A stretch of 64,000 nt of DNA from the NCBI RefSeq assembly GCF_000346505.1, contig NZ_ANOH01000223.1:1-64000 (forward strand), written 5' to 3'. This stretch comes from Aporhodopirellula sallentina SM41. Lineage in GTDB: Bacteria > Planctomycetota > Planctomycetia > Pirellulales > Pirellulaceae. The notes beneath the pieces are model-generated. The model made no database searches. It was not told the DNA's origin and saw nothing but the letters and a program-made list of their open reading frames with translations. This document shows, in pieces, positions 1-64,000 of the stretch. A program made the position numbers and the translations under genes. Positions within the stretch are counted from its first letter, which is position 1; the number at the start of each line of letters is the position of its first letter.

Positions 1-363
1 AACCGGACAATCCGCCGCGACGACGTCAGCGACGGTTTATCCAATACAGCATTCGTTTCCGAAAAACCAACGACCTACGATGACCTCGGTTGGCTCAGCG
101 GCACGCGTGCCACGATCCGAAACGTCGGTGGCGGTATCGTCGAATCCGGTGATCCATTCGCGAAGGCTGCGCCCTCCGTGGTCGGATCCATCGGCAGCCG
201 CCATCCCGCCGGCGTGCATCTTCTCATGGGGTCGGGCGAGACGCGATTCACGTCTAACCAAACGGATCAGCGTGTTCTGGAACAGATGGCAGACCGTCGT
301 GACGGTCAATTACCGGGTCTGTTTCAGTCACTCGAAAGTCGTCGCCGAGAAAGCCTTCAATGA
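1..363 (+). CDS. DUF1559 (pseudopilin-like) protein, C-terminal part, cut by window edge
   Basis: The frame is open from base 1 to a TGA ending at 363, so the 5' end lies outside the window. The last 120 residues carry the features of planctomycete DUF1559 proteins: a W-L-S-G-T-R stretch near residue 36 and the C-terminal motif SRHPAGVHLLMGSGETRF, a variant of the H-x9-DG motif (usual form SRHPGG..., DG) in which the final Asp-Gly is Gly-Ser-Gly-Glu. These proteins normally begin with a type IV pilin-like methylation helix, which is not visible here. The role is unproven; they are thought to be exported pseudopilin-like proteins. The stop overlaps the start of the next gene (ATGA), suggesting translational coupling. 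Confidence 0.75.
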   Translation, partial: NRTIRRDDVSDGLSNTAFVSEKPTTYDDLGWLSGTRATIRNVGGGIVESGDPFAKAAPSVVGSIGSRHPAGVHLLMGSGETRFTSNQTDQRVLEQMADRRDGQLPGLFQSLESRRRESLQ

Positions 364-1259
364 TCCGGTCTCCGTTCAGAGATGGACAACCTGATTACGT
401 TTTGCTGGGTTGGACGGCGGTCTGGTCACTGGTATGCACGTGCGCAATAGGCGGCATCCTGAATGGAAATTCTAGCAACGGTCTCAATGATCAGGCGCAA
501 ACCTTGCTGGGAATCACCATCGGTGGATTGTGTGCGACCTGGACGCTCGCGGGAACTTGGGCCGCGTTGATCCATCTTCCTTGGCAACGAAGCTTTACTG
601 ATCGCGTTGGCGCCCACCGCCAACAGATGCAGCCCCGCCTAATTGTCATTGCGGCGTGGCTGTGCAATTTGGTCCTACTCGTGGTGCTGGTCCGGCACGA
701 ACCCGCCCTCGCTCTGCAGGCGTTGTGCATTACTGGAATATCTGTCGTTGGTCCAATGATTGCATGGCAGTGGTCGCACCAACGAATTCACCGTAGCGAA
801 CTGCAACCGCCCGAGCGACGAAGCATTCGACAGATACTGGGGATCGCATTCACGGTGGCCGTTGCCATCGCATCATTCCAACTTGCAGAGCGTGGCCTCG
901 GACGTTCGATCTCGACGACGACTTTGATCCTCACCATTGCGATCAGTTGGTTGTTGATGCTGATCGTTTTGCTGGGGCGATGGTGGGGCGTCATCCTATT
1001 CATCCTGCCGTCCGGATTCGCAGTGCGATTGGCCGTTGTTTCTCTCGTCGATCTACGCGCGCGAGACTCCGAAGCACAGATTCTTCGAGCGAGCGGAATC
1101 TTGATCGGGTTTTACTTCTTTGCAACGTTGTTGCTGTTCTTGATGCGTTCGAGCGGCCATCGTTGGTTCGGGTCGTCGAACCAATCGTTTACCAACCGTG
1201 ATAGTGCGGCGTCGTCGAACGATATTGGCGAGGAGCCGAATATCGGTGCTGGTGAGTGA
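360..1259 (+). CDS. Polytopic membrane protein of unknown function
   Basis: 299 residues with about eight hydrophobic segments (roughly residues 15-35, 48-70, 93-113, 117-137, 157-175, 185-207, 209-228 and 244-262) and a polar Ser/Asn-rich C-terminal tail. No family motif was recognised. The ATG overlaps the stop of the preceding DUF1559 gene by four bases, so the two are probably one operon, and this could be a membrane partner of that exported protein. Its 3' end overlaps the end of the convergent gene on the other strand by 71 bp. Function is not assigned. Confidence 0.7.
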   Translation: MIRSPFRDGQPDYVLLGWTAVWSLVCTCAIGGILNGNSSNGLNDQAQTLLGITIGGLCATWTLAGTWAALIHLPWQRSFTDRVGAHRQQMQPRLIVIAAWLCNLVLLVVLVRHEPALALQALCITGISVVGPMIAWQWSHQRIHRSELQPPERRSIRQILGIAFTVAVAIASFQLAERGLGRSISTTTLILTIAISWLLMLIVLLGRWWGVILFILPSGFAVRLAVVSLVDLRARDSEAQILRASGILIGFYFFATLLLFLMRSSGHRWFGSSNQSFTNRDSAASSNDIGEEPNIGAGE

Positions 1260-1566
1260 CCGATCCCCTCAACTCCAACGGTTGGTTGCGTCGGTACCGT
1301 CCCGGAAAGTGGCTATCGAATTTGTGCTGGGCGCGAAACATGGGATCGTTGTGCATGTCTGGCGGTTCGAAACTGCCCGACGCATACGGATCATAAACGT
1401 ATCCCATCGGAGATCCCGCACCGAAGCGAGTGGGATACATCGGCACGCCATACCCGTACCCATAACCGGATCGTGAAAAGCCTTGAGCCTGCACGTTGGC
1501 CGAGTCGTTGATGCACAACACAAATACGGTCAAAATTGCAGCGATGGAGAGCGTGTGACGAACCAT
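1189..1566 (-). CDS. Small secreted Gly/Tyr-rich protein
   Basis: 125 residues from the ATG at 1566. An upstream frame extension exists, but the signal peptide begins at this Met: MVRHTLSIAAILTVFVLC is followed by a likely cleavage after ...NVQAQ. The mature part is rich in Gly, Tyr, Pro, His and Arg, with a YGYGYG stretch and several PHYH/HQHRY-like patches, and shows no catalytic motif. Similar short secreted proteins are common and uncharacterised in planctomycetes. Its last 71 bp lie inside the convergent membrane-protein gene. Real by signal peptide and composition; no function can be offered. Confidence 0.6.
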   Translation of the reverse strand: MVRHTLSIAAILTVFVLCINDSANVQAQGFSRSGYGYGYGVPMYPTRFGAGSPMGYVYDPYASGSFEPPDMHNDPMFRAQHKFDSHFPGRYRRNQPLELRGSVTHQHRYSAPRQYRSTTPHYHGW

Positions 1567-1836
1567 GGGTATCTCCGCGATCGAGAGGACCGAGCAGCAC
1601 GCCAATCGTGGCACTTCGGAAGTAAACGCTAGGTCACTCGTTCGGCGCAGTCTTGCTCACCCAGCCAAATCGCGATCGCTGTCATGCGAACCCAACTGGC
1701 AAAATCCACATACTCACTACAACCATTCTCTGATCTGTCGTCTAACCAACAATCGTCGACATGAAACTCGCGACGCCGATGCATATCGTGCGACCGAAGT
1801 CAGGCGGCATAGGCTACAGCTTCTTCTAATGACGCT

Positions 1837-2631
1837 CTAATTCTTTATGTCTTGGCATTGCGGGCACGCGTAAAGCTTGCGTGACGCCACGGGCGTTTGC
1901 GTGATCGCGCCGCCGCACCTCGGACATTCCGATTTGCCATAGATCCGAAATCTTTCTTTGTCGGCCAGTTTCGTGAGCGGCTTTCCTGCTTCCCTAGCAG
2001 TCACGCTGATGATGCGGCCGTGCTTGAGACTGACCTTCATCATCTTGGACAATGACCGCCAAAGGCGAGAGAACTCGTCGGGAGTCAGGTCTTTCCCAGC
2101 ACGATTCGGATCGATCGCTGTTTCAAAGAGTATTTCGGCTCGAAGGATATTGCCGATGCCCGCGATAACGGATTGATCCAACAGCAGTCCGCCAATCGGC
2201 TTGTTGCTCTTTGAGATGTTCGCCAGGAAGTCTGCTCGCTTTCCCCCGGCCAGAGGATCGGGCCCGAGCTTGTCGACGATGGAAACACGTGTCTCTTCAT
2301 CGATCACTCTGCACTGCGTCGGGCCGCGAAGATCGAGTGTTACCTCCGGTCCAACGATTCGCATCCGGACCTGACCTTTCGCAGGCGACGGTGGAGACGG
2401 TTCGCTGACAAAACTTCCGTACCGCCCCAGATGCACATGGACGATTCGCTCACCTTCAAACACGTAGAAGAGATGCTTACCGGCGGCATCGACTGATTCC
2501 AAAACACGCTCATTTACTTTACGCGCGTCGGTCGAAAAACGTCCTTGCGGACTGCTGACCTTCAGTGTCTTTCCCGCGAACAGTCTGGAGTGCTGAGAAG
2601 CCAGATAGTGCGTCTTATGGCCCTCAGGCAT
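1837..2631 (-). CDS. Fpg/Nei family DNA glycosylase
   Basis: 264 residues, close to the usual 260-290 of the family. Excises oxidised bases in base-excision repair and cleaves the abasic site by beta-elimination. The N-terminus MPEGHK exposes the catalytic Pro2 and Glu3 after Met removal; PEGH is typical of the Nei/endonuclease VIII-like branch. A helix-two-turn-helix region precedes a C-terminal zinc finger with C-x2-C-x16-C-x2-C spacing (SECPRCGG ... ACPQCQ). It starts at an ATG and stands alone: neighbours are a secreted protein and a glycosyltransferase. Family is certain; Fpg versus Nei substrate preference is less so. Confidence 0.9.
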   Translation of the reverse strand: MPEGHKTHYLASQHSRLFAGKTLKVSSPQGRFSTDARKVNERVLESVDAAGKHLFYVFEGERIVHVHLGRYGSFVSEPSPPSPAKGQVRMRIVGPEVTLDLRGPTQCRVIDEETRVSIVDKLGPDPLAGGKRADFLANISKSNKPIGGLLLDQSVIAGIGNILRAEILFETAIDPNRAGKDLTPDEFSRLWRSLSKMMKVSLKHGRIISVTAREAGKPLTKLADKERFRIYGKSECPRCGGAITQTPVASRKLYACPQCQDIKN

Positions 2632-2695
2632 GGACGCACTCCAGACGAACGTGCTTCGAAATGATGTTCGTTCGATGCAAGCGTGTTCGTCTCAC

Positions 2696-3514
2696 TTAAC
2701 CGCATGATTGCGTGCGAAGACAAACCGTGTCAGGCAACCTGCCTTCACTGCGAACCGTCTCGATCGCTTCGTCGATCACTTGGTTGTAATAGTTCAATCT
2801 GGTTTCGGCGTGATCGAGCGACCCACCGAACGAACGATCCAGATCGAGATAGATCAGTGGAACAGGGATCTCCACGACGCTTAACCGTGCCGCGGCGGCC
2901 TCGACCCACAACTGCAACGGCATTGCGTAGCCGTCGTTGGTGATTCGCATCGCGCGAAGAGCATCGGCGCGATACGCCTTGAAACCGCAAAACGCGTCGG
3001 TCAGCGAGAACCCGAGTCGTTCATTCAAATCGGCCGTGATCCGCCGATTGATAAACATCCGCTCGGCAGGCGGCTCATCGTCGCCTTCGTATTTTTTCAG
3101 GTAACGACTGCCCGAAACAATGTCGGCCGTGCGAGCCGCTTCGATGAATCGCGGAATGCGATGCGGTTGGTGCTGACCGTCACAGTCCAACGTCACGACG
3201 CCCTCGTAGTTATTGTCGAGCGTAAATTGAAACGCACTCTGTAGCGCCGCTCCATAGCCACGATTCTGTGAGTGGTGCAGCACATCGATCTGCTCGGGTT
3301 GGGCCGCTCGGCGAGCATCGAGTTTCTCCGTCGTGCCGTCCGAACTGCCGTCATTCACAACGAGCACGCGATCGCTGTAGCGGAGAACTTGATCGAGCAC
3401 ATCGTCGACGTAGTTCACCTCATTGAAAACCGGCAATGCGGTAAGCCAACGCGACTTCATGCGGCGAGGATACTCGTTCGTGTTCGTGGCGTTATTGGGA
3501 TCGCGATCAGGCAT
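2696..3514 (-). CDS. Family 2 glycosyltransferase (dolichol-phosphate-mannosyltransferase-like)
   Basis: 272 residues from the ATG at 3514, chosen because a GAAGGA Shine-Dalgarno sequence lies about 7 nt upstream; the longer open frame adds only an Arg-rich extension. The GT2 GT-A fold is clear: LTALPVFNEVNYV at the start, VLVVNDGSSDGT for nucleotide binding, NRGYGAAL, and the metal-binding VTLDCDGQHQP. FCGFKAYRADALRAM follows downstream. No C-terminal membrane helices are evident, so it resembles the soluble polyprenyl-phosphate mannosyl/glucosyl transferases. Likely uses an NDP-sugar; acceptor unknown. It is monocistronic and divergent from rplA. Confidence 0.88.
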   Translation of the reverse strand: MPDRDPNNATNTNEYPRRMKSRWLTALPVFNEVNYVDDVLDQVLRYSDRVLVVNDGSSDGTTEKLDARRAAQPEQIDVLHHSQNRGYGAALQSAFQFTLDNNYEGVVTLDCDGQHQPHRIPRFIEAARTADIVSGSRYLKKYEGDDEPPAERMFINRRITADLNERLGFSLTDAFCGFKAYRADALRAMRITNDGYAMPLQLWVEAAAARLSVVEIPVPLIYLDLDRSFGGSLDHAETRLNYYNQVIDEAIETVRSEGRLPDTVCLRTQSCG

Positions 3515-3945
3515 GAAAGTCCTTCGTAGATGAATCGAGGATCTCCCCACCGGGATGATCCGTCTGGTTCCATGGGAGCGGAAGACGCCGGTCATGGAAC
3601 CGACCGTTCGGCATCGGAAAGTCCGTCTGTCACGTCGACAGATGCCGGACACACTATGTTATGGCCAGAGCAACCCGTGTTCCGCACTCGGAATTTTCGT
3701 GACCCCGGATTTCATTTCTCGAAAAAATCCGAATAAGCATGGAAAGTTGAGGTTGACGATTCTCGGCAACTTCGCCAAACTCCGCGACTTCTCCCGAGAC
3801 GACCGCCTCCACAGGTTGGTGCAATGTCTCGCGAGACCACAAGTGGGAGAAGTGACCACTGAACCGATTGAGGCAAACTAGCCTATTTTTCGGTCAGGAT
3901 TGAGTCGCTTCGCCGAACCACCCGACAACCTCAGTCGTGACCAAT
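3515..3945. other. Divergent intergenic region between the GT2 gene and rplA
   Basis: 431 bp without a convincing gene; the short frames here lack family features. A hairpin-forming pair CGGATTT / AAATCCG is visible at about 3706-3731. The start of rplA is taken as the ATG at 3946 rather than the GTG at 3937. Ribosomal genes usually have strong promoters, so rplA transcription probably starts in this stretch, but no clear -35/-10 pair was identified. rplK, which normally precedes rplA, is absent. Confidence 0.5.
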
Positions 3946-4623
3946 ATGGCAAAACAATCCAAGCGGTATCGCGCCGCGCTTGCAAAGCAACCGAAAGAGT
4001 CCCAGCCGCTATCTCAAGCGGTCGAGACCCTCAAGACATACGACGCAACGAAGTTCGACCAAACCGTCGAAGTTCACATGCGTTTGGGTGTCGATCCCAA
4101 CCAGGCGGACCAAATCATTCGTGGTTCGCTCGTTCTTCCACACGGTATCGGTAAGACGCAACGGGTCGTTGTGTTCGCGAAGGGCGACGCCGCCAAAGCA
4201 GCCGAAGAAGCCGGTGCTGACGAAGTCGGCCAGGAAGACTTGGCAAAGAAAATCAAAGATGGCTACACCGACTTTGATGTCTGCATCGCTGCTCCCGACA
4301 TGATGGGACTCGTTGGTCCTCTCGGTCGTGTCCTCGGTCCTCGTGGCCTGATGCCTAGCCCGCGAGCAGGCACCGTGACTCCTGATGTCGGAAAAGTCGT
4401 CACCGAGTACAAGGCCGGTAAGGTCGAGTTCCGCAACGATAAAGGCGGAAACGTCCACGCGATGGTCGGCAAAATGAGCTTCGACGCGAAGAAACTCGAA
4501 GAAAACATTTCGACCTTTGTCGATTACATCGTCGGCCTCAAACCGCAGACGATCAAAGGGACATACGTCAAAGGCGTTGCCATTTGTGCAACGATGACCC
4601 CGAGCGTCCGAGTCCAGACCTAA
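3946..4623 (+). CDS. rplA: 50S ribosomal protein L1
   Basis: 225 residues, near the usual 225-235. L1 forms the mobile L1 stalk, binds 23S rRNA near the E site and helps release deacylated tRNA; in many bacteria it also represses its own mRNA. Diagnostic stretches are [58 protein letters not shown] and the [16 protein letters not shown] region. The ATG at 3946 gives the canonical [10 protein letters not shown]-terminus. It heads rplA-rplJ-rplL, but rplK is missing just upstream, where most bacteria have rplK-rplA as a pair. Confidence 0.97.
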
Positions 4624-4792
4624 GCAACGCCGCTTTCCGAACCCAACGCCCCTCGTCGGTCACTCTCGACTCAACGAGCAAGAACTGAAACCTCATGAGT
4701 TTTCAGCGCGTTTGGGGTTCACGCGAGCCGGAAACTAAATTTTTGCCCAACCGCGGTGAACGCGGAGTGAGTTTAGACAGCGAAAAAATCAA
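4624..4792 (+). promoter_or_regulatory. rplA-rplJ spacer; candidate L10 leader
   Basis: 169 bp separate rplA from rplJ. The segment can fold: GTTCACGCG at 4717-4725 pairs with CGCGGTGAAC at 4752-4761 with one bulged base, and CTCATGAG near 4692 is self-complementary. In other bacteria the mRNA leader just before rplJ binds the L10-L7/L12 complex and represses translation. The position fits, but the conserved kink-turn element was not established here, so this is an inference. Confidence 0.35.
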
Positions 4793-5320
4793 ATGAGTAA
4801 ATACGTTAAAGACTTGGTCACGCGTGACCTGAAGCGTCGACTCGAAGGGGTCTCCGATGCGGTGCTCGTTAGCTGCACTGGCATGGACGCGAACACGACC
4901 AACGAATTGCGCGGCGAACTCGGCGAAAAAGACATCCAAATGATGGTTGTCAAAAATTCGCTGGCTCGCCGAGCGACGGAAGGGTCATCGCTGGAACCGG
5001 CATTCGAAGGCGCTCGCGGCCAAGTCGCGTTGATGTGGGGTGCGAGCGATTTCGTCTCACTCGTCAAAGAAGCCGTTCGTCTCGACAAGGATGACGAGAA
5101 GTACAGCAAGTTCTCCGCGACCGGTGGTGTCATGGACGGAGAACGACTCGATCAGGAGGGTGTCAAAGCGATTAGCAAATGGCCTAGTCGTGAAGAACAA
5201 ATCTCCATGCTCGTTGGTCAGATCCTCGGCCCTGGTGCAACGCTCAACGCAGCATTGCTCGGCCCTGGTCGAATGCTCAACAGCCAAATCAAGAGCAAGG
5301 GCGAAGACGACGAGTCGTAA
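4793..5320 (+). CDS. rplJ: 50S ribosomal protein L10
   Basis: 175 residues, the usual length. L10 anchors the L7/L12 dimers to 23S rRNA at the stalk base. The N-terminal half (YVKDLVTRDLKRRLEG, VKNSLARRAT) matches the rRNA-binding domain, and the C-terminal helix that holds L7/L12 dimers spans about residues 135-170 (REEQISMLVGQILGPGATLNAALL...). The start at ATG 4793 follows the 169-bp leader. rplL follows after 78 bp, as expected. Confidence 0.96.
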   Translation: MSKYVKDLVTRDLKRRLEGVSDAVLVSCTGMDANTTNELRGELGEKDIQMMVVKNSLARRATEGSSLEPAFEGARGQVALMWGASDFVSLVKEAVRLDKDDEKYSKFSATGGVMDGERLDQEGVKAISKWPSREEQISMLVGQILGPGATLNAALLGPGRMLNSQIKSKGEDDES

Positions 5321-5398
5321 CGTCACCTTCATCAAACCCGAGCACTTTCCCAATCCAACTTTTCCGAATCACCTTTTTCGTTTTTGAGGTAGTTTGAC

Positions 5399-5812
5399 AT
5401 GTCCGAAGAAGCAACTGCGGTCGCCGAATACAGCGCCGAAGCAAAAGAACTGGGCGATAAGATCGCCAACATGACCCTGAAGCAAGCCAAAGAATTGAGC
5501 GACTACCTCAAGGATGAGCACGGCATCGAGCCTGCCGCCGGCGGTGGAGCTGTGATGGTAGCAGCAGGTGGCGAAGGTGGTGGCGAAGCCGCTGCTGAGC
5601 AAACCGAATTCGACGTCGTTCTCACCGCATTCGGCGACAAAAAGCTGAACGTTGTGAAGGTCGTCAAGAACCTGACCGGCGCTTCGCTCATGGAAGCCAA
5701 GAAGATGGTCGAAGGCGTTCCTGCGACCCTCAAAGAAGGTGTCTCGAAAGAGGAAGCCGAAAAGGTCAAGGCCGAAGTCGAAGAAGCCGGCGGATCCGTC
5801 GAACTCAAGTAG
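5399..5812 (+). CDS. rplL: 50S ribosomal protein L7/L12
   Basis: 137 residues, slightly longer than the usual 120-130. It is the acidic stalk protein that recruits translation GTPases. The N-terminal dimerisation domain (about 10-45, [21 protein letters not shown]) is joined by an Ala/Gly-rich hinge (about 47-62) to the C-terminal domain ([41 protein letters not shown]). The longer N-terminus accounts for the extra length. A strong intrinsic terminator follows 30 bp after the stop, so rpoB/rpoC, which normally come next, are not in this operon. Confidence 0.97.
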
Positions 5813-5842
5813 TTCACCCTGGTGGTTTCGGAAACCTAACGC

Positions 5843-5884
5843 AAACGTTCGCCGGATATGTCGTATCGGGCGAACGTTTTTGCT
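5843..5884 (+). terminator. Intrinsic terminator after rplL
   Basis: AAACGTTCGCC (5843-5853) pairs exactly with GGCGAACGTTT (5869-5879); the inner GATA/TATC also pairs, giving a long hairpin with a small loop, followed by a T run at 5877-5881. It lies about 30 bp after the rplL stop and would end the rplA-rplJ-rplL transcript. No gene is seen from here to 6071. Confidence 0.85.
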
Positions 5885-6071
5885 GCGCGGACCACGAATT
5901 GTTCGTTACCCACCGGTGCGCAGTCGCGTGATCCACGCTGGCAACCTCTTTCTGTGCAACGTTGCAGGAGAACCCCGCGTGCAGAGACACCACCCCGTGT
6001 TGTTTGCGCGGACCGTGGTTGTGCGATCGCTGCGCAATCCTTGCGATGTGCAACCACCCTCGCGCGTCGCG

Positions 6072-8663
6072 CTATCCGTAGCGTCGCTTACGTGACTCCT
6101 TGTCGCCACGTTTGGTCACCCAGTGAAATGCGATCGCGGCCAAGATCGCGCCTACCACAGCAAACGCCGCGATCTGCCCGATCGCTTGAACGCCCATCGG
6201 ATCATCCGATGTGGGGCGTAGGTCTTCGATCACGCCTGCGATGATCAGTGGAGCAAACTGCTTGCCGCCGCGCTGCTTCATGAAGTCGGACTCATAACTC
6301 CACAACCGATAGAAGAATCCCTCAACGTGGATTGCTCGATTTACCGTTGTGACCAATGGACCATCGGCGCGATCTGATTGCTGCAGAAAGTCTGGCAACT
6401 CGCGTGTCACGATCGTGACGGGATACCGATTCTCCATCACGACGGGTTCACCATCGGGTACCTCGATTTGCAACTGGACCTTACCGAGGTCTCCGATTGC
6501 ATCGATCTCATAGTAGGCGTCGCCTCCGATCTCGCGTCGACGTTGTTCCGATTGCACGGCGACTCGTGTGATCCGCACGGTTTCCACTCGCAAGCGGATC
6601 CATTGGCCGGTGAATGCGGTTGGGTTTTGCAGCAACTTGACCGGCAAAGCATCGGTCGCGTTCTCCCTCATTGCGAGCACCGATTTGTCGAAGTCTTCAG
6701 CTCCAGTCAGATGCTCGGCAACCTTCGCCGACGCACCGATCATCGGATAAAAGACGGGTGAGTCGGATTCGGACAGCGGTTTTCGATCGAGTAAGTCGAC
6801 CTCCGCCAATCGCCCCAGATCAATCCCTTGCATCGCCAGAACATTCTCGGAAGGCGATGCCGGCTGCGCGGGTTGCCATCCCAAACGCCCCGCCACGTCC
6901 AGCAGCAAACTTGACTCGTTGCCGTCGCCTGGAAACCGAATGCGAACCGCGACACCACTGACGCGATCACCGGGACTCATCCTCTGCGAAGATCCCCGCG
7001 CAAAGACGAATCGTGGAAGACCGTCTACAGGTGACAAACGCAGCATCTCGACGCGGTCAATGCCGAGATACTCCTGCAGAGTCGAGCCGACCGTGAAGGT
7101 TTGTGACTCAAGGACGGTGTCGTCAACTGCAACGGCATCTCCAACAACGGGTTCATCGGCCGACTGTTCGAGCCGCTGTTTGAGAACCGTTTCGCTCAGC
7201 CGGTCCATGCGAAACACGAGTTTCGCAATTTCGTCGACGTTGACTCCGGGATTATCGAGCGACGGCCGAACATCTTCTACGATGCCCTCCATGCGTGAAC
7301 GGTCGTAACCGGGCAGCAGATCCGAGAGTGATTGTCCGCTAGCAGAACTCGCCGCACTCATCGCCGCGAAGACGGTTGCGATTGTCATCCCCAACGTCAC
7401 CTTTCTGCGATCGCGTCGCTGTCGAAGTTGACGGTTCAAGACCGACGTTCTCCAAAATACCCATACGCTGAACAAAACACCGATCACCGCAGACCCGACG
7501 ACGATCCACACTAACGGAACTTCGTCGTCCGTTTGAATAGCTTCGCCATTGCTAGGTTCAGCCGCTCGAATCGCAGCACTGACCGTTGGATTTCCATTGG
7601 TGCGATAGGAACGGATGTGCCCAACGATGACGGGTGTCAATTCAGCCCCGGATGCCGATTGATAAGAAAGACGTTTGAGATACTCGCCCGCTACCTCCAC
7701 CACTGGACGAGGACTCGAAACCGGGAAGACGACTTTGTTCGGATCCGATTGACTCGCCGATGCTTCCGTTTCCGAAGTTGGCGTTTGGTTCACCGCATGC
7801 GAATGAGTCAATGATTGCAGAGGGGTTGGTAGATCCGAAACTACCACCATCCAAGGCCGCCGACTGGCATCCTCCGGCATCAGCCAAAGGTTCCAGTACG
7901 AAGTGATGCCAAACTCTTTGCAACGATCATCCGAATCCGCGGGGGAAGAAATCTTTTCAATACGGACAACTTCGCCTTGGGCAACCAAACTTCTGCCGCG
8001 GTAGACCTCAGGTTGCTGCAATAATGGCAGTACGCCCGCAACGACCGGCACGGCTCGCTGGTGTTGGAGTGCTTGAAAACGAACGCCATTGGTCTGATGC
8101 ATCCCGAGCGTGGAGTACAAACCGGCGCCATCGGCAGCCCGCCAAACCGTTCCGTCCTTCGCCAAACGAATCAATTTGTCCTGAATCATGACCGCCAGAA
8201 TTGCCGCATCGGCTGGACGACCGACGAGAAGGGAATCGTCCAGTTTGGCCGGCAACAGCTCCCCGCGCAACCATGTCGCGAGCGCGAGTAACAGTTCGTC
8301 TTCCGGTGCAGAATCGACCCATTGTTCGAACCGCTGACGTATCTGTGACGTCAAATCATTGGATCCATCGCTCGCAACGGTGTTGAGGTCTGTTGGTCGA
8401 CCGGTTGCATCGGCACTCTGTGTCGGGACTGAGGTGTTTGCAGACGGCGGAATCGTTCGGGCGACGTTCACCGCACCCGACTGAGAGGCCTCCGGAAAGA
8501 ACGCTTGATAGATGCCCGGTCGTGCCGCTTGACGCATCACCACCACGACGAGCGCCAGCACGATGGACAACCGAATCACTCGACGCCATGACTGCGTCGG
8601 TCGGTGACGACTGCGCGTCCCGCGATAAAGGGATTCACCGTGAAGTTCACTGGGGATTCGCAT
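6072..8663 (-). CDS. Large membrane protein with two similar halves, unknown function
   Basis: 863 residues from ATG 8663; the open frame runs further upstream but without features. There are membrane segments near the N-terminus (about 34-46), in the middle (VPLVWIVVGSAVIGVLFSVWVFW) and at the C-terminus (about 835-855). Directly after the middle segment comes a basic stretch and MTIATVFAAMSAASSASG, which looks like a signal peptide inside the protein. Both halves contain a similar block: PLLQQPEVYRGRSLVAQGEVVRI in the first, KLLQNPTAFTGQWIRLRVETVRI in the second. Each is followed by a block ending in VAGEYLKRLSY...TPVIVGHI or VEGFFYRLWSY...APLIIAGVI. This suggests duplication and fusion of one ancestral exported protein. 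It faces the TPR gene at 8787. Confidence 0.8.
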   Translation of the reverse strand: MRIPSELHGESLYRGTRSRHRPTQSWRRVIRLSIVLALVVVVMRQAARPGIYQAFFPEASQSGAVNVARTIPPSANTSVPTQSADATGRPTDLNTVASDGSNDLTSQIRQRFEQWVDSAPEDELLLALATWLRGELLPAKLDDSLLVGRPADAAILAVMIQDKLIRLAKDGTVWRAADGAGLYSTLGMHQTNGVRFQALQHQRAVPVVAGVLPLLQQPEVYRGRSLVAQGEVVRIEKISSPADSDDRCKEFGITSYWNLWLMPEDASRRPWMVVVSDLPTPLQSLTHSHAVNQTPTSETEASASQSDPNKVVFPVSSPRPVVEVAGEYLKRLSYQSASGAELTPVIVGHIRSYRTNGNPTVSAAIRAAEPSNGEAIQTDDEVPLVWIVVGSAVIGVLFSVWVFWRTSVLNRQLRQRRDRRKVTLGMTIATVFAAMSAASSASGQSLSDLLPGYDRSRMEGIVEDVRPSLDNPGVNVDEIAKLVFRMDRLSETVLKQRLEQSADEPVVGDAVAVDDTVLESQTFTVGSTLQEYLGIDRVEMLRLSPVDGLPRFVFARGSSQRMSPGDRVSGVAVRIRFPGDGNESSLLLDVAGRLGWQPAQPASPSENVLAMQGIDLGRLAEVDLLDRKPLSESDSPVFYPMIGASAKVAEHLTGAEDFDKSVLAMRENATDALPVKLLQNPTAFTGQWIRLRVETVRITRVAVQSEQRRREIGGDAYYEIDAIGDLGKVQLQIEVPDGEPVVMENRYPVTIVTRELPDFLQQSDRADGPLVTTVNRAIHVEGFFYRLWSYESDFMKQRGGKQFAPLIIAGVIEDLRPTSDDPMGVQAIGQIAAFAVVGAILAAIAFHWVTKRGDKESRKRRYG

Positions 8664-8786
8664 CACTTCTGACCTACAAAAGGTTGAAAATCGCTGGGAC
8701 TCGTCTTGGCAATCTACGTTCAGGTTCGCCGCCAAAAGGTTGCTTGCCCGCTACCTGCACTTTACTCTAGAGGAGTGCCGCTCGAC

Positions 8787-11700
8787 ATGGCGACATCCCA
8801 TCGATCTCACTCTTCTGCAATTGCCCCAATGCTGCCATCCCGCCATTTGGCTCGCTTGAAAACGTCTGCACGAAACACACCGCGTCTGTGGGGTAGAGTT
8901 CGTCCCCTCGACCTCTGGTTCATGCTTGCGCTCCTAATCATGGGCACGCCCACGGCGAGGGGTGAGGGTGAACCTGCGGCGGACTTCGTCAATCAACTCC
9001 GAGCGGTTGGTTACTACGACATGGCACTCGCCTATCTCGACAGGCTCGATCAGTATCCCGGCGTCGATTCGGCATACGTCACTACCGTGCCGTTGGAAAA
9101 GGCGCAAACCTACATCGACTCCGCCGTCGCGGCTCGATCCGTGGACCGGCGCGACGAGTTGTTCTCGAATGCAGAAACGGAATTGCAAGCCTTTCTGAAA
9201 AATCATCCGAGCAACCCACGAGCCTCCGAAGCACGTTCGCAGTTGGGCAAATTGCGGATGTTCCGTGCGTCGCAGTTCATGACCGACGACGCCAATAGCA
9301 CCAACCGTCGCAAGGCACGAGAGCTATATCAAGCCGCCGCGGATACATTCGACAGCATCATCGCCGACCTGAAAGGCAGGCTGCAGAAAATGCAAGGTGC
9401 AAAGATTGACCCAAAAAAGGAGCCGGAAAAAGCGGCTCGTCGCGACCAGTATCGTTTTGAGTTCTTGATGGCCCAACACAACGCCGGGGAAGCCCGGTTG
9501 ATGTCGGCCGAGACATTCGAAGATCCGACGAAGGATGCCACCAAACAACTCAACGAAGCCTTACAGATCTACACTGATTTAAGTGAGAAGTACAACTCGT
9601 ACGTTCAAGGTGCCAACGCGTATTACTCCCGTGGTCGCGTTGAAAAGACGCTCGGCAAACGTGACGAGGCGTACGGCAGCTTTTCACGGATGCTCGAACA
9701 AGCCGACGTTGATGAATTGCGTGAAGCTAAAATTGGCGCGGCAACCGAATTGATCGACCTCATTCTTTCCGAAGAAGAGAACGACTACCAGGAAGCGATC
9801 ACAATCGGGACACCCATTCAACGTTCGTTACGTCCGAACGAAGAGAAATCGCAAGGTGCACAGAGCCTACGCGTAGCACTCGCGCGAGCGTATCTCGCCA
9901 AGAGCAAAGACAAGAAGAATACGAAAGCCAATGAACGCAAACGGGCGGTATCGGACGCCCGCAAATTGTTGCTGCAGGCGAAAAAGATTCCGGGATCACA
10001 TGAAGAAGAAACAATCGGTTTGCTCGCTGACCTCGGTATCGACGCAGCGGCCACCGAAGAAACCGCTGAAATGCCGACGGCCGATGATCCAAAGAACTTC
10101 GAAGAGGCACTGGTTTCGGCTCGACAGGTTTTCCAAACCGTGCAAACAATTTCAGAACAAATCGATGCACTGAAAAAACAAGGCGGTCAGAAAGAACAGG
10201 TTCAGCCACTCGAGGACAGTATTTCGGCGGCTCGTCAAACCGGCATCGTCATTCTAAGCCGCGGGCTGTCGATGATCCGCCCGGACACGGACACCACCGC
10301 GATCAACGAAGCACGACAGTTTCTTGCTTACCTGTTGTTGCAAAACAAAAACTACCGTGACAGTTACGTCGTTGGCAGGTTCCTCTCTCAGTTCGCACCG
10401 GGATCCGAAACGGGACTCAGTGGCGGCCTAATCGCATTGAACTCGGCGCAACAAATCATCGCTACGGAAGGAACCGGCGGCGATTTCTGGGTCGAGGAAA
10501 TCAAATCACTCGGTGATTACCTAGTGGAAAAGTGGCCAGACAACCCGAAAGCGGCTTCCGCCAAGGGCATTTCCATCGTCATGGCGATGGAGAAAGGTAA
10601 CCTCGACGAAGCCAAACGCTTGATCGACGCGATGCCAAACGGCCCCGAGCAGGCGAAGTTCCGGCGTTTGCTTGGACAACTCTACTGGAACGATTCGCTC
10701 AAACTGCGTCGCGAAGACAAACCGCAAGAAGCCGACAAGTTGCTCGGTATCGCGTCCACGGAACTGACCGGCGGACTTGAGCAGATCTCTGGCGGCCTCG
10801 TTGATGAGGAAGCGATGAAAGCGGCAGTGATCTTGGCAAAGATTCACCTCAAACGTGATCAACCGAACGACGCAGTCAAAGCACTCGATCATCCTAAATA
10901 CGGAGCGATCACGGTCCTCAAGAAATTGAGCGCACCTTCGGATGACTTTTTGTTCGATCTGTATCGCACTGAATTGCAGGCGGTTGTCGGCAAGATGACA
11001 TCGTCGGGAGGCAACCAAGAAAAACTGCTCGAGCGTGCTTCCAAAACGATCGACAATTTGCAGAAGACTGCCGCCGACGCGGAAGGCAAGAAAAAGCTGG
11101 TTGGCACCTTTCGGGTATTGGCATCCGACATCCAAGAGCAAATCAAAAACGCGCCGCCCGCACGGCAGGAACAGTTGATCGATGCGTTCAACGTTTTCCT
11201 ATCGAGGATCGCTACGATCGCGGACGACGACGTCACGCTGCTATGGGTTGGGCAAACCATGTTGGGCATGGCTGAGTCGGCCATTCCACCGGGACAAAAC
11301 AAGGCTGGAGGACAAGCCGCCGAACTGCTGACAACCGCAATTGAGACGTTCAAAACGTTGAAACAAAAGCCGAACGCGTCCGACACGATACCGTTCATGT
11401 TGGGCAAGTCGTTGCGGTTGCAAGGCAAGTACTCAGCTTCTCTTAGCGAGTACCGCGAGATTCTGGCAAAGAAACCAACGATGATCGACGCTCAAGAAGA
11501 AGGCGCTCTTGCCTACGAACAGTGGGCGGCGACGTTGGCTCCCAAGTACCGTCCCAGCGCGTACAAAGCGGCATTGAGCGGAGGGAAGAAAGGCATCATC
11601 TGGGGTTGGGGAAAAATCAGTCAAATGACCCAACGAAACCCTGCCTTCCGCGATCGATTCTTTCGGGCTCGCTACCACGTCGCGCTATGCCGCTTCGAGC

Positions 11701-11879
11701 AAGGACAGGCGGCCGATGACAAACGTGTGATCCAGCAAGCCGCTCGGGACATCACGAGTCTTTCCGCTCTGTATCCCGAGATGGGTGGGGCCAATCAATA
11801 CCGAGAGTTCAATGCACTTCTGAAGAAAATCCAAGTCGCACTGGGTGAGAATCCCGAGGGTCTTCCGCCGCCCGCCTAG
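8787..11879 (+). CDS. Large exported tetratricopeptide-repeat protein
   Basis: 1030 residues from ATG 8787, preceded by AGGAG at 8771-8775; the longer frame adds 27 residues without features. A hydrophobic signal or anchor (LWFMLALLIMGTPTARG) lies at about residues 44-60. The remainder is helical with many TPR-like pairs, for example GYYDMALAYLDRLDQYPG, LFSNAETELQAFLKNHPSNPRA, YYSRGRVEKTLGKRDEAYGSFSRML and LGKSLRLQGKYSASLSEYREILAKKP. Likely a periplasmic or surface scaffold. A second, shorter exported TPR protein follows 91 bp later, and the two are probably co-transcribed. No enzymatic domain is seen. Confidence 0.85.
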   Translation: MATSHRSHSSAIAPMLPSRHLARLKTSARNTPRLWGRVRPLDLWFMLALLIMGTPTARGEGEPAADFVNQLRAVGYYDMALAYLDRLDQYPGVDSAYVTTVPLEKAQTYIDSAVAARSVDRRDELFSNAETELQAFLKNHPSNPRASEARSQLGKLRMFRASQFMTDDANSTNRRKARELYQAAADTFDSIIADLKGRLQKMQGAKIDPKKEPEKAARRDQYRFEFLMAQHNAGEARLMSAETFEDPTKDATKQLNEALQIYTDLSEKYNSYVQGANAYYSRGRVEKTLGKRDEAYGSFSRMLEQADVDELREAKIGAATELIDLILSEEENDYQEAITIGTPIQRSLRPNEEKSQGAQSLRVALARAYLAKSKDKKNTKANERKRAVSDARKLLLQAKKIPGSHEEETIGLLADLGIDAAATEETAEMPTADDPKNFEEALVSARQVFQTVQTISEQIDALKKQGGQKEQVQPLEDSISAARQTGIVILSRGLSMIRPDTDTTAINEARQFLAYLLLQNKNYRDSYVVGRFLSQFAPGSETGLSGGLIALNSAQQIIATEGTGGDFWVEEIKSLGDYLVEKWPDNPKAASAKGISIVMAMEKGNLDEAKRLIDAMPNGPEQAKFRRLLGQLYWNDSLKLRREDKPQEADKLLGIASTELTGGLEQISGGLVDEEAMKAAVILAKIHLKRDQPNDAVKALDHPKYGAITVLKKLSAPSDDFLFDLYRTELQAVVGKMTSSGGNQEKLLERASKTIDNLQKTAADAEGKKKLVGTFRVLASDIQEQIKNAPPARQEQLIDAFNVFLSRIATIADDDVTLLWVGQTMLGMAESAIPPGQNKAGGQAAELLTTAIETFKTLKQKPNASDTIPFMLGKSLRLQGKYSASLSEYREILAKKPTMIDAQEEGALAYEQWAATLAPKYRPSAYKAALSGGKKGIIWGWGKISQMTQRNPAFRDRFFRARYHVALCRFEQGQAADDKRVIQQAARDITSLSALYPEMGGANQYREFNALLKKIQVALGENPEGLPPPA

Positions 11880-11970
11880 CCGCGTTTGACAACAAACTCT
11901 CTTGGGTGAACCTTTTCATAAGGGACGCACCATCAAAATACGACCACATCCATTAACGATATTCAATTTC

Positions 11971-13005
11971 ATGCTTCCTTCTCAACTTCGTTTTACCGCA
12001 TCGTTCGCTGTCTTGCTTACGCTCGCGCTTGCAAACAGCGGGTTCGCTCAAACGGACCGTGTCTACCCGAATGACGGAGACGCCGTGATCGGCAAGGTGA
12101 AAGACATCACAAAGAATGAAGTCGTTATCACCGCGGGTGGAAAAGACCAAAACATCTCATCGAGCGACATCCGCAGAATCTTGTTCCAGGGTGACCCGGC
12201 GGAACTCACTCGCGCTCGCGAGTTGATCATGGACGGTCAATACGACCAAGCCTTCGATGAACTCAAACAACTCGACATCTCCAAGCTGCCACGACAATTC
12301 ATCAAAGCTGACGCCCAATTCTATCTCGCGTTGTCCCAAGGACAGATGGCGTTGTCGGGGCAGGGCGATCTGAACAAATCTACCGCGGACGCGATTGAGT
12401 TTGCAAAAAACAACTCCAACTCATGGCACTTTTACCCCGCCATGAAATTGCTCGGGGACCTCGCCAAAGCACTCGGCAACTATGAGAAGGCGGCGCAGTT
12501 CTACGGGTACCTGCGTAGCGCTCCCTCCCGTAACCTTCAGATTGAATCGGTCTATCTCGGAGGCATGGTGAAACTCGCCCAAGATGACCTCTCGGGGGCC
12601 AGCAGTGATCTCGGTAAGGTTGCCGGCATCAAACCAAATAGTCCCGAGGAAAGTCGTTTGCAAACCTTGGCTAAAGCAGCACTCGCCGTGGTCGCCGCCA
12701 AACAGGGAAACGGCAAAGAAGCCATCGAGATGGTCAACAAGCTTATCGAGAAACTCAATCCGACCGACACGCAAACCGCAGCGACCATCTACAACGCACA
12801 GGGCGAGAGCTTCGCAGCGTTGGGTGATGACGAGGGGGCGTTACTAGCATACCTGCACACGCAATTGATGTATTCCATGCACGCCGCCGAACACTCGGAG
12901 GCACTCAAGAAACTGGTGGAGTTGTGGAACAAGGTTGGAAAGCCCGATCGCGCCGCTCAAGCTCGTGGGGAATTGCAACAACGCTATCCTGGTCTCGCCG
13001 GCTAG
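11971..13005 (+). CDS. Exported TPR-like protein
   Basis: 344 residues from ATG 11971, chosen because the signal peptide MLPSQLRFTASFAVLLTLALANSGFAQ begins there (cleavage after GFA); the longer frame from TTG 11902 has none. The first mature section (about 27-75) resembles a small beta domain (DGDAVIGKVKDITKNEVVITAGG) and is followed by TPR-like helices (YDQAFDELKQLD, ALGNYEKAAQFYGYLRS, AAIYN..ESFAALGDDEGALLAYLHT). It follows the large TPR gene and likely works with it in the cell envelope. Specific function unknown. Confidence 0.85.
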   Translation: MLPSQLRFTASFAVLLTLALANSGFAQTDRVYPNDGDAVIGKVKDITKNEVVITAGGKDQNISSSDIRRILFQGDPAELTRARELIMDGQYDQAFDELKQLDISKLPRQFIKADAQFYLALSQGQMALSGQGDLNKSTADAIEFAKNNSNSWHFYPAMKLLGDLAKALGNYEKAAQFYGYLRSAPSRNLQIESVYLGGMVKLAQDDLSGASSDLGKVAGIKPNSPEESRLQTLAKAALAVVAAKQGNGKEAIEMVNKLIEKLNPTDTQTAATIYNAQGESFAALGDDEGALLAYLHTQLMYSMHAAEHSEALKKLVELWNKVGKPDRAAQARGELQQRYPGLAG

Positions 13006-13636
13006 GCATTCCTCACGCGGTAAACTCAACCAAATCAACCCAGGTTAACTCTGCCTGGTTCGGGAATCTCACATGAGGTTAGAAACGCAGCTCGTTGATT
13101 TGCCCGTCTGGATGTGGAAGACCGAATCGACGTTTCGCAGGAGCGAAACCATGCCTGGGCACTGCAGCGTGGAATGGTACTCACGCTGCCGACGGGTCTC
13201 ACACCATGATTGTGTCATATAAAAGCAAAAAGTGATATCAGACTGATTCATTCTGAGCGTCTTTTCGTCGCATCTCTCTTGCGATGATCGAGTGAAAACA
13301 CCGGGTTAAACCTTACTTAACCGGCGCGTCTTCTCATGTTTTCGCTGCGACTTTACCGGTTGTTTCAATTCATGCGCATCGACCAACGCTTTAGCAAAAA
13401 ATTGGTGAGCCTCGGCATCTTTTGGGCCATCAACAAATTTGTGAAGTCGATAAGTGAGTTTGTAAGCCACGCGTTTCATCGGAATCGATTCCGGCGATGC
13501 GTCGAGGCCATAACCACCTCGAAAGAACATATGGCCGGTCGCTTCGCCCCACACCGGTTACCAAGCCATCGTTCCCCCATGGCGGCGAGGTATTTTTCGC
13601 CTAATAAACCCATTAATAGGGAAGGAACTCAATCTA
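13006..13636. other. 631-bp gene-free region before the porin gene
   Basis: No open frame here has family features; two overlapping short frames on opposite strands (about 13306-13554 and 13336 onward) look non-coding. A bulged hairpin, AACCCAGG at 13037-13044 with CCTGGTT at 13054-13060, lies 32 bp after the TPR stop and may end that transcript, though no T run follows. AGGA at about 13622 is the ribosome-binding site of the porin gene. The length suggests a long regulated 5' leader for the porin, but no known riboswitch was recognised. Confidence 0.45.
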
Positions 13637-15277
13637 ATGGTTTCTACATTCAGCCGCCGACGGCGAATGATTTTTGCAGCGTTGTCCTCCATGGCGGTCG
13701 CCGGAATCTCGGGCGACGCCGCTCGGGCGCAAGAGATCAGTGAACTCGGACTCCAGCCGGTAATTCTCCAAACCGCTGGGGCAGAGGAAGCACCTATCGC
13801 TGCCGAGGTTGCAGCGCAAGCAGAAGTCGCCGCGCCGATCGCGCCTGCTCCGATCTCGGAGCCGTACTACGTGGAGCAACCTGCTGTTTCGTACGCTCCT
13901 GCTTCAACGTGCAATTGTGCAGCCGTCGCTAAGAAGAAAGAAGCGGCGATGGGCAAGATGAAGAAGGCATACGCCGGCGTGTTCTACGCCAATGACTTCT
14001 CATACTTGAACGATCCTTACTACGATGGGCCGAGTTTCTTTGGCGATCACTTCAAGAACCTTCAAACGCCTTTGGGCAAGTTGGATCTCGGTGGTGAAAC
14101 CCGGTATCGCTATCACAACGAGCGAAACCACCGCGGTGTTGGAATCACCGGACGTGATGACAACTTCTGGCTGTCCCGTACGCGTTTGTACGCCGACTGG
14201 GAAGTATGCGACAACATCCGCGTCTACGGTGAAATGCTGAACGCTGAATCGATGGGCGAACAGTTCGCACCGCGACCGATCGAAGAGCAAGACGCCGACA
14301 TCCAAAACCTGTTCGTCGACCTGACTTTGTTCGACGGAGACCATGGCAAATTGACGACCCGCGTTGGTCGCCAAGAACTCGTCTATGGTGCTCAGCGAAC
14401 GATCTCGCCTTTGGACTGGGCCAACACACGTCGTACGTTTGAAGGTATTCGGGGTCTGTACCAAAACGGTGACACCTCGATCGACGCCTTCTGGACCAAC
14501 TTCGTTCCTGTCGATCCAGATGACGCCGACGAAGCCAACTACGACATTCAATTCTACGGTGCCTACGCGACTCAGAAAAACACTGCGTTGGGTACGATGG
14601 AAGCCTACTGGTTGGGTTCAGACAACAGTGACATCGGATTCAGCTACCAAACCGTTGGTAGCCGCGTCAGCGGTAAGACGGACGGTGGCATCCTCTACGA
14701 CTTCGAAGGTGCCTACCAATTCGGTGAAGACGCGACCGCGTTCGACCACAACGCCGGATTCTTCACCGGTGGTCTCGGTCGCAAGATCGAAACCAACTTC
14801 CTCAGCCCAACCGTTTGGTTCTACTACGACTGGGCCTCAGGTGAAGACGATTTCGATCAAGTCGGACGAGCAGACGGCGGATACGATCACCTCTACCCAT
14901 TGGCTCACAAGTACAACGGTTTCATGGACTTGTTCGGTCGACGCAACCTGCACGACATCAACGTGTTCTCACTGACGCCGTTGACCAAAAAGGTCTCGAT
15001 GATCTTGTGGTATCACTACTTCCGATTGGATCAAGCGACAACGCCATACAGCGTAGTCATGACTCCTTACAACACCGCCACCCCAGCAAACTCGAAAGAC
15101 CTTGGTAGCGAAATCGACGTTCTGTTCAACATCAACTTGAACGCTCGCAACAACGTCTTGCTCGGGTACTCGCACTTCGCTGGCGGCGACTACTACAAGG
15201 AGACAGCTGCTCCTGTCACGCTCGACGGCGACTACGATGCCGACTTCTTCTACTTCCAATACACGACCCGGTATTAA
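13637..15277 (+). CDS. Outer-membrane porin of the alginate-export type
   Basis: 546 residues. Signal peptide at about 1-31 (RRRRMIFAALSSMAVAG ... ARAQ), then an Ala/Pro/Glu-rich linker with a CNC motif near residue 94, then a beta-barrel from about 120. The barrel shows alternating aromatic strands: LGGETRYRYHNERN, FWLSRTRLYADWEVCDNIRVYGEM, TTRVGRQELVYGAQRTISPLDWANTRRTFEGIRG. It ends in an aromatic residue (FFYFQYTTRY), as outer-membrane proteins usually do. This matches alginate_exp/porin-like barrels of Gram-negative bacteria. It is monocistronic, with an AGGA site before ATG 13637 and a strong terminator after. Transported substrate unknown. Confidence 0.88.
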   Translation: MVSTFSRRRRMIFAALSSMAVAGISGDAARAQEISELGLQPVILQTAGAEEAPIAAEVAAQAEVAAPIAPAPISEPYYVEQPAVSYAPASTCNCAAVAKKKEAAMGKMKKAYAGVFYANDFSYLNDPYYDGPSFFGDHFKNLQTPLGKLDLGGETRYRYHNERNHRGVGITGRDDNFWLSRTRLYADWEVCDNIRVYGEMLNAESMGEQFAPRPIEEQDADIQNLFVDLTLFDGDHGKLTTRVGRQELVYGAQRTISPLDWANTRRTFEGIRGLYQNGDTSIDAFWTNFVPVDPDDADEANYDIQFYGAYATQKNTALGTMEAYWLGSDNSDIGFSYQTVGSRVSGKTDGGILYDFEGAYQFGEDATAFDHNAGFFTGGLGRKIETNFLSPTVWFYYDWASGEDDFDQVGRADGGYDHLYPLAHKYNGFMDLFGRRNLHDINVFSLTPLTKKVSMILWYHYFRLDQATTPYSVVMTPYNTATPANSKDLGSEIDVLFNINLNARNNVLLGYSHFAGGDYYKETAAPVTLDGDYDADFFYFQYTTRY

Positions 15278-15323
15278 TCCACCGAGTCGAGGTCTTTCCT
15301 CACCAAGGTAGATTGTCACAGAA

Positions 15324-15359
15324 GCGGCCGTCCGAACTTTTTCGGGCGGTCGCTTTTTT
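15324..15359 (+). terminator. Intrinsic terminator after the porin gene
   Basis: GCGGCCGTCCGAA at 15324-15336 pairs with TTCGGGCGGTCGC at 15341-15353 (two G-T wobbles) around a four-base loop, followed by six T at 15354-15359. It lies 47 bp after the porin stop and also separates it from the convergent ClC gene. Confidence 0.88.
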
Positions 15360-15381
15360 CGTATCCACGCGAACTCGGTGC

Positions 15382-17247
15382 TTAGGAAGCAGGCACGTCC
15401 TCCTCTTCTTTCGCTTCGCGTTTGAGTTCCATCACACGTTGGTTGTACGCGGCGATCGTCTCGCGACGTCGAAGCATCCCGAGCAAAACGCCTGGACGTG
15501 CACTGTCGATCACCGGCAGTTCGTCGAGATCGTGAGACGTGAACCGCAGAAGCGCGGTATTGAGATCATCATCCGGAGCGACCGACATGAAGTTGTCGGT
15601 CATCACGTCGCGGGCAACCGCCAATTTCCAAATACTCTCGTCGTACAGGTAGGCCCGCACGTCGTTGTCGCTGAAAATGCCCACGACTTTCTGATCGGCG
15701 TTGATGACCGGGAAGTAATGCTGGTTGCTGTATGCCAGTCGATGAACGATATCCTCGACGGTCATTCCTTCGGGGATCATCGTGACCTTGCGATCTCGTT
15801 GATAGATATCTTTGACCTGCAAGCCTTCCAAAACATCGACGATGAAGTCGCCACGGTGAGCCATCGAATCCATCCGCGTGGGTGCTTGTTTTTGATACAA
15901 CCGAAATCGGTGGCTCATTACAAACGTGGAGGTGGAAACCAACATCGTCGGCAACAACAGTCCGTAGTCACCGGTCAACGCACGGACCATGATGATCGTG
16001 GAAATCGGTGCCCGCGCGATACCGGAAAAGAAACCCGCCATTCCCACAACAGCGAACGCTTCGGGCTCGGTAACGACATTCGGGAATGCGGATTGAAACG
16101 CCAAACCGACCGCCGCACCGGTGCATCCACCGATGACCATCGACGGACCGAAAACACCTCCGGAACCTCCCGACCCGATGGTCAGCGACGTGGTTACGAT
16201 CTTTGCCAACGCGATCGTGATTAGCAGCGGAATGCCCAGGTTCGTCGCCGACGTCACGGCAACCTGCAGGCTGCCGTACCCCGTACCGAGCACACCGAGG
16301 ACTGCCTGGTCCCCGTCATAGATGTGCAGCAACCCGATGCCGATCAATCCCGCCATTGCCGCTCCAATCGCGGGGCGCACGTGCGGCACGATCGGCAAAT
16401 GATGGAACAACTTCTGCGTGCCATAGAACGCTTTGACATACATCACTCCGACGATGACGAGCACCAACGCCAACGCAACGTAAGCGATCAGTTCCAACGG
16501 AGACACAAAATTGTGCTGCAGTTGCGAACCGAAAATCGGAATAAACCTGATTTCGGTAGGAAGCGATTGCACATACACGCTGTACGCAACCACCGAAGCC
16601 GCCGCGGCGGGCACCAACACGTCCGCCTCGAGATCCGCGTCGCTGTAGAGAATCTCTGCCGCGAAAACCGCCCCTGCCAACGGCGCTCGGAAGATCGCCC
16701 CGATTCCGGCCCCCATCCCCGCAGCCAGCATGATGCGTCGTTCCCGGTTGGAGAGCTTCATCGTCGTGCCCAACCATGACCCAAATCCCGCACCGATCTG
16801 GGCAATCGGACCTTCGCGGCCACCCGAACCGCCGGTACCCAAGGTGATCGCGGAAGTGATGGTTTTGATCAGCGGGACGCGTGCCCGCATCTTGCCGCGT
16901 TTGTTATGGAAGGAGTCAATCGCGGCGTCGGTTCCATGACCTTCCGCTTCGGGGGCAAACGTGTAAACGATGACACCCGAAACCAACCCGCCGAGCGTCA
17001 CCACCAACACCAGCATCCACGGCGAAAACGTGTGCTCGGCGTGATCAAACCGTGCGTGCTCGCCCGCCGCCTCGAGCGGGGTGTAGCCGGCAAACTGAGT
17101 CAATGTGAACCGAGTCACACTTTGGCCAACCACATCGAACGCAATCGCACCCAAGCCCGCAACGAGCCCGACCAGAGAGGCGAGCAAGATCCACTTGCCG
17201 AGCGAATGAAGTTCGTGATCCTTGACGAGTTTGCGAACGCTGTCCAC
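15382..17247 (-). CDS. ClC-family chloride channel/antiporter with two CBS domains
   Basis: About 622 residues if read from GTG 17247; the open frame continues to 17367, but that extension is Arg/Cys-rich and abuts short repeats, so the nearer start is preferred. The ClC membrane domain (about 15-430) shows GTGGSGGREGPIAQIGAG, the selectivity-filter GREGP motif, and a second SGGSGGVFGPSMVIGG motif. A C-terminal pair of CBS domains (about 450-600) includes VTMIPEGMTVEDIVHRL and YFPVINADQKVVGIFSDNDV. Probable anion transporter regulated by nucleotide binding at the CBS pair. Whether it is a channel or a proton-coupled exchanger cannot be told. Convergent with the porin gene. Confidence 0.93.
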   Translation of the reverse strand: MDSVRKLVKDHELHSLGKWILLASLVGLVAGLGAIAFDVVGQSVTRFTLTQFAGYTPLEAAGEHARFDHAEHTFSPWMLVLVVTLGGLVSGVIVYTFAPEAEGHGTDAAIDSFHNKRGKMRARVPLIKTITSAITLGTGGSGGREGPIAQIGAGFGSWLGTTMKLSNRERRIMLAAGMGAGIGAIFRAPLAGAVFAAEILYSDADLEADVLVPAAAASVVAYSVYVQSLPTEIRFIPIFGSQLQHNFVSPLELIAYVALALVLVIVGVMYVKAFYGTQKLFHHLPIVPHVRPAIGAAMAGLIGIGLLHIYDGDQAVLGVLGTGYGSLQVAVTSATNLGIPLLITIALAKIVTTSLTIGSGGSGGVFGPSMVIGGCTGAAVGLAFQSAFPNVVTEPEAFAVVGMAGFFSGIARAPISTIIMVRALTGDYGLLLPTMLVSTSTFVMSHRFRLYQKQAPTRMDSMAHRGDFIVDVLEGLQVKDIYQRDRKVTMIPEGMTVEDIVHRLAYSNQHYFPVINADQKVVGIFSDNDVRAYLYDESIWKLAVARDVMTDNFMSVAPDDDLNTALLRFTSHDLDELPVIDSARPGVLLGMLRRRETIAAYNQRVMELKREAKEEEDVPAS

Positions 17248-17362
17248 GTGAACGGTAACTTTGCAGGGGATGGTGTTGAGAAGGAGCGCCGAACGTCGGG
17301 CACAACACGGTCGGGTCCAACGTTTGGCAATTCTTTGATCGGCAGAGCTCTTTGAGAGGCAC

Positions 17363-17414
17363 TGCACTTCGAAAGACGCTGTACTTTTGAAAGACGCAGC
17401 ACTTTGAAAGACGC
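17363..17414. repeat. Three short tandem repeats upstream of the ClC gene
   Basis: Three imperfect copies of a 17-18 bp unit lie head to tail: TGCACTTCGAAAGACGC (17363), TGTACTTTTGAAAGACGC (17380) and AGCACTTTGAAAGACGC (17398), all ending in GAAAGACGC. A weaker fourth match precedes them. They sit in the region upstream of the ClC gene and could be a regulator-binding array or a simple slippage tract. Confidence 0.7.
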
Positions 17415-17494
17415 TGCGATCAGTAAAAGGCAGTACGAAATTGCTGCACCTCGGCGAGCCCGACCGAACAGCCTAGCAGTATCCGTTCGGCTGG

Positions 17495-18238
17495 CTATCC
17501 GGGGATTCCCAATTGTTGTTTTAACGCCTCCGGTATTCCGATATCGATCAATTCCAGGTCACCAAGGTAGGGGTCAGCCTGGGGGTTCGTCATGCCAGTT
17601 TTCGGCGTCACGAACGTCAACGTGAGGTCGGCACGAAAGGTCGGGTCCGACGGCTCTCCGGTGTCACCGTCGAGCCCCGATGGAATATCGATTGCCACTC
17701 GGGTTGCCCCTTCGACACCGTCGGTGCCTGGCTCACGCGTCTCATTTGCCGCTCGAATCGCTTCCGCGAAAGGAGACCGCGGGGCACCTTTGGCACCCGT
17801 TCCCAAAAGTGCGTCGATGATCATCCCGCGGTGGGATCTGATTTTGGCCACCGCCGTCTCGGCATCGGCGGTCTCCATTGGAACACCATCGCTGAGTGCA
17901 TCTTCGTAGCTCTGTTTGGCGTCGCCGGACAACCTATCCGGATCGACCAGAGAGATCACGGCGACATCAAAGCCCGCCTCCGACAGGCATTTGGCGATGA
18001 CGTACCCGTCGCCTCCGTTGTTACCCGCCCCGGCTAAGATCAGCGTCGATGGGCCGTTTTCGGACAGTTCCCGCTGTACGCGATCGGCACATGCTCGGCC
18101 CGCGTTTCGCATCAGTTCGATGCCGGGGATCGAGAACTGTTCGATCGCGATCCGGTCCACCTCTCTCGACTGCGCGACGGAAAAAACCGGCCAATTTCGC
18201 TCGGTCGCCTCGGCGACAGGTATGGATCTTTTCGACAT
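17495..18238 (-). CDS. nnrE: NAD(P)H-hydrate epimerase
   Basis: 247 residues from ATG 18238, chosen for its GAGGTGG Shine-Dalgarno sequence 5 nt upstream; a longer frame adds 25 residues with no features. The YjeF N-terminal domain repairs NAD(P)HX by epimerising the R form. Motifs visible are LMRNAGRACAD, the ADP-binding LILAGAGNNGGDGYVIA, IIDALLGTGAKG and VAIDIPSGLDGDTGE. Only the epimerase domain is present; the C-terminal NAD(P)HX dehydratase domain often fused to it is missing and must be elsewhere or absent. Upstream on the same strand is a DUF429 protein gene. Confidence 0.92.
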   Translation of the reverse strand: MSKRSIPVAEATERNWPVFSVAQSREVDRIAIEQFSIPGIELMRNAGRACADRVQRELSENGPSTLILAGAGNNGGDGYVIAKCLSEAGFDVAVISLVDPDRLSGDAKQSYEDALSDGVPMETADAETAVAKIRSHRGMIIDALLGTGAKGAPRSPFAEAIRAANETREPGTDGVEGATRVAIDIPSGLDGDTGEPSDPTFRADLTLTFVTPKTGMTNPQADPYLGDLELIDIGIPEALKQQLGIPG

Positions 18239-18306
18239 GTTCCACCTCGATTTCATTCTATGCAAAGTCGAGCACCTCTTTGGCGCACCGCTGCTCATGC
18301 GACGTG

Positions 18307-19263
18307 TCAGCAATACACGCGCCCTTCGCGACCGTACCGCGGATGATTAGCGATCTCGGCATGATCATCGCGATGCCAGGAGGACCAAATCCCGATTCCG
18401 GCCAGCACCGCGTCGAGCGCATCTCCACCGGGATTATTCATGATCACTTTACGTCGATACGGTGACATCTCAACGACGCCTGACAAACCGGCGAGGATCT
18501 GACGCCGGTTTTTGCGTCGCAGTTCGTCGGGCGGTTTGCCTCCCGGTTGTTTGTACTTTTGCCTCGGCAGGGACATTTGCCACAACGTCGACGAAGGACA
18601 AGCTTCCATGACGATCCGGTTCACATCCTCCGCAGCCACGTCGCCGCGATCGAGCCGAACGGAGTCAAACGGCAGGACCAGGGTATGTGCGTCGCCAGCG
18701 ATCGCGCCCAAAACGTCCCGCATTCCGTGAAACGTTTGATAGATAATGCGGTAGTGATAACAGTCGAACGGGGTTCGGGTTTCTCGGTCGGTGAGGCGAC
18801 GGATATGCATCGAATCACCCTGCTGCTGCGAAATTTGCACGAGGTGACGGCCATACGATTGAGCGTTTCCTTCATGGTCCGTGACATGTCGAATTTGGTC
18901 CGGCCAATCGCCGATCCCCAACTCGATCGGCAGCCCAAAAGGAAAATCCATACCCCACAACGTTTGCCTGCTGGCGAGAATACGTTCGGCGAGATATTTG
19001 CACACTGTCTCGCGTGCCGGATCGCCGGCGGCACGGCCGAGCGGTTGCAGATCGACCAGTTGCAGCGGCCGGGCCGGTGAACCCTCGCGGCCGTTTTCGA
19101 CGATTCGTAACTCGGCAATCCACGCGTTTTTACCTGCCAACGCGGCACCGCTGAAATCGACCCCCATGATGGTTTGAGGCCGAAAAGTCGAGATCAGTGC
19201 CCGCGTCGCGTTGACCAAGTTTTCTTCTCCAGTGACAATCGATTGTTTTCGGTGCATCCCCAT
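18307..19263 (-). CDS. DUF429-type protein of unknown function
   Basis: 318 residues from ATG 19263, with TAGG 6 nt upstream; an internal ATG at 19167 directly before MGVDFSGA is an alternative. The core IMGVDFSGAALAGKNAWIAEL, WGMDFPFGLPIELG and the C-terminal NNPGGDALDAVLAGIG are typical of DUF429 proteins, which have a nuclease-like RNase H-like fold with Asp residues that could bind metal. Biochemical role unknown. The gene is divergent from trpB with only 18 bp between start codons, so the promoters must overlap the coding sequences. Confidence 0.8.
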   Translation of the reverse strand: MGMHRKQSIVTGEENLVNATRALISTFRPQTIMGVDFSGAALAGKNAWIAELRIVENGREGSPARPLQLVDLQPLGRAAGDPARETVCKYLAERILASRQTLWGMDFPFGLPIELGIGDWPDQIRHVTDHEGNAQSYGRHLVQISQQQGDSMHIRRLTDRETRTPFDCYHYRIIYQTFHGMRDVLGAIAGDAHTLVLPFDSVRLDRGDVAAEDVNRIVMEACPSSTLWQMSLPRQKYKQPGGKPPDELRRKNRRQILAGLSGVVEMSPYRRKVIMNNPGGDALDAVLAGIGIWSSWHRDDHAEIANHPRYGREGRVYC

Positions 19264-19281
19264 TTACCTAGCTGAGATTTG

Positions 19282-20517
19282 ATGAGTATTGCCGATTCGT
19301 CCGCTTCCGATAACACTCCCGCGACCACACAGGTTCCCGACCCCAACGGCCGCTTCGGGGAGTTCGGCGGTCGCTTCGTGCCCGAAACCCTGACCCGGGC
19401 ACTCGATCAACTTGCTCAAGAGTACGACGACGCCAAGAAGGACCCTGAATTTCAACGCGAACTCAGCGGCCTGCTGAAGACGTTCGTCGGCCGACCCAGC
19501 CCGCTGTACCACGCCAAACGGTTGTCCGAGAGCGTCGGCGGTGCCCAAATCTGGCTCAAACGCGAAGACCTTAACCACACCGGCGCTCACAAGATCAATA
19601 ACACGATCGGTCAAGCGCTACTCACGCTGCGGATGGGCAAAACCCGAGTCATCGCAGAAACCGGAGCGGGACAGCACGGCGTCGCCAGCGCCACCGCGTG
19701 TGCCCACTTTGGTTTGCCCTGCACGATCTACATGGGTGCCGAGGACATTCGCCGGCAAAAACCAAACGTCTTCAGCATGAAACTGCTCGGAGCAAACATC
19801 TCGCCCGTCGAGAGCGGTTCGCGGACCCTGCGAGATGCCGTCAACGAAGCGATGCGGGATTGGATGTCATCGGTCGAGGACACGCATTACATCATCGGCA
19901 GTGTGATCGGGCCGCACCCGTTCCCGATGATGGTTCGCGATTTCCAATCGGTGATCGGACGCGAAACCCGCGAGCAATGTCGAGACAGCTTCGAACGTCT
20001 TCCCGACTGCGTGGTCGCCTGTGTCGGTGGCGGATCCAACGCGGCAGGAATGTTCTATCCGTTTGTCGAAGACGAAGGCGTGCGAATGATCGGCGTGGAA
20101 GCCGGCGGTCGATCCAGCCAAGCCGGCGACCACGCATCGCCGCTTTCCTACGGCAGCCCCGGTGTGCTGCACGGCAGCTACAGCTACGTCATGCAAGACG
20201 ATGACGGGCAAACCTGCGATGTGCATTCGATGAGCGCCGGTTTGGATTATCCCGGCGTCGGTCCTGAACACAGCTATTGGAAAGACACCCACCGGGTCGA
20301 CTACATCGGATGTCGTGACGACGAAGCCATGAAAGCGTTCGAACGTTTGGCGACGACCGAGGGAATTCTGTGTGCACTCGAAACGGCTCATGCCGTCGCC
20401 AAAGCGATCGAGGCCGCGGCGAAGATGTCTGAGAAGGAACATCTCGTCATTTGCCTGTCCGGCCGTGGTGACAAAGATGCAATGGAAATCGCACGGCTCC
20501 GCGGCGAAGAGTGGTAG
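19282..20517 (+). CDS. trpB: Tryptophan synthase beta chain
   Basis: 411 residues from ATG 19282 (a TTG three bases earlier is less likely). Condenses indole with L-serine to tryptophan using [17 protein letters not shown] begins the conserved region, Lys104 in HTGAHKINN is the PLP Schiff-base lysine, [12 protein letters not shown] lines the active site, and the phosphate-binding glycine loop is GGGSNAAG. TrpA is not adjacent, so the tryptophan genes are scattered. Divergent from the DUF429 gene; convergent with the gene at 20541. Confidence 0.97.
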
Positions 20518-20540
20518 CCTCCACGCAAGAGCTGCATTCG

Positions 20541-23072
20541 TCAGCGTCGCTGCAGAAACAGCTCACCCAAATCAAATGGTTCGGCGGGTGACGAATTCTT
20601 GTTGCCAGACGTCTCTATCGGTGGCACTTTGAAACGGTGATTGCTTAGCGAAAAACCGCTTTGATCGAACGTGCGTACGCTTAGACGGTACCGCCCGGCA
20701 GGCATGTCTTCGATCCGGAAGCGGCCATTAGACGCGACAGTCGCTCGATACCGGGGCACCCTGCTTCTTTGAGCCTGGTATGCCTGCATCGAAGCACGCC
20801 AGGCTTGTCCGACGGGTGATTCTAGCCACGCCTGCCATTGCCCAGGATTCTGACGCAACGCTTGCTGATCGACCGGTGGTGGCGGGGCCACGATATCCTC
20901 GTCGACATAAACGTTGGCGAACTTCCAATCCACGTCGGAATCCGAAGCGTTCGCTTGCTTGGTCTCGATCGGAGGAAACAATGTTCCAACGACCGCGCGT
21001 CCCGATCCGCCGATCGGGAGTTCCATCTGCTCGCCAGGATCAATGTCGAACGGGATTCGGATCGATGAAGCCACTTCGGTCGCTCCGTCATCAACCATCA
21101 TCACAATGTCACGAGCGATCGCGCATCGCCCCGCAAACAAATGTTTGACGTGATAACGTCCCTCAGCATCAGTCATCGCAGATGATTCCGCATAGATCCT
21201 TCCGGCCAACCGATCACCTGGCGAGAAATTTCCCGAACCGACAACCAAAGGAATGTCGGATCCTGGTTCGGAGCCGACCCGATACGAACCTCGCACGCTC
21301 GCCCAAGGAATCAAACGAACATCGCGATTCGTCTCGAGCTGAGTGGACTTGATGAAGGCATGTCCCTCTTCATGCAAGATCACCAGATAAAAGTCATCGT
21401 CTCTTGCCGGGACGCTGAATTTCCCCTCTTCGTCAGCAACCAAACGGGTCGCATAAGTCGACGAATCTCGAAATCGCCCCTCTTTGATCGTGATTTGGGT
21501 ATTGGGATCCCCGATCGCAATCTGAGCACCCGAGACGCTCCTGCCATCAGGCGAGACGATTCTTCCTTCCAGATTCGTGGCGCGAATGAGTTGAAAGTCG
21601 TAGTTGACCGCACCTTCATCCGACGCAAAAACTCTCGACTGAGCGATCCGGTAACTATCCGCCTCAATACGAACCGCATGCCCGTCACCGGTTCGATTGA
21701 ACGTGACCTCGTAATGGTCACTTTGAGACGAAAACCGCTGACGATCATTCCAATTGATACCGTTTTGGTATCTCTCGTTGACCAGACCGGGCGTGACTCG
21801 ATAGTGAGTAATCGGTTCTCCCGTTTCGGCATCGGATACTGTGCCTGAGACAACTAACAAGTTCGGAGGCTCAAAGACGAGTTCATCTTCACCCGCAAGG
21901 ATGGTTTGCTTCGTGAGTTGCATGCCGCCCGGCGGACAGATATCGGCTTGGAATGCATCCAACGGTGCTTCGTCCCAAATCCAGATGCCGTCTTCGTTGG
22001 TATACGTATCAACGTGATCGAACTCGAAGTAATCAACGCGTCCGCGCCAACGCTGTAGGAAGATGTGAGTCTTGGCGATTCCTTTTCCTTGCTGATCAAC
22101 GACGCGAACGCGTACACGCCCACCCGGACGCAGAACAAAATCTTGCATCTCCATTTCCGGCCCGATGCGGACTTCTTTCATCTCGAGTGCTTTTCCTTCG
22201 GCGTGCACGACCAAGCGAGTCAAACCGGGTTCGCACCCAGCGAGTTGATAGCGACCGTATTCGTCCGTGGTTGTTTCGCGAACTTCGTTGTGAAACTTCG
22301 TACGGACGTTGGCACCTGGCATTGGTTTGCCGGCTTCATCGGTGACCATTCCCGCGAGGATGAATCCATTGGGCAAAGTGATCTTTTGATCCGCGGAGCG
22401 TGTCTCGGTCACCTCGTATTTCGCGCGGCTGAGCGTCAATCGCAGCGGTTGAAAATCAGCATGATTGATCGAGACTCCGACGTCTTGCTTGGATTCAGGT
22501 ACCAACGCGTAAATCCAACGCCCGTCCGCATCCGTCGACACGCTCCAGCCATTGTGAATGGGCTGCGGATCACCCGGACGCAAACTGAGAGGAAAACTCG
22601 GACGCACGTCTGCACCCACGACCGGTTGCCCGCCCGCATCGACAACTCTCCCACCGACCGTCCAGGCCGATTCCAGTCTCAATGTGATCGGTTCGAGAAG
22701 AGAATCACCTTCCTGTTCGCGGTCAAAACGAGCGAAGTAAGGTGCGTATCCCTCCATATGGATCATCAATTCGAAATTCTCCGGGAAGCACTGCATCGGC
22801 AATCGCAGGATTCCCTTTTCGTTCGATAGCAATTTCGTAGTGAATTTCTTCTTTTGGACCAACGTGCCGACGATGACGTCTCCCGCGTTGATATCGAGAG
22901 GTCGGCGTACGTCCACAGGAACGTTCGCGATCGGCTGATCATCGGATTGGACGAACCGCACTTCGAAGACCGACTCGTTCAAAACGTCCGGCTCCTCGTC
23001 CTGTGCCAGACAGGCCAAACACGAGCTCACCGCAACGAGCCAAAACCCGAGCCCAGGGAGTTTCAACATCAT
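20541..23072 (-). CDS. Secreted protein with carboxypeptidase-regulatory-like (CarboxypepD_reg) repeats
   Basis: 843 residues. The N-terminus MMLKLPGLGFWLVAVSSCLACLAQ is a signal sequence; VSSC could be a lipobox, giving a lipoprotein. The body contains several beta-sandwich modules of the CarboxypepD_reg/CnaB type: WTVGGRVVDAGGQPVVGADVR, LAGMVTDEAGKPMPGANVRT (with TTDEYGRYQLAGC), LEGRIVSPDGRSVSGAQIAI and a C-terminal VASNGRFRIEDMPAGRYRLSV. No enzyme domain is evident. Probably a surface or envelope structural protein, common and uncharacterised in planctomycetes. Two adjacent ATGs at its start leave the first residue uncertain. Confidence 0.82.
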   Translation of the reverse strand: MMLKLPGLGFWLVAVSSCLACLAQDEEPDVLNESVFEVRFVQSDDQPIANVPVDVRRPLDINAGDVIVGTLVQKKKFTTKLLSNEKGILRLPMQCFPENFELMIHMEGYAPYFARFDREQEGDSLLEPITLRLESAWTVGGRVVDAGGQPVVGADVRPSFPLSLRPGDPQPIHNGWSVSTDADGRWIYALVPESKQDVGVSINHADFQPLRLTLSRAKYEVTETRSADQKITLPNGFILAGMVTDEAGKPMPGANVRTKFHNEVRETTTDEYGRYQLAGCEPGLTRLVVHAEGKALEMKEVRIGPEMEMQDFVLRPGGRVRVRVVDQQGKGIAKTHIFLQRWRGRVDYFEFDHVDTYTNEDGIWIWDEAPLDAFQADICPPGGMQLTKQTILAGEDELVFEPPNLLVVSGTVSDAETGEPITHYRVTPGLVNERYQNGINWNDRQRFSSQSDHYEVTFNRTGDGHAVRIEADSYRIAQSRVFASDEGAVNYDFQLIRATNLEGRIVSPDGRSVSGAQIAIGDPNTQITIKEGRFRDSSTYATRLVADEEGKFSVPARDDDFYLVILHEEGHAFIKSTQLETNRDVRLIPWASVRGSYRVGSEPGSDIPLVVGSGNFSPGDRLAGRIYAESSAMTDAEGRYHVKHLFAGRCAIARDIVMMVDDGATEVASSIRIPFDIDPGEQMELPIGGSGRAVVGTLFPPIETKQANASDSDVDWKFANVYVDEDIVAPPPPVDQQALRQNPGQWQAWLESPVGQAWRASMQAYQAQRSRVPRYRATVASNGRFRIEDMPAGRYRLSVRTFDQSGFSLSNHRFKVPPIETSGNKNSSPAEPFDLGELFLQRR

Positions 23073-23211
23073 TGGATCGTCATCAAATCACGAGGTTGGG
23101 GAAACGTCGACGCTGTCAGGTCGAATCGTCAATTCACTGGCGATTATACAATCCTACCCCACGATAGGACGGTGATGTTGGCGGGTTCCGACCCGCTTCG
23201 GAGGGGACGTA

Positions 23212-23259
23212 TTCATCGTTCCAAGACCCAATTCGTTCATCGTTCCAAGACCCAATTCG
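23212..23259. repeat. Perfect 24-bp tandem duplication
   Basis: A 24-bp unit beginning TTCATCGTTCC and ending CCCAATTCG occurs twice in direct contact (23212-23235 and 23236-23259) without mismatch. It lies between the divergent starts at 23072 and 23340, so it could affect transcription of either gene or be a recent slippage event. Confidence 0.9.
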
Positions 23260-23339
23260 CCCTGGTTATTGACACGTCCTTCATATCGTAGACTGAGACC
23301 GGTACGCATCTTTCCTTACCTACCCACTTACCTCCATCC

Positions 23340-24458
23340 ATGTCGAATCAAGATCGGACGCTCGATCACTACCAAGAACTCATGACGATCAACGCGACCT
23401 CGCATATTTTGCGTGCGGCGCGGCAAATCGGTTTGTTCGATCAGCTCGCTGAAGGGCAGAAGACGCTCGAGATGCTTTCGGAAGGGCTAAAGATCCCGGA
23501 AGCAAAAATCTTGATGCTGATCCAATCGCTGACCGCGGTCGGGATCATCGAACGCTATCAAGAAGACTATGCCCTCTCGTCGACCGCGCGGTTGCTGTGT
23601 CAGTACGATGCGGATCTCGGCGATTCCACATGGAACGGCCTCGTCGAGGCACTCCAAAGCGATCCGGACGCAACCGATGGCGAAACATCGGACTCGAGTG
23701 CAACATCGGACTCGAGTGCAACATTGGACTCGAATGAAACAGCGGCACTGGAGAGTGCGATCACGCCTGAACTGCAGACACGGTTTGACGCGATCGCCGC
23801 GACGCAGTGGGTGCATACCCCGGCCGCGATGCAGGTCTGTGAAATCCTCAACCTCGGTGCCGGAACAACCGACGATGAGGCGTCGACAACGCAAAGCGAC
23901 AGCAACAATTCCGAATCGTCCGCCACCGAATCTGAACCCATCGAGTTGCTCGATTTCGGTTGTGGCTCGGCGGTCTGGAGCTGCGCGATGGCGTTTCGTG
24001 AACCTGCGATGCGGGTGACCGCGATCGACAACCAAGCCGCCTTGGAGGCTGCAACGGCAACCGCCACGTCGATCGGACTCACCGATCGCTTTGAAACACG
24101 CGTCGGTGATGTTCCCGGCACCACGCTTCCCGAGGCGACTTATGACATCGTTGTGATCGCCCAGCGTTTGCATGCGTTTGGGCCATCGCAGATCAAAGAG
24201 ATTCTCGACACGGTGACGACCAGTTTGAAACCGGGCGGACGATTGATCGTCATCGATTCGTTCCGTGGTCCTCATCAACCGATGCTCGCCGAGTCGCTCG
24301 AGATGCTTCGCATGCAGGTGCAAACAAACGAAGGCGAGGTCCCTGAACTCCCCGTGGCCGAACAACGAATGAAAGACGCCGGATATGAAGACGTCCAGTT
24401 CACGTTCATCGCGGCCAGCCGTATCGGATTAGGCATGATGATTGGAAAAAAACGGTGA
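23340..24458 (+). CDS. SAM-dependent methyltransferase with N-terminal dimerisation domain
   Basis: 372 residues. An N-terminal winged-helix dimerisation domain (about 1-85, MTINATSHILRAARQIGLFDQLAEG) is joined to a class I methyltransferase fold. Motif I LLDFGCGSAVWSCAM lies near residue 203, an acidic VTAIDNQ follows, and the post-motif LKPGGRLIVIDS is near 300. The layout resembles small-molecule O-methyltransferases. Two Ser/Thr/Asp/Glu-rich low-complexity insertions (about 113-138 and 178-200) interrupt the protein; the first is encoded by tandem repeats. Substrate unknown. The next gene overlaps by 4 bp, so the aminotransferase is probably its functional partner. Confidence 0.85.
   Translation: MSNQDRTLDHYQELMTINATSHILRAARQIGLFDQLAEGQKTLEMLSEGLKIPEAKILMLIQSLTAVGIIERYQEDYALSSTARLLCQYDADLGDSTWNGLVEALQSDPDATDGETSDSSATSDSSATLDSNETAALESAITPELQTRFDAIAATQWVHTPAAMQVCEILNLGAGTTDDEASTTQSDSNNSESSATESEPIELLDFGCGSAVWSCAMAFREPAMRVTAIDNQAALEAATATATSIGLTDRFETRVGDVPGTTLPEATYDIVVIAQRLHAFGPSQIKEILDTVTTSLKPGGRLIVIDSFRGPHQPMLAESLEMLRMQVQTNEGEVPELPVAEQRMKDAGYEDVQFTFIAASRIGLGMMIGKKR
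23684..23737 (+). repeat. 18-bp tandem repeats inside the methyltransferase gene
   Basis: Two exact copies of AACATCGGACTCGAGTGC (23684 and 23702) and a third with three mismatches (23720) encode TSDSSA / TSDSSA / TLDSNE in frame. They form an acidic Ser-rich insertion within the linker between dimerisation and catalytic domains. The length of 18 bp keeps the frame, so copy number could vary without loss of the protein. Confidence 0.9.
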
Positions 24459-25663
24459 GTGACTCGACAACTCACACGACCCGCCCAAAACATCTCCACG
24501 AGATTCCAAAACGTCTTGACGATGTTTGGCAGTGGTGGCGCGACCTCATGCCTGTTTCTCAACAATGGGCATACTTCGATCACTCAGCAGTCGCGCCGTT
24601 GAGCGATCCGGCTGCCCAAACGTTGCGGCGTTTTACCGACATGGCGTCCACGAGCGGCGACGTGCACTGGCTCGACTGGTCGGCAAAGGTGGAAACGCTT
24701 CGCACGCTAACGGCGGAACTGATTTGTTGTGAATCCGAGGAAGTCGCCTTGGTCCCGAACACGACTGCCGGGATCAATTTCGTTGCCAACGGCTACCCAT
24801 GGCAAGACGGCGACAACGTCGTGCTGCCCGAAGGGGAATTCCCTAGCAACCGGTTCCCGTGGCTCAATCTCGCTGACCGCGGGGTCTCGGTGAAGACCGT
24901 TCCCCGGCGTGACGGTCGCGCCGAGGTCGATGACTTGATCGCGGCGGTCGATGAACACACCAAAATCATCGCGGTCAGTTGGGTCGGCTACGCGAGCGGG
25001 TTCCGAATCGAACTGGACCGGTTGGTCCGCGAGGCACACGACCGTGGCGTTTTGGTTTTTCTCGACGCGATCCAAGGCCTCGGAATCTACCCACTCGATT
25101 TGCGCAGTTGTGACGTCGATTTTCTCTCCGCCGATGGCCACAAATGGTTACTCGGTCCCGAAGGCGCCGGTGTGGCCGTCATCCGACGTCGACACTTGAA
25201 CACTCTCCGCTGCGAAAACGTCGGTTGGGCGAGTGTTCGCAACGCACACCTGTTTTCAGGTGCCACGTTTGACTTGCGAGACGACGCAGGGCGATTCGAA
25301 ACCGGTTCGGCGAACATGCCCGGACTGATGGCATTCGCCTCCTCGTTGGAAATGTTCGTCGAGGTGGGGCGAATTCACGGACCCGACGCAATCGGCGAAC
25401 GTGTCCTCGAGCGAGCACACCGGCTTCGCGAGATGATCAGCGAACGAGGCGGCAAACTTCTCTTCGATAACGAACCGTTCAGCAAACACGGCAGCGGGAT
25501 CGTCACGTTTGAGGTCCCCGGTGAATCACCGGCCGATTTTCGCTCGCGAGGACTCGAAAATGGCGTCGTTGTCAGTTGCCGAGGCGGGGGCGTACGAGCG
25601 AGCGTTCACGTCTACAATGACGACACCGACCTGAAAAAGTTGGCCGATCTGATTCCTCGTTGA
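24455..25663 (+). CDS. Class V aminotransferase (cysteine-desulfurase-like PLP enzyme)
   Basis: 402 residues from GTG 24455, overlapping the methyltransferase stop in a GTGA. Fold-type I PLP enzyme: WAYFDHSAVAPLSDPAAQTLRRF at the start, EVALVPNTTAGINFVANG, VSWVGYASG, FLDAIQGLGIYPLD (Asp for the pyridine nitrogen) and the PLP lysine in SADGHKWLLGPEGAG (Lys230). The family covers cysteine desulfurases, kynureninase-like lyases and isopenicillin epimerase-like enzymes. No SufE/IscU partner is adjacent, so a desulfurase role is not supported. Coupling to a methyltransferase suggests a small-molecule pathway. Confidence 0.88.
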   Translation: MSDSTTHTTRPKHLHEIPKRLDDVWQWWRDLMPVSQQWAYFDHSAVAPLSDPAAQTLRRFTDMASTSGDVHWLDWSAKVETLRTLTAELICCESEEVALVPNTTAGINFVANGYPWQDGDNVVLPEGEFPSNRFPWLNLADRGVSVKTVPRRDGRAEVDDLIAAVDEHTKIIAVSWVGYASGFRIELDRLVREAHDRGVLVFLDAIQGLGIYPLDLRSCDVDFLSADGHKWLLGPEGAGVAVIRRRHLNTLRCENVGWASVRNAHLFSGATFDLRDDAGRFETGSANMPGLMAFASSLEMFVEVGRIHGPDAIGERVLERAHRLREMISERGGKLLFDNEPFSKHGSGIVTFEVPGESPADFRSRGLENGVVVSCRGGGVRASVHVYNDDTDLKKLADLIPR

Positions 25664-25688
25664 TACATCCCCGCACGGACCCGATCCA

Positions 25689-26249
25689 TTGACTGATTCC
25701 ACTCACGACGCGTCTTTGAGCGAAACGGCCGGACAATCAGACGGGCTTTCTCACCGTACTGCCGTCTACACGGGCTCGTTTGACCCGATCACATCAGGCC
25801 ACCTGCACATCATCCAACGTGCGTCGAAGATGTTCGAATCGCTCACCGTTGGGATCGGAATCAATGCGGACAAACGGCCGATGTTTGACATCAACGAACG
25901 CGTCGATCTGGTTTCGATGGTGACTCGGGATCTGCCCAACGTGAGCGTGAAAACGTTCGATACCCTCGCGGTGGATTTCGTCCGCTCGCTCGGGGCGGGG
26001 GTCATGGTGCGCGGCATCCGCCCCCTGACCGATATCGCGGGCGAATTCACCATGTTGATGGCCAACCGCCAACTCGACCCGGCGATCGAAACCGTCTTCT
26101 TGATGGCGGACGAACGGTTCGCACACGTCAGCAGCTCTCTGCTGAAACAGATCGCCATGATCAGCGATGACGACGCGCACCTGGCCAAGTTCGTTCCTCG
26201 AGAAATCATCACCGCGATTCGTCAAAAAATGCGAAACGACGGTGCGTAG
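25689..26249 (+). CDS. coaD: Phosphopantetheine adenylyltransferase
   Basis: 186 residues from TTG 25689; no ATG or GTG is available before the conserved core, so a TTG start (this one or a second TTG near 25720) must be used. Transfers AMP from ATP to 4'-phosphopantetheine in CoA synthesis. Core motifs are AVYTGSFDPITSGHLHIIQRA with the T-x-G-H nucleotidyl-transferase signature, GVMVRGIRPLTDIAGEFTM, and HVSSSLLKQIA. The roughly 24-residue N-terminal Ser/Thr/Asp-rich extension is longer than the usual 160-residue enzyme. Confidence 0.95.
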   Translation: MTDSTHDASLSETAGQSDGLSHRTAVYTGSFDPITSGHLHIIQRASKMFESLTVGIGINADKRPMFDINERVDLVSMVTRDLPNVSVKTFDTLAVDFVRSLGAGVMVRGIRPLTDIAGEFTMLMANRQLDPAIETVFLMADERFAHVSSSLLKQIAMISDDDAHLAKFVPREIITAIRQKMRNDGA

Positions 26250-26359
26250 AAACAGTGGTTGAGAACAACAGCCAAACCTGACTCGCCAAACACTTATCAT
26301 CTTTGAGCGTTTGTAAACGCTCGCCAACACACCCAACCTCCAATCAACGGATTGCAAAC

Positions 26360-28168
26360 ATGAGCGCGACAGCAACGACGACCCTACCACTGCGAAGCGA
26401 AGTCCCGGTAGGAGACTGTTGGGATCTGTCCAGTCTGTACGAAACGGAAGAAGCCTGGCAGGCCGACTTCGATAAAGTCGCTGGCCAAGTCGATCGATTC
26501 GAAACCTACCAAGGACGTTTGGGCGAGAGCGTTGATACGCTGCTGGAGTTTCTCACGTTTGACCTCGAGATCGATCGCATCGCGGAACGCTTAGGCACGT
26601 ACGCATTCTTGCGAACCACCGAGGACCAAGGTGACAGTGATCATCAAGCCCGCAAACTGCGTTTTCAAAATTTGGTCATGAAAGCGTCTCAGGCGGCGAG
26701 TTTCGTTCGGCCAGAACTGCTCGCAATTGACGCCGAGAAGATGGATGAGTTCCTGAACGACCCGAAACTCGCAGATTTCAAACTGCAACTCGAACGCATC
26801 GTCCGCTACCGACCGCACACACTGACCGATCGCGAAGAGCGGTTGCTCGCGATGCAAGGCGAGATGGCCGGTGCCGCGGGCAACGCGTTTCGTCAACTCA
26901 ATGATGCTGATCTGAAGTTTGGCGAACTCGCTGATGAGAATGGTCGCAAGATCGAACTTTCGCACGCGACGTTCAGTCAGTTCCTGCAAAGCCCCAAACG
27001 GGAAGTCCGCAAGGCCGCGTTCGAACAATACTATGAGGTCTTCGACAATCACCGTAACACACTCGCCGCAACGCTAGCCGGCAGCATTCAACGGGACGTC
27101 TACTACGCCCGGGCTCGCAACTACGAAAACAGTCTCGAAGCGGCGTTATTCCCCGACAACATGCCGACCTCCGTCTACGACAATCTGATTTCGGCGGTCC
27201 GGGATTCCCTGCCGGCGGTGCATCACTATCTCGACGTTCGTCGTCGCAAGATGGGTCTGTCTGACCTTCACCACTATGACACCTACGTGCCAATTCTCTC
27301 GGACGTCAAGAAACGTCACACGTGGGACGAAGCCGTGAATGTGATCCTCGAATCACTCGCGCCACTCGGCAGCGAATACGTTGGAACGCTCGAAGGTGGA
27401 CTGCGTGGCCGATGGTCCGATCGTTATCCCAACCGTGGTAAACAAAGTGGCGCGTTCAGTTGCGGTTCCTTCGACGGTGATCCGTTCATTCTGATGAACT
27501 TCAAAGAAGAAGTTCTCAATGACGTCTTCACGCTCACGCACGAGGCCGGACACTCGATGCACAGTTGGTATTCGGCGTCCCATCAGCCGTTCCAGTACTA
27601 CAACTACACAATTTTCGTCGCCGAGGTTGCGAGTACCTTCAATGAGCAATTGTTGACCGCGCACCTTCTCGAACAGGCCACCGACGATACCGAACGTGCC
27701 TACCTGATTAACAACGAACTCGATGGTCTGCGGGCTACCGTGGTTCGGCAGACGATGTTTGCCGAATTCGAAAAACGCACGCATGAGATGGCGGAAGCGG
27801 GAGAACCGTTGACCGTCGCTTCCTTGCGAGCCACCTACCGCGAATTGCTCGACGCTTACTTTGGTCCGGAATTCAAAGTCGACGAATCGTTAGAACTCGA
27901 GTGTTTCCGAATCCCTCACTTCTATCGTGCGTTCTATGTTTACAAGTACGCAACCGGTCTGAGCGCGGCGGTCGCACTGAGCCGACGCGTGCTCGGCGGT
28001 GGCGAAACCGAACTGAATGACTACATCAATTTTCTGCGTGGCGGATGCAGCCAAGACCCCCTTGATCTCCTCAAGGGAGCCGGTGTCGACATGACCAAAC
28101 CGGACGCGGTGAAGACAACCCTCGACCACTTCGCCGACCTTACCAAACAACTCGATGAGTTGATTTAG
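26360..28168 (+). CDS. pepF: Oligoendopeptidase F (M3 metallopeptidase)
   Basis: 602 residues from ATG 26360; the longer frame adds 19 residues without features. A cytoplasmic zinc peptidase that cleaves oligopeptides. The catalytic HEAGH (HExxH, about residues 394-398, in LTHEAGHSMHSW) is clear, and the third zinc ligand is expected in the following FVAEVASTFNEQL. The M3 N-terminal helical domain precedes it (LSSLYETEEAWQADF ...). Length is normal for PepF. A palindromic hairpin lies after the stop, between this gene and the convergent fucokinase gene. Confidence 0.95.
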   Translation: MSATATTTLPLRSEVPVGDCWDLSSLYETEEAWQADFDKVAGQVDRFETYQGRLGESVDTLLEFLTFDLEIDRIAERLGTYAFLRTTEDQGDSDHQARKLRFQNLVMKASQAASFVRPELLAIDAEKMDEFLNDPKLADFKLQLERIVRYRPHTLTDREERLLAMQGEMAGAAGNAFRQLNDADLKFGELADENGRKIELSHATFSQFLQSPKREVRKAAFEQYYEVFDNHRNTLAATLAGSIQRDVYYARARNYENSLEAALFPDNMPTSVYDNLISAVRDSLPAVHHYLDVRRRKMGLSDLHHYDTYVPILSDVKKRHTWDEAVNVILESLAPLGSEYVGTLEGGLRGRWSDRYPNRGKQSGAFSCGSFDGDPFILMNFKEEVLNDVFTLTHEAGHSMHSWYSASHQPFQYYNYTIFVAEVASTFNEQLLTAHLLEQATDDTERAYLINNELDGLRATVVRQTMFAEFEKRTHEMAEAGEPLTVASLRATYRELLDAYFGPEFKVDESLELECFRIPHFYRAFYVYKYATGLSAAVALSRRVLGGGETELNDYINFLRGGCSQDPLDLLKGAGVDMTKPDAVKTTLDHFADLTKQLDELI

Positions 28169-28190
28169 TAGTCAAGCACGGTTCAGGTCA

Positions 28191-28229
28191 CTCGCGTACC
28201 AATCTCAATGGCTCTCATTGGTGCGCGAG
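28191..28229. terminator. Hairpin between convergent pepF and fucokinase genes
   Basis: CTCGCG-T-ACCAAT (28191-28203) pairs with ATTGGT-G-CGCGAG (28217-28229) as a 13-bp stem with one T-G wobble and a 13-base loop. There is no long T run, but it is symmetric and lies between the two stop codons (28168 and 28264), so it could act as a bidirectional terminator or mRNA end. Confidence 0.6.
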
Positions 28230-28263
28230 CGCAGCCTTTGCAAACGGCTTTCGTCGTCGAGCG

Positions 28264-31167
28264 TCAGCTGCGCGATACTTGCATTCCGGTGTTGGACACA
28301 CTCATCTCCACAAACCGAGCCCGATTGTTTGGAGGTTTCGTTTTCAGTTCATCCTGAATACGCTCTGCACTCACGGCATCCTTGGCGAGCAAGTACATGA
28401 ACCCGCCTCCGCCGGCTCCACAAAGTTTGTATGCCGACACGTACGGCTCAATCCGCTCAACGATCGAGACCACTTCGGGTGTGTTGGTACCGGAATCGAG
28501 CATACAGTTCGATTGCCAACTTTGCCTGATACTGCTGGCGAACGCATCCAGGTCCAAGAACTGCACGGCTTCAAAACATGTTTCGCTGTTGGCGCGAATC
28601 GCATCGAGAACTTTGAGCCTCTGAGGATCGTTAAGGAACATCCCCCGGACAATCTCTCCGAGAACATCGTGCGCCACGCGGGTGATTCCCGTGTAATACA
28701 GCAACGCCCGTGACTGGTACTCTTTGGAACAAAAGAAATCCGTTGGCAACCATCGGACCGATTCAACCTGTGACAATCCTGGGTGAGTTTGAATCAGCTT
28801 CGCCCCCGAGAGCAACCCTCCGAACTGATCCTGCCAACCTCCACCGCTGCCTAGCATTTGCTCCAACGCACTGACACGAGTCGCGATCGACTGGGCATCC
28901 CAACGGTACTCGCACATCTCGCTGATCGCACCCAAAACGGTAGCGGACAAGATGCTGCTCGTACCCAACCCGGACCCTTTCGGAACGGCAGCCAACATAG
29001 AAATATCAACCCCTCCACCGAATTCAGCCAACTGGTCTTTCAATGTCGCGTAGCGCCCGCCGTTGAAATCGGGATGAAAGCCACACAGACAAAGAGCCGC
29101 TTTGGCCACCGAAAACCCATTACCGAGTTTGCGATAAGACTGCAGTTGCTCATACGAGCTAATCTCTTCACTGATCCCTAAGTCGATCGAGCGAATCGTG
29201 ATCGTCGACGAATGACTCCGCCGAGCAAACGCTTGGATCGGTGGCTGGCCGTTCAGGTTGAGGGCGAGATTGACGACACTGCCCCCGCTTTCAATGCAGT
29301 AGGGCGCCGTGTCGGTCCATCCACCCGCGAAGTCCACTCGGACGGGACTACGTGCCCAGACGATCTGATCGTTCGCGAGTTGCGTTTGGGGATGCACCGA
29401 GTCTCGAATGAATGGAGCAACGATGGCATCTTCCAACAACTTGAAGGCATGCTGCTCTTCTTGCTTCCATTGTGAATCTTCTCTTAGCCTCAGAACTTCC
29501 GATCGGAACATTCGATCATGAACCGACAACATCACGTCGTTCATTTCCAAGCAAGGCTCGGGTAGCTCTGCGGTCGACGCCGCGAAGCCCTTGGCGAGGT
29601 CTTTCAAATCTAACTTGGAATAAATGCTACGCCGTCCATGCCCCACCATGATCGGCAACGCCTTCTCCCGTAGTTTCAACCGCAGCTCCTGCCACTGAGC
29701 GAGATTGGTACGTTGACTCAGCTGCCGGGCTGAATAGCGCTTCGCCGCCAACCACGCGCTGCGATGTTCGGCGGCATCATCAGATTGGCCGACATCACAT
29801 CCACTCACGAGCCAACGCATGAACTCGCCGGTGATCTTTTCCCGATCGAGAACAGGAAATAACGAGGCGACCTGTAGATCCGTGTCGCCGTCAATGCCGG
29901 CCGCCTGGCGATCGATACCGCGACACGCAAACCATTCTCGTGCCGGATTCTCGAGCCACTGAGTTGACGGGTCGTCGATTGCTCCTCGGAATCGATCGTC
30001 GTATCCGTAGAAACGAATCGCGAACTGTTCTTCGCCAACGGGGACGAAGTCCAAACATACACCGTCACCTAGTTGCAAATTCCAATCGTTCTCAGGAACC
30101 CCCGTCAACATGTGACGCTTCCCGATCTTCCATGTCGCGGGGATGTGGCTTCCTTCGACCCAAAGCGACTCGTTTTCTTGTCGACGCAGCGGTGCCCCAA
30201 AAGTTGAGTCGAGAATGAACTGTTTCGGTTGAGCAAGCGACGCGACCGCTCCGAGCCGAGACTGGTTAGTAACGATGTTCTGCAACGAATAACTCGACTC
30301 GACAACGTCGCTGGTTGTTCCGAAGTGAAAAAACTGTCCGTCTTCGACGGGAGCAATTGCCACCGACAGCGACGACACCTCTTCATCGTATGCCAACGGG
30401 TTTTCGCCGAGGTGCTGCGCCCATTCACCGTACAAGTCATAATTCTCAGGCAACCCACCGTCGGCGAAACTCTGTCGTGAACTGTCCCATCCGCATTTCC
30501 GCATCAGGCATTCGACCGCTCGCTCGCTCAACAACCACACGCCCACATCAATCAGAAACGGCAGGTCTCTCGACCGATCGCGTATCTCGTTGGGACTTGG
30601 TTTTTGCAGGAATGTTTCCAACTGTTGCGGGGTGTCTCGGTTGCAGAACATCACGCCATAGTTTTGCGCGACGCTCGGTGCGGCCCACATACCCAACAGC
30701 ACGACGTCAGCATCCGGCAAACTCGATACTGATTCAATCCCTCGAAGCAACACGTCACCACTGGCAATCAACACTCGAGACGAATCACTCGCCTTCGCGA
30801 ACGCTTCGGTGAGGAAAGGCTCATTCAAATCCAATAGCGTTTGCCCGAGACGCTGACCTCGCGACCAACGCAACACCGGAAACGGTAGAAATAGCTTTCC
30901 AACCCCCGCGTACGCTGGTAAACGACGACTCTCACCACCACCGTGAATCACGATCTTTTGACCGTCATTCATCCATTGTTCGAACGAACGTCCTGATTGC
31001 ATCCACGCTTGATGGAGCACATGGGCAGTCCCGCCTCCGCTGCCCAATTGAGCGTTCTCAGGATCGTGCGTTGCAAATGAACGGGACGCGAGTTCGGGCC
31101 ACAATTCTTTGAACTCCGCAGACATTTGCGGGGGCAGTGACAATAACAATTCGAGATGGGAGTTCAT
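28264..31167 (-). CDS. Bifunctional fucokinase / L-fucose-1-phosphate guanylyltransferase (FKP type)
   Basis: 967 residues from ATG 31167; an upstream GTG at 31218 would add 17 residues. Length and order match Bacteroides FKP (949 residues). The N-terminal pyrophosphorylase half begins LLLSLPPQMSAEF, with a GSGGGTAH nucleotide loop at 42-48 and KIVIHGGGESRRLPAYAGVGK. The C-terminal GHMP-kinase half has RVDFAGGWTDTAPYC and the ATP-binding VPKGSGLGTSSILSATVLG. Known FKP enzymes phosphorylate free L-fucose and form GDP-fucose for fucosylated surface glycans. It is a single gene, convergent with pepF, 307 bp downstream of the VWA gene. L-fucose is the most likely substrate, but other 6-deoxy sugars cannot be excluded. 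Confidence 0.88.
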   Translation of the reverse strand: MNSHLELLLSLPPQMSAEFKELWPELASRSFATHDPENAQLGSGGGTAHVLHQAWMQSGRSFEQWMNDGQKIVIHGGGESRRLPAYAGVGKLFLPFPVLRWSRGQRLGQTLLDLNEPFLTEAFAKASDSSRVLIASGDVLLRGIESVSSLPDADVVLLGMWAAPSVAQNYGVMFCNRDTPQQLETFLQKPSPNEIRDRSRDLPFLIDVGVWLLSERAVECLMRKCGWDSSRQSFADGGLPENYDLYGEWAQHLGENPLAYDEEVSSLSVAIAPVEDGQFFHFGTTSDVVESSYSLQNIVTNQSRLGAVASLAQPKQFILDSTFGAPLRRQENESLWVEGSHIPATWKIGKRHMLTGVPENDWNLQLGDGVCLDFVPVGEEQFAIRFYGYDDRFRGAIDDPSTQWLENPAREWFACRGIDRQAAGIDGDTDLQVASLFPVLDREKITGEFMRWLVSGCDVGQSDDAAEHRSAWLAAKRYSARQLSQRTNLAQWQELRLKLREKALPIMVGHGRRSIYSKLDLKDLAKGFAASTAELPEPCLEMNDVMLSVHDRMFRSEVLRLREDSQWKQEEQHAFKLLEDAIVAPFIRDSVHPQTQLANDQIVWARSPVRVDFAGGWTDTAPYCIESGGSVVNLALNLNGQPPIQAFARRSHSSTITIRSIDLGISEEISSYEQLQSYRKLGNGFSVAKAALCLCGFHPDFNGGRYATLKDQLAEFGGGVDISMLAAVPKGSGLGTSSILSATVLGAISEMCEYRWDAQSIATRVSALEQMLGSGGGWQDQFGGLLSGAKLIQTHPGLSQVESVRWLPTDFFCSKEYQSRALLYYTGITRVAHDVLGEIVRGMFLNDPQRLKVLDAIRANSETCFEAVQFLDLDAFASSIRQSWQSNCMLDSGTNTPEVVSIVERIEPYVSAYKLCGAGGGGFMYLLAKDAVSAERIQDELKTKPPNNRARFVEMSVSNTGMQVSRS

Positions 31168-31474
31168 CGCGTGGGGTCGTACTCGGAGAGGTTGTTCCGC
31201 ACAGGTGATTTCTTTCACACTGCTGGTTTAGGAAGCTAATTTTCTTCAGATCGCACTGAAATTCTATAGCCTTCATCGGAATATCATTCTACTCACACGA
31301 CTGCTCTCGCAATGCGCGGTAACTTCACCCAAACCCCGCTCGCTGTTGTTGGGTTCATCCTTCGGCAAAAAGGCTTTTGTCGAACGCCCTCATCACAGAA
31401 TCAATCGCAACCGATCTTGCTCGTTTCTATCGACTAAACATGACGGGCGGTGTCGTGCTCGCGAACACGCGTAC
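31168..31474. other. Gene-free stretch between the VWA gene and the fucokinase gene
   Basis: 307 bp on the minus-strand path from the VWA stop to the fucokinase start. No gene or strong hairpin was seen; it presumably holds the fucokinase promoter and the 3' end of the MoxR-DUF5682-VWA transcript. Confidence 0.4.
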
Positions 31475-32683
31475 TTATGAATCGTTTGACGAAACTCGAC
31501 TCGCCAAAGCCGCCAGGTCATCACCGCGAAGTGCTCCGGCGACCAGGTCCGGCATGCGATCGGGGGTGCAGCCGAAACAGGGAATGCCCAGGTCCGCGAG
31601 TTTCTTCGCGAGGCCGGCGTCATAGCTCGGGACACCCAAATCTGACAGCGCGAGCAAACACAATACTCTCACACCCGATCCGACCAACTCATCCATGCGG
31701 CGGATGAGTTGCGATTGGTTGCCGCCCTCGTACAGATCGGTCAGTAGAATAAACAACGTCTCGGCGGGCGACTCGATGAACTGTTCACAGTACGCAACCG
31801 ATTTGTTGATGTCGGTCCCGCCGCCGAGTTGCACCCCAAACAGCATGTCGACCGGATCATCTCCACATTGCTCCGATAGATCGACCACCTCGGTGTCAAA
31901 GGCCACGACGTGCGTCTTGAGTGCAGGAAGGCTCGCGAAAATCGAACCGACTACCGCACCATAAACCACCGAATCCGCCATCGAGCCACTTTGATCCATG
32001 TCGACAATCACCGTCCAACTTTGGCGGCGTTGAGCTCGAGAAAAGAAGTAAACGCGTTCGGGTATCAGTTTGCCAAGTTGTGGGTTGTAGTTTTTCAGGT
32101 TGCGACCGATCGTCCATTTCCAATCGATCGAGTCCGCGTGGGGGATTGGTGAATGCTCTCCGCGATTCAGTGCTCCGGTCACCGCCTGCCGGATCTTATG
32201 TTCGAGCTCGAGTGTGATCCGATCGACCACCGACCGAACCACCATTCGCGCCGTTTCTTTCGTGCGTTCGGGAATTTTCCCCCGCAAAGACATCAACGTT
32301 CCAACCAACTGAACATTGGGCTGCACGCTCTTGAGCATTTCGGGCTCGAACAGCAGTTGAGTCAGCCCCTTCCGCTCGATCGCATCGGACTGAATCACCG
32401 AAACAACGTCTTCGGTGAAGTAGGTGCGAACGTCACCGAGCCATTTGGCGATCTTCGGCGATGAAGCCCCCAGCCCTGCGGATCGCTGGCCATCGGAATC
32501 GCCTTCCGTCTCGTCATAGATCGCCGCGAGTGCTTCATCTATCGCTACCTGATCCTCCGACAGATTGGGACAACCGCCACTACACGATCGTCCGAGTTCC
32601 TCCTCGGCCGATCGTCCCAGGATCAAACGCCAACGCCGGACCTGCTCGGGTAGTTCGTTAGAATTCGTCGAAGTCGAACTCAT
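31475..32683 (-). CDS. VWA-domain (CoxE-like) protein of a MoxR ternary cluster
   Basis: 402 residues from ATG 32683, with GGAGGA 6 nt upstream. The C-terminal half is a von Willebrand A domain with a complete MIDAS: VDMDQSGSM (D-x-S-x-S) near residue 230, the Thr in GGGTDINKS, and the Asp in LLTDLYEGG. The N-terminal half is helical and variable. VWA proteins paired with MoxR ATPases are thought to act as metal-dependent adaptors bringing substrates to the ATPase. The start lies 26 bp inside the end of the DUF5682 gene, so translation is coupled. Last gene of the operon. Confidence 0.88.
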   Translation of the reverse strand: MSSTSTNSNELPEQVRRWRLILGRSAEEELGRSCSGGCPNLSEDQVAIDEALAAIYDETEGDSDGQRSAGLGASSPKIAKWLGDVRTYFTEDVVSVIQSDAIERKGLTQLLFEPEMLKSVQPNVQLVGTLMSLRGKIPERTKETARMVVRSVVDRITLELEHKIRQAVTGALNRGEHSPIPHADSIDWKWTIGRNLKNYNPQLGKLIPERVYFFSRAQRRQSWTVIVDMDQSGSMADSVVYGAVVGSIFASLPALKTHVVAFDTEVVDLSEQCGDDPVDMLFGVQLGGGTDINKSVAYCEQFIESPAETLFILLTDLYEGGNQSQLIRRMDELVGSGVRVLCLLALSDLGVPSYDAGLAKKLADLGIPCFGCTPDRMPDLVAGALRGDDLAALASRVSSNDS

Positions 32684-35036
32684 TGAGTTCCTCCAAAACG
32701 TCTTGTTCGTCTTCACTTAAATCCGTCTGCAATCGTTCGGTCGCTTCCTCATGACCGATCCCCCAGTGATCGCCTAGGTTTTCTGCGATGGCTCGTTTCT
32801 CGGTGACGCTGAAACTGCCAAAGGCGCGTCTCAAAAACACAACGCTGCGTCGGAACTGCTCTTCATCGAGCATCGCAATGTACTCCGACAACTGAACCCA
32901 CATTTCCTGCCGAGCCAACAACGCGTATCGATTCCGCCCGGCGAGACCTTCGAACCACCCGGCACCCAGATCCGCCGGGATTCCGGGAGACAAACGGCGT
33001 GAAACCTCGCGTGACAACTCCGCGTTATCCATCAGCCCGCGTTCCAAAAGAATCGCGCATGCGTAGCCGGACAACACGGCGTTCAAATCATCACGACGGG
33101 CGAGTTCACCCAAGCGATTGATCCACAATCCCTCGTCGACTTGAGTACTGAATTCAAACGCAATGTTGTTCAATTGGTCCATCGCGGTCATCAATCCTTT
33201 CGCCGCTGCGGAATCGCAAACCGATGACCCGATCAGACTCAGCACCGATTGAACGAACAACTCTTCCATCAGTGGATACAACGGCTCCGCGTCAAAACGA
33301 CGGACGTCGCCAAACCGTATCGTCAACGTCAACTCATACGCCGCCACCGCGGTTTCAACGGTGGCCGACGTCTGTGTGGCGAGAGCCTGCAACTTTCCTC
33401 GTGCGGCCAACATTCCCGCCAACAACTCGCACCGACTCGCTGTTTTGATCAGCGAAGCTCCCTCCGAAATGGTTGCCGCGTTGTCGATCTGTTGTTGCAG
33501 TTGGTAGGCAGACGCGATTTCGACCGTTTCCCCCATCAAGACGGATTCAACGAGAGCGATCTCCGCTTCGGGTGACCATTGCAACTGCCAGGCTTCGGCC
33601 CAGGTTGCCGACGTTTGATCGGTCGCGATTGACGACGCGAAGGGGACGTTCAATAAAGCGAGCCGATGCAAGAAAGTCGATCGGTTCAAATCCAAAAACG
33701 CCGACGCCTCCGTTTTGGCTCTGCGGTTTTCGCGTAAATCGAGCGACACATCTTGTTTGACCGTCGTTCGATAATTCTCGAGTCTTAGCGTCTTGAGCTT
33801 CTCATTGAAGTCATCTTGGATCGACGTTTGGCTGACCCCTTTCGGCAGGGTCCCGATTGCGGTACCGACCTCAACCCGAGCCATCGGCTCGGCCAACACA
33901 CCGCGATCTCCTTGTCCGATGATCGCCACCGCAGCGTCACGGAGATCTTCGAGCACCGGTGCACTGCCTTGTTGCATATCGGACAACGTTCGGCTGAGTC
34001 GTACCGCATCGATTACCTCGGCAGTACTGCGGTGAGTTCCCGATGCTCGCAACTCCCTCACAACCCGCGTCAGGTAGTCGGCGGCAAGACCCTCGACTTC
34101 ACCACGACACCCATGACCGCCCGAATCCCGGTGCAAACAATCCCACAGCAACTCGTAGTACGCGGGCGCGTGATTTCCCGCACCGTATCCAGACTGTGAC
34201 GACAGTTTGAAATACGAATAGGGCATCAACGTGCGTTTGGCGTTCACGCTGGGCAACCGTTCCAACTCGGCATCTGTCATCGACGAGTAATCATTACCGA
34301 GCACGCCGGCATGAAATGCTCCCACCACGACAACCACCTTCTCCGCACGGTGGCCCTCGCTGAGCACCTCATCAATACATCGACGCATGAACGATTCGCG
34401 GATCAGGGTTTCGGCGAGATCTCGGGGATGGTCTTCCCTCAATTCTCGGAGTTGTTCCCCAAACGCGATCGCGGTGCGGCGATACTCACCGGGTTCAGTA
34501 AGATGTTCGAAACGCCGTTCCCAGTAGGCTTCGTAGTCCAACTCGCCTGCCGCTTTGGCGATACGCTCATAGATACTTTCGGGAGGGACGTCTGCTGGTT
34601 CGACGACATCGTCTTCCTGTGTTTTCTCCGGCGCAGAAATATGTTGACGATCCGGTTGGAGAGCGAGAAAAATACTCGACGGCAGATCGATCAATCGCAC
34701 CTCGACATCGTGATCGTCCGCCCATCGGATCGCTTGATACTCAGGGCTGTACCGAGCGAGCGGATAGACGAGCGTTCGCACCGGCTGAGCATCCGTGTAC
34801 GCGAGGATCGCTATCGGTGGCTGTGTTTCTTTGCGGACAATATCCCCAATCAAGTCCGTCGCGTCATGGAGACCTTCGATGAGAACGATCGACGGTTGCA
34901 CCTCATCGAGAAGGATTCGCAGGTCATAGGCCGCCATCGGTGACAGGTGGCGAACCCCAAAGACGTGCATGTCTGCGCGTGAAAGGCTAGATCGTTGCGA
35001 CGTTTGTTCGGCACGAGATGATTGACGTTTAGCCAT
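32658..35036 (-). CDS. DUF5682 family protein of a MoxR-VWA cluster
   Basis: 792 residues from ATG 35036; the open frame continues upstream only as a shadow of the MoxR gene, so this start, which overlaps the MoxR stop by 8 bp, is preferred. The N-terminal domain begins HVFGVRHLSPMAAYDL with an IVLIEGLHD strand about 20 residues later, and VVVVGAFHAGVLG near residue 243. This order (G-x-H near the start, E in an I-E-G strand, later G-x-x-H) resembles the TraB/Tiki/EreA-ChaN-like fold. The long C-terminal part is helical and acidic at its end (EDEQDVLEELNEFDFDEF). DUF5682 genes are known beside MoxR and VWA genes; biochemical role unknown. Confidence 0.85.
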   Translation of the reverse strand: MAKRQSSRAEQTSQRSSLSRADMHVFGVRHLSPMAAYDLRILLDEVQPSIVLIEGLHDATDLIGDIVRKETQPPIAILAYTDAQPVRTLVYPLARYSPEYQAIRWADDHDVEVRLIDLPSSIFLALQPDRQHISAPEKTQEDDVVEPADVPPESIYERIAKAAGELDYEAYWERRFEHLTEPGEYRRTAIAFGEQLRELREDHPRDLAETLIRESFMRRCIDEVLSEGHRAEKVVVVVGAFHAGVLGNDYSSMTDAELERLPSVNAKRTLMPYSYFKLSSQSGYGAGNHAPAYYELLWDCLHRDSGGHGCRGEVEGLAADYLTRVVRELRASGTHRSTAEVIDAVRLSRTLSDMQQGSAPVLEDLRDAAVAIIGQGDRGVLAEPMARVEVGTAIGTLPKGVSQTSIQDDFNEKLKTLRLENYRTTVKQDVSLDLRENRRAKTEASAFLDLNRSTFLHRLALLNVPFASSIATDQTSATWAEAWQLQWSPEAEIALVESVLMGETVEIASAYQLQQQIDNAATISEGASLIKTASRCELLAGMLAARGKLQALATQTSATVETAVAAYELTLTIRFGDVRRFDAEPLYPLMEELFVQSVLSLIGSSVCDSAAAKGLMTAMDQLNNIAFEFSTQVDEGLWINRLGELARRDDLNAVLSGYACAILLERGLMDNAELSREVSRRLSPGIPADLGAGWFEGLAGRNRYALLARQEMWVQLSEYIAMLDEEQFRRSVVFLRRAFGSFSVTEKRAIAENLGDHWGIGHEEATERLQTDLSEDEQDVLEELNEFDFDEF

Positions 35037-36177
35037 TGTGCTCTTCACACGCCGTGTAGAGCGAGCGCCATGCCGAACCACGTTTCTTGACGACGTTCTT
35101 GAGATACTCTGCCCAGACGACCTTGTCTTTTTCCTCGTCCCGGACGATCGCGCCTTGAAGTCCCGCGGCGAGATCCTCGGCCGATACACTGCCGTCGCCA
35201 AAGTTGCCCGCCAAAGCCATGCTGCCGGCGAGCAGAGAAATCGCCTCGGCGGTTGAAAGAACTCCCGACGGTGTTTTGACTTTGTTTTTACCGTCGAGCG
35301 TTTGACCTTGGCGAAGCTCGCGGAAGATCGTAACGATCTGTTCAATCGAATCCTCGCTAGGTATCTCCGACCGCAAACTCAAATCGGCGGACAACTCTTT
35401 GACACGATTGGTGACGATTTCGATTTCCGTCTCGATCTTCGCCGGCGTCGGCAAGACAACAATGTTGAATCGCCTTTTGAGTGCAGCCGACATGTCATTG
35501 ACGCCGCGGTCGCGAGTATTCGCCGTCGCAATAACAGAGAACCCTTTCGCGGCCGGCAACTCGGTTGATAGTTCCGGAATTGAAAGACGTTTCTCGCTGA
35601 GCAACGAGATCATCGCGTCTTGCACCTCGGACGCGCAGCGGGTGATTTCCTCAAACCGAGCGAGGCTGCCTTGTTCCATCGCGTGATAGATCGGACTTTT
35701 GATCAACGCGTCATTGCTCGGTCCGTTGGCGATCAGCATCGCGTAGTTCCACGTATACCGGACCTGTTCTTCGGTGGTACCCGCGGTGCCTTGAATGACC
35801 TTGGTGCTGTCGCCGTTGATTGCGGCAGCGAGATGTTCGCTCAACCAAGACTTCGCCGTTCCAGGCTCCCCGATCAACAACAAGGCTCGATCGGTCACCA
35901 AAGTCGAAATCGCAATCTGGACGACCCGATCGTTGCCCACATACTTTGGAAGAATGGTCCGCGTACCGACCTTCCCACCAACGATGTAGGTCAGCACACT
36001 GCGTGGCGACAATCTCCAACCGGGCGGCTTTGGATCTTTGTCGGCGCGAATCAGAGCGTCGAGCTCTTCGGCAAAGGCTACCTCAGCAGGTTGCCTCAAT
36101 ATGTTCGCTGCGTTCGAACGACTTTGAGACTTCGAATTCGCACCGGTCGACTTCGAAGGAGCGGACTTTTTGGCCAT
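35029..36177 (-). CDS. MoxR-type AAA+ ATPase
   Basis: 382 residues from ATG 36177. The N-terminus is Ser/Lys-rich (about 1-25). The AAA core has Walker A LIGEPGTAKS (103-110 for GEPGTAKS), a Walker-B-like FEEITR in LARFEEITRCASEVQDAMISLL, and sensor 1 VIATANTRDRGVNDMSAALKRRFN. This is the MoxR clade, which acts as chaperone-like ATPases with VWA partners. First gene of a minus-strand operon in which DUF5682 and VWA genes follow with 8-bp and 26-bp overlaps. The SWIM zinc-finger and DUF5691 genes that often accompany this set are not nearby. Confidence 0.9.
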   Translation of the reverse strand: MAKKSAPSKSTGANSKSQSRSNAANILRQPAEVAFAEELDALIRADKDPKPPGWRLSPRSVLTYIVGGKVGTRTILPKYVGNDRVVQIAISTLVTDRALLLIGEPGTAKSWLSEHLAAAINGDSTKVIQGTAGTTEEQVRYTWNYAMLIANGPSNDALIKSPIYHAMEQGSLARFEEITRCASEVQDAMISLLSEKRLSIPELSTELPAAKGFSVIATANTRDRGVNDMSAALKRRFNIVVLPTPAKIETEIEIVTNRVKELSADLSLRSEIPSEDSIEQIVTIFRELRQGQTLDGKNKVKTPSGVLSTAEAISLLAGSMALAGNFGDGSVSAEDLAAGLQGAIVRDEEKDKVVWAEYLKNVVKKRGSAWRSLYTACEEHNG

Positions 36178-36286
36178 GCGAGAAGGGCTCACCGAAGAAG
36201 GAATGGAACGGCGTCGTCGATTTGCCGCCGCGAGACCGAGCCTTCACTATATCAGAGCCTCCCTCGATCAACCGTGTTCGGATCCG

Positions 36287-37126
36287 CTACCTGGGCTGCA
36301 ACAACCAGATGCCTTCTCGCAAAAGTCTTTTGAGTTCTCCGGAGTCGATCGCCACTTCAAGGCTGCGTCGCGAATCGAAGACAATCACCGATTGCCGCTG
36401 AACGTCTCTCACGCGCACGACCGCGGGCGGATCGATTCCCTGCATGAAGTAGAACTGACCACTTTCGATTTTTGGTCGCACACGTGCTTTGCCGTCCGCA
36501 CCCGCTTCCACTCTCAAACGCGGACCGTACTGGTACTTCTCTGCGAACCGTTCGAGCAGGTTAGGGTCCGGCGTCTCCTCACGGTGGGCCGTCGCACCGT
36601 CGACCCTCACCTGCCGGTCCGCGGATTCCGATTCGGTTTCGTTTGACGCCGGTGCATCCGATTGGGGCGGGGAATCGATCGTGTGTTGTGCGTCCGATTT
36701 GTCATCCTCATTGGAGACCGCATGATCGAGCGCAGTGATCAAATCGCGAAAGGTTTTGGTGACCGGGCCGGTCAGTTGTTGCATCTTGGCTTGGGCGTTT
36801 TTGACTTCATTGAGCTTTTGAATCGAGAGATTGTTTTTGCCCTGTCGGGCCGACGTGACGATCGAACCGACGGTCGAATTCCACCGCCCGGCGATACCGT
36901 TGAAGGTCATTTCCATCTGCCGAACCCGTTGCAAAGAAGACTGCACTCGGCCCTGATTGAATTCCTTCTGCGCCTCGGCCATTTCAGAATTAAAGGAGTT
37001 GATCCCCTTCAATCCCTCAATGACTATTCCATTGGGGAGCCCTCGCACCGCACCTCCGGTCAGGTTTGCGGTCCGCTGGATCGCCGTCGAAACGTTCGAG
37101 AACAAGATTGGGTCCACACGGATCAT
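36287..37126 (-). CDS. Unknown helical protein upstream of the MoxR operon
   Basis: 279 residues from ATG 37126; the frame is open further but without features. Residues about 1-130 are strongly helical, Gln/Asn-rich and free of Cys (LPNGIVIEGLKGINSF, FNQGRVQSSLQRVRQMEM). A Ser/Asp/Glu-rich linker (about 140-185) leads to a basic C-terminal section of about 90 residues (RLRVEAGADGKARVRPKIESGQ). No family was recognised and no signal peptide is seen. It is on the same strand 109 bp upstream of the MoxR gene, so it may belong to that operon, possibly as an accessory or substrate protein; this is speculative. Confidence 0.6.
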   Translation of the reverse strand: MIRVDPILFSNVSTAIQRTANLTGGAVRGLPNGIVIEGLKGINSFNSEMAEAQKEFNQGRVQSSLQRVRQMEMTFNGIAGRWNSTVGSIVTSARQGKNNLSIQKLNEVKNAQAKMQQLTGPVTKTFRDLITALDHAVSNEDDKSDAQHTIDSPPQSDAPASNETESESADRQVRVDGATAHREETPDPNLLERFAEKYQYGPRLRVEAGADGKARVRPKIESGQFYFMQGIDPPAVVRVRDVQRQSVIVFDSRRSLEVAIDSGELKRLLREGIWLLQPR

Positions 37127-37479
37127 GGCTGTTTGATCACTCGAAGAAAACCGCGGCGGTATCGCCGGTAATGGGAAACGAAACGGTACGAAAGACGACT
37201 TCGGCGGGTGCGTATTCATCGCCGCTTACCCATCTTAGTTTCTTGAACACCTGAGCGTTTGCAGAAGTCGGTACTGTGCAAGAAGGCAGCCTTGGCAATT
37301 TGGGAAACCCGGTGCGAGTTACCTTCGCGTTTGGAAATTGCTGGTGGTGATAATCATCCAATTTGCCCGACTTGTCTTGATTTGCGACCCCGGTATACCC
37401 TATGCCCATTAGACATATGGGAGCATCCTGAGGATGGATTGCTTGACATGCGTCTATCAACGGATTGAATGCTTCACAC
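37127..37479. promoter_or_regulatory. Divergent region upstream of the cation/proton antiporter operon
   Basis: 353 bp between divergent starts with no gene. Candidate plus-strand promoter pieces are TTGATT at about 37377 with TATGCC near 37401, and a TTGACA at 37443-37448 with only a weak -10 after it. Neither is certain. The antiporter operon must be read from this region because its genes run without a gap above 20 bp from 37480 to 45259. Confidence 0.35.
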
Positions 37480-38052
37480 GTGAAATACGCCTTAACACTC
37501 CTTGCCGCTCTGGTCGCCAATTGGTTGCTGTGGTCTGGGCATTTTGATAACCCGTTTCTACTCGGGGTGGGGGCAGTGTCTTGTCTGTCGTGTTTGTGGA
37601 TTTCATGGCGGATGCGAATCGTCGATGAGGAAGGTGCACCGGCACACCTCGGTTTGCGGCCGTTCCTTATCTATGCACCTTGGTTGGCGAAAGAGATCGT
37701 CACGTCGAACATCAACGTGGCGAGAATCATTTTGTCGCGAGTGATGCCACTGCGACGCAATCTAATTTTGGTACCGGCGAAACAAAGAAGTGAAATCGGA
37801 CGGGTCATTTTTGCCAACTCGATCACGTTGACGCCGGGTACCGTCTCGGTGCGTTTGGAAGGCAAGGAAATACTCGTTCACGGTTTGTCACTGGACGAAT
37901 CAGCCGAAGACATGGCGGGCGAAATGGGTGAACGCGTTTCCCGTCTCGAGCGATGTGAAGACGCGTCCGCCAACGAATGTGATGACGATTCGACCGAATC
38001 CACACCTAACCATCCCGGGCCACCCAACACGCCTGGGCAGGGGGAGTCCTAA
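37480..38052 (+). CDS. Cation/proton antiporter subunit E (MrpE/MbhA-like)
   Basis: 190 residues from GTG 37480, which gives the hydrophobic N-terminus KYALTLLAALVANWLLWSGHF; a TTG 15 bases earlier is possible. Two or three membrane segments are followed by the typical cytoplasmic part with ANSITLTPGTVSVRLEGKEILVHGL, the MrpE signature. The C-terminal tail is acidic and low complexity. Part of a Mrp-type sodium/proton antiporter; E helps assembly and activity. Its stop overlaps the start of the next gene by one base. Confidence 0.9.
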   Translation: MKYALTLLAALVANWLLWSGHFDNPFLLGVGAVSCLSCLWISWRMRIVDEEGAPAHLGLRPFLIYAPWLAKEIVTSNINVARIILSRVMPLRRNLILVPAKQRSEIGRVIFANSITLTPGTVSVRLEGKEILVHGLSLDESAEDMAGEMGERVSRLERCEDASANECDDDSTESTPNHPGPPNTPGQGES

Positions 38053-38381
38053 TGTCGCCGGATCTACTGCCGAATGCATTGACCACGGGCATCCTCATGG
38101 CGACGTCCTTCGCCGTTCTGTTGACGATGATCTTAGCTCTCGTGCGTGCCACGTTGGGACCGACTGTTTTCGATCGTGTTTTGGCGCTGAACATGTTCGG
38201 CACCAAGACGGTGTTGTTGATTTCGGTGGTCAGTTTCGTGACCGGTCGGAGCGACTTTCTCGATCTCGCTCTGCTGTACAGTTTGATGAACTTCATCGGC
38301 ATCGTCGCTCTGCTGCGATTCACCCAATACAACAGTTTTAGCGACAGCGTCACGTCGTCGGGAGAGTCGAATCAGCCATGA
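38052..38381 (+). CDS. Cation/proton antiporter subunit F (MrpF/MbhB-like)
   Basis: 109 residues with three hydrophobic helices. The pattern TLGPTVFDRVLALNMFGTKTVLLIS, with a D-R-V-L-A-L-N core, is that of MrpF. It overlaps subunit E by one base and subunit G by four, so translation is coupled. The hydrophilic C-terminal tail is short. Small membrane subunit of the antiporter. Confidence 0.9.
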   Translation: MSPDLLPNALTTGILMATSFAVLLTMILALVRATLGPTVFDRVLALNMFGTKTVLLISVVSFVTGRSDFLDLALLYSLMNFIGIVALLRFTQYNSFSDSVTSSGESNQP

Positions 38382-38725
38382 TTGCACTGGAAATCGCTAG
38401 TTACTTCTTCTTGATCGGCGGAGCTATCTTCTCGGTAATCGGCGGCATCGGGCTGATCCGTTTGCCCGAGTTTTTCTCGCGGATGCACGGCGGGGGGATT
38501 ACCGACACGATGGGGGCCGGGTTGGTCATCATCGGATTGATTCTGTTGGCGGGGCCCACCCTGGCCGCGTTCAAACTGTTTGTCATCTTGTTCTTTCTGA
38601 CGATCACGAGTCCGAGTTCGTGCCACGCGTTGGCGAAATCCGCGATCTTGAATGGGCTCAAACCACAGCTCGATATCGAATCAGATATTGAACTACCGAA
38701 CCTCGGCGGGAGGAAACCGGAATGA
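38378..38725 (+). CDS. Cation/proton antiporter subunit G (MrpG/MbhC-like)
   Basis: 115 residues with three membrane segments. The signature GLIRLPEFFSRMHGGGITDTMGAGLVIIG matches the MrpG pattern R-x-P-D-x-x-x-R-x-H, with Glu in place of the usual Asp. It starts within the stop of subunit F and overlaps the next gene by four bases. An ordinary member of the operon. Confidence 0.92.
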   Translation: MIALEIASYFFLIGGAIFSVIGGIGLIRLPEFFSRMHGGGITDTMGAGLVIIGLILLAGPTLAAFKLFVILFFLTITSPSSCHALAKSAILNGLKPQLDIESDIELPNLGGRKPE

Positions 38726-39285
38726 ACTTCATAGTCTTCGCGATTCTCGCCCTGCTCGCCATCACGGCGGTGGCGATCGCCAAGCTGAGGGAATTGTGGG
38801 CGGTGATCATGTTCACCGGCATCTACAGTTTTCTGAGTGCGAGTTGGATGATCATTCTCGATGCCCCCGATGTCGCCTTCACCGAGGCTGCTGTGGGTGC
38901 GGGAATCTCCACCGTGTTGATGCTCAGCACGATGGCGTTGACCGGCAAGGCGGAAGAGATCCCCCGAAAGAAATCGCTTGTCCCCTTATTCGTGGTAATC
39001 GTGACCGGGGCGACGTTGGTCTACGGGACGTTGGATATGCCGCATTTCGGATCCCCTGACGCTCCGGTGCAGGTTTACCCGGATCCGTCCTTTGTGAAGC
39101 GATCCGAAGCCGATATGCACGGTCTCCCGAACGTGGTGACTGCGCTTTTGGCGAGTTATCGGGGCTACGATACACTCGGCGAAACGACGGTGGTTTTGAC
39201 CGCTGGCATCGCAGTTCTGCTGATCCTGCGACGCAACGACGAAAAGGACGAACCAACTCAATTGGCGGGGAACAAAACTCCATGA
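38722..39285 (+). CDS. Antiporter subunit: fused MbhD (MrpA C-terminal/DUF4040) and MbhE-like protein
   Basis: 187 residues. The first about 85 (LRELWAVIMFTGIYSFLSASWMIIL, DAPDVAFTEAAVGAGISTVLML) match the DUF4040/MrpA C-terminal segment, which is a separate MbhD subunit in archaea. The second part (LVPLFVVIVTGATLVYGTLDMP ... YRGYDTLGETTVVLTAGIAVLLIL) matches MbhE. They are fused here. No large MrpA subunit is present, so this resembles the archaeal layout. Overlaps its neighbours by four bases each. Confidence 0.85.
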   Translation: MNFIVFAILALLAITAVAIAKLRELWAVIMFTGIYSFLSASWMIILDAPDVAFTEAAVGAGISTVLMLSTMALTGKAEEIPRKKSLVPLFVVIVTGATLVYGTLDMPHFGSPDAPVQVYPDPSFVKRSEADMHGLPNVVTALLASYRGYDTLGETTVVLTAGIAVLLILRRNDEKDEPTQLAGNKTP

Positions 39286-39722
39286 GTGCGTTCCCGATCA
39301 TTCGGATCATCACCAAGTTGTTGATCCCCTACATCCTGCTGTTCGCGTTTTACGTTCAATTCCACGGTGACTACGGGCCCGGTGGTGGGTTTCAAGCCGG
39401 TGTGATCTTCGCATCCGCGTTGATTCTCTACGGTTTGGTGTTCGGCCTCGAAGCCATTCAGAGGGTCGCACCTCCCATCGTGATTGAAAAATGCATGGCA
39501 CTGGGTGTGCTGGTTTACGCCGGGACCGGAATCCTGACGATGGCACTCGGCGGGCGGTTTCTCGATTACAACGTGCTCGAACATCATGTCCTGCCACAGT
39601 GGCATATTCCGAGCGGCCAACACCTAGGAATTTTCCTCGTTGAGATGGGAGTCGGAATCACCGTGACCGCGGTGATGACGATGATCTTCTACGCGTTCGC
39701 GGGAAGGAAGCAAACTCAATGA
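39282..39722 (+). CDS. Cation/proton antiporter subunit B (MrpB/MnhB, MbhF-like)
   Basis: 146 residues with four hydrophobic segments. The pattern PYILLFAFYVQFHGDYGPGGGFQAGVIFASALILYG is diagnostic of MnhB, including the G-x-x-x-P-G-G-G-F-Q-A-G stretch. An ATGA overlap joins it to the next gene. Small membrane subunit of the antiporter module. Confidence 0.93.
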   Translation: MSAFPIIRIITKLLIPYILLFAFYVQFHGDYGPGGGFQAGVIFASALILYGLVFGLEAIQRVAPPIVIEKCMALGVLVYAGTGILTMALGGRFLDYNVLEHHVLPQWHIPSGQHLGIFLVEMGVGITVTAVMTMIFYAFAGRKQTQ

Positions 39723-40240
39723 CGTTCGAATCCATCGCCGGACTGTACAACTACTGGGTCGTGATCTTTTTGATGATGACCGGGTTCTACATCGTCCTGG
39801 CTCGAAAGAACCTCATTAAATCCGTCATCGGTTTGAACATCTTTCAAACATCTGTGTTCCTTTTGTACATCACGATGGGCAAAGTCGAGCACGGAACCGC
39901 ACCGATCGTTCCTCCTGCAATCGCGGAGCAGCAGTCCCACGCTTCGCATGGCGTGGGCGAGAATGCACACGCCGCGATCGAACATGCGGATGAAGCTCAT
40001 GAGGTGGTCCACGAAGTCGCTCATGAGGTGGCGTTGACGGTCGCGGATCATGGCGGAGAGTTGGCACACGCATCAACAGAAATCATTTACTCCAACCCGC
40101 TGCCGAGCGTTTTGATGCTGACCGCGATCGTGGTCGGTATCGCGACGACGGCACTCGCGTTGGCGCTAGTCGTCCGAATCCGTGAAGATTACGGAACGGT
40201 GGACGAAGAACTCATCTTAGAATTGGATCGTGGCGAATGA
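39719..40240 (+). CDS. Cation/proton antiporter subunit C (MrpC/MbhG, NuoK-like) with a His-rich loop
   Basis: 173 residues, longer than the usual 110-125. Two N-terminal helices (YNYWVVIFLMMTGFYIVLA, KSVIGLNIFQTSVFLLYITMG) and a third near 130-150 are NuoK-like. Between the second and third helices sits an extra loop of about 50 residues containing nine His and many Glu (HASHGVGENAH, DEAHEVVHEVAHE). This loop accounts for the length and could bind metal or buffer protons. Known MrpC pairs with D subunits in proton transfer. Confidence 0.9.
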   Translation: MTFESIAGLYNYWVVIFLMMTGFYIVLARKNLIKSVIGLNIFQTSVFLLYITMGKVEHGTAPIVPPAIAEQQSHASHGVGENAHAAIEHADEAHEVVHEVAHEVALTVADHGGELAHASTEIIYSNPLPSVLMLTAIVVGIATTALALALVVRIREDYGTVDEELILELDRGE

Positions 40241-40265
40241 GGCAGTCTGTTTTGGAAGGGATCCA

Positions 40266-41756
40266 ATGATCGACGCGATCTTCGCCCACCTACCGATCCT
40301 ATTGATCGTGCTGCCGTTGATGGCCGCACCATGCTGCGTGCTCGTAGGCAACGGACGGGCCGCTTATCTGCTCGCCCTGGTGGTATCCTTCGCCGCGTTC
40401 GCATGCAGTGTCGCGATGCTCGGGGAAACGCTGCAGCACCATGTCGTTCGATACGAACTCGGTAATTGGAGTCCGCCGTACGGGATCGAATACCGAGTCG
40501 ATATCTTCTCGGGCTTCGTGATGGCATTCGTTTCGGGAATCGGTGCGATCGTTCTGGTTTACGCTCCGCTGAGCGTTCGCGATGAAATCCCCGCGTCGAA
40601 ACACTACCTGTTCTACGCCACGTATCTGCTCTGCATGACGGGCCTGCTCGGCATGTGCGTGACGGGTGACTTGTTCAACGTGTTCGTATTCCTGGAAATC
40701 TCATCGCTGTCGTCGTACGCGTTGATCAGTCTGGGCCGGACCCGACGAGCACCGCTCGCCGCGTTTCAGTATTTGATTCTCGGCAGTATCGGGGCGACGT
40801 TCATCCTGATCGGTATTGGGCTGCTGTATCAGATGACCGGTACGCTCAACATGGCCGACATCGCCGCTCGCGTTCCGCACGAACACGGGCCTCGGACGGT
40901 TCTCGTCGCGTTTGCATTTCTAACTGTGGGACTGTGTGTGAAGATGGCGGTCTTCCCGCTGCACACATGGCTGCCCAACGCGTACACCTATGCACCATCG
41001 GTTGTGACGTGTTTCATCGCAGCGACGGCTACCAAAGTTTCCGTCTATGCGTTTGTGCGGTTGATTTTTGGAATCATCACACCCGGATTCGCGTTTGACG
41101 TCTTGCCACTCGATACCGAGTTGATGTTGTTCTCGTTGGTGGGGATCTTCATCGCATCGATCGCGGCGATCTATCAAAACAACGTCAAACGGTTGCTCGC
41201 ATATTCGAGCGTTGCCCAGATCGGTTACATGTTGTTGGGCATTTCGATGGCGACACCGACGGGCCTGTCTGCGGGAATCGTCCACATGTTCAATCACGCT
41301 TTGATTAAGGGTGGGCTGTTCATGGTCGCCGGATGTTTCGCTCTGCGTCTCGGCAGTGTGCAATTGTCTGATTGGAAGGGTGCCGGACGAACGATGCCGT
41401 TGACCGCGATCGCGTGGGCGATCGGAGGACTGGCGCTCATTGGAGTGCCTATGACGGCTGGTTTCATTAGCAAATGGCTACTACTGACGAGTGCGTTTGA
41501 AACCGGGCGATGGCCGATCGCTGTATTGATGTTGGTCAGTTCATTGCTCGCGGTCGTGTACGTCTGGAAGGTCGTTGAGACTCTCTTCTTCAGTGAACCG
41601 AGTGAGGCCGCCGCGGGTGCAACGGAAGCACCACTGAGAATGCTGATACCGACGTATCTGTTGATCGGGGCGACGTTGCTGTTTGGCGTCTGGACGCCGT
41701 ATTCGGCAGGAATCGCCCGACAAGCCGCAATCGTGCTCTTGGGAGGAACCCCATAA
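40266..41756 (+). CDS. Cation/proton antiporter subunit D (MrpD/MbhH, NuoN/M-like)
   Basis: 496 residues from ATG 40266, chosen for its GGAAGGGA site; the open frame reaches 40230. About 14 membrane helices. The proton-path residues are present: Glu in TGDLFNVFVFLEISSLSSYAL and Lys in CVKMAVFPLHTWLPNAY. This is the standard ion-pumping subunit of Mrp complexes and is homologous to complex I NuoL/M/N. It ends one base before the next gene. Confidence 0.94.
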   Translation: MIDAIFAHLPILLIVLPLMAAPCCVLVGNGRAAYLLALVVSFAAFACSVAMLGETLQHHVVRYELGNWSPPYGIEYRVDIFSGFVMAFVSGIGAIVLVYAPLSVRDEIPASKHYLFYATYLLCMTGLLGMCVTGDLFNVFVFLEISSLSSYALISLGRTRRAPLAAFQYLILGSIGATFILIGIGLLYQMTGTLNMADIAARVPHEHGPRTVLVAFAFLTVGLCVKMAVFPLHTWLPNAYTYAPSVVTCFIAATATKVSVYAFVRLIFGIITPGFAFDVLPLDTELMLFSLVGIFIASIAAIYQNNVKRLLAYSSVAQIGYMLLGISMATPTGLSAGIVHMFNHALIKGGLFMVAGCFALRLGSVQLSDWKGAGRTMPLTAIAWAIGGLALIGVPMTAGFISKWLLLTSAFETGRWPIAVLMLVSSLLAVVYVWKVVETLFFSEPSEAAAGATEAPLRMLIPTYLLIGATLLFGVWTPYSAGIARQAAIVLLGGTP

Positions 41757-41757
41757 G

Positions 41758-43266
41758 ATGTCTCCCGATCACTTGATATGGATTTCGCTCGCATTGCCGC
41801 TTTTGGCGGTTGGGCTGATCGTTCTCTTTGGGAAATCACCGGACCTTCGTGATGGCGCATCCGGTACCGTTGCCGGGTTGCTGTTAATCGTCGTCGCGTC
41901 GTTATCGATCGGCGTGTTTTCAGGCAAGAGACCTGAATGGCATCTCGGTGAGATGTTGCCGGGATTCGAGATCGCGTTTCGTGTCGAACCTCTCGGAATG
42001 CTCTTTGCGCTGGTTGCGTCTGGGTTGTGGATTCTGACGACCGCTTACGCCGTCGGATACATGCGAGGCCATCACGAAATACACCAAACACGTTTTTTCG
42101 CTTGTTTCGCGATCGCGATCTTCGCGGCGCTTTCAGCTGCGTTTTCGGCAAACCTGTTCACACTGTTTGTCGCATACGAAGTCATGACGATTTCGACGTA
42201 TCCATTGGTGACGCATCACGGAACGGACGAGGCCAAACGCGGAGGCAGGATCTACCTTGGCATTCTGCTTTCGACATCCATTGCGTTCTTCATGTTGGCA
42301 ATCGTTTGGACGTGGTCACTCGCCGGTACGTTGGATTTCCAACTCGGGGGAATCTTATCGACCGCGGTGGCTGAGAACCGTATCTCGCAGACGGGACTTG
42401 GCGTTCTGATCGGTTTGTTCACGTTCGGTATCGGGAAGGCAGCCTTGATGCCGTTTCACCGATGGTTGCCAGCGGCCATGGTTGCCCCAACCCCGGTCAG
42501 TGCTTTGTTGCACGCGGTCGCGGTCGTGAAAGTCGGCGTCTTTTCGGTGATGAAAGTGTGCGTTTATATCTTCGGATTGGAGTTACTGCGAGAAACCGGC
42601 GTGAGTCTGTACCTCGCGTACGTGGCAGGATTCACGTTGGTGGTTGCCTCGTTGGTCGCGATGACCAAAGACAACCTAAAGGCTCGATTGGCGTACTCGA
42701 CGATCGGACAATTGGCCTACATCACATTGGGAGCAATGCTGGCGACGCCCAACAGTGTGATCGGCGGCGGCATGCACATCGCCATGCACGCGGTCGGCAA
42801 AATCACGTTGTTCTTTTGCGCGGGAGCCATCTACGTGGCCGCTCACAAGAAGAACATCAGCGATATGGAAGGACTCGGACGCAAGATGCCGTTCACCTTC
42901 GCGGCGTTCCTGATCGCCTCGGTGAGCATCATCGGACTGCCGCCCGGCGGTGGGGCGTGGAGCAAGTGGTTCCTCGCACTCGGAACCGTTGAAACGCATC
43001 AATACCTGCTCACAGCCGCGTTGATGGTCAGTTCGCTGTTGAACATCGCGTACCTCGTCCCGATCCCGATGCGAGCGTTCATGAAGCCATCCAAATCCGA
43101 GGACGAGTCGGAATCCGAGACCGGCAATTGGTTTTCAAACATGCAGGAAGCCCCGGCGATGTGTGTCGTACCGTTGTGCGTGACGGCAATCGGCAGTGTC
43201 GTGCTGTTCTTTGCCGCCCAATGGATTTACCAGGCTTTGTTGCCCATCACGGCAATGCCCTCTTAG
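41758..43266 (+). CDS. Second NuoL/M/N-like (MrpD-type) antiporter subunit
   Basis: 502 residues from ATG 41758, with GGGAGGA upstream. About 14 helices. The same proton-path residues occur: Glu in NLFTLFVAYEVMTISTYPLV and Lys in GIGKAALMPFHRWLPAAMV. It is distinct in sequence from the previous subunit, so the duplication is old rather than recent. A small membrane protein gene follows 18 bp later. Probably an active ion-translocating subunit; whether it carries protons or sodium cannot be told. Confidence 0.92.
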   Translation: MSPDHLIWISLALPLLAVGLIVLFGKSPDLRDGASGTVAGLLLIVVASLSIGVFSGKRPEWHLGEMLPGFEIAFRVEPLGMLFALVASGLWILTTAYAVGYMRGHHEIHQTRFFACFAIAIFAALSAAFSANLFTLFVAYEVMTISTYPLVTHHGTDEAKRGGRIYLGILLSTSIAFFMLAIVWTWSLAGTLDFQLGGILSTAVAENRISQTGLGVLIGLFTFGIGKAALMPFHRWLPAAMVAPTPVSALLHAVAVVKVGVFSVMKVCVYIFGLELLRETGVSLYLAYVAGFTLVVASLVAMTKDNLKARLAYSTIGQLAYITLGAMLATPNSVIGGGMHIAMHAVGKITLFFCAGAIYVAAHKKNISDMEGLGRKMPFTFAAFLIASVSIIGLPPGGGAWSKWFLALGTVETHQYLLTAALMVSSLLNIAYLVPIPMRAFMKPSKSEDESESETGNWFSNMQEAPAMCVVPLCVTAIGSVVLFFAAQWIYQALLPITAMPS

Positions 43267-43284
43267 TATGCCGCGAGGACGAAC

Positions 43285-43557
43285 ATGAATCATTCAAAAG
43301 AACCATCCGATCCGAGCTGGTTTGAACGACCGCAGAACATTCGGTTAATGATCATCGCGCTCGTTGTCGTCTGCGCGGCCTTAGCACTCGCCGATCTGTT
43401 CTACACCAACCCACACCCGCACTTTGATATTGAAACTAGCTTTGCGTTTCAGGCGTGGTTCGGTTTTGTCACGTTTGTAGTCATCGTTTTTTTGGGTCGC
43501 TTGCTACGCCTGATCGTTTCACGTCCAGAGGATTACTACCATGACGGCGATCGCTAG
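43285..43557 (+). CDS. Small membrane protein within the antiporter operon
   Basis: 90 residues with two hydrophobic helices (RLMIIALVVVCAALALADLFY and FGFVTFVVIVFLGRLLRLIV) joined by an acidic/aromatic loop with FYTNPHPHFDIE. No Mrp subunit signature was recognised. It overlaps the next gene by 17 bases, so it is in the operon. It may be a small accessory subunit; function is unknown. Confidence 0.8.
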   Translation: MNHSKEPSDPSWFERPQNIRLMIIALVVVCAALALADLFYTNPHPHFDIETSFAFQAWFGFVTFVVIVFLGRLLRLIVSRPEDYYHDGDR

Positions 43558-45259
43558 TTTGCCTCCCGGATTGATCATGATGGTGGGAGCCCTGTTCCTG
43601 CCATTTCTCGCCCGACGTGTTCAACCGTGGGTGGTCCTCGGCCTTTCCGCGTTGAGCCTGCTGTTGTTTCTGCTCACACCCGCAGGTGACTACGGTGCGG
43701 TGGAGTTGTTCGGCGCGGAATTGTCGGTGGTTCGCATCGATTCGTTATCGCGTCCGTTCGGAATCGTCTTCCATATCGCAGCCATTGTTTCGGCGATCTA
43801 CGCCCTGCATGTTCGTGACACACGCCAGCATGTTTCTGGCGTCTTTTACGCTGGCGCGGCGATCGGTGCGGCGTGCGCGGGTGATTTGGTGACGTTGTTT
43901 GTGTTCTGGGAGCTGACCGCGATCTCGAGCGTCTTCCTAGTTTGGGCGAGCGACAACGAGAGTTCCTATCGTGCCGGGATGCGATATCTGATTGTTCAAG
44001 TCACCTCAGGCGTCTTACTGCTTTCCGGGGCGATTGTGCAGTTCGTCGAAACCGGTTCGCTCGCGTTTGACTCTTTTGTGGGGCTGGAAGGCAGCGAGGG
44101 AGGACTGACAACGGCAGGACAACTGGTGTTGGTCGCCTTTGGGATCAAGTGTGCGTTTCCGCTGCTACACAATTGGTTGCAGGACTCTTATCCGAAGGCA
44201 ACCGTCACCGGCACCGTGTTCCTGAGTGCGTTCACGACCAAACTCGCTGTGTATTCGTTGTGCCGTGGATTCGCCGGTTTCGAACCATTGATCTGGGTCG
44301 GATGCACGATGACGCTGTTCCCGATCATTTTCGCGGTGATCGAAAACGATCTGCGACGCGTTCTCGCCTACAGTCTCAACAATCAACTCGGGTTCATGGT
44401 CGTTGGAATCGGCATCGGAACCGAATTGGCGATCAACGGGACGGTTGCCCATGCGTTCTGTCACATCATTTACAAATCGCTGCTGTTCATGTCGATGGGC
44501 GCCGTGCTGTATCGCGTCGGAACCACCAAGGCGACGGAGCTCGGCGGATTGCATAAATCGATGCCGTGGACAACTACCTTCTGTCTCATCGGTGCCGGAG
44601 CGATCTCGGGGTTCCCACTGCTCAGCGGTTTCGTCAGCAAATCGATGATCATCTCGGCAGCGGCGGAGCATCACTTGTTCGGCGTTTGGATCGTGTTGTT
44701 GATCGCGTCGGCCGGGGTGATGGAGCACTCGGGCATCAAGATTCCGTTCTTCGCTTTCTTCGCACACGACAGTGGCAAACGACCCAAGGAAGCCCCATGG
44801 AACATGTTGCTCGCGATGGGAATCGCGGCGGCAGGCTGCATCACGTTGGGGATCGCCTATCCGCTGCTCTACGCCTTATTGCCCTTCGAATCAGACTATC
44901 ACCCCTACACGGTGACGCACGTTGTTACGCAGTTGCAACTGCTGATGTACGCGTGCTTGGCGTTTGTCGTATTGATCAAGCTCGGTTTGTACCCTGAAGA
45001 GAAACGAGCCACCGTGCTCGACACCGATTGGTTCTATCGCGTGGCGGCTCCGAAAGTCATCTCAGCGATGCGTTCGGGATATGAAGCCGTCGACAGTGGA
45101 CTGCGAGCGGTCTTTCTTCGCGGGATGGGTGCCGCTCTCAACACCGTTCGTGAAGGTTTCAATGAAACCGGGTTGCTCGGCCGGACGTGGTCGACAAACA
45201 CCATGACGTTCTGGGCGTCGGTGCTGCTCGCGGCATCGCTGTTGGTTTACTACCTGTAG
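43541..45259 (+). CDS. Third NuoL/M/N-like antiporter subunit
   Basis: 572 residues, the longest of the three. About 14 helices plus a C-terminal extension (about 480-560) with an amphipathic stretch before a last helix. The Glu of DLVTLFVFWELTAISSVFLVW and Lys of GIKCAFPLLHNWLQDSYPKAT are retained. Because no large MrpA is encoded, this could supply the NuoL-like half of MrpA. It starts within the previous small gene and ends the operon. Confidence 0.92.
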   Translation: MTAIASLPPGLIMMVGALFLPFLARRVQPWVVLGLSALSLLLFLLTPAGDYGAVELFGAELSVVRIDSLSRPFGIVFHIAAIVSAIYALHVRDTRQHVSGVFYAGAAIGAACAGDLVTLFVFWELTAISSVFLVWASDNESSYRAGMRYLIVQVTSGVLLLSGAIVQFVETGSLAFDSFVGLEGSEGGLTTAGQLVLVAFGIKCAFPLLHNWLQDSYPKATVTGTVFLSAFTTKLAVYSLCRGFAGFEPLIWVGCTMTLFPIIFAVIENDLRRVLAYSLNNQLGFMVVGIGIGTELAINGTVAHAFCHIIYKSLLFMSMGAVLYRVGTTKATELGGLHKSMPWTTTFCLIGAGAISGFPLLSGFVSKSMIISAAAEHHLFGVWIVLLIASAGVMEHSGIKIPFFAFFAHDSGKRPKEAPWNMLLAMGIAAAGCITLGIAYPLLYALLPFESDYHPYTVTHVVTQLQLLMYACLAFVVLIKLGLYPEEKRATVLDTDWFYRVAAPKVISAMRSGYEAVDSGLRAVFLRGMGAALNTVREGFNETGLLGRTWSTNTMTFWASVLLAASLLVYYL

Positions 45260-45277
45260 TCGTCTCAACACCGACCA

Positions 45278-45303
45278 AGCACGTCAGCGGACGGCTGCGT
45301 GCT
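45278..45303 (+). terminator. Hairpin after the antiporter operon
   Basis: AGCACG-T-CAGC (45278-45288) pairs with GCTG-CGTGCT (45294-45303) around a five-base loop, with one unpaired T. It lies 18 bp after the last stop. There is no T run, so intrinsic termination is uncertain; it may mark the 3' end of the mRNA. Confidence 0.45.
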
Positions 45304-45419
45304 ATGATCGACAGAAACAGCGAAGCAAATTCGGCGAGACCGGATTGGGTGCATTCGAAACTCAGCAGCATGTTCACGAACAGAGGCTGCGTTGCCTTTT
45401 TTCTGAAGCAACCTCGTGC

Positions 45420-46657
45420 TTAAAACTCTCCGCTGAGCACTTCTTTGGCCGCGCGAGTTCCTAACTCGCCCCACAGTCCGAACGGGCTTCCTGATCCTGG
45501 AGGAAGGTAGTTGTGCACAGTCACCTGAGCGGAATTGGGGTTTCCGGCATCAATGGAATCCGTAACGAATTTGACCGCTCCATCGCCCATTAGTACATGC
45601 GCGCCACCTTGGTGACGGCTACTCGTCGAAACGACGGCCTCTTCATGCTGGTTCCCATGGATACACAACTCAGTGTTCGGACCGAGAATGGTATGGAAAC
45701 CGGTGTAAAGCACGATTCCACACATCCACTTGTTCCCGCGAACTTCTTCCGCATTGGCAAACAAACTGCCAACGCCCGTTGCCGAAGGATTCCAAAATTG
45801 TGGCCGTTCAGGATCGATCGCACCACGGCAACGCAGTGCCCCGCCCGTATTCCACTGACTCGCCGTCCGCGAGCCGCGCGACCAGATATGAGAACGAATA
45901 TCGTTATCGCCTAAGTCACTGATAATCTCGCCACACATGATCGTATTCGCCAAGCCGTCAAGGATATCGCGAAAGCGTGTCGACTTGCGATAAACAAACG
46001 CACCCCGTGCAGCAGCACGCGAATAGGAGGACCGCTTATCATTCGTGTTGCCATTGGAATCTTCGTACGCGTCGTTCTCTCGTGAACACGAGTGGGTGGC
46101 GTCGCCCATGCAGGCTGCATAGTTCGACCGACCGAGGCTCGGCAGGCCACGCCCCGGATCACTCGGGCATCGGTATGAGGCAATGTCGGTCATCCAAGGC
46201 ACGTAGGGATTGGCATCCATGTTCGCTACTGAGCCACTCGGCAACGGACCCATCGCCTGATAAACCGCTCCACCCGTGGTCACGTAGGGATTGCTGATCT
46301 GCTCCCAAAGTGCCTGCTGTTCGATAAATGGAGTGATCCCAACGAGAAAGAAAGCCGGTTGTAGCTATTGCCACCAGGGCTGGCGACGGTTCCTGGGGTA
46401 GCGTAGTTGGTCCCGCCGCCTCCTGTGGCCGAGCCAGTCCCTGTTCCTTGCTCGGGCAATTGATTGTAGGCCGCATGATAGTTGTGGATGGCCAGTCCGA
46501 TTTGTTTGAAATTATTACTGCAGCTCATCCGGCGGGCTGCTTCGCGCGCTGCTTGAACCGCTGGCAACAGCAGGCCAACCAACACACCGATGATCGCAAT
46601 CACGACCAAAAGTTCAACGAGTGTGAAGCCGGTACGGCTTCGTTGCGTATGACGCAT
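45420..46657 (-). pseudogene. DUF1559 (pseudopilin-like) protein gene with a one-base frameshift
   Basis: Two adjacent frames make one protein. The 5' part (46657-46346) has the type IV pilin-like N-terminus [21 protein letters not shown] and the DUF1559 start [26 protein letters not shown]. After SYNRLSF the frame shifts; restoring one C between 46345 and 46346 continues as [20 protein letters not shown] and runs into the lower frame. That frame ends with the H-x9-DG motif SSRHQGGAHVLMGDGAVKF. The repaired protein would be about 412 residues, a normal length. Either an inactive gene or a sequencing error. A small lipoprotein gene lies just upstream. Confidence 0.85.
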
Positions 46658-46726
46658 AACGGATACTCCAAAACGATAAAAAGAGAAACTGAAGAGACGT
46701 CTGCGATCTCCCTAGACTTACGGTAT

Positions 46727-46900
46727 TCACTCCTCCGCAATTTCGGTCTGTGCAGTCGGATCCAACGAAAGGTCACCATTTTCTTCGGTGTATGCTTTCA
46801 TTTCCTCTTCGGTCGCAACGACTCCGTTTGTGTTACCGCAACCGACAATGCCGAAGCAAAGGAAAAACAACATAGAAGCGAATTGCAATCGTTGAACCAT
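46727..46900 (-). CDS. Small lipoprotein next to a DUF1559 gene
   Basis: 57 residues from ATG 46900; the longer upstream frame has no features. The signal peptide MVQRLQFASMLFFLCFGIVGC ends in a lipobox (I-V-G-C), giving a lipid-anchored Cys. The acidic mature part is short: NTNGVVATEEEMKAYTEENGDLSLDP. Short lipoproteins of this style often sit beside DUF1559 genes in planctomycetes, so the two are probably one unit. Function unknown. Confidence 0.7.
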   Translation of the reverse strand: MVQRLQFASMLFFLCFGIVGCGNTNGVVATEEEMKAYTEENGDLSLDPTAQTEIAEE

Positions 46901-47200
46901 GACAGAAACCGTCTCTTGAGGGTGAGGTTTGGAAGACCTAAAGCGGCGATGTATCGCACACGAGAGCCCGTATGGTATCGAACGCACCGTCGACTTCCTA
47001 ATAAATACAGACCTTGTTTTGCGGCAATCACTCAGCGTCAACACGCCAAGGCGCCACGCATTTCCTGAGGATTTCATGGCAAATTCCTGCCGTTTGAAAA
47101 CATCAAACCAGTAGGAATCACAGAAACAAACGTCAGCAAAACCTTTGAGAACTCCACCGATGGAAGTTCTCGTTCGCCCATGATCGAACGTTCACTTTCT
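46901..47200. other. Gene-free stretch between the lipoprotein and AraC-type genes
   Basis: About 300 bp. No gene with support was seen. It must hold the promoter of the minus-strand lipoprotein/DUF1559 unit and the 3' end of the AraC-type gene. Confidence 0.4.
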
Positions 47201-48151
47201 CTAAGATCTCGACGGACGACCGACCTTCGGTTTTCGCTGCTCGAGGTATTCGCTGCGGTATTGTGATGGGGACATATTCACTTTTTCGAGGAACGTGACT
47301 CGCATCCGTTCGTCACTTGGAAAACCAGCGAGAAACGCGACCGCTTTGACACCCAAGTCCGTTTCGACCAGCAGTCGCTTAGCCCGACTGAGTCGGCACG
47401 CGGTGATTTCGGTGAGGACACTGTGTCCGATTTCGTTGCGAAAACGGCGCTCAAGAACCCGCCGACTGACGGATAATCGGTCGGCAAACCGTTGAACCGT
47501 AAACGCCTGGTGACTGTGCGTCCAAATTAAATCGAGAGCACGACCGACCAGCGGGTCACGTACCTCTTTGCTACGGATACTGGTGTGTTCCCCAGCAACT
47601 TCTCCTATGTCCGACGTGTTCTCAATAACGCTACCAATCAAAGCCATCGCCTGGAAAGAAAGCAGAATCGAATTCTGGTTCGAATGGTCCGATACGCTCT
47701 TCAAGATCCGGTCAAAAGCTTTTGACAGTAACGAGGGTCGTTTTGCTTTTCGAACCGCCATCTCGGGATAAATCAAACCCAGTTCGAGCAATCGGTGCGT
47801 CATCGTCCCATGGAACGAGATCCATCGTTCTGTCCAACCTTCATTGAAATCCGGCCGATAGCGATGCCAAACGCCGGGGAACAACGTGATGATCGATCCC
47901 GGCGCGATGGGAACCCTGCCTGTCGGTTCCGACTCAAAAACACCGCTACCTTTGGTGATCAAGATCATTTGAAATTCGGGTAGAACACGACCGCGAGCCC
48001 ATCGAAAACTGTACAGGCCCGGATGGCCTTTTGGCGGATAGCTTTCACCTGCGGGCGCCCGTCCGCTGCCCAAACCGGTCAGGTAGACACCCCACGACAT
48101 CGCCATGTCATCGACGGGGAGATAGTGGTAGTAGCCTTCATATTGGTTCAA
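47201..48151 (-). CDS. AraC-family transcriptional regulator
   Basis: 316 residues from TTG 48151; no ATG lies earlier in frame, and the next in-frame ATGs, about residues 16 and 18, would cut the conserved YYHYLPVDDMAMSWGVYLTG. An N-terminal cupin-like sensing domain (about 25-110, GSIITLFPGVWHRYRPDFNEGWTERWISFHG) is followed by the two helix-turn-helix motifs: FTVQRFADRLSVSRRVLERRFRNEIGHS and VKAVAFLAGFPSDERMRVTFLEKVNMSPSQYR. It is divergent from rhaT (194 bp between starts), so it probably controls the rhamnose-glycan genes to its right. Confidence 0.9.
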   Translation of the reverse strand: MNQYEGYYHYLPVDDMAMSWGVYLTGLGSGRAPAGESYPPKGHPGLYSFRWARGRVLPEFQMILITKGSGVFESEPTGRVPIAPGSIITLFPGVWHRYRPDFNEGWTERWISFHGTMTHRLLELGLIYPEMAVRKAKRPSLLSKAFDRILKSVSDHSNQNSILLSFQAMALIGSVIENTSDIGEVAGEHTSIRSKEVRDPLVGRALDLIWTHSHQAFTVQRFADRLSVSRRVLERRFRNEIGHSVLTEITACRLSRAKRLLVETDLGVKAVAFLAGFPSDERMRVTFLEKVNMSPSQYRSEYLEQRKPKVGRPSRS

Positions 48152-48345
48152 TTTCGTATCCCTGATCGAATCGCTTTGCGATCGTTGTTCACCTGCCTAG
48201 CAGGTGAGAATGTCGCCAATACCATACCCTGTTTTCAAACCGCGTGCCGCATAACAAGGGGTGTTTTTAGTTATCTGCAGGATTTGAGAACGTTATACTG
48301 GACGCTCGACACAATCATTACGTCCCTCAATGAAGTCCTTGCTCA

Positions 48346-49395
48346 ATGCTAACCGGTCCCCTGCTAGGAGTCTTGTTGCACGCCATCGGCGGATTCGCGG
48401 CGGGCAGTTTTTATGCACCGCTGCGGAAGGTTGATCGCTGGGCGTGGGAGTCATTTTGGTTGGTGATGGGAATCGCCGCTTGGCTGATTGCTCCATGGGC
48501 GGTGGCTTGGATCACCACACCCGATTTGATTCCCGTGTTGCAATCGGCTCCGCTGAGCGTCATCGCGTGGTGCGTCTGCTACGGGATGTTTTGGGGAGTG
48601 GGGAATCTGACATTCGGACTTTCCGTTCGCTATCTAGGTATGGCGCTTGGCTACGCCGCGGCGCTCGGGTTCTGCATGCTATTCGGCACGCTGATGCCTC
48701 CCATTTTTGAAGGTCAATTCGGAGAGATCTTGAGATCCCGAAGCGGTGCCGTGATCTTGCTAGGCATCACATTCTGCTTGATCGGGATCGGAATCTGCGG
48801 ATGGGCGGGCATGAGAAAAGAAGCCGAATGCAGCGACCTCGAGTCCGAAGAAACAGTCTCTGAGTTCTCGATCAGCAAAGGGTTCTTGCTGGCAGCGGTC
48901 GCGGGAATTTTGAGTGCATGCTTCGCTTTCGGATTGTCGGCCGGCAAACCGATTGCTGAACTCTCAATCGAAGCCGGCACAGAACCGCTGTATTCCAACA
49001 ACGCCGTTTTGGTCGTGATCTTGGTCGGTGGTTTGACCAGCAACTTGTTGTGGTGTTTGGCTCTGAACCGCCGCAACGGCACCTTCGGTGACTACGCGGG
49101 AAAAGGGGGGCAACCTCTGTTTCGCAACTATGCCCTGTCGTCCATGGCCGGGCTGGTTTGGTACGGGCAGTTCTTCTTCTACGGAATGGGGACAACCAAG
49201 CTGGGGGAGCAATACGAGTTCTCGAGTTGGTCGATTCACATGGCTTTCATCATCGTGTTCAGCAACCTCTGGGGCATCGTCTTCGATGAATGGCGCGGCA
49301 CAAGCCGCAAGACAAAAGCGACCGTGTGGGTAGGGCTGCTGACGTTAATCGGTTCCACCATCGTGATTGGCTATGGCAACTATTTGTCGGATTGA
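48346..49395 (+). CDS. rhaT: L-rhamnose/proton symporter (RhaT family)
   Basis: 349 residues with about ten helices. The N-terminus GVLLHAIGGFAAGSFYAPLRKVDRWAWESFW and later GTLMPPIFEGQFGEI, with LAAVAGILSACFAFGLSAGKPI, match RhaT. Imports L-rhamnose with a proton through the inner membrane. It starts 194 bp from the AraC-type gene and is followed by a GH106 rhamnosidase gene, consistent with a rhamnose-use operon. Rhamnose kinase and aldolase genes are not in this window. Confidence 0.92.
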   Translation: MLTGPLLGVLLHAIGGFAAGSFYAPLRKVDRWAWESFWLVMGIAAWLIAPWAVAWITTPDLIPVLQSAPLSVIAWCVCYGMFWGVGNLTFGLSVRYLGMALGYAAALGFCMLFGTLMPPIFEGQFGEILRSRSGAVILLGITFCLIGIGICGWAGMRKEAECSDLESEETVSEFSISKGFLLAAVAGILSACFAFGLSAGKPIAELSIEAGTEPLYSNNAVLVVILVGGLTSNLLWCLALNRRNGTFGDYAGKGGQPLFRNYALSSMAGLVWYGQFFFYGMGTTKLGEQYEFSSWSIHMAFIIVFSNLWGIVFDEWRGTSRKTKATVWVGLLTLIGSTIVIGYGNYLSD

Positions 49396-49463
49396 TCCAC
49401 GAACCTTTGACGCAAGAACATAACGATTCCTTTTCATCCTTTTCTCGCCAACTCGATCACCAA

Positions 49464-52400
49464 ATGACTGATCAACTTTGCACATATCGTCGTGGGCACG
49501 GCAGCATGCAGATGATGGCTGTCATGGCACTCATCCTTTTCAGCTCTTTCGCCGGCGCGGACGATTCGCTGGCGAAACGATTTCAATCGCCGCCGCAGGA
49601 ATCTGGCATCCGTGCCTTTTGGTGGTGGCTGAACGGAAACGTGACCAAAGCGTCGATCACTCATGAATTGGAAGAGATGAAGGACAAGGGCTTCAGCGGT
49701 GCCATGATCTTCGACGCCGACGGCAGCAATCAACGGGGGAACCAAAGAGTTCCGGCCGGTCCAACCTTTGGCAGCCCAGCTTGGACGGATTTGTTTGTGC
49801 ACGCTTGCAAGGAAGCCGATCGCTTGGGTTTGGAACTCAGTCTCAATATCCAAAGCGGTTGGAATTTGGGTGGCCCAAAGGTGACGGCCGCCGAAGCAAC
49901 GCAAACACTGGTGTGGTCCAAAACGGAAGTGACGGGCGGCGCTCCAGTCGCCCAAGAACTACCCCAGCCAAAAGCACGTGAGTTCTACCGGGATGTCGCG
50001 GTCATCGCTGTTCCGGCACCTACAGTCGCAAGTGTTGCTGGCCGCAAGTTGTCGTTTGAAATCGAGGCGAGTTCTACCCAGGGCGGTCGCGATGCTAGCC
50101 TCGCGATGGATGCGAAGCAGGACACGTTCTGGGTGTCCAGAAAAGGGCCGACGCGGAAGACGCCGCAGTGGTTACTGATCAAACTCTCCGATGCTGTTGA
50201 AATTGGCGAAGTGGCATTGCGAGGCCGATCGCAATATGGACCGCGTGAATGTGAGATCCAAGTTTCACTCGATGCTCAAACATTTCAAACGGTGCGACGG
50301 ATCACAATTCCAAACGGCGAGAAAGTCACTGCGACTTTCCCAATTCAGCCTGCTGCGTTCGTTCGCTTGCTTTTCACCGATGCGTATGACACGGCCCCGG
50401 TCGACGGCATTCCACGCAACGTCCAAGTCTCTGAAATCGAACTTCCTCAACTCGAGTTGCCCGCCTCGCCGTCGCATCAACCGATCAAGCATCTGTTGTT
50501 GAAGAGCTCCACACGTGAGTTGGGAATGTCGGCCCCGGATTGCCGTTTCTTGTTGGATACTGAACCAGCAATACCGGGTGAACACGTTGTGCCTTTCGAT
50601 GGAATCGTGAATCTCACGGAGCAAACCGATGCCGACGGGACGCTGCGTTGGGATGCTCCGCAAGGTCGTTGGATGGTACTGCGCATTGGCCACACGAATG
50701 TCAACTCGCACGTTTCGACACACAGCGCTGGTTGGGGCGGCCGCGTCCTTGACTACATGAATCCCGGTTCGCTCGACGCGTATTGGAACCGAAACATCAC
50801 GCCGCTGATGAACGCGATCGGTCCGCTGGCTGGCACCACGCTGAAGTATGTCCATACAGATAGTTGGGAAGGCGGCGGTATGAATTGGACGCCGGGATTC
50901 GACGAAACGTTTCAGCTCAACCGAGGATACGATCCGATTCCTTGGTTGGCCGTGTTGGCAGGTTATGTCGTTGAAAGCCGGGAGGATTCCAACGCGTTCC
51001 TGGCCGACTTTCGCAAAACGATTGGCGACCGAATTACCGACCACTATGGTCACCTCGCTGCGATCGCCGATCGATACGGAATGGGCACTCACCCGGAATG
51101 CTCGGGACCGCATGCCGGGCCGCTCGATGGCCTGAAGAACTACGGACGCAGCGAATTGATGATGAGCGAGTTTTGGTCGCCATCGCCGCATCGCCCCAAT
51201 CCGCCGGATCGATTTTTTGTCAAACAAGCTGCCTCGGCCGCGCACACCTATGGCAAGAGACTTGTCGGTGCCGAAGGTTTCACCACGATTGGCCCACACT
51301 GGAACGATGTGCCCTGGTCATCGATGAAGCCGAGCTTTGATCACGAGTATTGCGCAGGCCTCAACCTCCTGTTCAACCACACCTTCACCGCCTCACCGAA
51401 AGAGATGGGGATTCCCGGCCAAGAGTACTTTGCTGGAACCCACTTCAATCCGCAGATCACGTGGTGGAATGAATCAACCGCGTTGATCGACTACTTCCGT
51501 CGCTGCCAGTACATCGCTCAACAGGGGCAGTTTGTTGCCGATGTTCTCTACTACTACGGCGATCACATCCCGAACATCGCGACACTCAAAGAGGCGGACC
51601 CCGCCGGAGCCCTGCCGAACTTCGGCTACGATGTGCTCAGCGAGGAACTGTTGCTCGATGGCCTGACCTTCCAAAAAGGCCTCTTCGAATTGCCATCGGG
51701 CATGGAATACCGTGTCCTCGTGTTGCCCGATCACAAGATTCTGTCTCTTGGCGTCCTGCAAAAAATCAACTCCCTCGTTCGTCGTGGCGGAACGGTACTC
51801 GGAAGCAAACCGACCCATGCTGTTAGCTTGGAAGGTGGTGCGGAAGGGCGGAAGCGGTTCCAGCAACTCGCCGATGGATTGTGGGGATCGTCCGACAAAC
51901 CGGTCGAGGAGACCGGTCTTCGCAGCGTAGGAAACGGACATGTCGCGTGGGGGATGTCGGCTCGTGAACTTCTGCATTCCATGAAAGTCCCTTCGGACGT
52001 CCACATCGAAGGAATCAATCAGACAGAAGACATCCAGTGGATTCACTATCGACTCGACGATGACGATGTCTATTTCCTTTGCGAGACAAAGGGCCAGCCA
52101 ACAAGTTTGAAGGCAAGTTTTCGCGTTACCGGACGCCTTCCTGAGCTATGGGATGCCGTGGACGGTTCCATCCGCCAGGCCCAGACGTTTTCCGTCAACG
52201 ATCACAGTACGGAGGTTCCGCTGGAATTGGACCCCTTTGGCAGTCTGTTCGTCGTCTTCCGTCAGTCTTCCCACCGTCAGTCCTCTGAGCAAAATTCGAG
52301 AAACGACGGCCCCAATTTTCCATCATGGACAGTCAAGGAAACCATCCAAGGACCATGGCAAGTCAAGTTTGACTCTCGGTGGGGCGGACCCGACGAACCG

Positions 52401-52823
52401 GTTCGTTTCGAGACGCTGTCGGACTGGACGCAAAGTGAAGTCCCAGGCATCAAGCATTACTCCGGGAAAGCTGTCTACAAGACGACATTCTCAATTGATG
52501 ACGATCAACGGGATCAACCAATCTCGTTGCAACTTGGCGACGTGAAAGACGTCGGTATCGCGCGCGTGTCGCTCAACGGAAAGGATCTCGGCGTGGTGTG
52601 GCGACCGCCTTTCCGAGTGAACGTGACCGATGCCCTCAAGCAAGGCAAAAACTCACTCACGGTGACCGTTGTCAATTCGTGGAGGAACCGCCTGATTGGC
52701 GACCGGGATCTTCCCGAAAACAAACGTTTGACTCGCACCAACATCACTGTCACCAACCAATGGGCACTCGAACCTTCCGGCTTGCTCGGTCCGGTCGAAA
52801 TATGTGTCGACGACTCAAATTGA
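49464..52823 (+). CDS. GH106-type alpha-L-rhamnosidase, exported
   Basis: 1119 residues from ATG 49464; the open frame reaches 49290 within rhaT, and an ATG at 49506 directly before the signal helix (MMAVMALILFSSFAGA) is an alternative start. The N-terminal region has FWWWLNGNVTKASITHELEEMKDKGFSGAMIFDADG, typical of GH106. Acidic candidates for catalysis are in MGTHPECSGPHAG and RSELMMSEFW. The C-terminus is a galactose-binding-like beta-sandwich (VYKTTFSID ... LNGKDLGVVWRPPFRVNVTDALKQG). Cleaves terminal alpha-rhamnose from polysaccharides outside the cytoplasm; released sugar could enter by RhaT. Confidence 0.88.
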   Translation: MTDQLCTYRRGHGSMQMMAVMALILFSSFAGADDSLAKRFQSPPQESGIRAFWWWLNGNVTKASITHELEEMKDKGFSGAMIFDADGSNQRGNQRVPAGPTFGSPAWTDLFVHACKEADRLGLELSLNIQSGWNLGGPKVTAAEATQTLVWSKTEVTGGAPVAQELPQPKAREFYRDVAVIAVPAPTVASVAGRKLSFEIEASSTQGGRDASLAMDAKQDTFWVSRKGPTRKTPQWLLIKLSDAVEIGEVALRGRSQYGPRECEIQVSLDAQTFQTVRRITIPNGEKVTATFPIQPAAFVRLLFTDAYDTAPVDGIPRNVQVSEIELPQLELPASPSHQPIKHLLLKSSTRELGMSAPDCRFLLDTEPAIPGEHVVPFDGIVNLTEQTDADGTLRWDAPQGRWMVLRIGHTNVNSHVSTHSAGWGGRVLDYMNPGSLDAYWNRNITPLMNAIGPLAGTTLKYVHTDSWEGGGMNWTPGFDETFQLNRGYDPIPWLAVLAGYVVESREDSNAFLADFRKTIGDRITDHYGHLAAIADRYGMGTHPECSGPHAGPLDGLKNYGRSELMMSEFWSPSPHRPNPPDRFFVKQAASAAHTYGKRLVGAEGFTTIGPHWNDVPWSSMKPSFDHEYCAGLNLLFNHTFTASPKEMGIPGQEYFAGTHFNPQITWWNESTALIDYFRRCQYIAQQGQFVADVLYYYGDHIPNIATLKEADPAGALPNFGYDVLSEELLLDGLTFQKGLFELPSGMEYRVLVLPDHKILSLGVLQKINSLVRRGGTVLGSKPTHAVSLEGGAEGRKRFQQLADGLWGSSDKPVEETGLRSVGNGHVAWGMSARELLHSMKVPSDVHIEGINQTEDIQWIHYRLDDDDVYFLCETKGQPTSLKASFRVTGRLPELWDAVDGSIRQAQTFSVNDHSTEVPLELDPFGSLFVVFRQSSHRQSSEQNSRNDGPNFPSWTVKETIQGPWQVKFDSRWGGPDEPVRFETLSDWTQSEVPGIKHYSGKAVYKTTFSIDDDQRDQPISLQLGDVKDVGIARVSLNGKDLGVVWRPPFRVNVTDALKQGKNSLTVTVVNSWRNRLIGDRDLPENKRLTRTNITVTNQWALEPSGLLGPVEICVDDSN

Positions 52824-52965
52824 TGCGTTCTTGAATTCGCGAATGAATGCTCACTAAGCAATTCTTCGATGCAACGCATCGGTGAACGGATCCAGTGTTC
52901 TACGAAACTGCTTTCCGTAAGCCGACTACACGAAACGATTTTCACCTGTGTTATGGAATACAACG

Positions 52966-54549
52966 ATGTCTCTGTTTGATCCTATCAAACCGATCAAAAC
53001 CCCACGCGTCGGTCTCTATTCGGTCGGTCACGAACACTACTGGAACCAGTTTGATGGTTTGCTCGATCGATTGCTCGGATACAACCGCTTCATCGCACAG
53101 CAGATCGGAACTCACGGAGATGTCTGCAACGCCGGGATGATCGACAGTGAATCGGGAGCCCGCGCGGCCGCAGAGAAGTTCAACGCCGCCAACGTTGACA
53201 TCATCTTTTGCCACGCTGCGACCTATGCGATGAGTGCCTCGCACATCAGCATTGCGCGTCACTGTCAGCGTCCGGTTGTTGTGTTGAATCTGCAGCCCAC
53301 CGCTGCGATGAATTACGATCAAACAACCACGGGCGAGTGGTTGGCTCATTGTGTCGGATGCTGCGTCCCTGAAATTTCAAACGCGTTCAATCGCAGCGGG
53401 ATTGATTTCCATATCGTTTCGGGGCTGCTCGGTCTGACCGAAACTCCCGAGATCTCACTCGCGGATGAATGCACGTCGGATCATCCCGAGGCAATCGCCG
53501 CGTGGGAAGAAATTCATGCTTGGGTGAAAGCATCCGCCGCGGTACGTACGCTTCGTGAGGGTCGGATGGGTTTCTTGGGGCATACCTATCCCGGCATGCT
53601 CGACATGTACAGCGACTTTACAATGATGGGCGCCGGCACCGGGATGCACATCGAGGTCATGGAGATGTGTGACTTGGACCGATTGGCCCAGTCGGTCACG
53701 GTGGCGGAAACGCGGGAGAAGCTGGATCAAGTCCATGAGATGTTCGTCATCAGTGAAGACTCACCGGCTGATCCGTTGGCTCGCAAACCCAAGCCCGAAC
53801 AACTTGACATTGCGTGTCGTGTTGCGGTCGCACAAGAGAAGCTCGTGCGAGACTTCGACCTGGATGCGCTGACGTACTACTACCGTGGACGCGAAGGAAA
53901 CGCCTACGAGGAATTGCAAGAGTCTCTCATCCTGGGCAACTCGTTGTTGACCGCTCAAGGCATTCCCTGCAGTGGTGAAGGCGACATGAAGACTGCCGTG
54001 GCGATGAAGATCTGCGACATTCTCGAAGCCGGTGGCAGCTACACCGAGATCGTTTCATCGGACTTCAACCATGGCACCATCATCTTGGGCCACGATGGAC
54101 CATTTCACATCGCCATCTCTGACCAAAAGCCAATTCTGCGAGGAATGGGGCTGTATCACGGAAAGTGGGGGACCGGCGTGAGCGTCGAAGCGACGGTCCA
54201 GAAAGGGCCCGTGACACTGTTGAATTTGACGCAAACGGGTGAAGGTCGCCTGCGTTTCATCGGCAACGAAGGAATCGCGATCGATGCTCCGATCCTGAAG
54301 ATTGGAAACACGATGACGCACGTTCGATTTGATCGAGGTCCGAGCCAAATGATGAACGACTGGTTCGCATTGGCACCCACGCACCACGGCGCGTTAGCGG
54401 TCGGACATCAATCGGAACTGTTCCGCAAAGTCGCCACTTTGATGGGAATCGAATGGTCTTCCGTGTCGCATGGAGAAGCGATCGAAGACTCCAGTGTCGC
54501 GTTTCGCGAGATTCTCAGCCTTGAAAAGACTGAGCTACATGAAAGCTAA
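52966..54549 (+). CDS. L-fucose/L-arabinose isomerase family protein
   Basis: 527 residues from ATG 52966. PRVGLYSVGHEHYWNQFDGLLDRL opens a Rossmann-like domain as in arabinose/fucose isomerases, and MGFLGHTYPGMLDMYSDFTMM and YYYRGREGNAYEELQESLILGNSLL are typical. The length matches L-arabinose isomerase (about 500). It follows the rhamnosidase by 142 bp and likely isomerises the freed deoxy- or pentose sugar. The exact substrate (rhamnose, fucose, arabinose) is not determined by sequence; RhaA proper is a different family. Confidence 0.85.
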   Translation: MSLFDPIKPIKTPRVGLYSVGHEHYWNQFDGLLDRLLGYNRFIAQQIGTHGDVCNAGMIDSESGARAAAEKFNAANVDIIFCHAATYAMSASHISIARHCQRPVVVLNLQPTAAMNYDQTTTGEWLAHCVGCCVPEISNAFNRSGIDFHIVSGLLGLTETPEISLADECTSDHPEAIAAWEEIHAWVKASAAVRTLREGRMGFLGHTYPGMLDMYSDFTMMGAGTGMHIEVMEMCDLDRLAQSVTVAETREKLDQVHEMFVISEDSPADPLARKPKPEQLDIACRVAVAQEKLVRDFDLDALTYYYRGREGNAYEELQESLILGNSLLTAQGIPCSGEGDMKTAVAMKICDILEAGGSYTEIVSSDFNHGTIILGHDGPFHIAISDQKPILRGMGLYHGKWGTGVSVEATVQKGPVTLLNLTQTGEGRLRFIGNEGIAIDAPILKIGNTMTHVRFDRGPSQMMNDWFALAPTHHGALAVGHQSELFRKVATLMGIEWSSVSHGEAIEDSSVAFREILSLEKTELHES

Positions 54550-54572
54550 CGCTATCCGGCTACCCCGTCGCA

Positions 54573-56033
54573 CTACTGCTGGGCGAGCGGGTCGTTCATC
54601 TCTTTTTGAAGAGCTTTGAGCTTTTCGGTTAGCATCGCGATGCGTTCAGATTGATCAGGATCATTGATCAGATCGTTTTCTTCGAGTGGATCATCAGCCA
54701 GATTAAAAAGCTGTTTCTTGTCGATCTTCGGGTACACGATCAGTTTGTAATCTCCGTCGACAATCATCCGTTGGAAGTCGATGTAGGCACCGTAGATCGA
54801 TTCATAAGAACGTTCCCGCGCTCCGTTGATCAGTGGCAACACGCTTTTGAAATCGACTTCGTCGGGTTTCTCCATCTTTGCGATTTCAAAAGTCGTGGGG
54901 ACGACGTCTTGAAGATAGATATTCGAGTCAATCTTCTTTGACTCGGGAACGTCGGGACCGACCACGGTAAAGGGGACACGCATACTGTGGTGGTGCATGT
55001 TTTGCTTCCCCATCAGACCGTGATGACCAGCAGCGAGTCCATGATCGGCGGTGAAGAAGATGTATGTGTTGTCCGCTTTGCCTGAGTCTTCAAGTGCCTT
55101 GAGGACACGTCCGATCTCTCGGTCCATGTGTGTGATGATGGCATAGTATTCTTGCCGGTTGATCTGGACTGAATACTTGGTCCGTGGGAACGGTGCGAGT
55201 TTTTCGTCACGACATCGATTGCTGCCGATTGGGTAGGGATACTCTTTGTAAAACGGTTGCGGAACCTCGATCTCCTCAAAGGGATACATGTCGACAAACT
55301 CTTTGGGAGCCTGCCGTGGATCGTGTGCCGCGTTGAAGGCGATGTACATGAAGAACGGGTTGTCGGATTGGCTGGCCGAATCGAAGAACAACTCGGCGTC
55401 ATCGGCAACGACTTCACTCCAGTGCTTGCCACCTTCCCAGAACCCGCCAAACTTTTTATCCCAAGGTTGCCATACCTTGTCTTCGGGGCTGCGGGGACGG
55501 TTGTATCCCTGGGGTGTTTGATTTGGCATCCCACCGCGGACGTTTCGTGCGGTACCAAACACAGAGTCAGCACTTGCGCTGACGTGCCATTTCCCGGTGA
55601 AGTATGTGTCATACCCGGCGGACTCGAGGCGTTGTGCCCAAAGCCGTTTTTCAGGTACTTCGGTTTTGCGGATGCTGCCTTCGAGGGCGTGAGCGTTCCA
55701 GAGGAAACGTCCCGTGTTCAACATCGCACGGCTGGCCTGACAAACCGCTCCGTTCCAACCTCCCATGTTGTAGCAGTGGGTGAAGGACGTGCCTCGTCGC
55801 GCCAACTCATCGAGATTGGGCGTGATCACCTCATCGTTACCGCCGTTGGCGACGCAGTTGTATGCCAGGTCATCGGCAAAGAGAAACAGGATGTTGGGTT
55901 TGGTTTCGTCGTCTGCAAAACATGTCTGCGAGACTGACCAACCGATCAAGCAAACCAAGAATGCTCTGATCAATGGAACCGACATGCGTGCTCGGTTGCC
56001 GTTGAGGTGGAGTGTTGGTTCGGCGTTACTCAT
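54573..56033 (-). CDS. Exported sulfatase (type I, cysteine-type)
   Basis: 487 residues from ATG 56033 with GGAAGA upstream; the longer frame adds 32 residues. Signal segment LIRAFLVCLIGWSVSQTCFA. The catalytic signature C-x-A-S-R occurs at about 98-102 (AVCQASRAMLNTGR); its Cys becomes formylglycine through a separate maturation enzyme. Metal-binding Asp pairs lie in PNILFLFADDLAYN and TADHGLAAGHHG. Hydrolyses sulfate esters, likely of sulfated algal glycans. It is convergent with the isomerase gene (23 bp between stops), so it belongs to the same catabolic region but is transcribed separately. Confidence 0.92.
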   Translation of the reverse strand: MSNAEPTLHLNGNRARMSVPLIRAFLVCLIGWSVSQTCFADDETKPNILFLFADDLAYNCVANGGNDEVITPNLDELARRGTSFTHCYNMGGWNGAVCQASRAMLNTGRFLWNAHALEGSIRKTEVPEKRLWAQRLESAGYDTYFTGKWHVSASADSVFGTARNVRGGMPNQTPQGYNRPRSPEDKVWQPWDKKFGGFWEGGKHWSEVVADDAELFFDSASQSDNPFFMYIAFNAAHDPRQAPKEFVDMYPFEEIEVPQPFYKEYPYPIGSNRCRDEKLAPFPRTKYSVQINRQEYYAIITHMDREIGRVLKALEDSGKADNTYIFFTADHGLAAGHHGLMGKQNMHHHSMRVPFTVVGPDVPESKKIDSNIYLQDVVPTTFEIAKMEKPDEVDFKSVLPLINGARERSYESIYGAYIDFQRMIVDGDYKLIVYPKIDKKQLFNLADDPLEENDLINDPDQSERIAMLTEKLKALQKEMNDPLAQQ

Positions 56034-56183
56034 CGTCTCATCTTCCGCGATAGGATCACTGCTGCTGGGAAGCTGCACATTGTACACAGCGGCTGGTGAT
56101 TGCGTACTCACAGCCGTGTGTAACGACACGGTGTGAGTTACAAGAACGCGAGCGAGAGATCAATCGAACCTAGGATTTCAATC

Positions 56184-57761
56184 CTAGTGCTTGAAGTGGC
56201 GACGGCCGGTGAAGACCATCGGGATCTCGTATTCATCGCAGGCAGCGATCACTTCATCGTCACGGCGAGAACCACCGGGTTGAATGATCGCAACCACGCC
56301 GGCTTTGGCGGCCGCTTCGATCGAATCGGGGAAGGGGAAGAACGCGTCGCTGGCGAGGATGGACCCATCGCTGCGATCACCGGCCTTGTCGATCGCGATC
56401 TCAACGCTGTCAACTCGACTCATTTGTCCCGCACCGACGCCGATCAGTGAAGTGTCTTTGGCGAGCACGATGGCGTTGCTCTTCACGTGCCGCACCATCT
56501 CCCATCCGAACGAGATATCGTCCCACAGTTCGTCATCGACGGGTGTCTTCGTGACGGTCTTCCATTGCAATGAAGAACTCGACATCCGGTCAGCATCCTG
56601 AACCAACATACCACCGCTGATGAACCGGCGAGCAACCTTCGGAGCGTCTCCATCAAGACGTCCGACTTGCATCAGACGCACGTTGTCTTTCCAACGAGGC
56701 CGAGTCGTTAGCAGTCCTACCGCGCTGGCTTCAAAATCCGGCGCTACGATAGCTTCGATAAACAAACCTGGTTCGCACAGTAGTTCGGCGGTAGCCACAT
56801 CGACGGTGCGGTTCATTCCCACCACGCTGCCGAACGCACTGAGGGGGTCGCCGGCCATCGCTCCCGATACGGCATCCGCCAACGTCTTGGATGTCGCGGC
56901 ACCGCACGGGTTATTGTGCTTGATCACCGAAGCTGCTGGGTCGGCAAAACCTCGTACGATATCGAGTGCAGCATCGAGGTCGAGCAGGTTGTTGTAGGAG
57001 AGTTCCTTGCCGCTGATTTGGCGAGCCGAAACGAGGTTGGCCGATCGATCGCTGTGATCGCTGTAGAGTGCCGCCCGTTGGTGCGGGTTTTCGCCATAGC
57101 GGAGCTGCGTCTTGCGTCGCAGGGTGACGTTCATCGTTTGCGGGAATTCACCGCCGACGGACTCGCCTTGCAAGTAGTCCGCGATCGCCCGATCGTAGGT
57201 TGCGGTGTGGTCGAACGCTTCGGCGGCGAGTTGTCGGCGCAGTTCCGAAGTGGTTCCGCCGACGCTCTGCAGTTGCTCGATAATCTCGCTGTATTGTTCG
57301 GGGCTGGTCGCGATCGCGACGTCGTTTTGGTTTTTCGCAGCCGCTCGCACGAGACTCGGCCCACCGATATCGATTTGCTCGATGCATTCTTCACGAGTTA
57401 CACCCGACCGGCTCGCGGTGGCGGCGAACGGGTAGAGATTCACGACGACGAGGTCGAACGGTTCGATATCGTGCTCGGCGATTGTGTCGAGGTGGTCTTC
57501 GCGATCGCGGCGGGCGAGAATCCCGGCAAAGATCCGCGGATGCAACGTTTTGACACGTCCATCGAGCATTTCGGGGAAACCGGTGTAATCGGCGACGTCT
57601 TCGACATCGATACCCGACTTCTCGAGGTGGGACCGCGTGCCGCCGGTGCTGTAGATCGTCACCCCAGCAGCCCGCAAACCTGCAGCCAGATCGGTCAGCC
57701 CCATCTTGTCACTGACACTAATCAACGCATTACGAACCGGAACCACATCTGACACGAGCAA
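56184..57761 (-). CDS. purH: Bifunctional AICAR transformylase/IMP cyclohydrolase
   Basis: 525 residues, the usual length. Catalyses the last two steps of purine synthesis. The MGS-like N-terminus (NALISVSDKMGLTDLAAGLRAAGVTIYSTGGTRSHLEKSG, FPEMLDGRVKTLHPRIFAGIL) is followed by the transformylase domain (KTQLRYGENPHQRAALY, ASVIKHNNPCGAA). No ATG is available at the N-terminus: the reading begins at TTG 57761, with GTG 57755 and 57746 as alternatives. It stands alone, upstream of the sulfatase gene by 150 bp. Confidence 0.97.
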   Translation of the reverse strand: MLVSDVVPVRNALISVSDKMGLTDLAAGLRAAGVTIYSTGGTRSHLEKSGIDVEDVADYTGFPEMLDGRVKTLHPRIFAGILARRDREDHLDTIAEHDIEPFDLVVVNLYPFAATASRSGVTREECIEQIDIGGPSLVRAAAKNQNDVAIATSPEQYSEIIEQLQSVGGTTSELRRQLAAEAFDHTATYDRAIADYLQGESVGGEFPQTMNVTLRRKTQLRYGENPHQRAALYSDHSDRSANLVSARQISGKELSYNNLLDLDAALDIVRGFADPAASVIKHNNPCGAATSKTLADAVSGAMAGDPLSAFGSVVGMNRTVDVATAELLCEPGLFIEAIVAPDFEASAVGLLTTRPRWKDNVRLMQVGRLDGDAPKVARRFISGGMLVQDADRMSSSSLQWKTVTKTPVDDELWDDISFGWEMVRHVKSNAIVLAKDTSLIGVGAGQMSRVDSVEIAIDKAGDRSDGSILASDAFFPFPDSIEAAAKAGVVAIIQPGGSRRDDEVIAACDEYEIPMVFTGRRHFKH

Positions 57762-57839
57762 TCACTTCGGGTGAGGGAAAACGCCTTCGGGGAAAGTTTG
57801 ACCGACATGTTCCTTGCCATCGTGGTTTTGGTCAAGGAG

Positions 57840-58610
<771 letters not shown>

Positions 58611-58870
58611 GGCTTGGTAAAAGGGGAGGGCAGTAGGAGTTGATGGCGGTGATAACGCGGTAATAACAAAGGGCAGGGGGAACCGATCGTCGCCGAACCG
58701 ATTGCCGCGAGAACCGTGCGATCCGGCGCCCGATCAACTCAGCCACCGATTCGGTTAGCCGGTTCGTTCCGCATGCGGAAACACCGTTTTGCGAAGAGAC
58801 AAACCGGACGTGCCGGTGTCAATGTAGTCACGTGGATCGATCCGGGAAACACGCGACCGGGCACGCTGAC

Positions 58871-59212
58871 TTAACCGCCCGATTTATTCCCGCCGAGTTT
58901 GAACCGAATATCGGTGATCTTGGCCTGAGGATGATCCTTGGAGAGCGTTTTCAGAATGCGGCGTTTTTGAAACGTCAACTCCTGCATGACCACGCTATCG
59001 ACCGCATAGACCTGCAGGACGCCCCGGCTGAGCTTGCCCACCATGATGCTGTCGGCGAGAGCCGGCCCGACGCTCTTGGCGATCGATTCGGTCATCGCGT
59101 TGTCGGTTGCGACACTCGCGTAGCCCCGCCGGCTCATCAATTCCGAGATGAGGGTTCCGATCCGACGAGTACTTTTGCCCCGTTCGTCTTCCTGGTTTGG
59201 GACTTTTTTCAA
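58871..59212 (-). CDS. DUF721 (DciA-like) protein
   Basis: 113 residues from TTG 59212, with AAGGA about 8 nt upstream; no earlier ATG is available. The DUF721 core IGTLISELMSRRGYA ... VGPALADSIMVGKLSRGVLQVYAVDSVVMQELTFQKRRILKTL is clear. DUF721/DciA proteins are the ancestral replicative helicase operators that interact with DnaB. It lies 9 bp after dnaN stop on the same strand, so it is in the dnaN operon. A replication role is therefore supported by context as well as by family. Confidence 0.88.
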   Translation of the reverse strand: MKKVPNQEDERGKSTRRIGTLISELMSRRGYASVATDNAMTESIAKSVGPALADSIMVGKLSRGVLQVYAVDSVVMQELTFQKRRILKTLSKDHPQAKITDIRFKLGGNKSGG

Positions 59213-59221
59213 TTCCGGTCC

Positions 59222-60340
59222 TTATCGGTCGCGGGCCATCGGCATGATCACGTAAGCATAGCCGTCGTCGGTGTTCAGCAGGGCAGGGGATTTCGAACTT
59301 TCGATCTCCATCACAAACGACACCTCCGAATCCATCACCTTGCAGAAGTCCGCCAGGTAGCGGTGATCCATCGTCAGGGTGATCGGTTCTCCGTCGTAGG
59401 TGATCGGCAGTTCGATCTGCGACTCGCCGAGATCCGCGGTCGATGCCTCCAGTTTGAGCGTCCCGTCGGCAAACGTGAAATCAACCCCACGGCTGTCGAT
59501 ATCCGTCACGATCGCGGCCTGACGAAGGGCGGCGAAAAGTGGTCCCACCGTCACATCTATTTTGACAGCGTCCTCTCGTTGAGGCAGCACCTGCCGCCAG
59601 TTCGGATAGCGACCTTCGACCAGCCGGCTAGAGATCACCGCCCGCGGAGTCCGGATTAACAAGTCGTTCCCGCGGGAAGCCACCTCGACCGAATCATCCT
59701 TCTCACTGAGTGCCTTCTCGATCAGAGCGATCGCCCGGGTCGGCACGATCGTGGTCATGCCGTTGGTCTGGTGGCCGCCGACCGATTCGCCGGTTCCTTC
59801 CATCCGGGCCAACCGTCGACCGTCGGTCCCGACCGCGATCACGGAGCTTTCTTCCATCTCCAAAAGAACCCCCCCGAGTGCGTATCGACTCGATTCGGAG
59901 TCGGTCGCGAAGGCGGTCCGTTTGAGCATCTCGCGAAACAACCGCGTGCTGATTTGGTGGTACTTTTCTTCGTCGAATTCTCGCACGCTGGGGAACTCAT
60001 CCGGGTTGTTTCCGGGCAAGCGGAACTTGCTGCGGCTGCCCGAAATTCGGATCCCGGATTCATCGGTTTCGACGGTGATCTTCTCGTCACTGCTCTCGCG
60101 GAAAATCGCCCCGGTTCGCTGCACCGGCAGGAGCGCCGTTCCCTCGGTTTCGATCTCCACTCCCTCGGTCACGTCCAACCGGATTCCCACCTCTTGGTCC
60201 GTTGCCGAGAGCGTCAGTTTCGAACCGGCGGCGGTGATTTTGACGTTCTGCAAAATCTCTTTTGGCGACCGAGTCGGCGCGATGCTAGCGGCCAGTGCGA
60301 ACGCGTTGGCAAGAGTATCTCGTTGGCAGGTGATCTTCAT
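59222..60340 (-). CDS. dnaN: DNA polymerase III beta sliding clamp
   Basis: 372 residues, close to the usual 366. Forms the ring-shaped homodimer that tethers the polymerase to DNA. The three similar clamp domains are visible: MKITCQRDTLANAFALAASIAPTRS at the start, FREMLKRTAFATDSESSRYALGGVLLEM in the second domain, and DHRYLADFCKVMDSEVSFVMEIESSKSPALL before the C-terminal YVIMPMARDR. The peptide-binding pocket residues MPM are at the C-terminus. Downstream is the DUF721 gene; upstream is a DnaA-box region. dnaA and recF are not adjacent. Confidence 0.97.
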   Translation of the reverse strand: MKITCQRDTLANAFALAASIAPTRSPKEILQNVKITAAGSKLTLSATDQEVGIRLDVTEGVEIETEGTALLPVQRTGAIFRESSDEKITVETDESGIRISGSRSKFRLPGNNPDEFPSVREFDEEKYHQISTRLFREMLKRTAFATDSESSRYALGGVLLEMEESSVIAVGTDGRRLARMEGTGESVGGHQTNGMTTIVPTRAIALIEKALSEKDDSVEVASRGNDLLIRTPRAVISSRLVEGRYPNWRQVLPQREDAVKIDVTVGPLFAALRQAAIVTDIDSRGVDFTFADGTLKLEASTADLGESQIELPITYDGEPITLTMDHRYLADFCKVMDSEVSFVMEIESSKSPALLNTDDGYAYVIMPMARDR

Positions 60341-60806
60341 GAGGGAGTAATTTCGTGGGCGACGATGAGCTTTGATCGAGCGATTGTTTTACCGGGGCAG
60401 ACTCACCAACGCACCCCCTCAAATTCGAAAGCTGCTCTCGGTCGGAGCGAAGCTTTGCTAGCAAGCACTGCTTGCTCCTGGAGGTCTTGCTATCAAAGAA
60501 CTTAATATCTTTTACCGTCGTCGTCGTAATGTGCGGACCTTGAGTGTCGACAAACATCCACTCGCCTCAGAAAAGACTGCAAATTACGACAAATCCAGCC
60601 AATGTTCACTTGTGGATAACTTGTCTGTTGGATGTCTGTAATCTGTCGATGTTTGTCTGGTGTTTAGACAGTTCCAGACAGTGCCGGCGGGAAGTCGACG
60701 CAACCGCAGACAGAAATCGACAATAAGCAGACACTGAAAAGACGAGTTTTCCACAGGTGTTCAAGCGGCCTAGGTAAGCTGAAACGCGCTCAAAAAGGAA
60801 CAAAAA
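60341..60806. other. Region with DnaA boxes upstream of dnaN; candidate replication origin or dnaN control region
   Basis: 466 bp without a gene between divergent dnaN and cutA. TGTGGATAA at 60611-60619 is an exact (reverse) DnaA box, and TTTTCCACA at 60747-60755 fits TTWTNCACA. Between them TGTCTG occurs at 60622, 60633 and 60654, and its reverse complement CAGACA at 60675, 60707 and 60728, so the whole segment is a mirror arrangement about 60667. This is like an origin or an autoregulated dnaN promoter. Not proven: only two boxes match well, and the AT-rich unwinding element was not identified. Confidence 0.55.
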
Positions 60807-61163
60807 ATGCCCGAAAATATTCCTGCTCGGACCCCGTTGGCGATCGTTTGGACCACGGTCGCGGATCCGGATTCAGCACGACGACTCGCATCATCGATGT
60901 TGGATCGCCGGTTGGCCGCCTGCGTCCAGATCGACTCTCCGATCGAAAGTCACTATCGATGGGAAGGCCGTTTGCATGTCGATACGGAGGTGCGTCTGAT
61001 CATCAAAACGACATCCGATTGGGTTCCCGAACTCATTCGCTGGCTCGGCGAAAATCACCCCTACGATGAACCTCAGATCTTGGCCACTGAGGTCACCGAA
61101 ACGACGTCCGGATACGCGGCGTGGGTGGCCGCCGAAACCTCTCCACAGCCCACCGACGATTGA
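60807..61163 (+). CDS. cutA: Divalent-cation tolerance protein CutA
   Basis: 118 residues, the usual length. Small trimeric protein implicated in copper/divalent-cation tolerance, though its molecular role is unclear. The conserved pattern VADPDSARRLASSMLDRRLAACVQ, the SHYRWEGRLHVDTEVRLIIKTT strand, and NHPYDEPQILATEV identify it. It is transcribed from the dnaN side of the origin-like region and faces the minus-strand GH13 gene. Confidence 0.95.
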   Translation: MPENIPARTPLAIVWTTVADPDSARRLASSMLDRRLAACVQIDSPIESHYRWEGRLHVDTEVRLIIKTTSDWVPELIRWLGENHPYDEPQILATEVTETTSGYAAWVAAETSPQPTDD

Positions 61164-61178
61164 CCCAAACGGGCTTGC

Positions 61179-62978
61179 TCAGACCAGCCAGCGAACCTGG
61201 TAGGGCCGCATCTCGATCGGCTCCGAGGCGAGCAATTCTTCCTCGGCCAGGATGTCCCGGTTGTACCCCTCTGGTAGCGAGGAAGAGTCGATCGATCGAG
61301 CCTGATCACCCAGGTTCGCGATCACGGTCAACGGCTTCTCACCGTCGAGTTTTCGGACCCAACCGATCAGTCCGTCGATCGGCAAGTCCAGCATGGTTTG
61401 CGATGCCGCCGGGTCAAAGGAGGGCTGCGTTCGACGCACTTCGAGTAACCGGCAATAGCCGTCCATCACCCGCCGCTGCAGCGAATCCGGACCCGACAAG
61501 GCGTCTTCGAGTTCCGACCGTTCGTACTTGTGACGGTTGATTCGGCGGTTGATCCCGGACGATTCGACGGCAGCAAAATCGCTCGGCGAACCGACCAAGG
61601 AATGGAAGTAGACGGCCGGGATGCCGCGCATCGACAGCATCACCGCCTGCGTCGCGAGGAACCGGCGGGAGTGCTCGGCGGCGGGGACTTGGCGGCGATC
61701 GGCGACCGCATCGAGGTAGGTGATATTCAGTTCGTAGGGGCTCTGGGTGCCGTCACCGAGGTCACGCATCCCGACCTTCCCGCCGGCCTCGAGCACCATC
61801 TTCGCCAGGGCATCGATCCGCTCCTGGGGCAGTAAGCCTTCGGCCGGTCGCACCCCGATGCCGTCGTGTGATGCGGTGAAATTGAAATACGTCGTATCGT
61901 CCGATGGCAGCGAGAGACTGCCCATCCACCGAGCAAGCACACCGGTGTCACCGCTGTGAATCGCGTCGAGCAGCAACGGCGGCAGACTGAACTGATACAC
62001 CATATGGGCTTCGTCGTTGCCCGCGCCGAAGTAGCTGATGTTCTCCAAGTGGGGGACATTGGTTTCGGTCAGAATCACCGTCCCCGGCACGGCCCGGTCG
62101 AGCACCCAACGCATCAACTTCACCGCCGCGTGGGTTTGCGGCAAATGCATGCACGAAGTGCCGATCTCTTTCCAAAGAAACGCGATCGCGTCGAGCCGAA
62201 CGATCCTGGCCCCGCGGCGAGCGTACTCGACGAGGGTTTCGATCATCGCCAACATCACGTCCGGGTTGGCGTAATTGAGGTCGACTTGGTCAGCGCTAAA
62301 CGTAGTCCAAACGAATTTCTTCCCGGAATCCGATTCAAACTCCGTCAGCAGCGGCAGGCTGCGGGGACGTGTCACCCCCGAGAGATCGATTTCGGGATCC
62401 GCGGTGACGTAGAAATCGGCGAACTCCGGATCGCCAGCGAGAAATTTCTGGAACCACTCGTGTTGCTGCGACGAGTGATTAAGCACGAGGTCGTACATCA
62501 GGTCAAAGTCGCGGCCCAAATCCGCGATGTCTTCCCACGTCCCAAAATCAGCATCCACCCGCAGATAATCAGCCACTGAGAAACCGTCATCGCTCGTCGA
62601 CGGGCAAAACGGCAGCAGGTGAACACACCGGATCAACTCGTTGAGCCCGTGATCGACCAGGAATCGATGCTGGGCGGCCAAGGGCGATCGGCCCGGCGAC
62701 CCTTCTGAACCCGATTCGCGAACCTGGTCCGCGTAGGTGATCAGGACAACGTCGCGATGATCCCACAGTTTTCGATGCGTGGTCGACTGTGTCGGATCGT
62801 ATTGGGATACCGACATCGGGTCCGCATCATCTCGATGGAACTCGCCGGCTTCCCCTGAACCACCTTCCACCAAATGCATCAATCCGTCGAACAAGGACAA
62901 CGGGACGTGTCCATAAACATCCTTGATTCGACTACGCAACGATTCTGCGGTTGGTGTTTCGGTGGTCGATTCACTCAC
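61179..62978 (-). CDS. GH13 subfamily 18-type phosphorylase (sucrose/glucosylglycerate phosphorylase-like)
   Basis: 599 residues from GTG 62978, overlapping the upstream glycosyltransferase stop in GTGA. GH13 barrel: [42 protein letters not shown], the nucleophile Asp in [15 protein letters not shown], the acid/base Glu in [10 protein letters not shown] and the third Asp in [12 protein letters not shown]. The strand order and length fit sucrose-phosphorylase-like enzymes, which cleave an alpha-glucoside with phosphate. Pairing with a glycosyltransferase that may make mannosylglucosylglycerate favours glucosylglycerate as substrate; this is inference. Confidence 0.88.
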
Positions 62979-64000
62979 AAGTTGTCCTGTCCGGTAAAGT
63001 TGGTAACGAGGGCACGGAGCTTCCGCCGGAGCACGCCGTAGGAGAAAAATGCACGGCCGATTTCGTAGTTGAAATCCACCATTTCGTCGCGGAACGCCTG
63101 GTCACGAATGATCCGTTTGACCTTGGAAACCACGTCTTTGGTCAGGTATCCGTCCATCGAAATCACCTTGGCACCCTTGGGTTCGATGTCGGCAACGTAA
63201 ATCGAGTAACGATTCACCAGCAGGGGTTTGCGGTAATAGAAGGCTTCGAGAAGCGCGTTGCCGAACCCTTCGTAGATACTCGGATAGGTGATGAAGTCAG
63301 CCTGTGAGTAGGCGTCCGCGAGGGTGTAGATCCGTTTTCCTTCGGCGTTTTTCCCGCGTTTGTCACCCACCTGTTCGTCGACCAATCGCAGGTCCACGCC
63401 GCTCTGTTCGGCCAAATCACGCAGTACCTGCAGATACTCGTTACCTTCATCGCCGCTCGCGTGCGAAATCACCAACTTGCAGCGATCGTCTTTCAACGCG
63501 GCCACCAACGAGATCGCGTGTTCGATTCCCTTGCGAGGAACCACGCGGGTCGGCTGCAGAAACAGGATGTCGTCCTCGGCCAGACCGATGTCTTTGCGGA
63601 AACAACGGGAATACTCGTCCGCTTCCGGTGGCGGGTTCTCGAAATCGAGCACGTTGGGAACGAGCACCGACGAGACACCGCGGCGGTGCGACAGGTCCTC
63701 TTGGGCGAACGAATTGATCGTGACGTTCTGAATCTGGGGCAGGGCAGGGGGGAACGCCATCCACAACATGTCGGTTACCGCGCTCACACTGAAACGGTCC
63801 CGTTCCCAGTAGAAATCGTGATGATGGGCGATCGTCGGGAACCCGGTTTCCGCGATGAAGTTCGTCAACGCGACCCCGAGCGGGATGTTCATCGGAATGC
63901 ACAGCGCATTCTGAACGATCAGCAGATCGAGATGGTACCGCCGAGTGAACTCATACAGAGTCCCTTTGAGATAGTCCGCGAGCGTGTAAATCCGCTGCGT
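62975..64000 (-). CDS. Glycosyltransferase (GT4/GT-B type), 5' end beyond the window
   Basis: The frame stays open to base 64000 ([28 protein letters not shown] upstream of the internal ATG 63892), so the gene is cut by the window edge; the visible part is 341 residues. A GT-B enzyme: [12 protein letters not shown] in the N-terminal domain, [20 protein letters not shown], and the nucleotide-binding [30 protein letters not shown] with the family's E-x7-E. The HHHDFYWER motif and the coupled GH13_18 phosphorylase resemble mannosylglucosylglycerate synthase of other bacteria, which adds mannose to glucosylglycerate. Substrates are inferred. Confidence 0.85.

Follow-up and report, generated by a model that had tools for sequence, protein, structure and literature searches.

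A MoxR-DUF5682-VWA gene trio of Aporhodopirellula sallentina belongs to a divided gene set and encodes a remote relative of the TIKI/TraB superfamily

Introduction

The genome of Aporhodopirellula sallentina SM41 carries three overlapping genes for a MoxR AAA+ ATPase, a DUF5682 protein and a VWA protein, and the locus raises the question of what these proteins do together and whether three genes are the whole set. An earlier note on this DNA had read the trio as a possible minimal version of a gene set found in other bacteria, perhaps one that acts in biological conflict. DUF5682 was not named in the literature that we searched. Here we analyzed the window, a stretch of 64,000 nucleotides (contig NZ_ANOH01000223.1, positions 1 to 64,000), together with the genome from which it came and the genomes of other bacteria.

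Results

Open reading frames read directly from the sequence confirmed the three overlapping minus-strand genes that had been described, and Pfam matches agreed with the identities given to them. The first gene (35029..36177) encodes a YehL-type MoxR AAA+ ATPase (382 aa; Pfam AAA_5, 2e-37), the second (32658..35036) a protein of the DUF5682 or YehM family (792 aa; PF18934, 6.5e-144; AF2 pLDDT 89.0) and the third (31475..32683) a CoxE-type VWA protein of the YehP family (402 aa; Pfam VWA_CoxE, 4.9e-47); the first two overlap by 8 bp (35029-35036) and the last two by 26 bp (32658-32683). The accessible text of PMC3893208 counts YehL as one of seven named MoxR subfamilies. Alignment of the MoxR protein over 118 rows revealed 100% conservation of G103, P105, G106, T107 and K109 in the Walker A motif GEPGTAKS (residues 103-110; 35848..35871, minus strand). 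R174, E176 and E177 at the end of Walker B (RFEE, residues 174-177; 35647..35658, minus strand) were also each conserved in 100% of these rows, so that Glu-Glu replaces the usual Asp-Glu ending. The VWA protein has the intact MIDAS noted earlier, with the core DQSGS (residues 230-234; 31982..31996, minus strand), in which D230, S232 and S234 were 100% conserved over 102 aligned rows, together with T290 (91%) and D316 (100%). Pfam identified no domain other than VWA_CoxE in this protein, and no effector domain was recognised. NCBIfam matches were all far below the cut-off. No Rfam match was obtained in the window at gathering thresholds, and promoter and terminator scans gave signals no higher than the shuffle level. 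The four scanned neighbours of the trio in the window are metabolic or transport genes, with no metalloenzyme target among them. The trio shares with metal-insertion chaperones of the NorQD/CoxDE type a MoxR protein accompanied by a MIDAS-bearing VWA partner. NorQ-NorD likewise joins a MoxR protein to a VWA partner with an intact MIDAS; unlike the set analyzed here, it is described in the accessible parts of PMC13036017 and PMC9976466 with no DUF5682, SWIM or HEAT partner named.

The gene neighbourhood of DUF5682 was compared in 80 relatives, with counts taken over testable loci. MoxR adjoined DUF5682 in 72/76 loci and VWA in 64/72, a recurrence that the earlier note had asserted, and the partners it had described as often seen were present upstream, with a SWIM gene in 61/66 loci and a HEAT/DUF5691-type gene in 62/66. 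The set was found in identical order across many phyla. Across 392 genomes of the phylum, 21 of the 23 with the SWIM family also had DUF5682 compared with 17 of the 369 that lacked the SWIM family (Fisher P = 2e-22, a statistic that ignores kinship). These data show that the MoxR, DUF5682, VWA, SWIM and HEAT proteins are one set that is kept together. DUF5682 was fused to VWA_CoxE in all five long forms scanned from other bacteria, which lends indirect support to a predicted physical complex. A SWIM-DUF5691 fusion was also seen among the sequences behind one DUF5691 HMM. Clusters of the form SWIM-DUF5691-MoxR-DUF5682-VWA in Rhizobium, Deinococcus, Hymenobacter, Chitinophaga and a cyanobacterium have the same order and partners, but their DUF5682 proteins are only 27-30% identical to that of the window.

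The same four families (MoxR, DUF5682, VWA and SWIM) lie adjacent in Escherichia coli as yehL-yehM-yehP-yehQ. YehM matches DUF5682 at 2.4e-98, and the R-H and E motifs described below are present in it. The E. coli SWIM gene is downstream and a DUF4132 gene (yehI) upstream replaces HEAT/DUF5691, whereas the SWIM and HEAT genes of A. sallentina are at other loci. At least 80% of the E. coli set was present in 5162 of 5426 genomes. The proposal of a biological-conflict role is not supported, because yehLMPQ is thus core in this species. That proposal, by which the trio would be an anti-phage or anti-invader system, draws on an analogy with the MoxR-vWA ternary systems of Kaur et al. 2020 (PMC7159879), which likewise combine MoxR, vWA and a third conserved protein. 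The accessible text of that paper gives the order as VMAP-MoxR-vWA, as opposed to MoxR-DUF5682-VWA here, and the third component as VMAP, iSTAND, a beta-propeller or FtsH in place of a TIKI/TraB-solenoid protein; it also describes variable effector domains fused to vWA, of which none was recognised in the window's VWA protein, and it mentions neither YehL, YehP, SWIM nor TraB. None of the described ternary components was among the Pfam matches of DUF5682 itself. Consistent with a conflict role, the P-loop region of MoxR (53 aa) scored above the bpMoxR cut-off (30.7 versus 27 bits), and PADLOC gave weak matches for MoxR (IetA, 0.0028, and others) and SWIM (PDC-S62, 0.0022); however, the PADLOC matches covered short stretches and none exceeded 15.1 bits, and seven of the nine proteins had no match. 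The spread of the trio is patchy, with 13/40 near relatives (own genome included) carrying it and DUF5682 present in 38/392 genomes of the phylum, one of these under the Pfam cut-off, and some copies are on plasmid records (35 of 72,556, several of these chromosome-sized). This pattern makes a conflict role possible, but with the metabolic or transport neighbours of the trio and the evidence from E. coli we regard it as improbable. The trio is also present on MT835988, a match in a phage collection; this unverified faecal scaffold of 14 kb is likely a bacterial contig.

The earlier note had suggested that the SWIM and DUF5691 partners are missing, so that the trio might be a minimal version. 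No SWIM or DUF5691 gene was found within the 20 kb surrounding the trio, and to this extent the statement holds. It does not hold genome-wide: the search elsewhere in the genome that the note had called for revealed a SWIM orthologue on contig C3 (G000:C3:5520-7004) and a HEAT orthologue on contig C263 of the same genome, apart from the trio. The SWIM protein has Cys82-Cys84-Cys91-His93, which are invariant in set A2; it reached the Pfam SWIM model (21.8 versus a cut-off of 19.6 bits) only when in-frame neighbours were counted and did not reach it at E 0.001 in a separate scan. The HEAT family is remotely related to DUF5691, with a score of 46.2; 15 shuffles reached no more than 15.7, and the highest score among five other families was 29.4. 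DUF4132 was sought in this genome and not found. Within the genus, the trio, SWIM and HEAT genes co-occurred in the same 3/13 genomes, and SWIM and HEAT were present in 0/10 genomes that lack the trio. The three genus genomes with the match form one clade and may reflect one event. The genus has the full set, divided over three loci.

A still wider dispersal was observed in G018, a genome of the same family consisting of a single 7.25-Mb contig. Four of the set's genes were located there, with VWA at 4.82 Mb, SWIM at 5.49 Mb, MoxR at 6.24 Mb and DUF5682 at 6.63 Mb, and in the trees each was sister to its counterpart in G427, which has an intact operon. The distances of VWA tracked those of the other genes poorly (0.57-0.67). 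A three-gene version working without SWIM and DUF5691-type partners would fit the empty 20 kb around the trio. This reading fails because the genome encodes both partners at other loci, their distribution across the genus matches that of the trio exactly, and G018 keeps its four genes though scattered, among them a SWIM gene whose sister in the tree belongs to an intact operon. We therefore consider it very improbable.

The structure and conservation of the DUF5682 protein were also examined. This analysis revealed a TIKI/TraB-superfamily domain (residues 18-312; 34101..34985, minus strand) followed by an alpha-helical solenoid (residues 459-774; 32715..33662, minus strand). The N-terminal domain contains two GX2H motifs, G27-V-R-H30 (34947..34958, minus strand) and G239-A-F-H242 (34311..34322, minus strand), and a conserved Glu54 on strand 2 (34875..34877, minus strand). 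R29, H30, E54, D117, R213 and H242 were invariant in 61/61 DUF5682 proteins, as were G27 and G239. In a wider DUF5682 set R29, H30, Glu54, G239 and H242 were each conserved at 98%, and several rows had Pro instead of G27. The protein ends in an acidic-aromatic tail, ELNEFDFDEF (residues 783-792; 32661..32690, minus strand), which is a candidate MIDAS ligand. A literal FDF within the last 14 residues was present in 39/45 DUF5682 proteins of the window's type and absent in 16/16 of the other type, that of the SWIM-DUF5691 clusters.

A fold search with the whole DUF5682 protein returned helical-repeat matches only, and the N-terminal domain was therefore folded alone. Structural comparison of this domain with VIA-align gave 14 best rows at Z 10.4-5.6 and a next row at 4.5; only three of the 14 exceeded Z 8, below which the program warns of common arrangements. 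These rows were TraB, ChaN, Ere-type, HopBA1, PMT and RRSP chains, some of the identities being presumed. In one hhalign comparison the DUF5682 profile matched PrgY/TraB with E 2.5e-6 (score 51, 235 columns); 40 shuffles scored no higher than 21.8 and five unrelated profiles no higher than 19.7. In this alignment the signature of GX2H, Glu, Asp, Arg and GX2H was in register. Against the GumN set, only the Arg and the second GX2H fell inside the aligned stretch, and of the 2His/2Glu set of RRSP the first Glu had no counterpart in DUF5682. Foldseek against the PDB (E <= 0.001) found no match for either the N-terminal domain or the whole protein, a DUF5682 profile searched against PDB sequences gave no relative, and a YbaP profile against the same sequences found nothing related. 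Pfam-A identified DUF5682, one weak match and nothing else. The link to the TIKI/TraB superfamily is remote given these Foldseek and PDB results and the three rows above Z 8. DUF5682 has a fold in common with TraB/PrgY, GumN (YbaP), ChaN and Ere, but differs from them in its solenoid of about 480 residues and its tie to an AAA+/VWA pair. Hydrolase activity is not proven by this assignment, as the superfamily includes members without it; PMT is missing the catalytic motif and ChaN is haem-binding.

The haem-binding of ChaN is also in keeping with a chaperone resembling NorQD or CoxD/CoxE, in which MoxR-VWA would open an enzyme for insertion of metal or molybdenum cofactor and DUF5682 would be a non-catalytic metal or haem carrier. 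The VWA protein belongs to the CoxE family, and in three genus genomes moaA and moaE stand immediately before the SWIM gene. In E. coli, yehI-yehL adjoins yehH, which has DUF4132 homology and is in the region that we take to be molR; molR, which maps to genome position 47.3, has been catalogued as a regulator of molybdenum utilisation. However, moaE stands without an adjoining SWIM gene in four other genus genomes, so this neighbourhood is not fixed, and no metalloenzyme gene recurred in the seven annotated regions that we read. In Deinococcus, the response of the DUF4132/MolR-like genes was not shared by molybdate genes such as moeA and moeB, as far as the accessible text of that study goes. 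We judge a role in cofactor insertion unlikely, though less so than one in conflict.

Discussion

Taken together, these data suggest, at about even confidence, that the three genes encode the core of an ATP-driven machine of five proteins, in which MoxR-VWA remodels or gates a TIKI-type hydrolase and SWIM-HEAT provides targeting. A MoxR hexamer would hold the VWA protein as an adaptor, as in NorQD, for which the accessible parts of PMC13036017 and PMC9976466 describe MIDAS binding of acidic residues and a finger-in-pore arrangement. The VWA MIDAS would then grip an acidic ligand, the likeliest candidate being the conserved FDF tail at the C terminus of DUF5682, and ATP hydrolysis would pull or twist DUF5682. 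By such a movement the putative TIKI-type active site (H30, E54 and H242) may open on a substrate or be switched, with the SWIM zinc-finger and HEAT proteins recruiting the substrate, perhaps a protein, ester or amide.

A bolder and more doubtful extension is that the set represents a new class of AAA+-driven hydrolase, in which a MoxR hexamer and VWA adaptor would power or gate an intracellular TIKI-type protease or esterase, tethered through FDF and MIDAS and aimed by SWIM-HEAT. We know of no TIKI-type catalytic fold partnered with an ATPase. If true, this would be an AAA+ protease-like machine that is core in E. coli and that can persist even when its genes are dispersed around the chromosome.

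The divided locus is a warning that an operon should not be called minimal from a single locus, and the scattered, co-inherited planctomycete set provides a natural test of SWIM and HEAT as true parts. YehM, the E. coli member of a family unnamed in the literature searched, is a core protein. The TIKI/TraB assignment, the candidate active-site residues and the candidate tether give an orphan operon a hypothesis of enzyme function that can be tested.

Gene set and its layouts

Reading of open reading frames in combination with Pfam searches identified three minus-strand genes in the window: MoxR at 35029-36177 (AAA_5, 2e-37), DUF5682 at 32658-35036 (DUF5682, 6.5e-144; match over positions 2-709 of the 727 in the profile) and VWA at 31475-32683 (VWA_CoxE, 4.9e-47). 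They overlap by 8 bp (MoxR/DUF5682) and 26 bp (DUF5682/VWA), in agreement with the earlier note, made from the sequence alone. The MIDAS of the VWA protein was likewise intact; D230, S232, S234 and D316 were invariant and T290 was conserved at 91% among 102 aligned proteins. The Walker A lysine and a Walker B Glu-Glu (REE) were invariant among 118 aligned MoxR proteins. The usual Walker B of such ATPases is Asp-Glu, in contrast to this YehL-type Glu-Glu (E176, E177; window 35647-35658; 118/118 rows). The genome carries one DUF5682 copy, and the closest named relative is Rhodopirellula rubra (75% identity), which makes Rhodopirellula or a genus near it the probable affiliation.

We compared two sets of loci. 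The first comprised the window and 57 others, of which 49 were of planctomycete origin and 8 came from named plasmids, from E. coli and from one faecal scaffold; the second comprised the best 80 of 580 confirmed loci in named genomes, which are the most query-like, so that the window type is over-represented. Four layouts were found. The window's own type, SWIM-HEAT-MoxR-DUF5682-VWA, occurred in planctomycetes, Verrucomicrobia, Paenibacillus, Lachnospiraceae, Bacteroidota and Myxococcota, and SWIM-DUF5691-MoxR-DUF5682-VWA in Rhizobium, Deinococcus, Chitinophaga and a cyanobacterium. E. coli (yehI/L/M/P/Q) and others carry DUF4132-MoxR-DUF5682-VWA-SWIM, and the fourth layout combines DUF4132-MoxR with a long DUF5682 fused to VWA. 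The three genes thus keep company in other genomes, a point the earlier note had left for checking: among loci with enough sequence in the best 80 of 580, DUF5682 was adjoined by MoxR in 72/76 (4 misses) and by VWA in 64/72 (8 misses). SWIM lay upstream in 61/66 (5 misses), and HEAT or DUF5691 in 62/66 (51 HEAT, 11 DUF5691; 4 misses). R. rubra is one of the loci without neighbouring SWIM and HEAT. All five long forms scanned, including one Streptomyces and one Paenibacillus, carried DUF5682 and VWA_CoxE in a single chain.

Some loci had features of their own. One planctomycete contig (L097) carries two distinct, adjoining DUF5682 systems, of SWIM-HEAT and DUF4132 type. On a Hymenobacter plasmid (L019, 4192-7221) a weak SWIM match and DUF5691 are joined in one chain, and on an Allorhizobium plasmid (L021, 6400-7578) an adenylosuccinate synthetase gene precedes the gene set. 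In the window, a 310-aa protein without confident Pfam match is encoded at 36287-37219 on the strand of the trio, with 109 bp between it and MoxR on the upstream side; it adjoins the trio in all 3 genomes of its clade. The same strand also encodes, at 28264-31218, a 984-aa bifunctional fucose pyrophosphorylase/GHMP kinase. Among the divergent neighbours at 37465-43266 are MnhE and a subunit of antiporter type, an arrangement like that of an Mrp Na+/H+ antiporter operon.

Partner genes in the genome, genus and phylum

No SWIM or HEAT partner gene was found within 20 kb of the trio, and the earlier note had taken the partners as missing and the trio as a possible minimal version. Analysis of the whole genome revealed otherwise. 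A SWIM gene lies on contig C3 (5520-7004), directly after moaA and moaE; contig C263 carries a HEAT gene. Both belong to the families found upstream of MoxR in intact clusters. The HEAT family gave an hhalign score of 46.2 against DUF5691, where 15 shuffles did not exceed 15.7 and the highest of five other families was 29.4. By this comparison it is a remote relative of DUF5691, both being helical repeats. Of the 13 genus genomes, three (G000, the window's own, G003 and G009) carry the trio of window type together with SWIM and HEAT, with synteny at all three loci; the other 10 have none of these. Since the three genomes form one clade, this match may be a single event. A trio standing alone without partners is accordingly a highly improbable reading. 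Each of the 13 genomes has at most one DUF5682 gene (3 window-type trio, 4 long MoxR-linked type, 6 none); the long type is that of G004, G006, G008 and G011, with Pfam-confirmed VWA fusion in G011.

In three genus genomes SWIM lies just behind moaA and moaE (C3 3665-7004 in the window's own), and moaE occurs without adjacent SWIM in four others. Taken with an assumed location of E. coli molR next to the yeh genes, this position either hints at a link with molybdenum metabolism or is due to chance. A function of the set in cofactor maturation is an unlikely alternative.

The gene set is also scattered elsewhere in the phylum. In G018, a genome of the same family in a single 7.25-Mb contig, DUF5682 lies at 6.63, VWA at 4.82, MoxR at 6.24 and SWIM at 5.49 Mb. 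In all four trees (27 rows each) G018 was sister to G427, which has an intact operon (supports: DUF5682 100/100, SWIM 96/93, VWA 92/86, MoxR 98/92). Because all four trees join G018 to this genome, we infer that one operon was dispersed in the G018 lineage with the four genes retained. G063 carries a SWIM-DUF5691 pair ~345 kb away from its trio. DUF5682 was present in 38/392 phylum genomes (one below the Pfam cut-off), among them 21 of the 23 with the SWIM family (Fisher p 2e-22, kinship ignored); the two SWIM genomes without it are assemblies 68% and 72% complete. Seventeen of the 38 had no SWIM gene of this kind (E 1e-10), many being of DUF4132 or long type. Pairwise distances of DUF5682, SWIM and HEAT were mutually correlated at 0.91-0.94, those of MoxR with these at 0.75-0.78, and those of VWA with the other proteins at only 0.57-0.67. 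VWA proteins of three clustered operons in the same family (L064, L065, L066) were only 48% identical to the window VWA, compared with 76% for their MoxR and 61% for the VWA of a Paenibacillus locus (L107). By these identities, it seems that VWA was either exchanged or underwent sharp divergence.

Fold and C-terminal tail of DUF5682

An AlphaFold2 model of DUF5682 (61 sequences; pLDDT 89.0, pTM 0.84) comprised an alpha/beta N-domain and a long alpha-solenoid; residues 18-312 folded alone gave pLDDT 90.4 and pTM 0.89. Foldseek with the N-domain model returned no match at E <= 0.001. In a second look with VIA-align, the 14 best rows all fell in one superfamily, with unrelated folds from Z 4.5. 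The top three were a Tetrahymena complex IV subunit, named 'TraB family protein' by its depositors (Z 10.4-10.1, rmsd 4.1-4.4, 196-198 residues). These were followed by ChaN (7.8), HopBA1 (7.4), erythromycin esterase EreC (6.7, 6.5), the 'succinoglycan biosynthesis proteins' 2qgm and 2rad/BcR135 (6.7, 6.5), PMT (6.3, twice) and RRSP-type chains (5.7-5.6); Z < 8 can reflect common arrangement, and the superfamily case is the run of 14 rows together with sequence. We assume that 2qgm, 6a7h and 6a8j belong to the TIKI superfamily. ChaN, HopBA1, Bcr135, PMT and RRSP are members according to PMC6254334.

Sequence comparison pointed the same way. TraB_PrgY_gumN and ChaN were each touched by 6/61 DUF5682 members (best 7e-4 and 0.0045); the one member with a recorded bit score reached 15.7, below the curated cut-off of 26.8. 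Profile-profile comparison gave a score of 51 with five PrgY/TraB proteins (E 2.5e-6 for one comparison, probability 88.8, 235 columns) and 38.5 with six YbaP/GumN proteins (E 1.2e-4, probability 54.7, 91 columns), compared with at most 21.8 for 40 column-shuffled profiles and 19.7 for five unrelated families. In the PrgY/TraB alignment, G27-H30, E54, D117, R213 and G239-H242 align with the TraB series GX2H, E, D, R, GX2H. All were invariant in 61/61 DUF5682 proteins; in the GumN set, too, this series is invariant. In a wider set of 57 proteins, R29, H30, E54, D117, R213, G239 and H242 were conserved at 98%, with G27 replaced by Pro in several. Active sites of TIKI proteins have the GX2H pattern. 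For RRSP, PMC6254334 describes a 2His/2Glu set. From the model and these alignments we assign the DUF5682 N-domain to the TIKI/TraB superfamily.

The window-type C-terminus is an acidic-aromatic motif. Literal FDF occurred in the last 14 residues of 39/45 proteins, including the window's, compared with 0/16 of the other type; a looser pattern matched 44/45 and 3/16. According to the NorQD papers (PMC13036017, PMC9976466), partner proteins are bound at VWA MIDAS sites by their acidic residues, and in NorQD a VWA finger inserts into the MoxR pore. Because of these precedents, the tail is a candidate for tethering DUF5682 to VWA, proteins that are fused outright in other lineages.

Discussion

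At the level of genes the set is already known: PMC3893208 names YehL as one of the MoxR subfamilies, and DUF5682 is in Pfam. A search for the word DUF5682, mostly in papers available without subscription, gave no match. Among the listed papers on yeh gene names and SWIM/MoxR/DUF4132 combinations, judged by title and start of abstract, none dealt with the function of the set. As far as the literature was searched, the TIKI/TraB assignment (earlier mention in TIKI papers being possible), the FDF tail, the use of the DUF5682-VWA fusion as evidence of partnership, and a planctomycete gene set that is scattered yet complete are new.

A role in biological conflict, raised in the earlier note, would suit the patchy spread among near relatives and across the phylum. 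However, at least 80% of yehLMPQ is present in 5162/5426 E. coli genomes, the PADLOC matches were weak throughout (MoxR with IetA and others, SWIM with PDC-S62) and seven further proteins had none, and the genes are ordered otherwise than in the VMAP-MoxR-vWA systems of Kaur et al. 2020 (PMC7159879). We now consider such a role quite improbable.

The computations show the membership of the set, the co-inheritance of its genes, the fold and conserved residues of DUF5682 and its fusion to VWA. The reading we favour, at roughly even chances, is a complex in which a MoxR hexamer would carry the VWA protein as adaptor and DUF5682 may be bound by contact of its tail with the MIDAS. The MoxR-VWA unit would remodel or gate the TIKI-type domain of DUF5682, with hydrolysis of a substrate as its presumed activity, and the SWIM and HEAT proteins would serve as the recognition arm.
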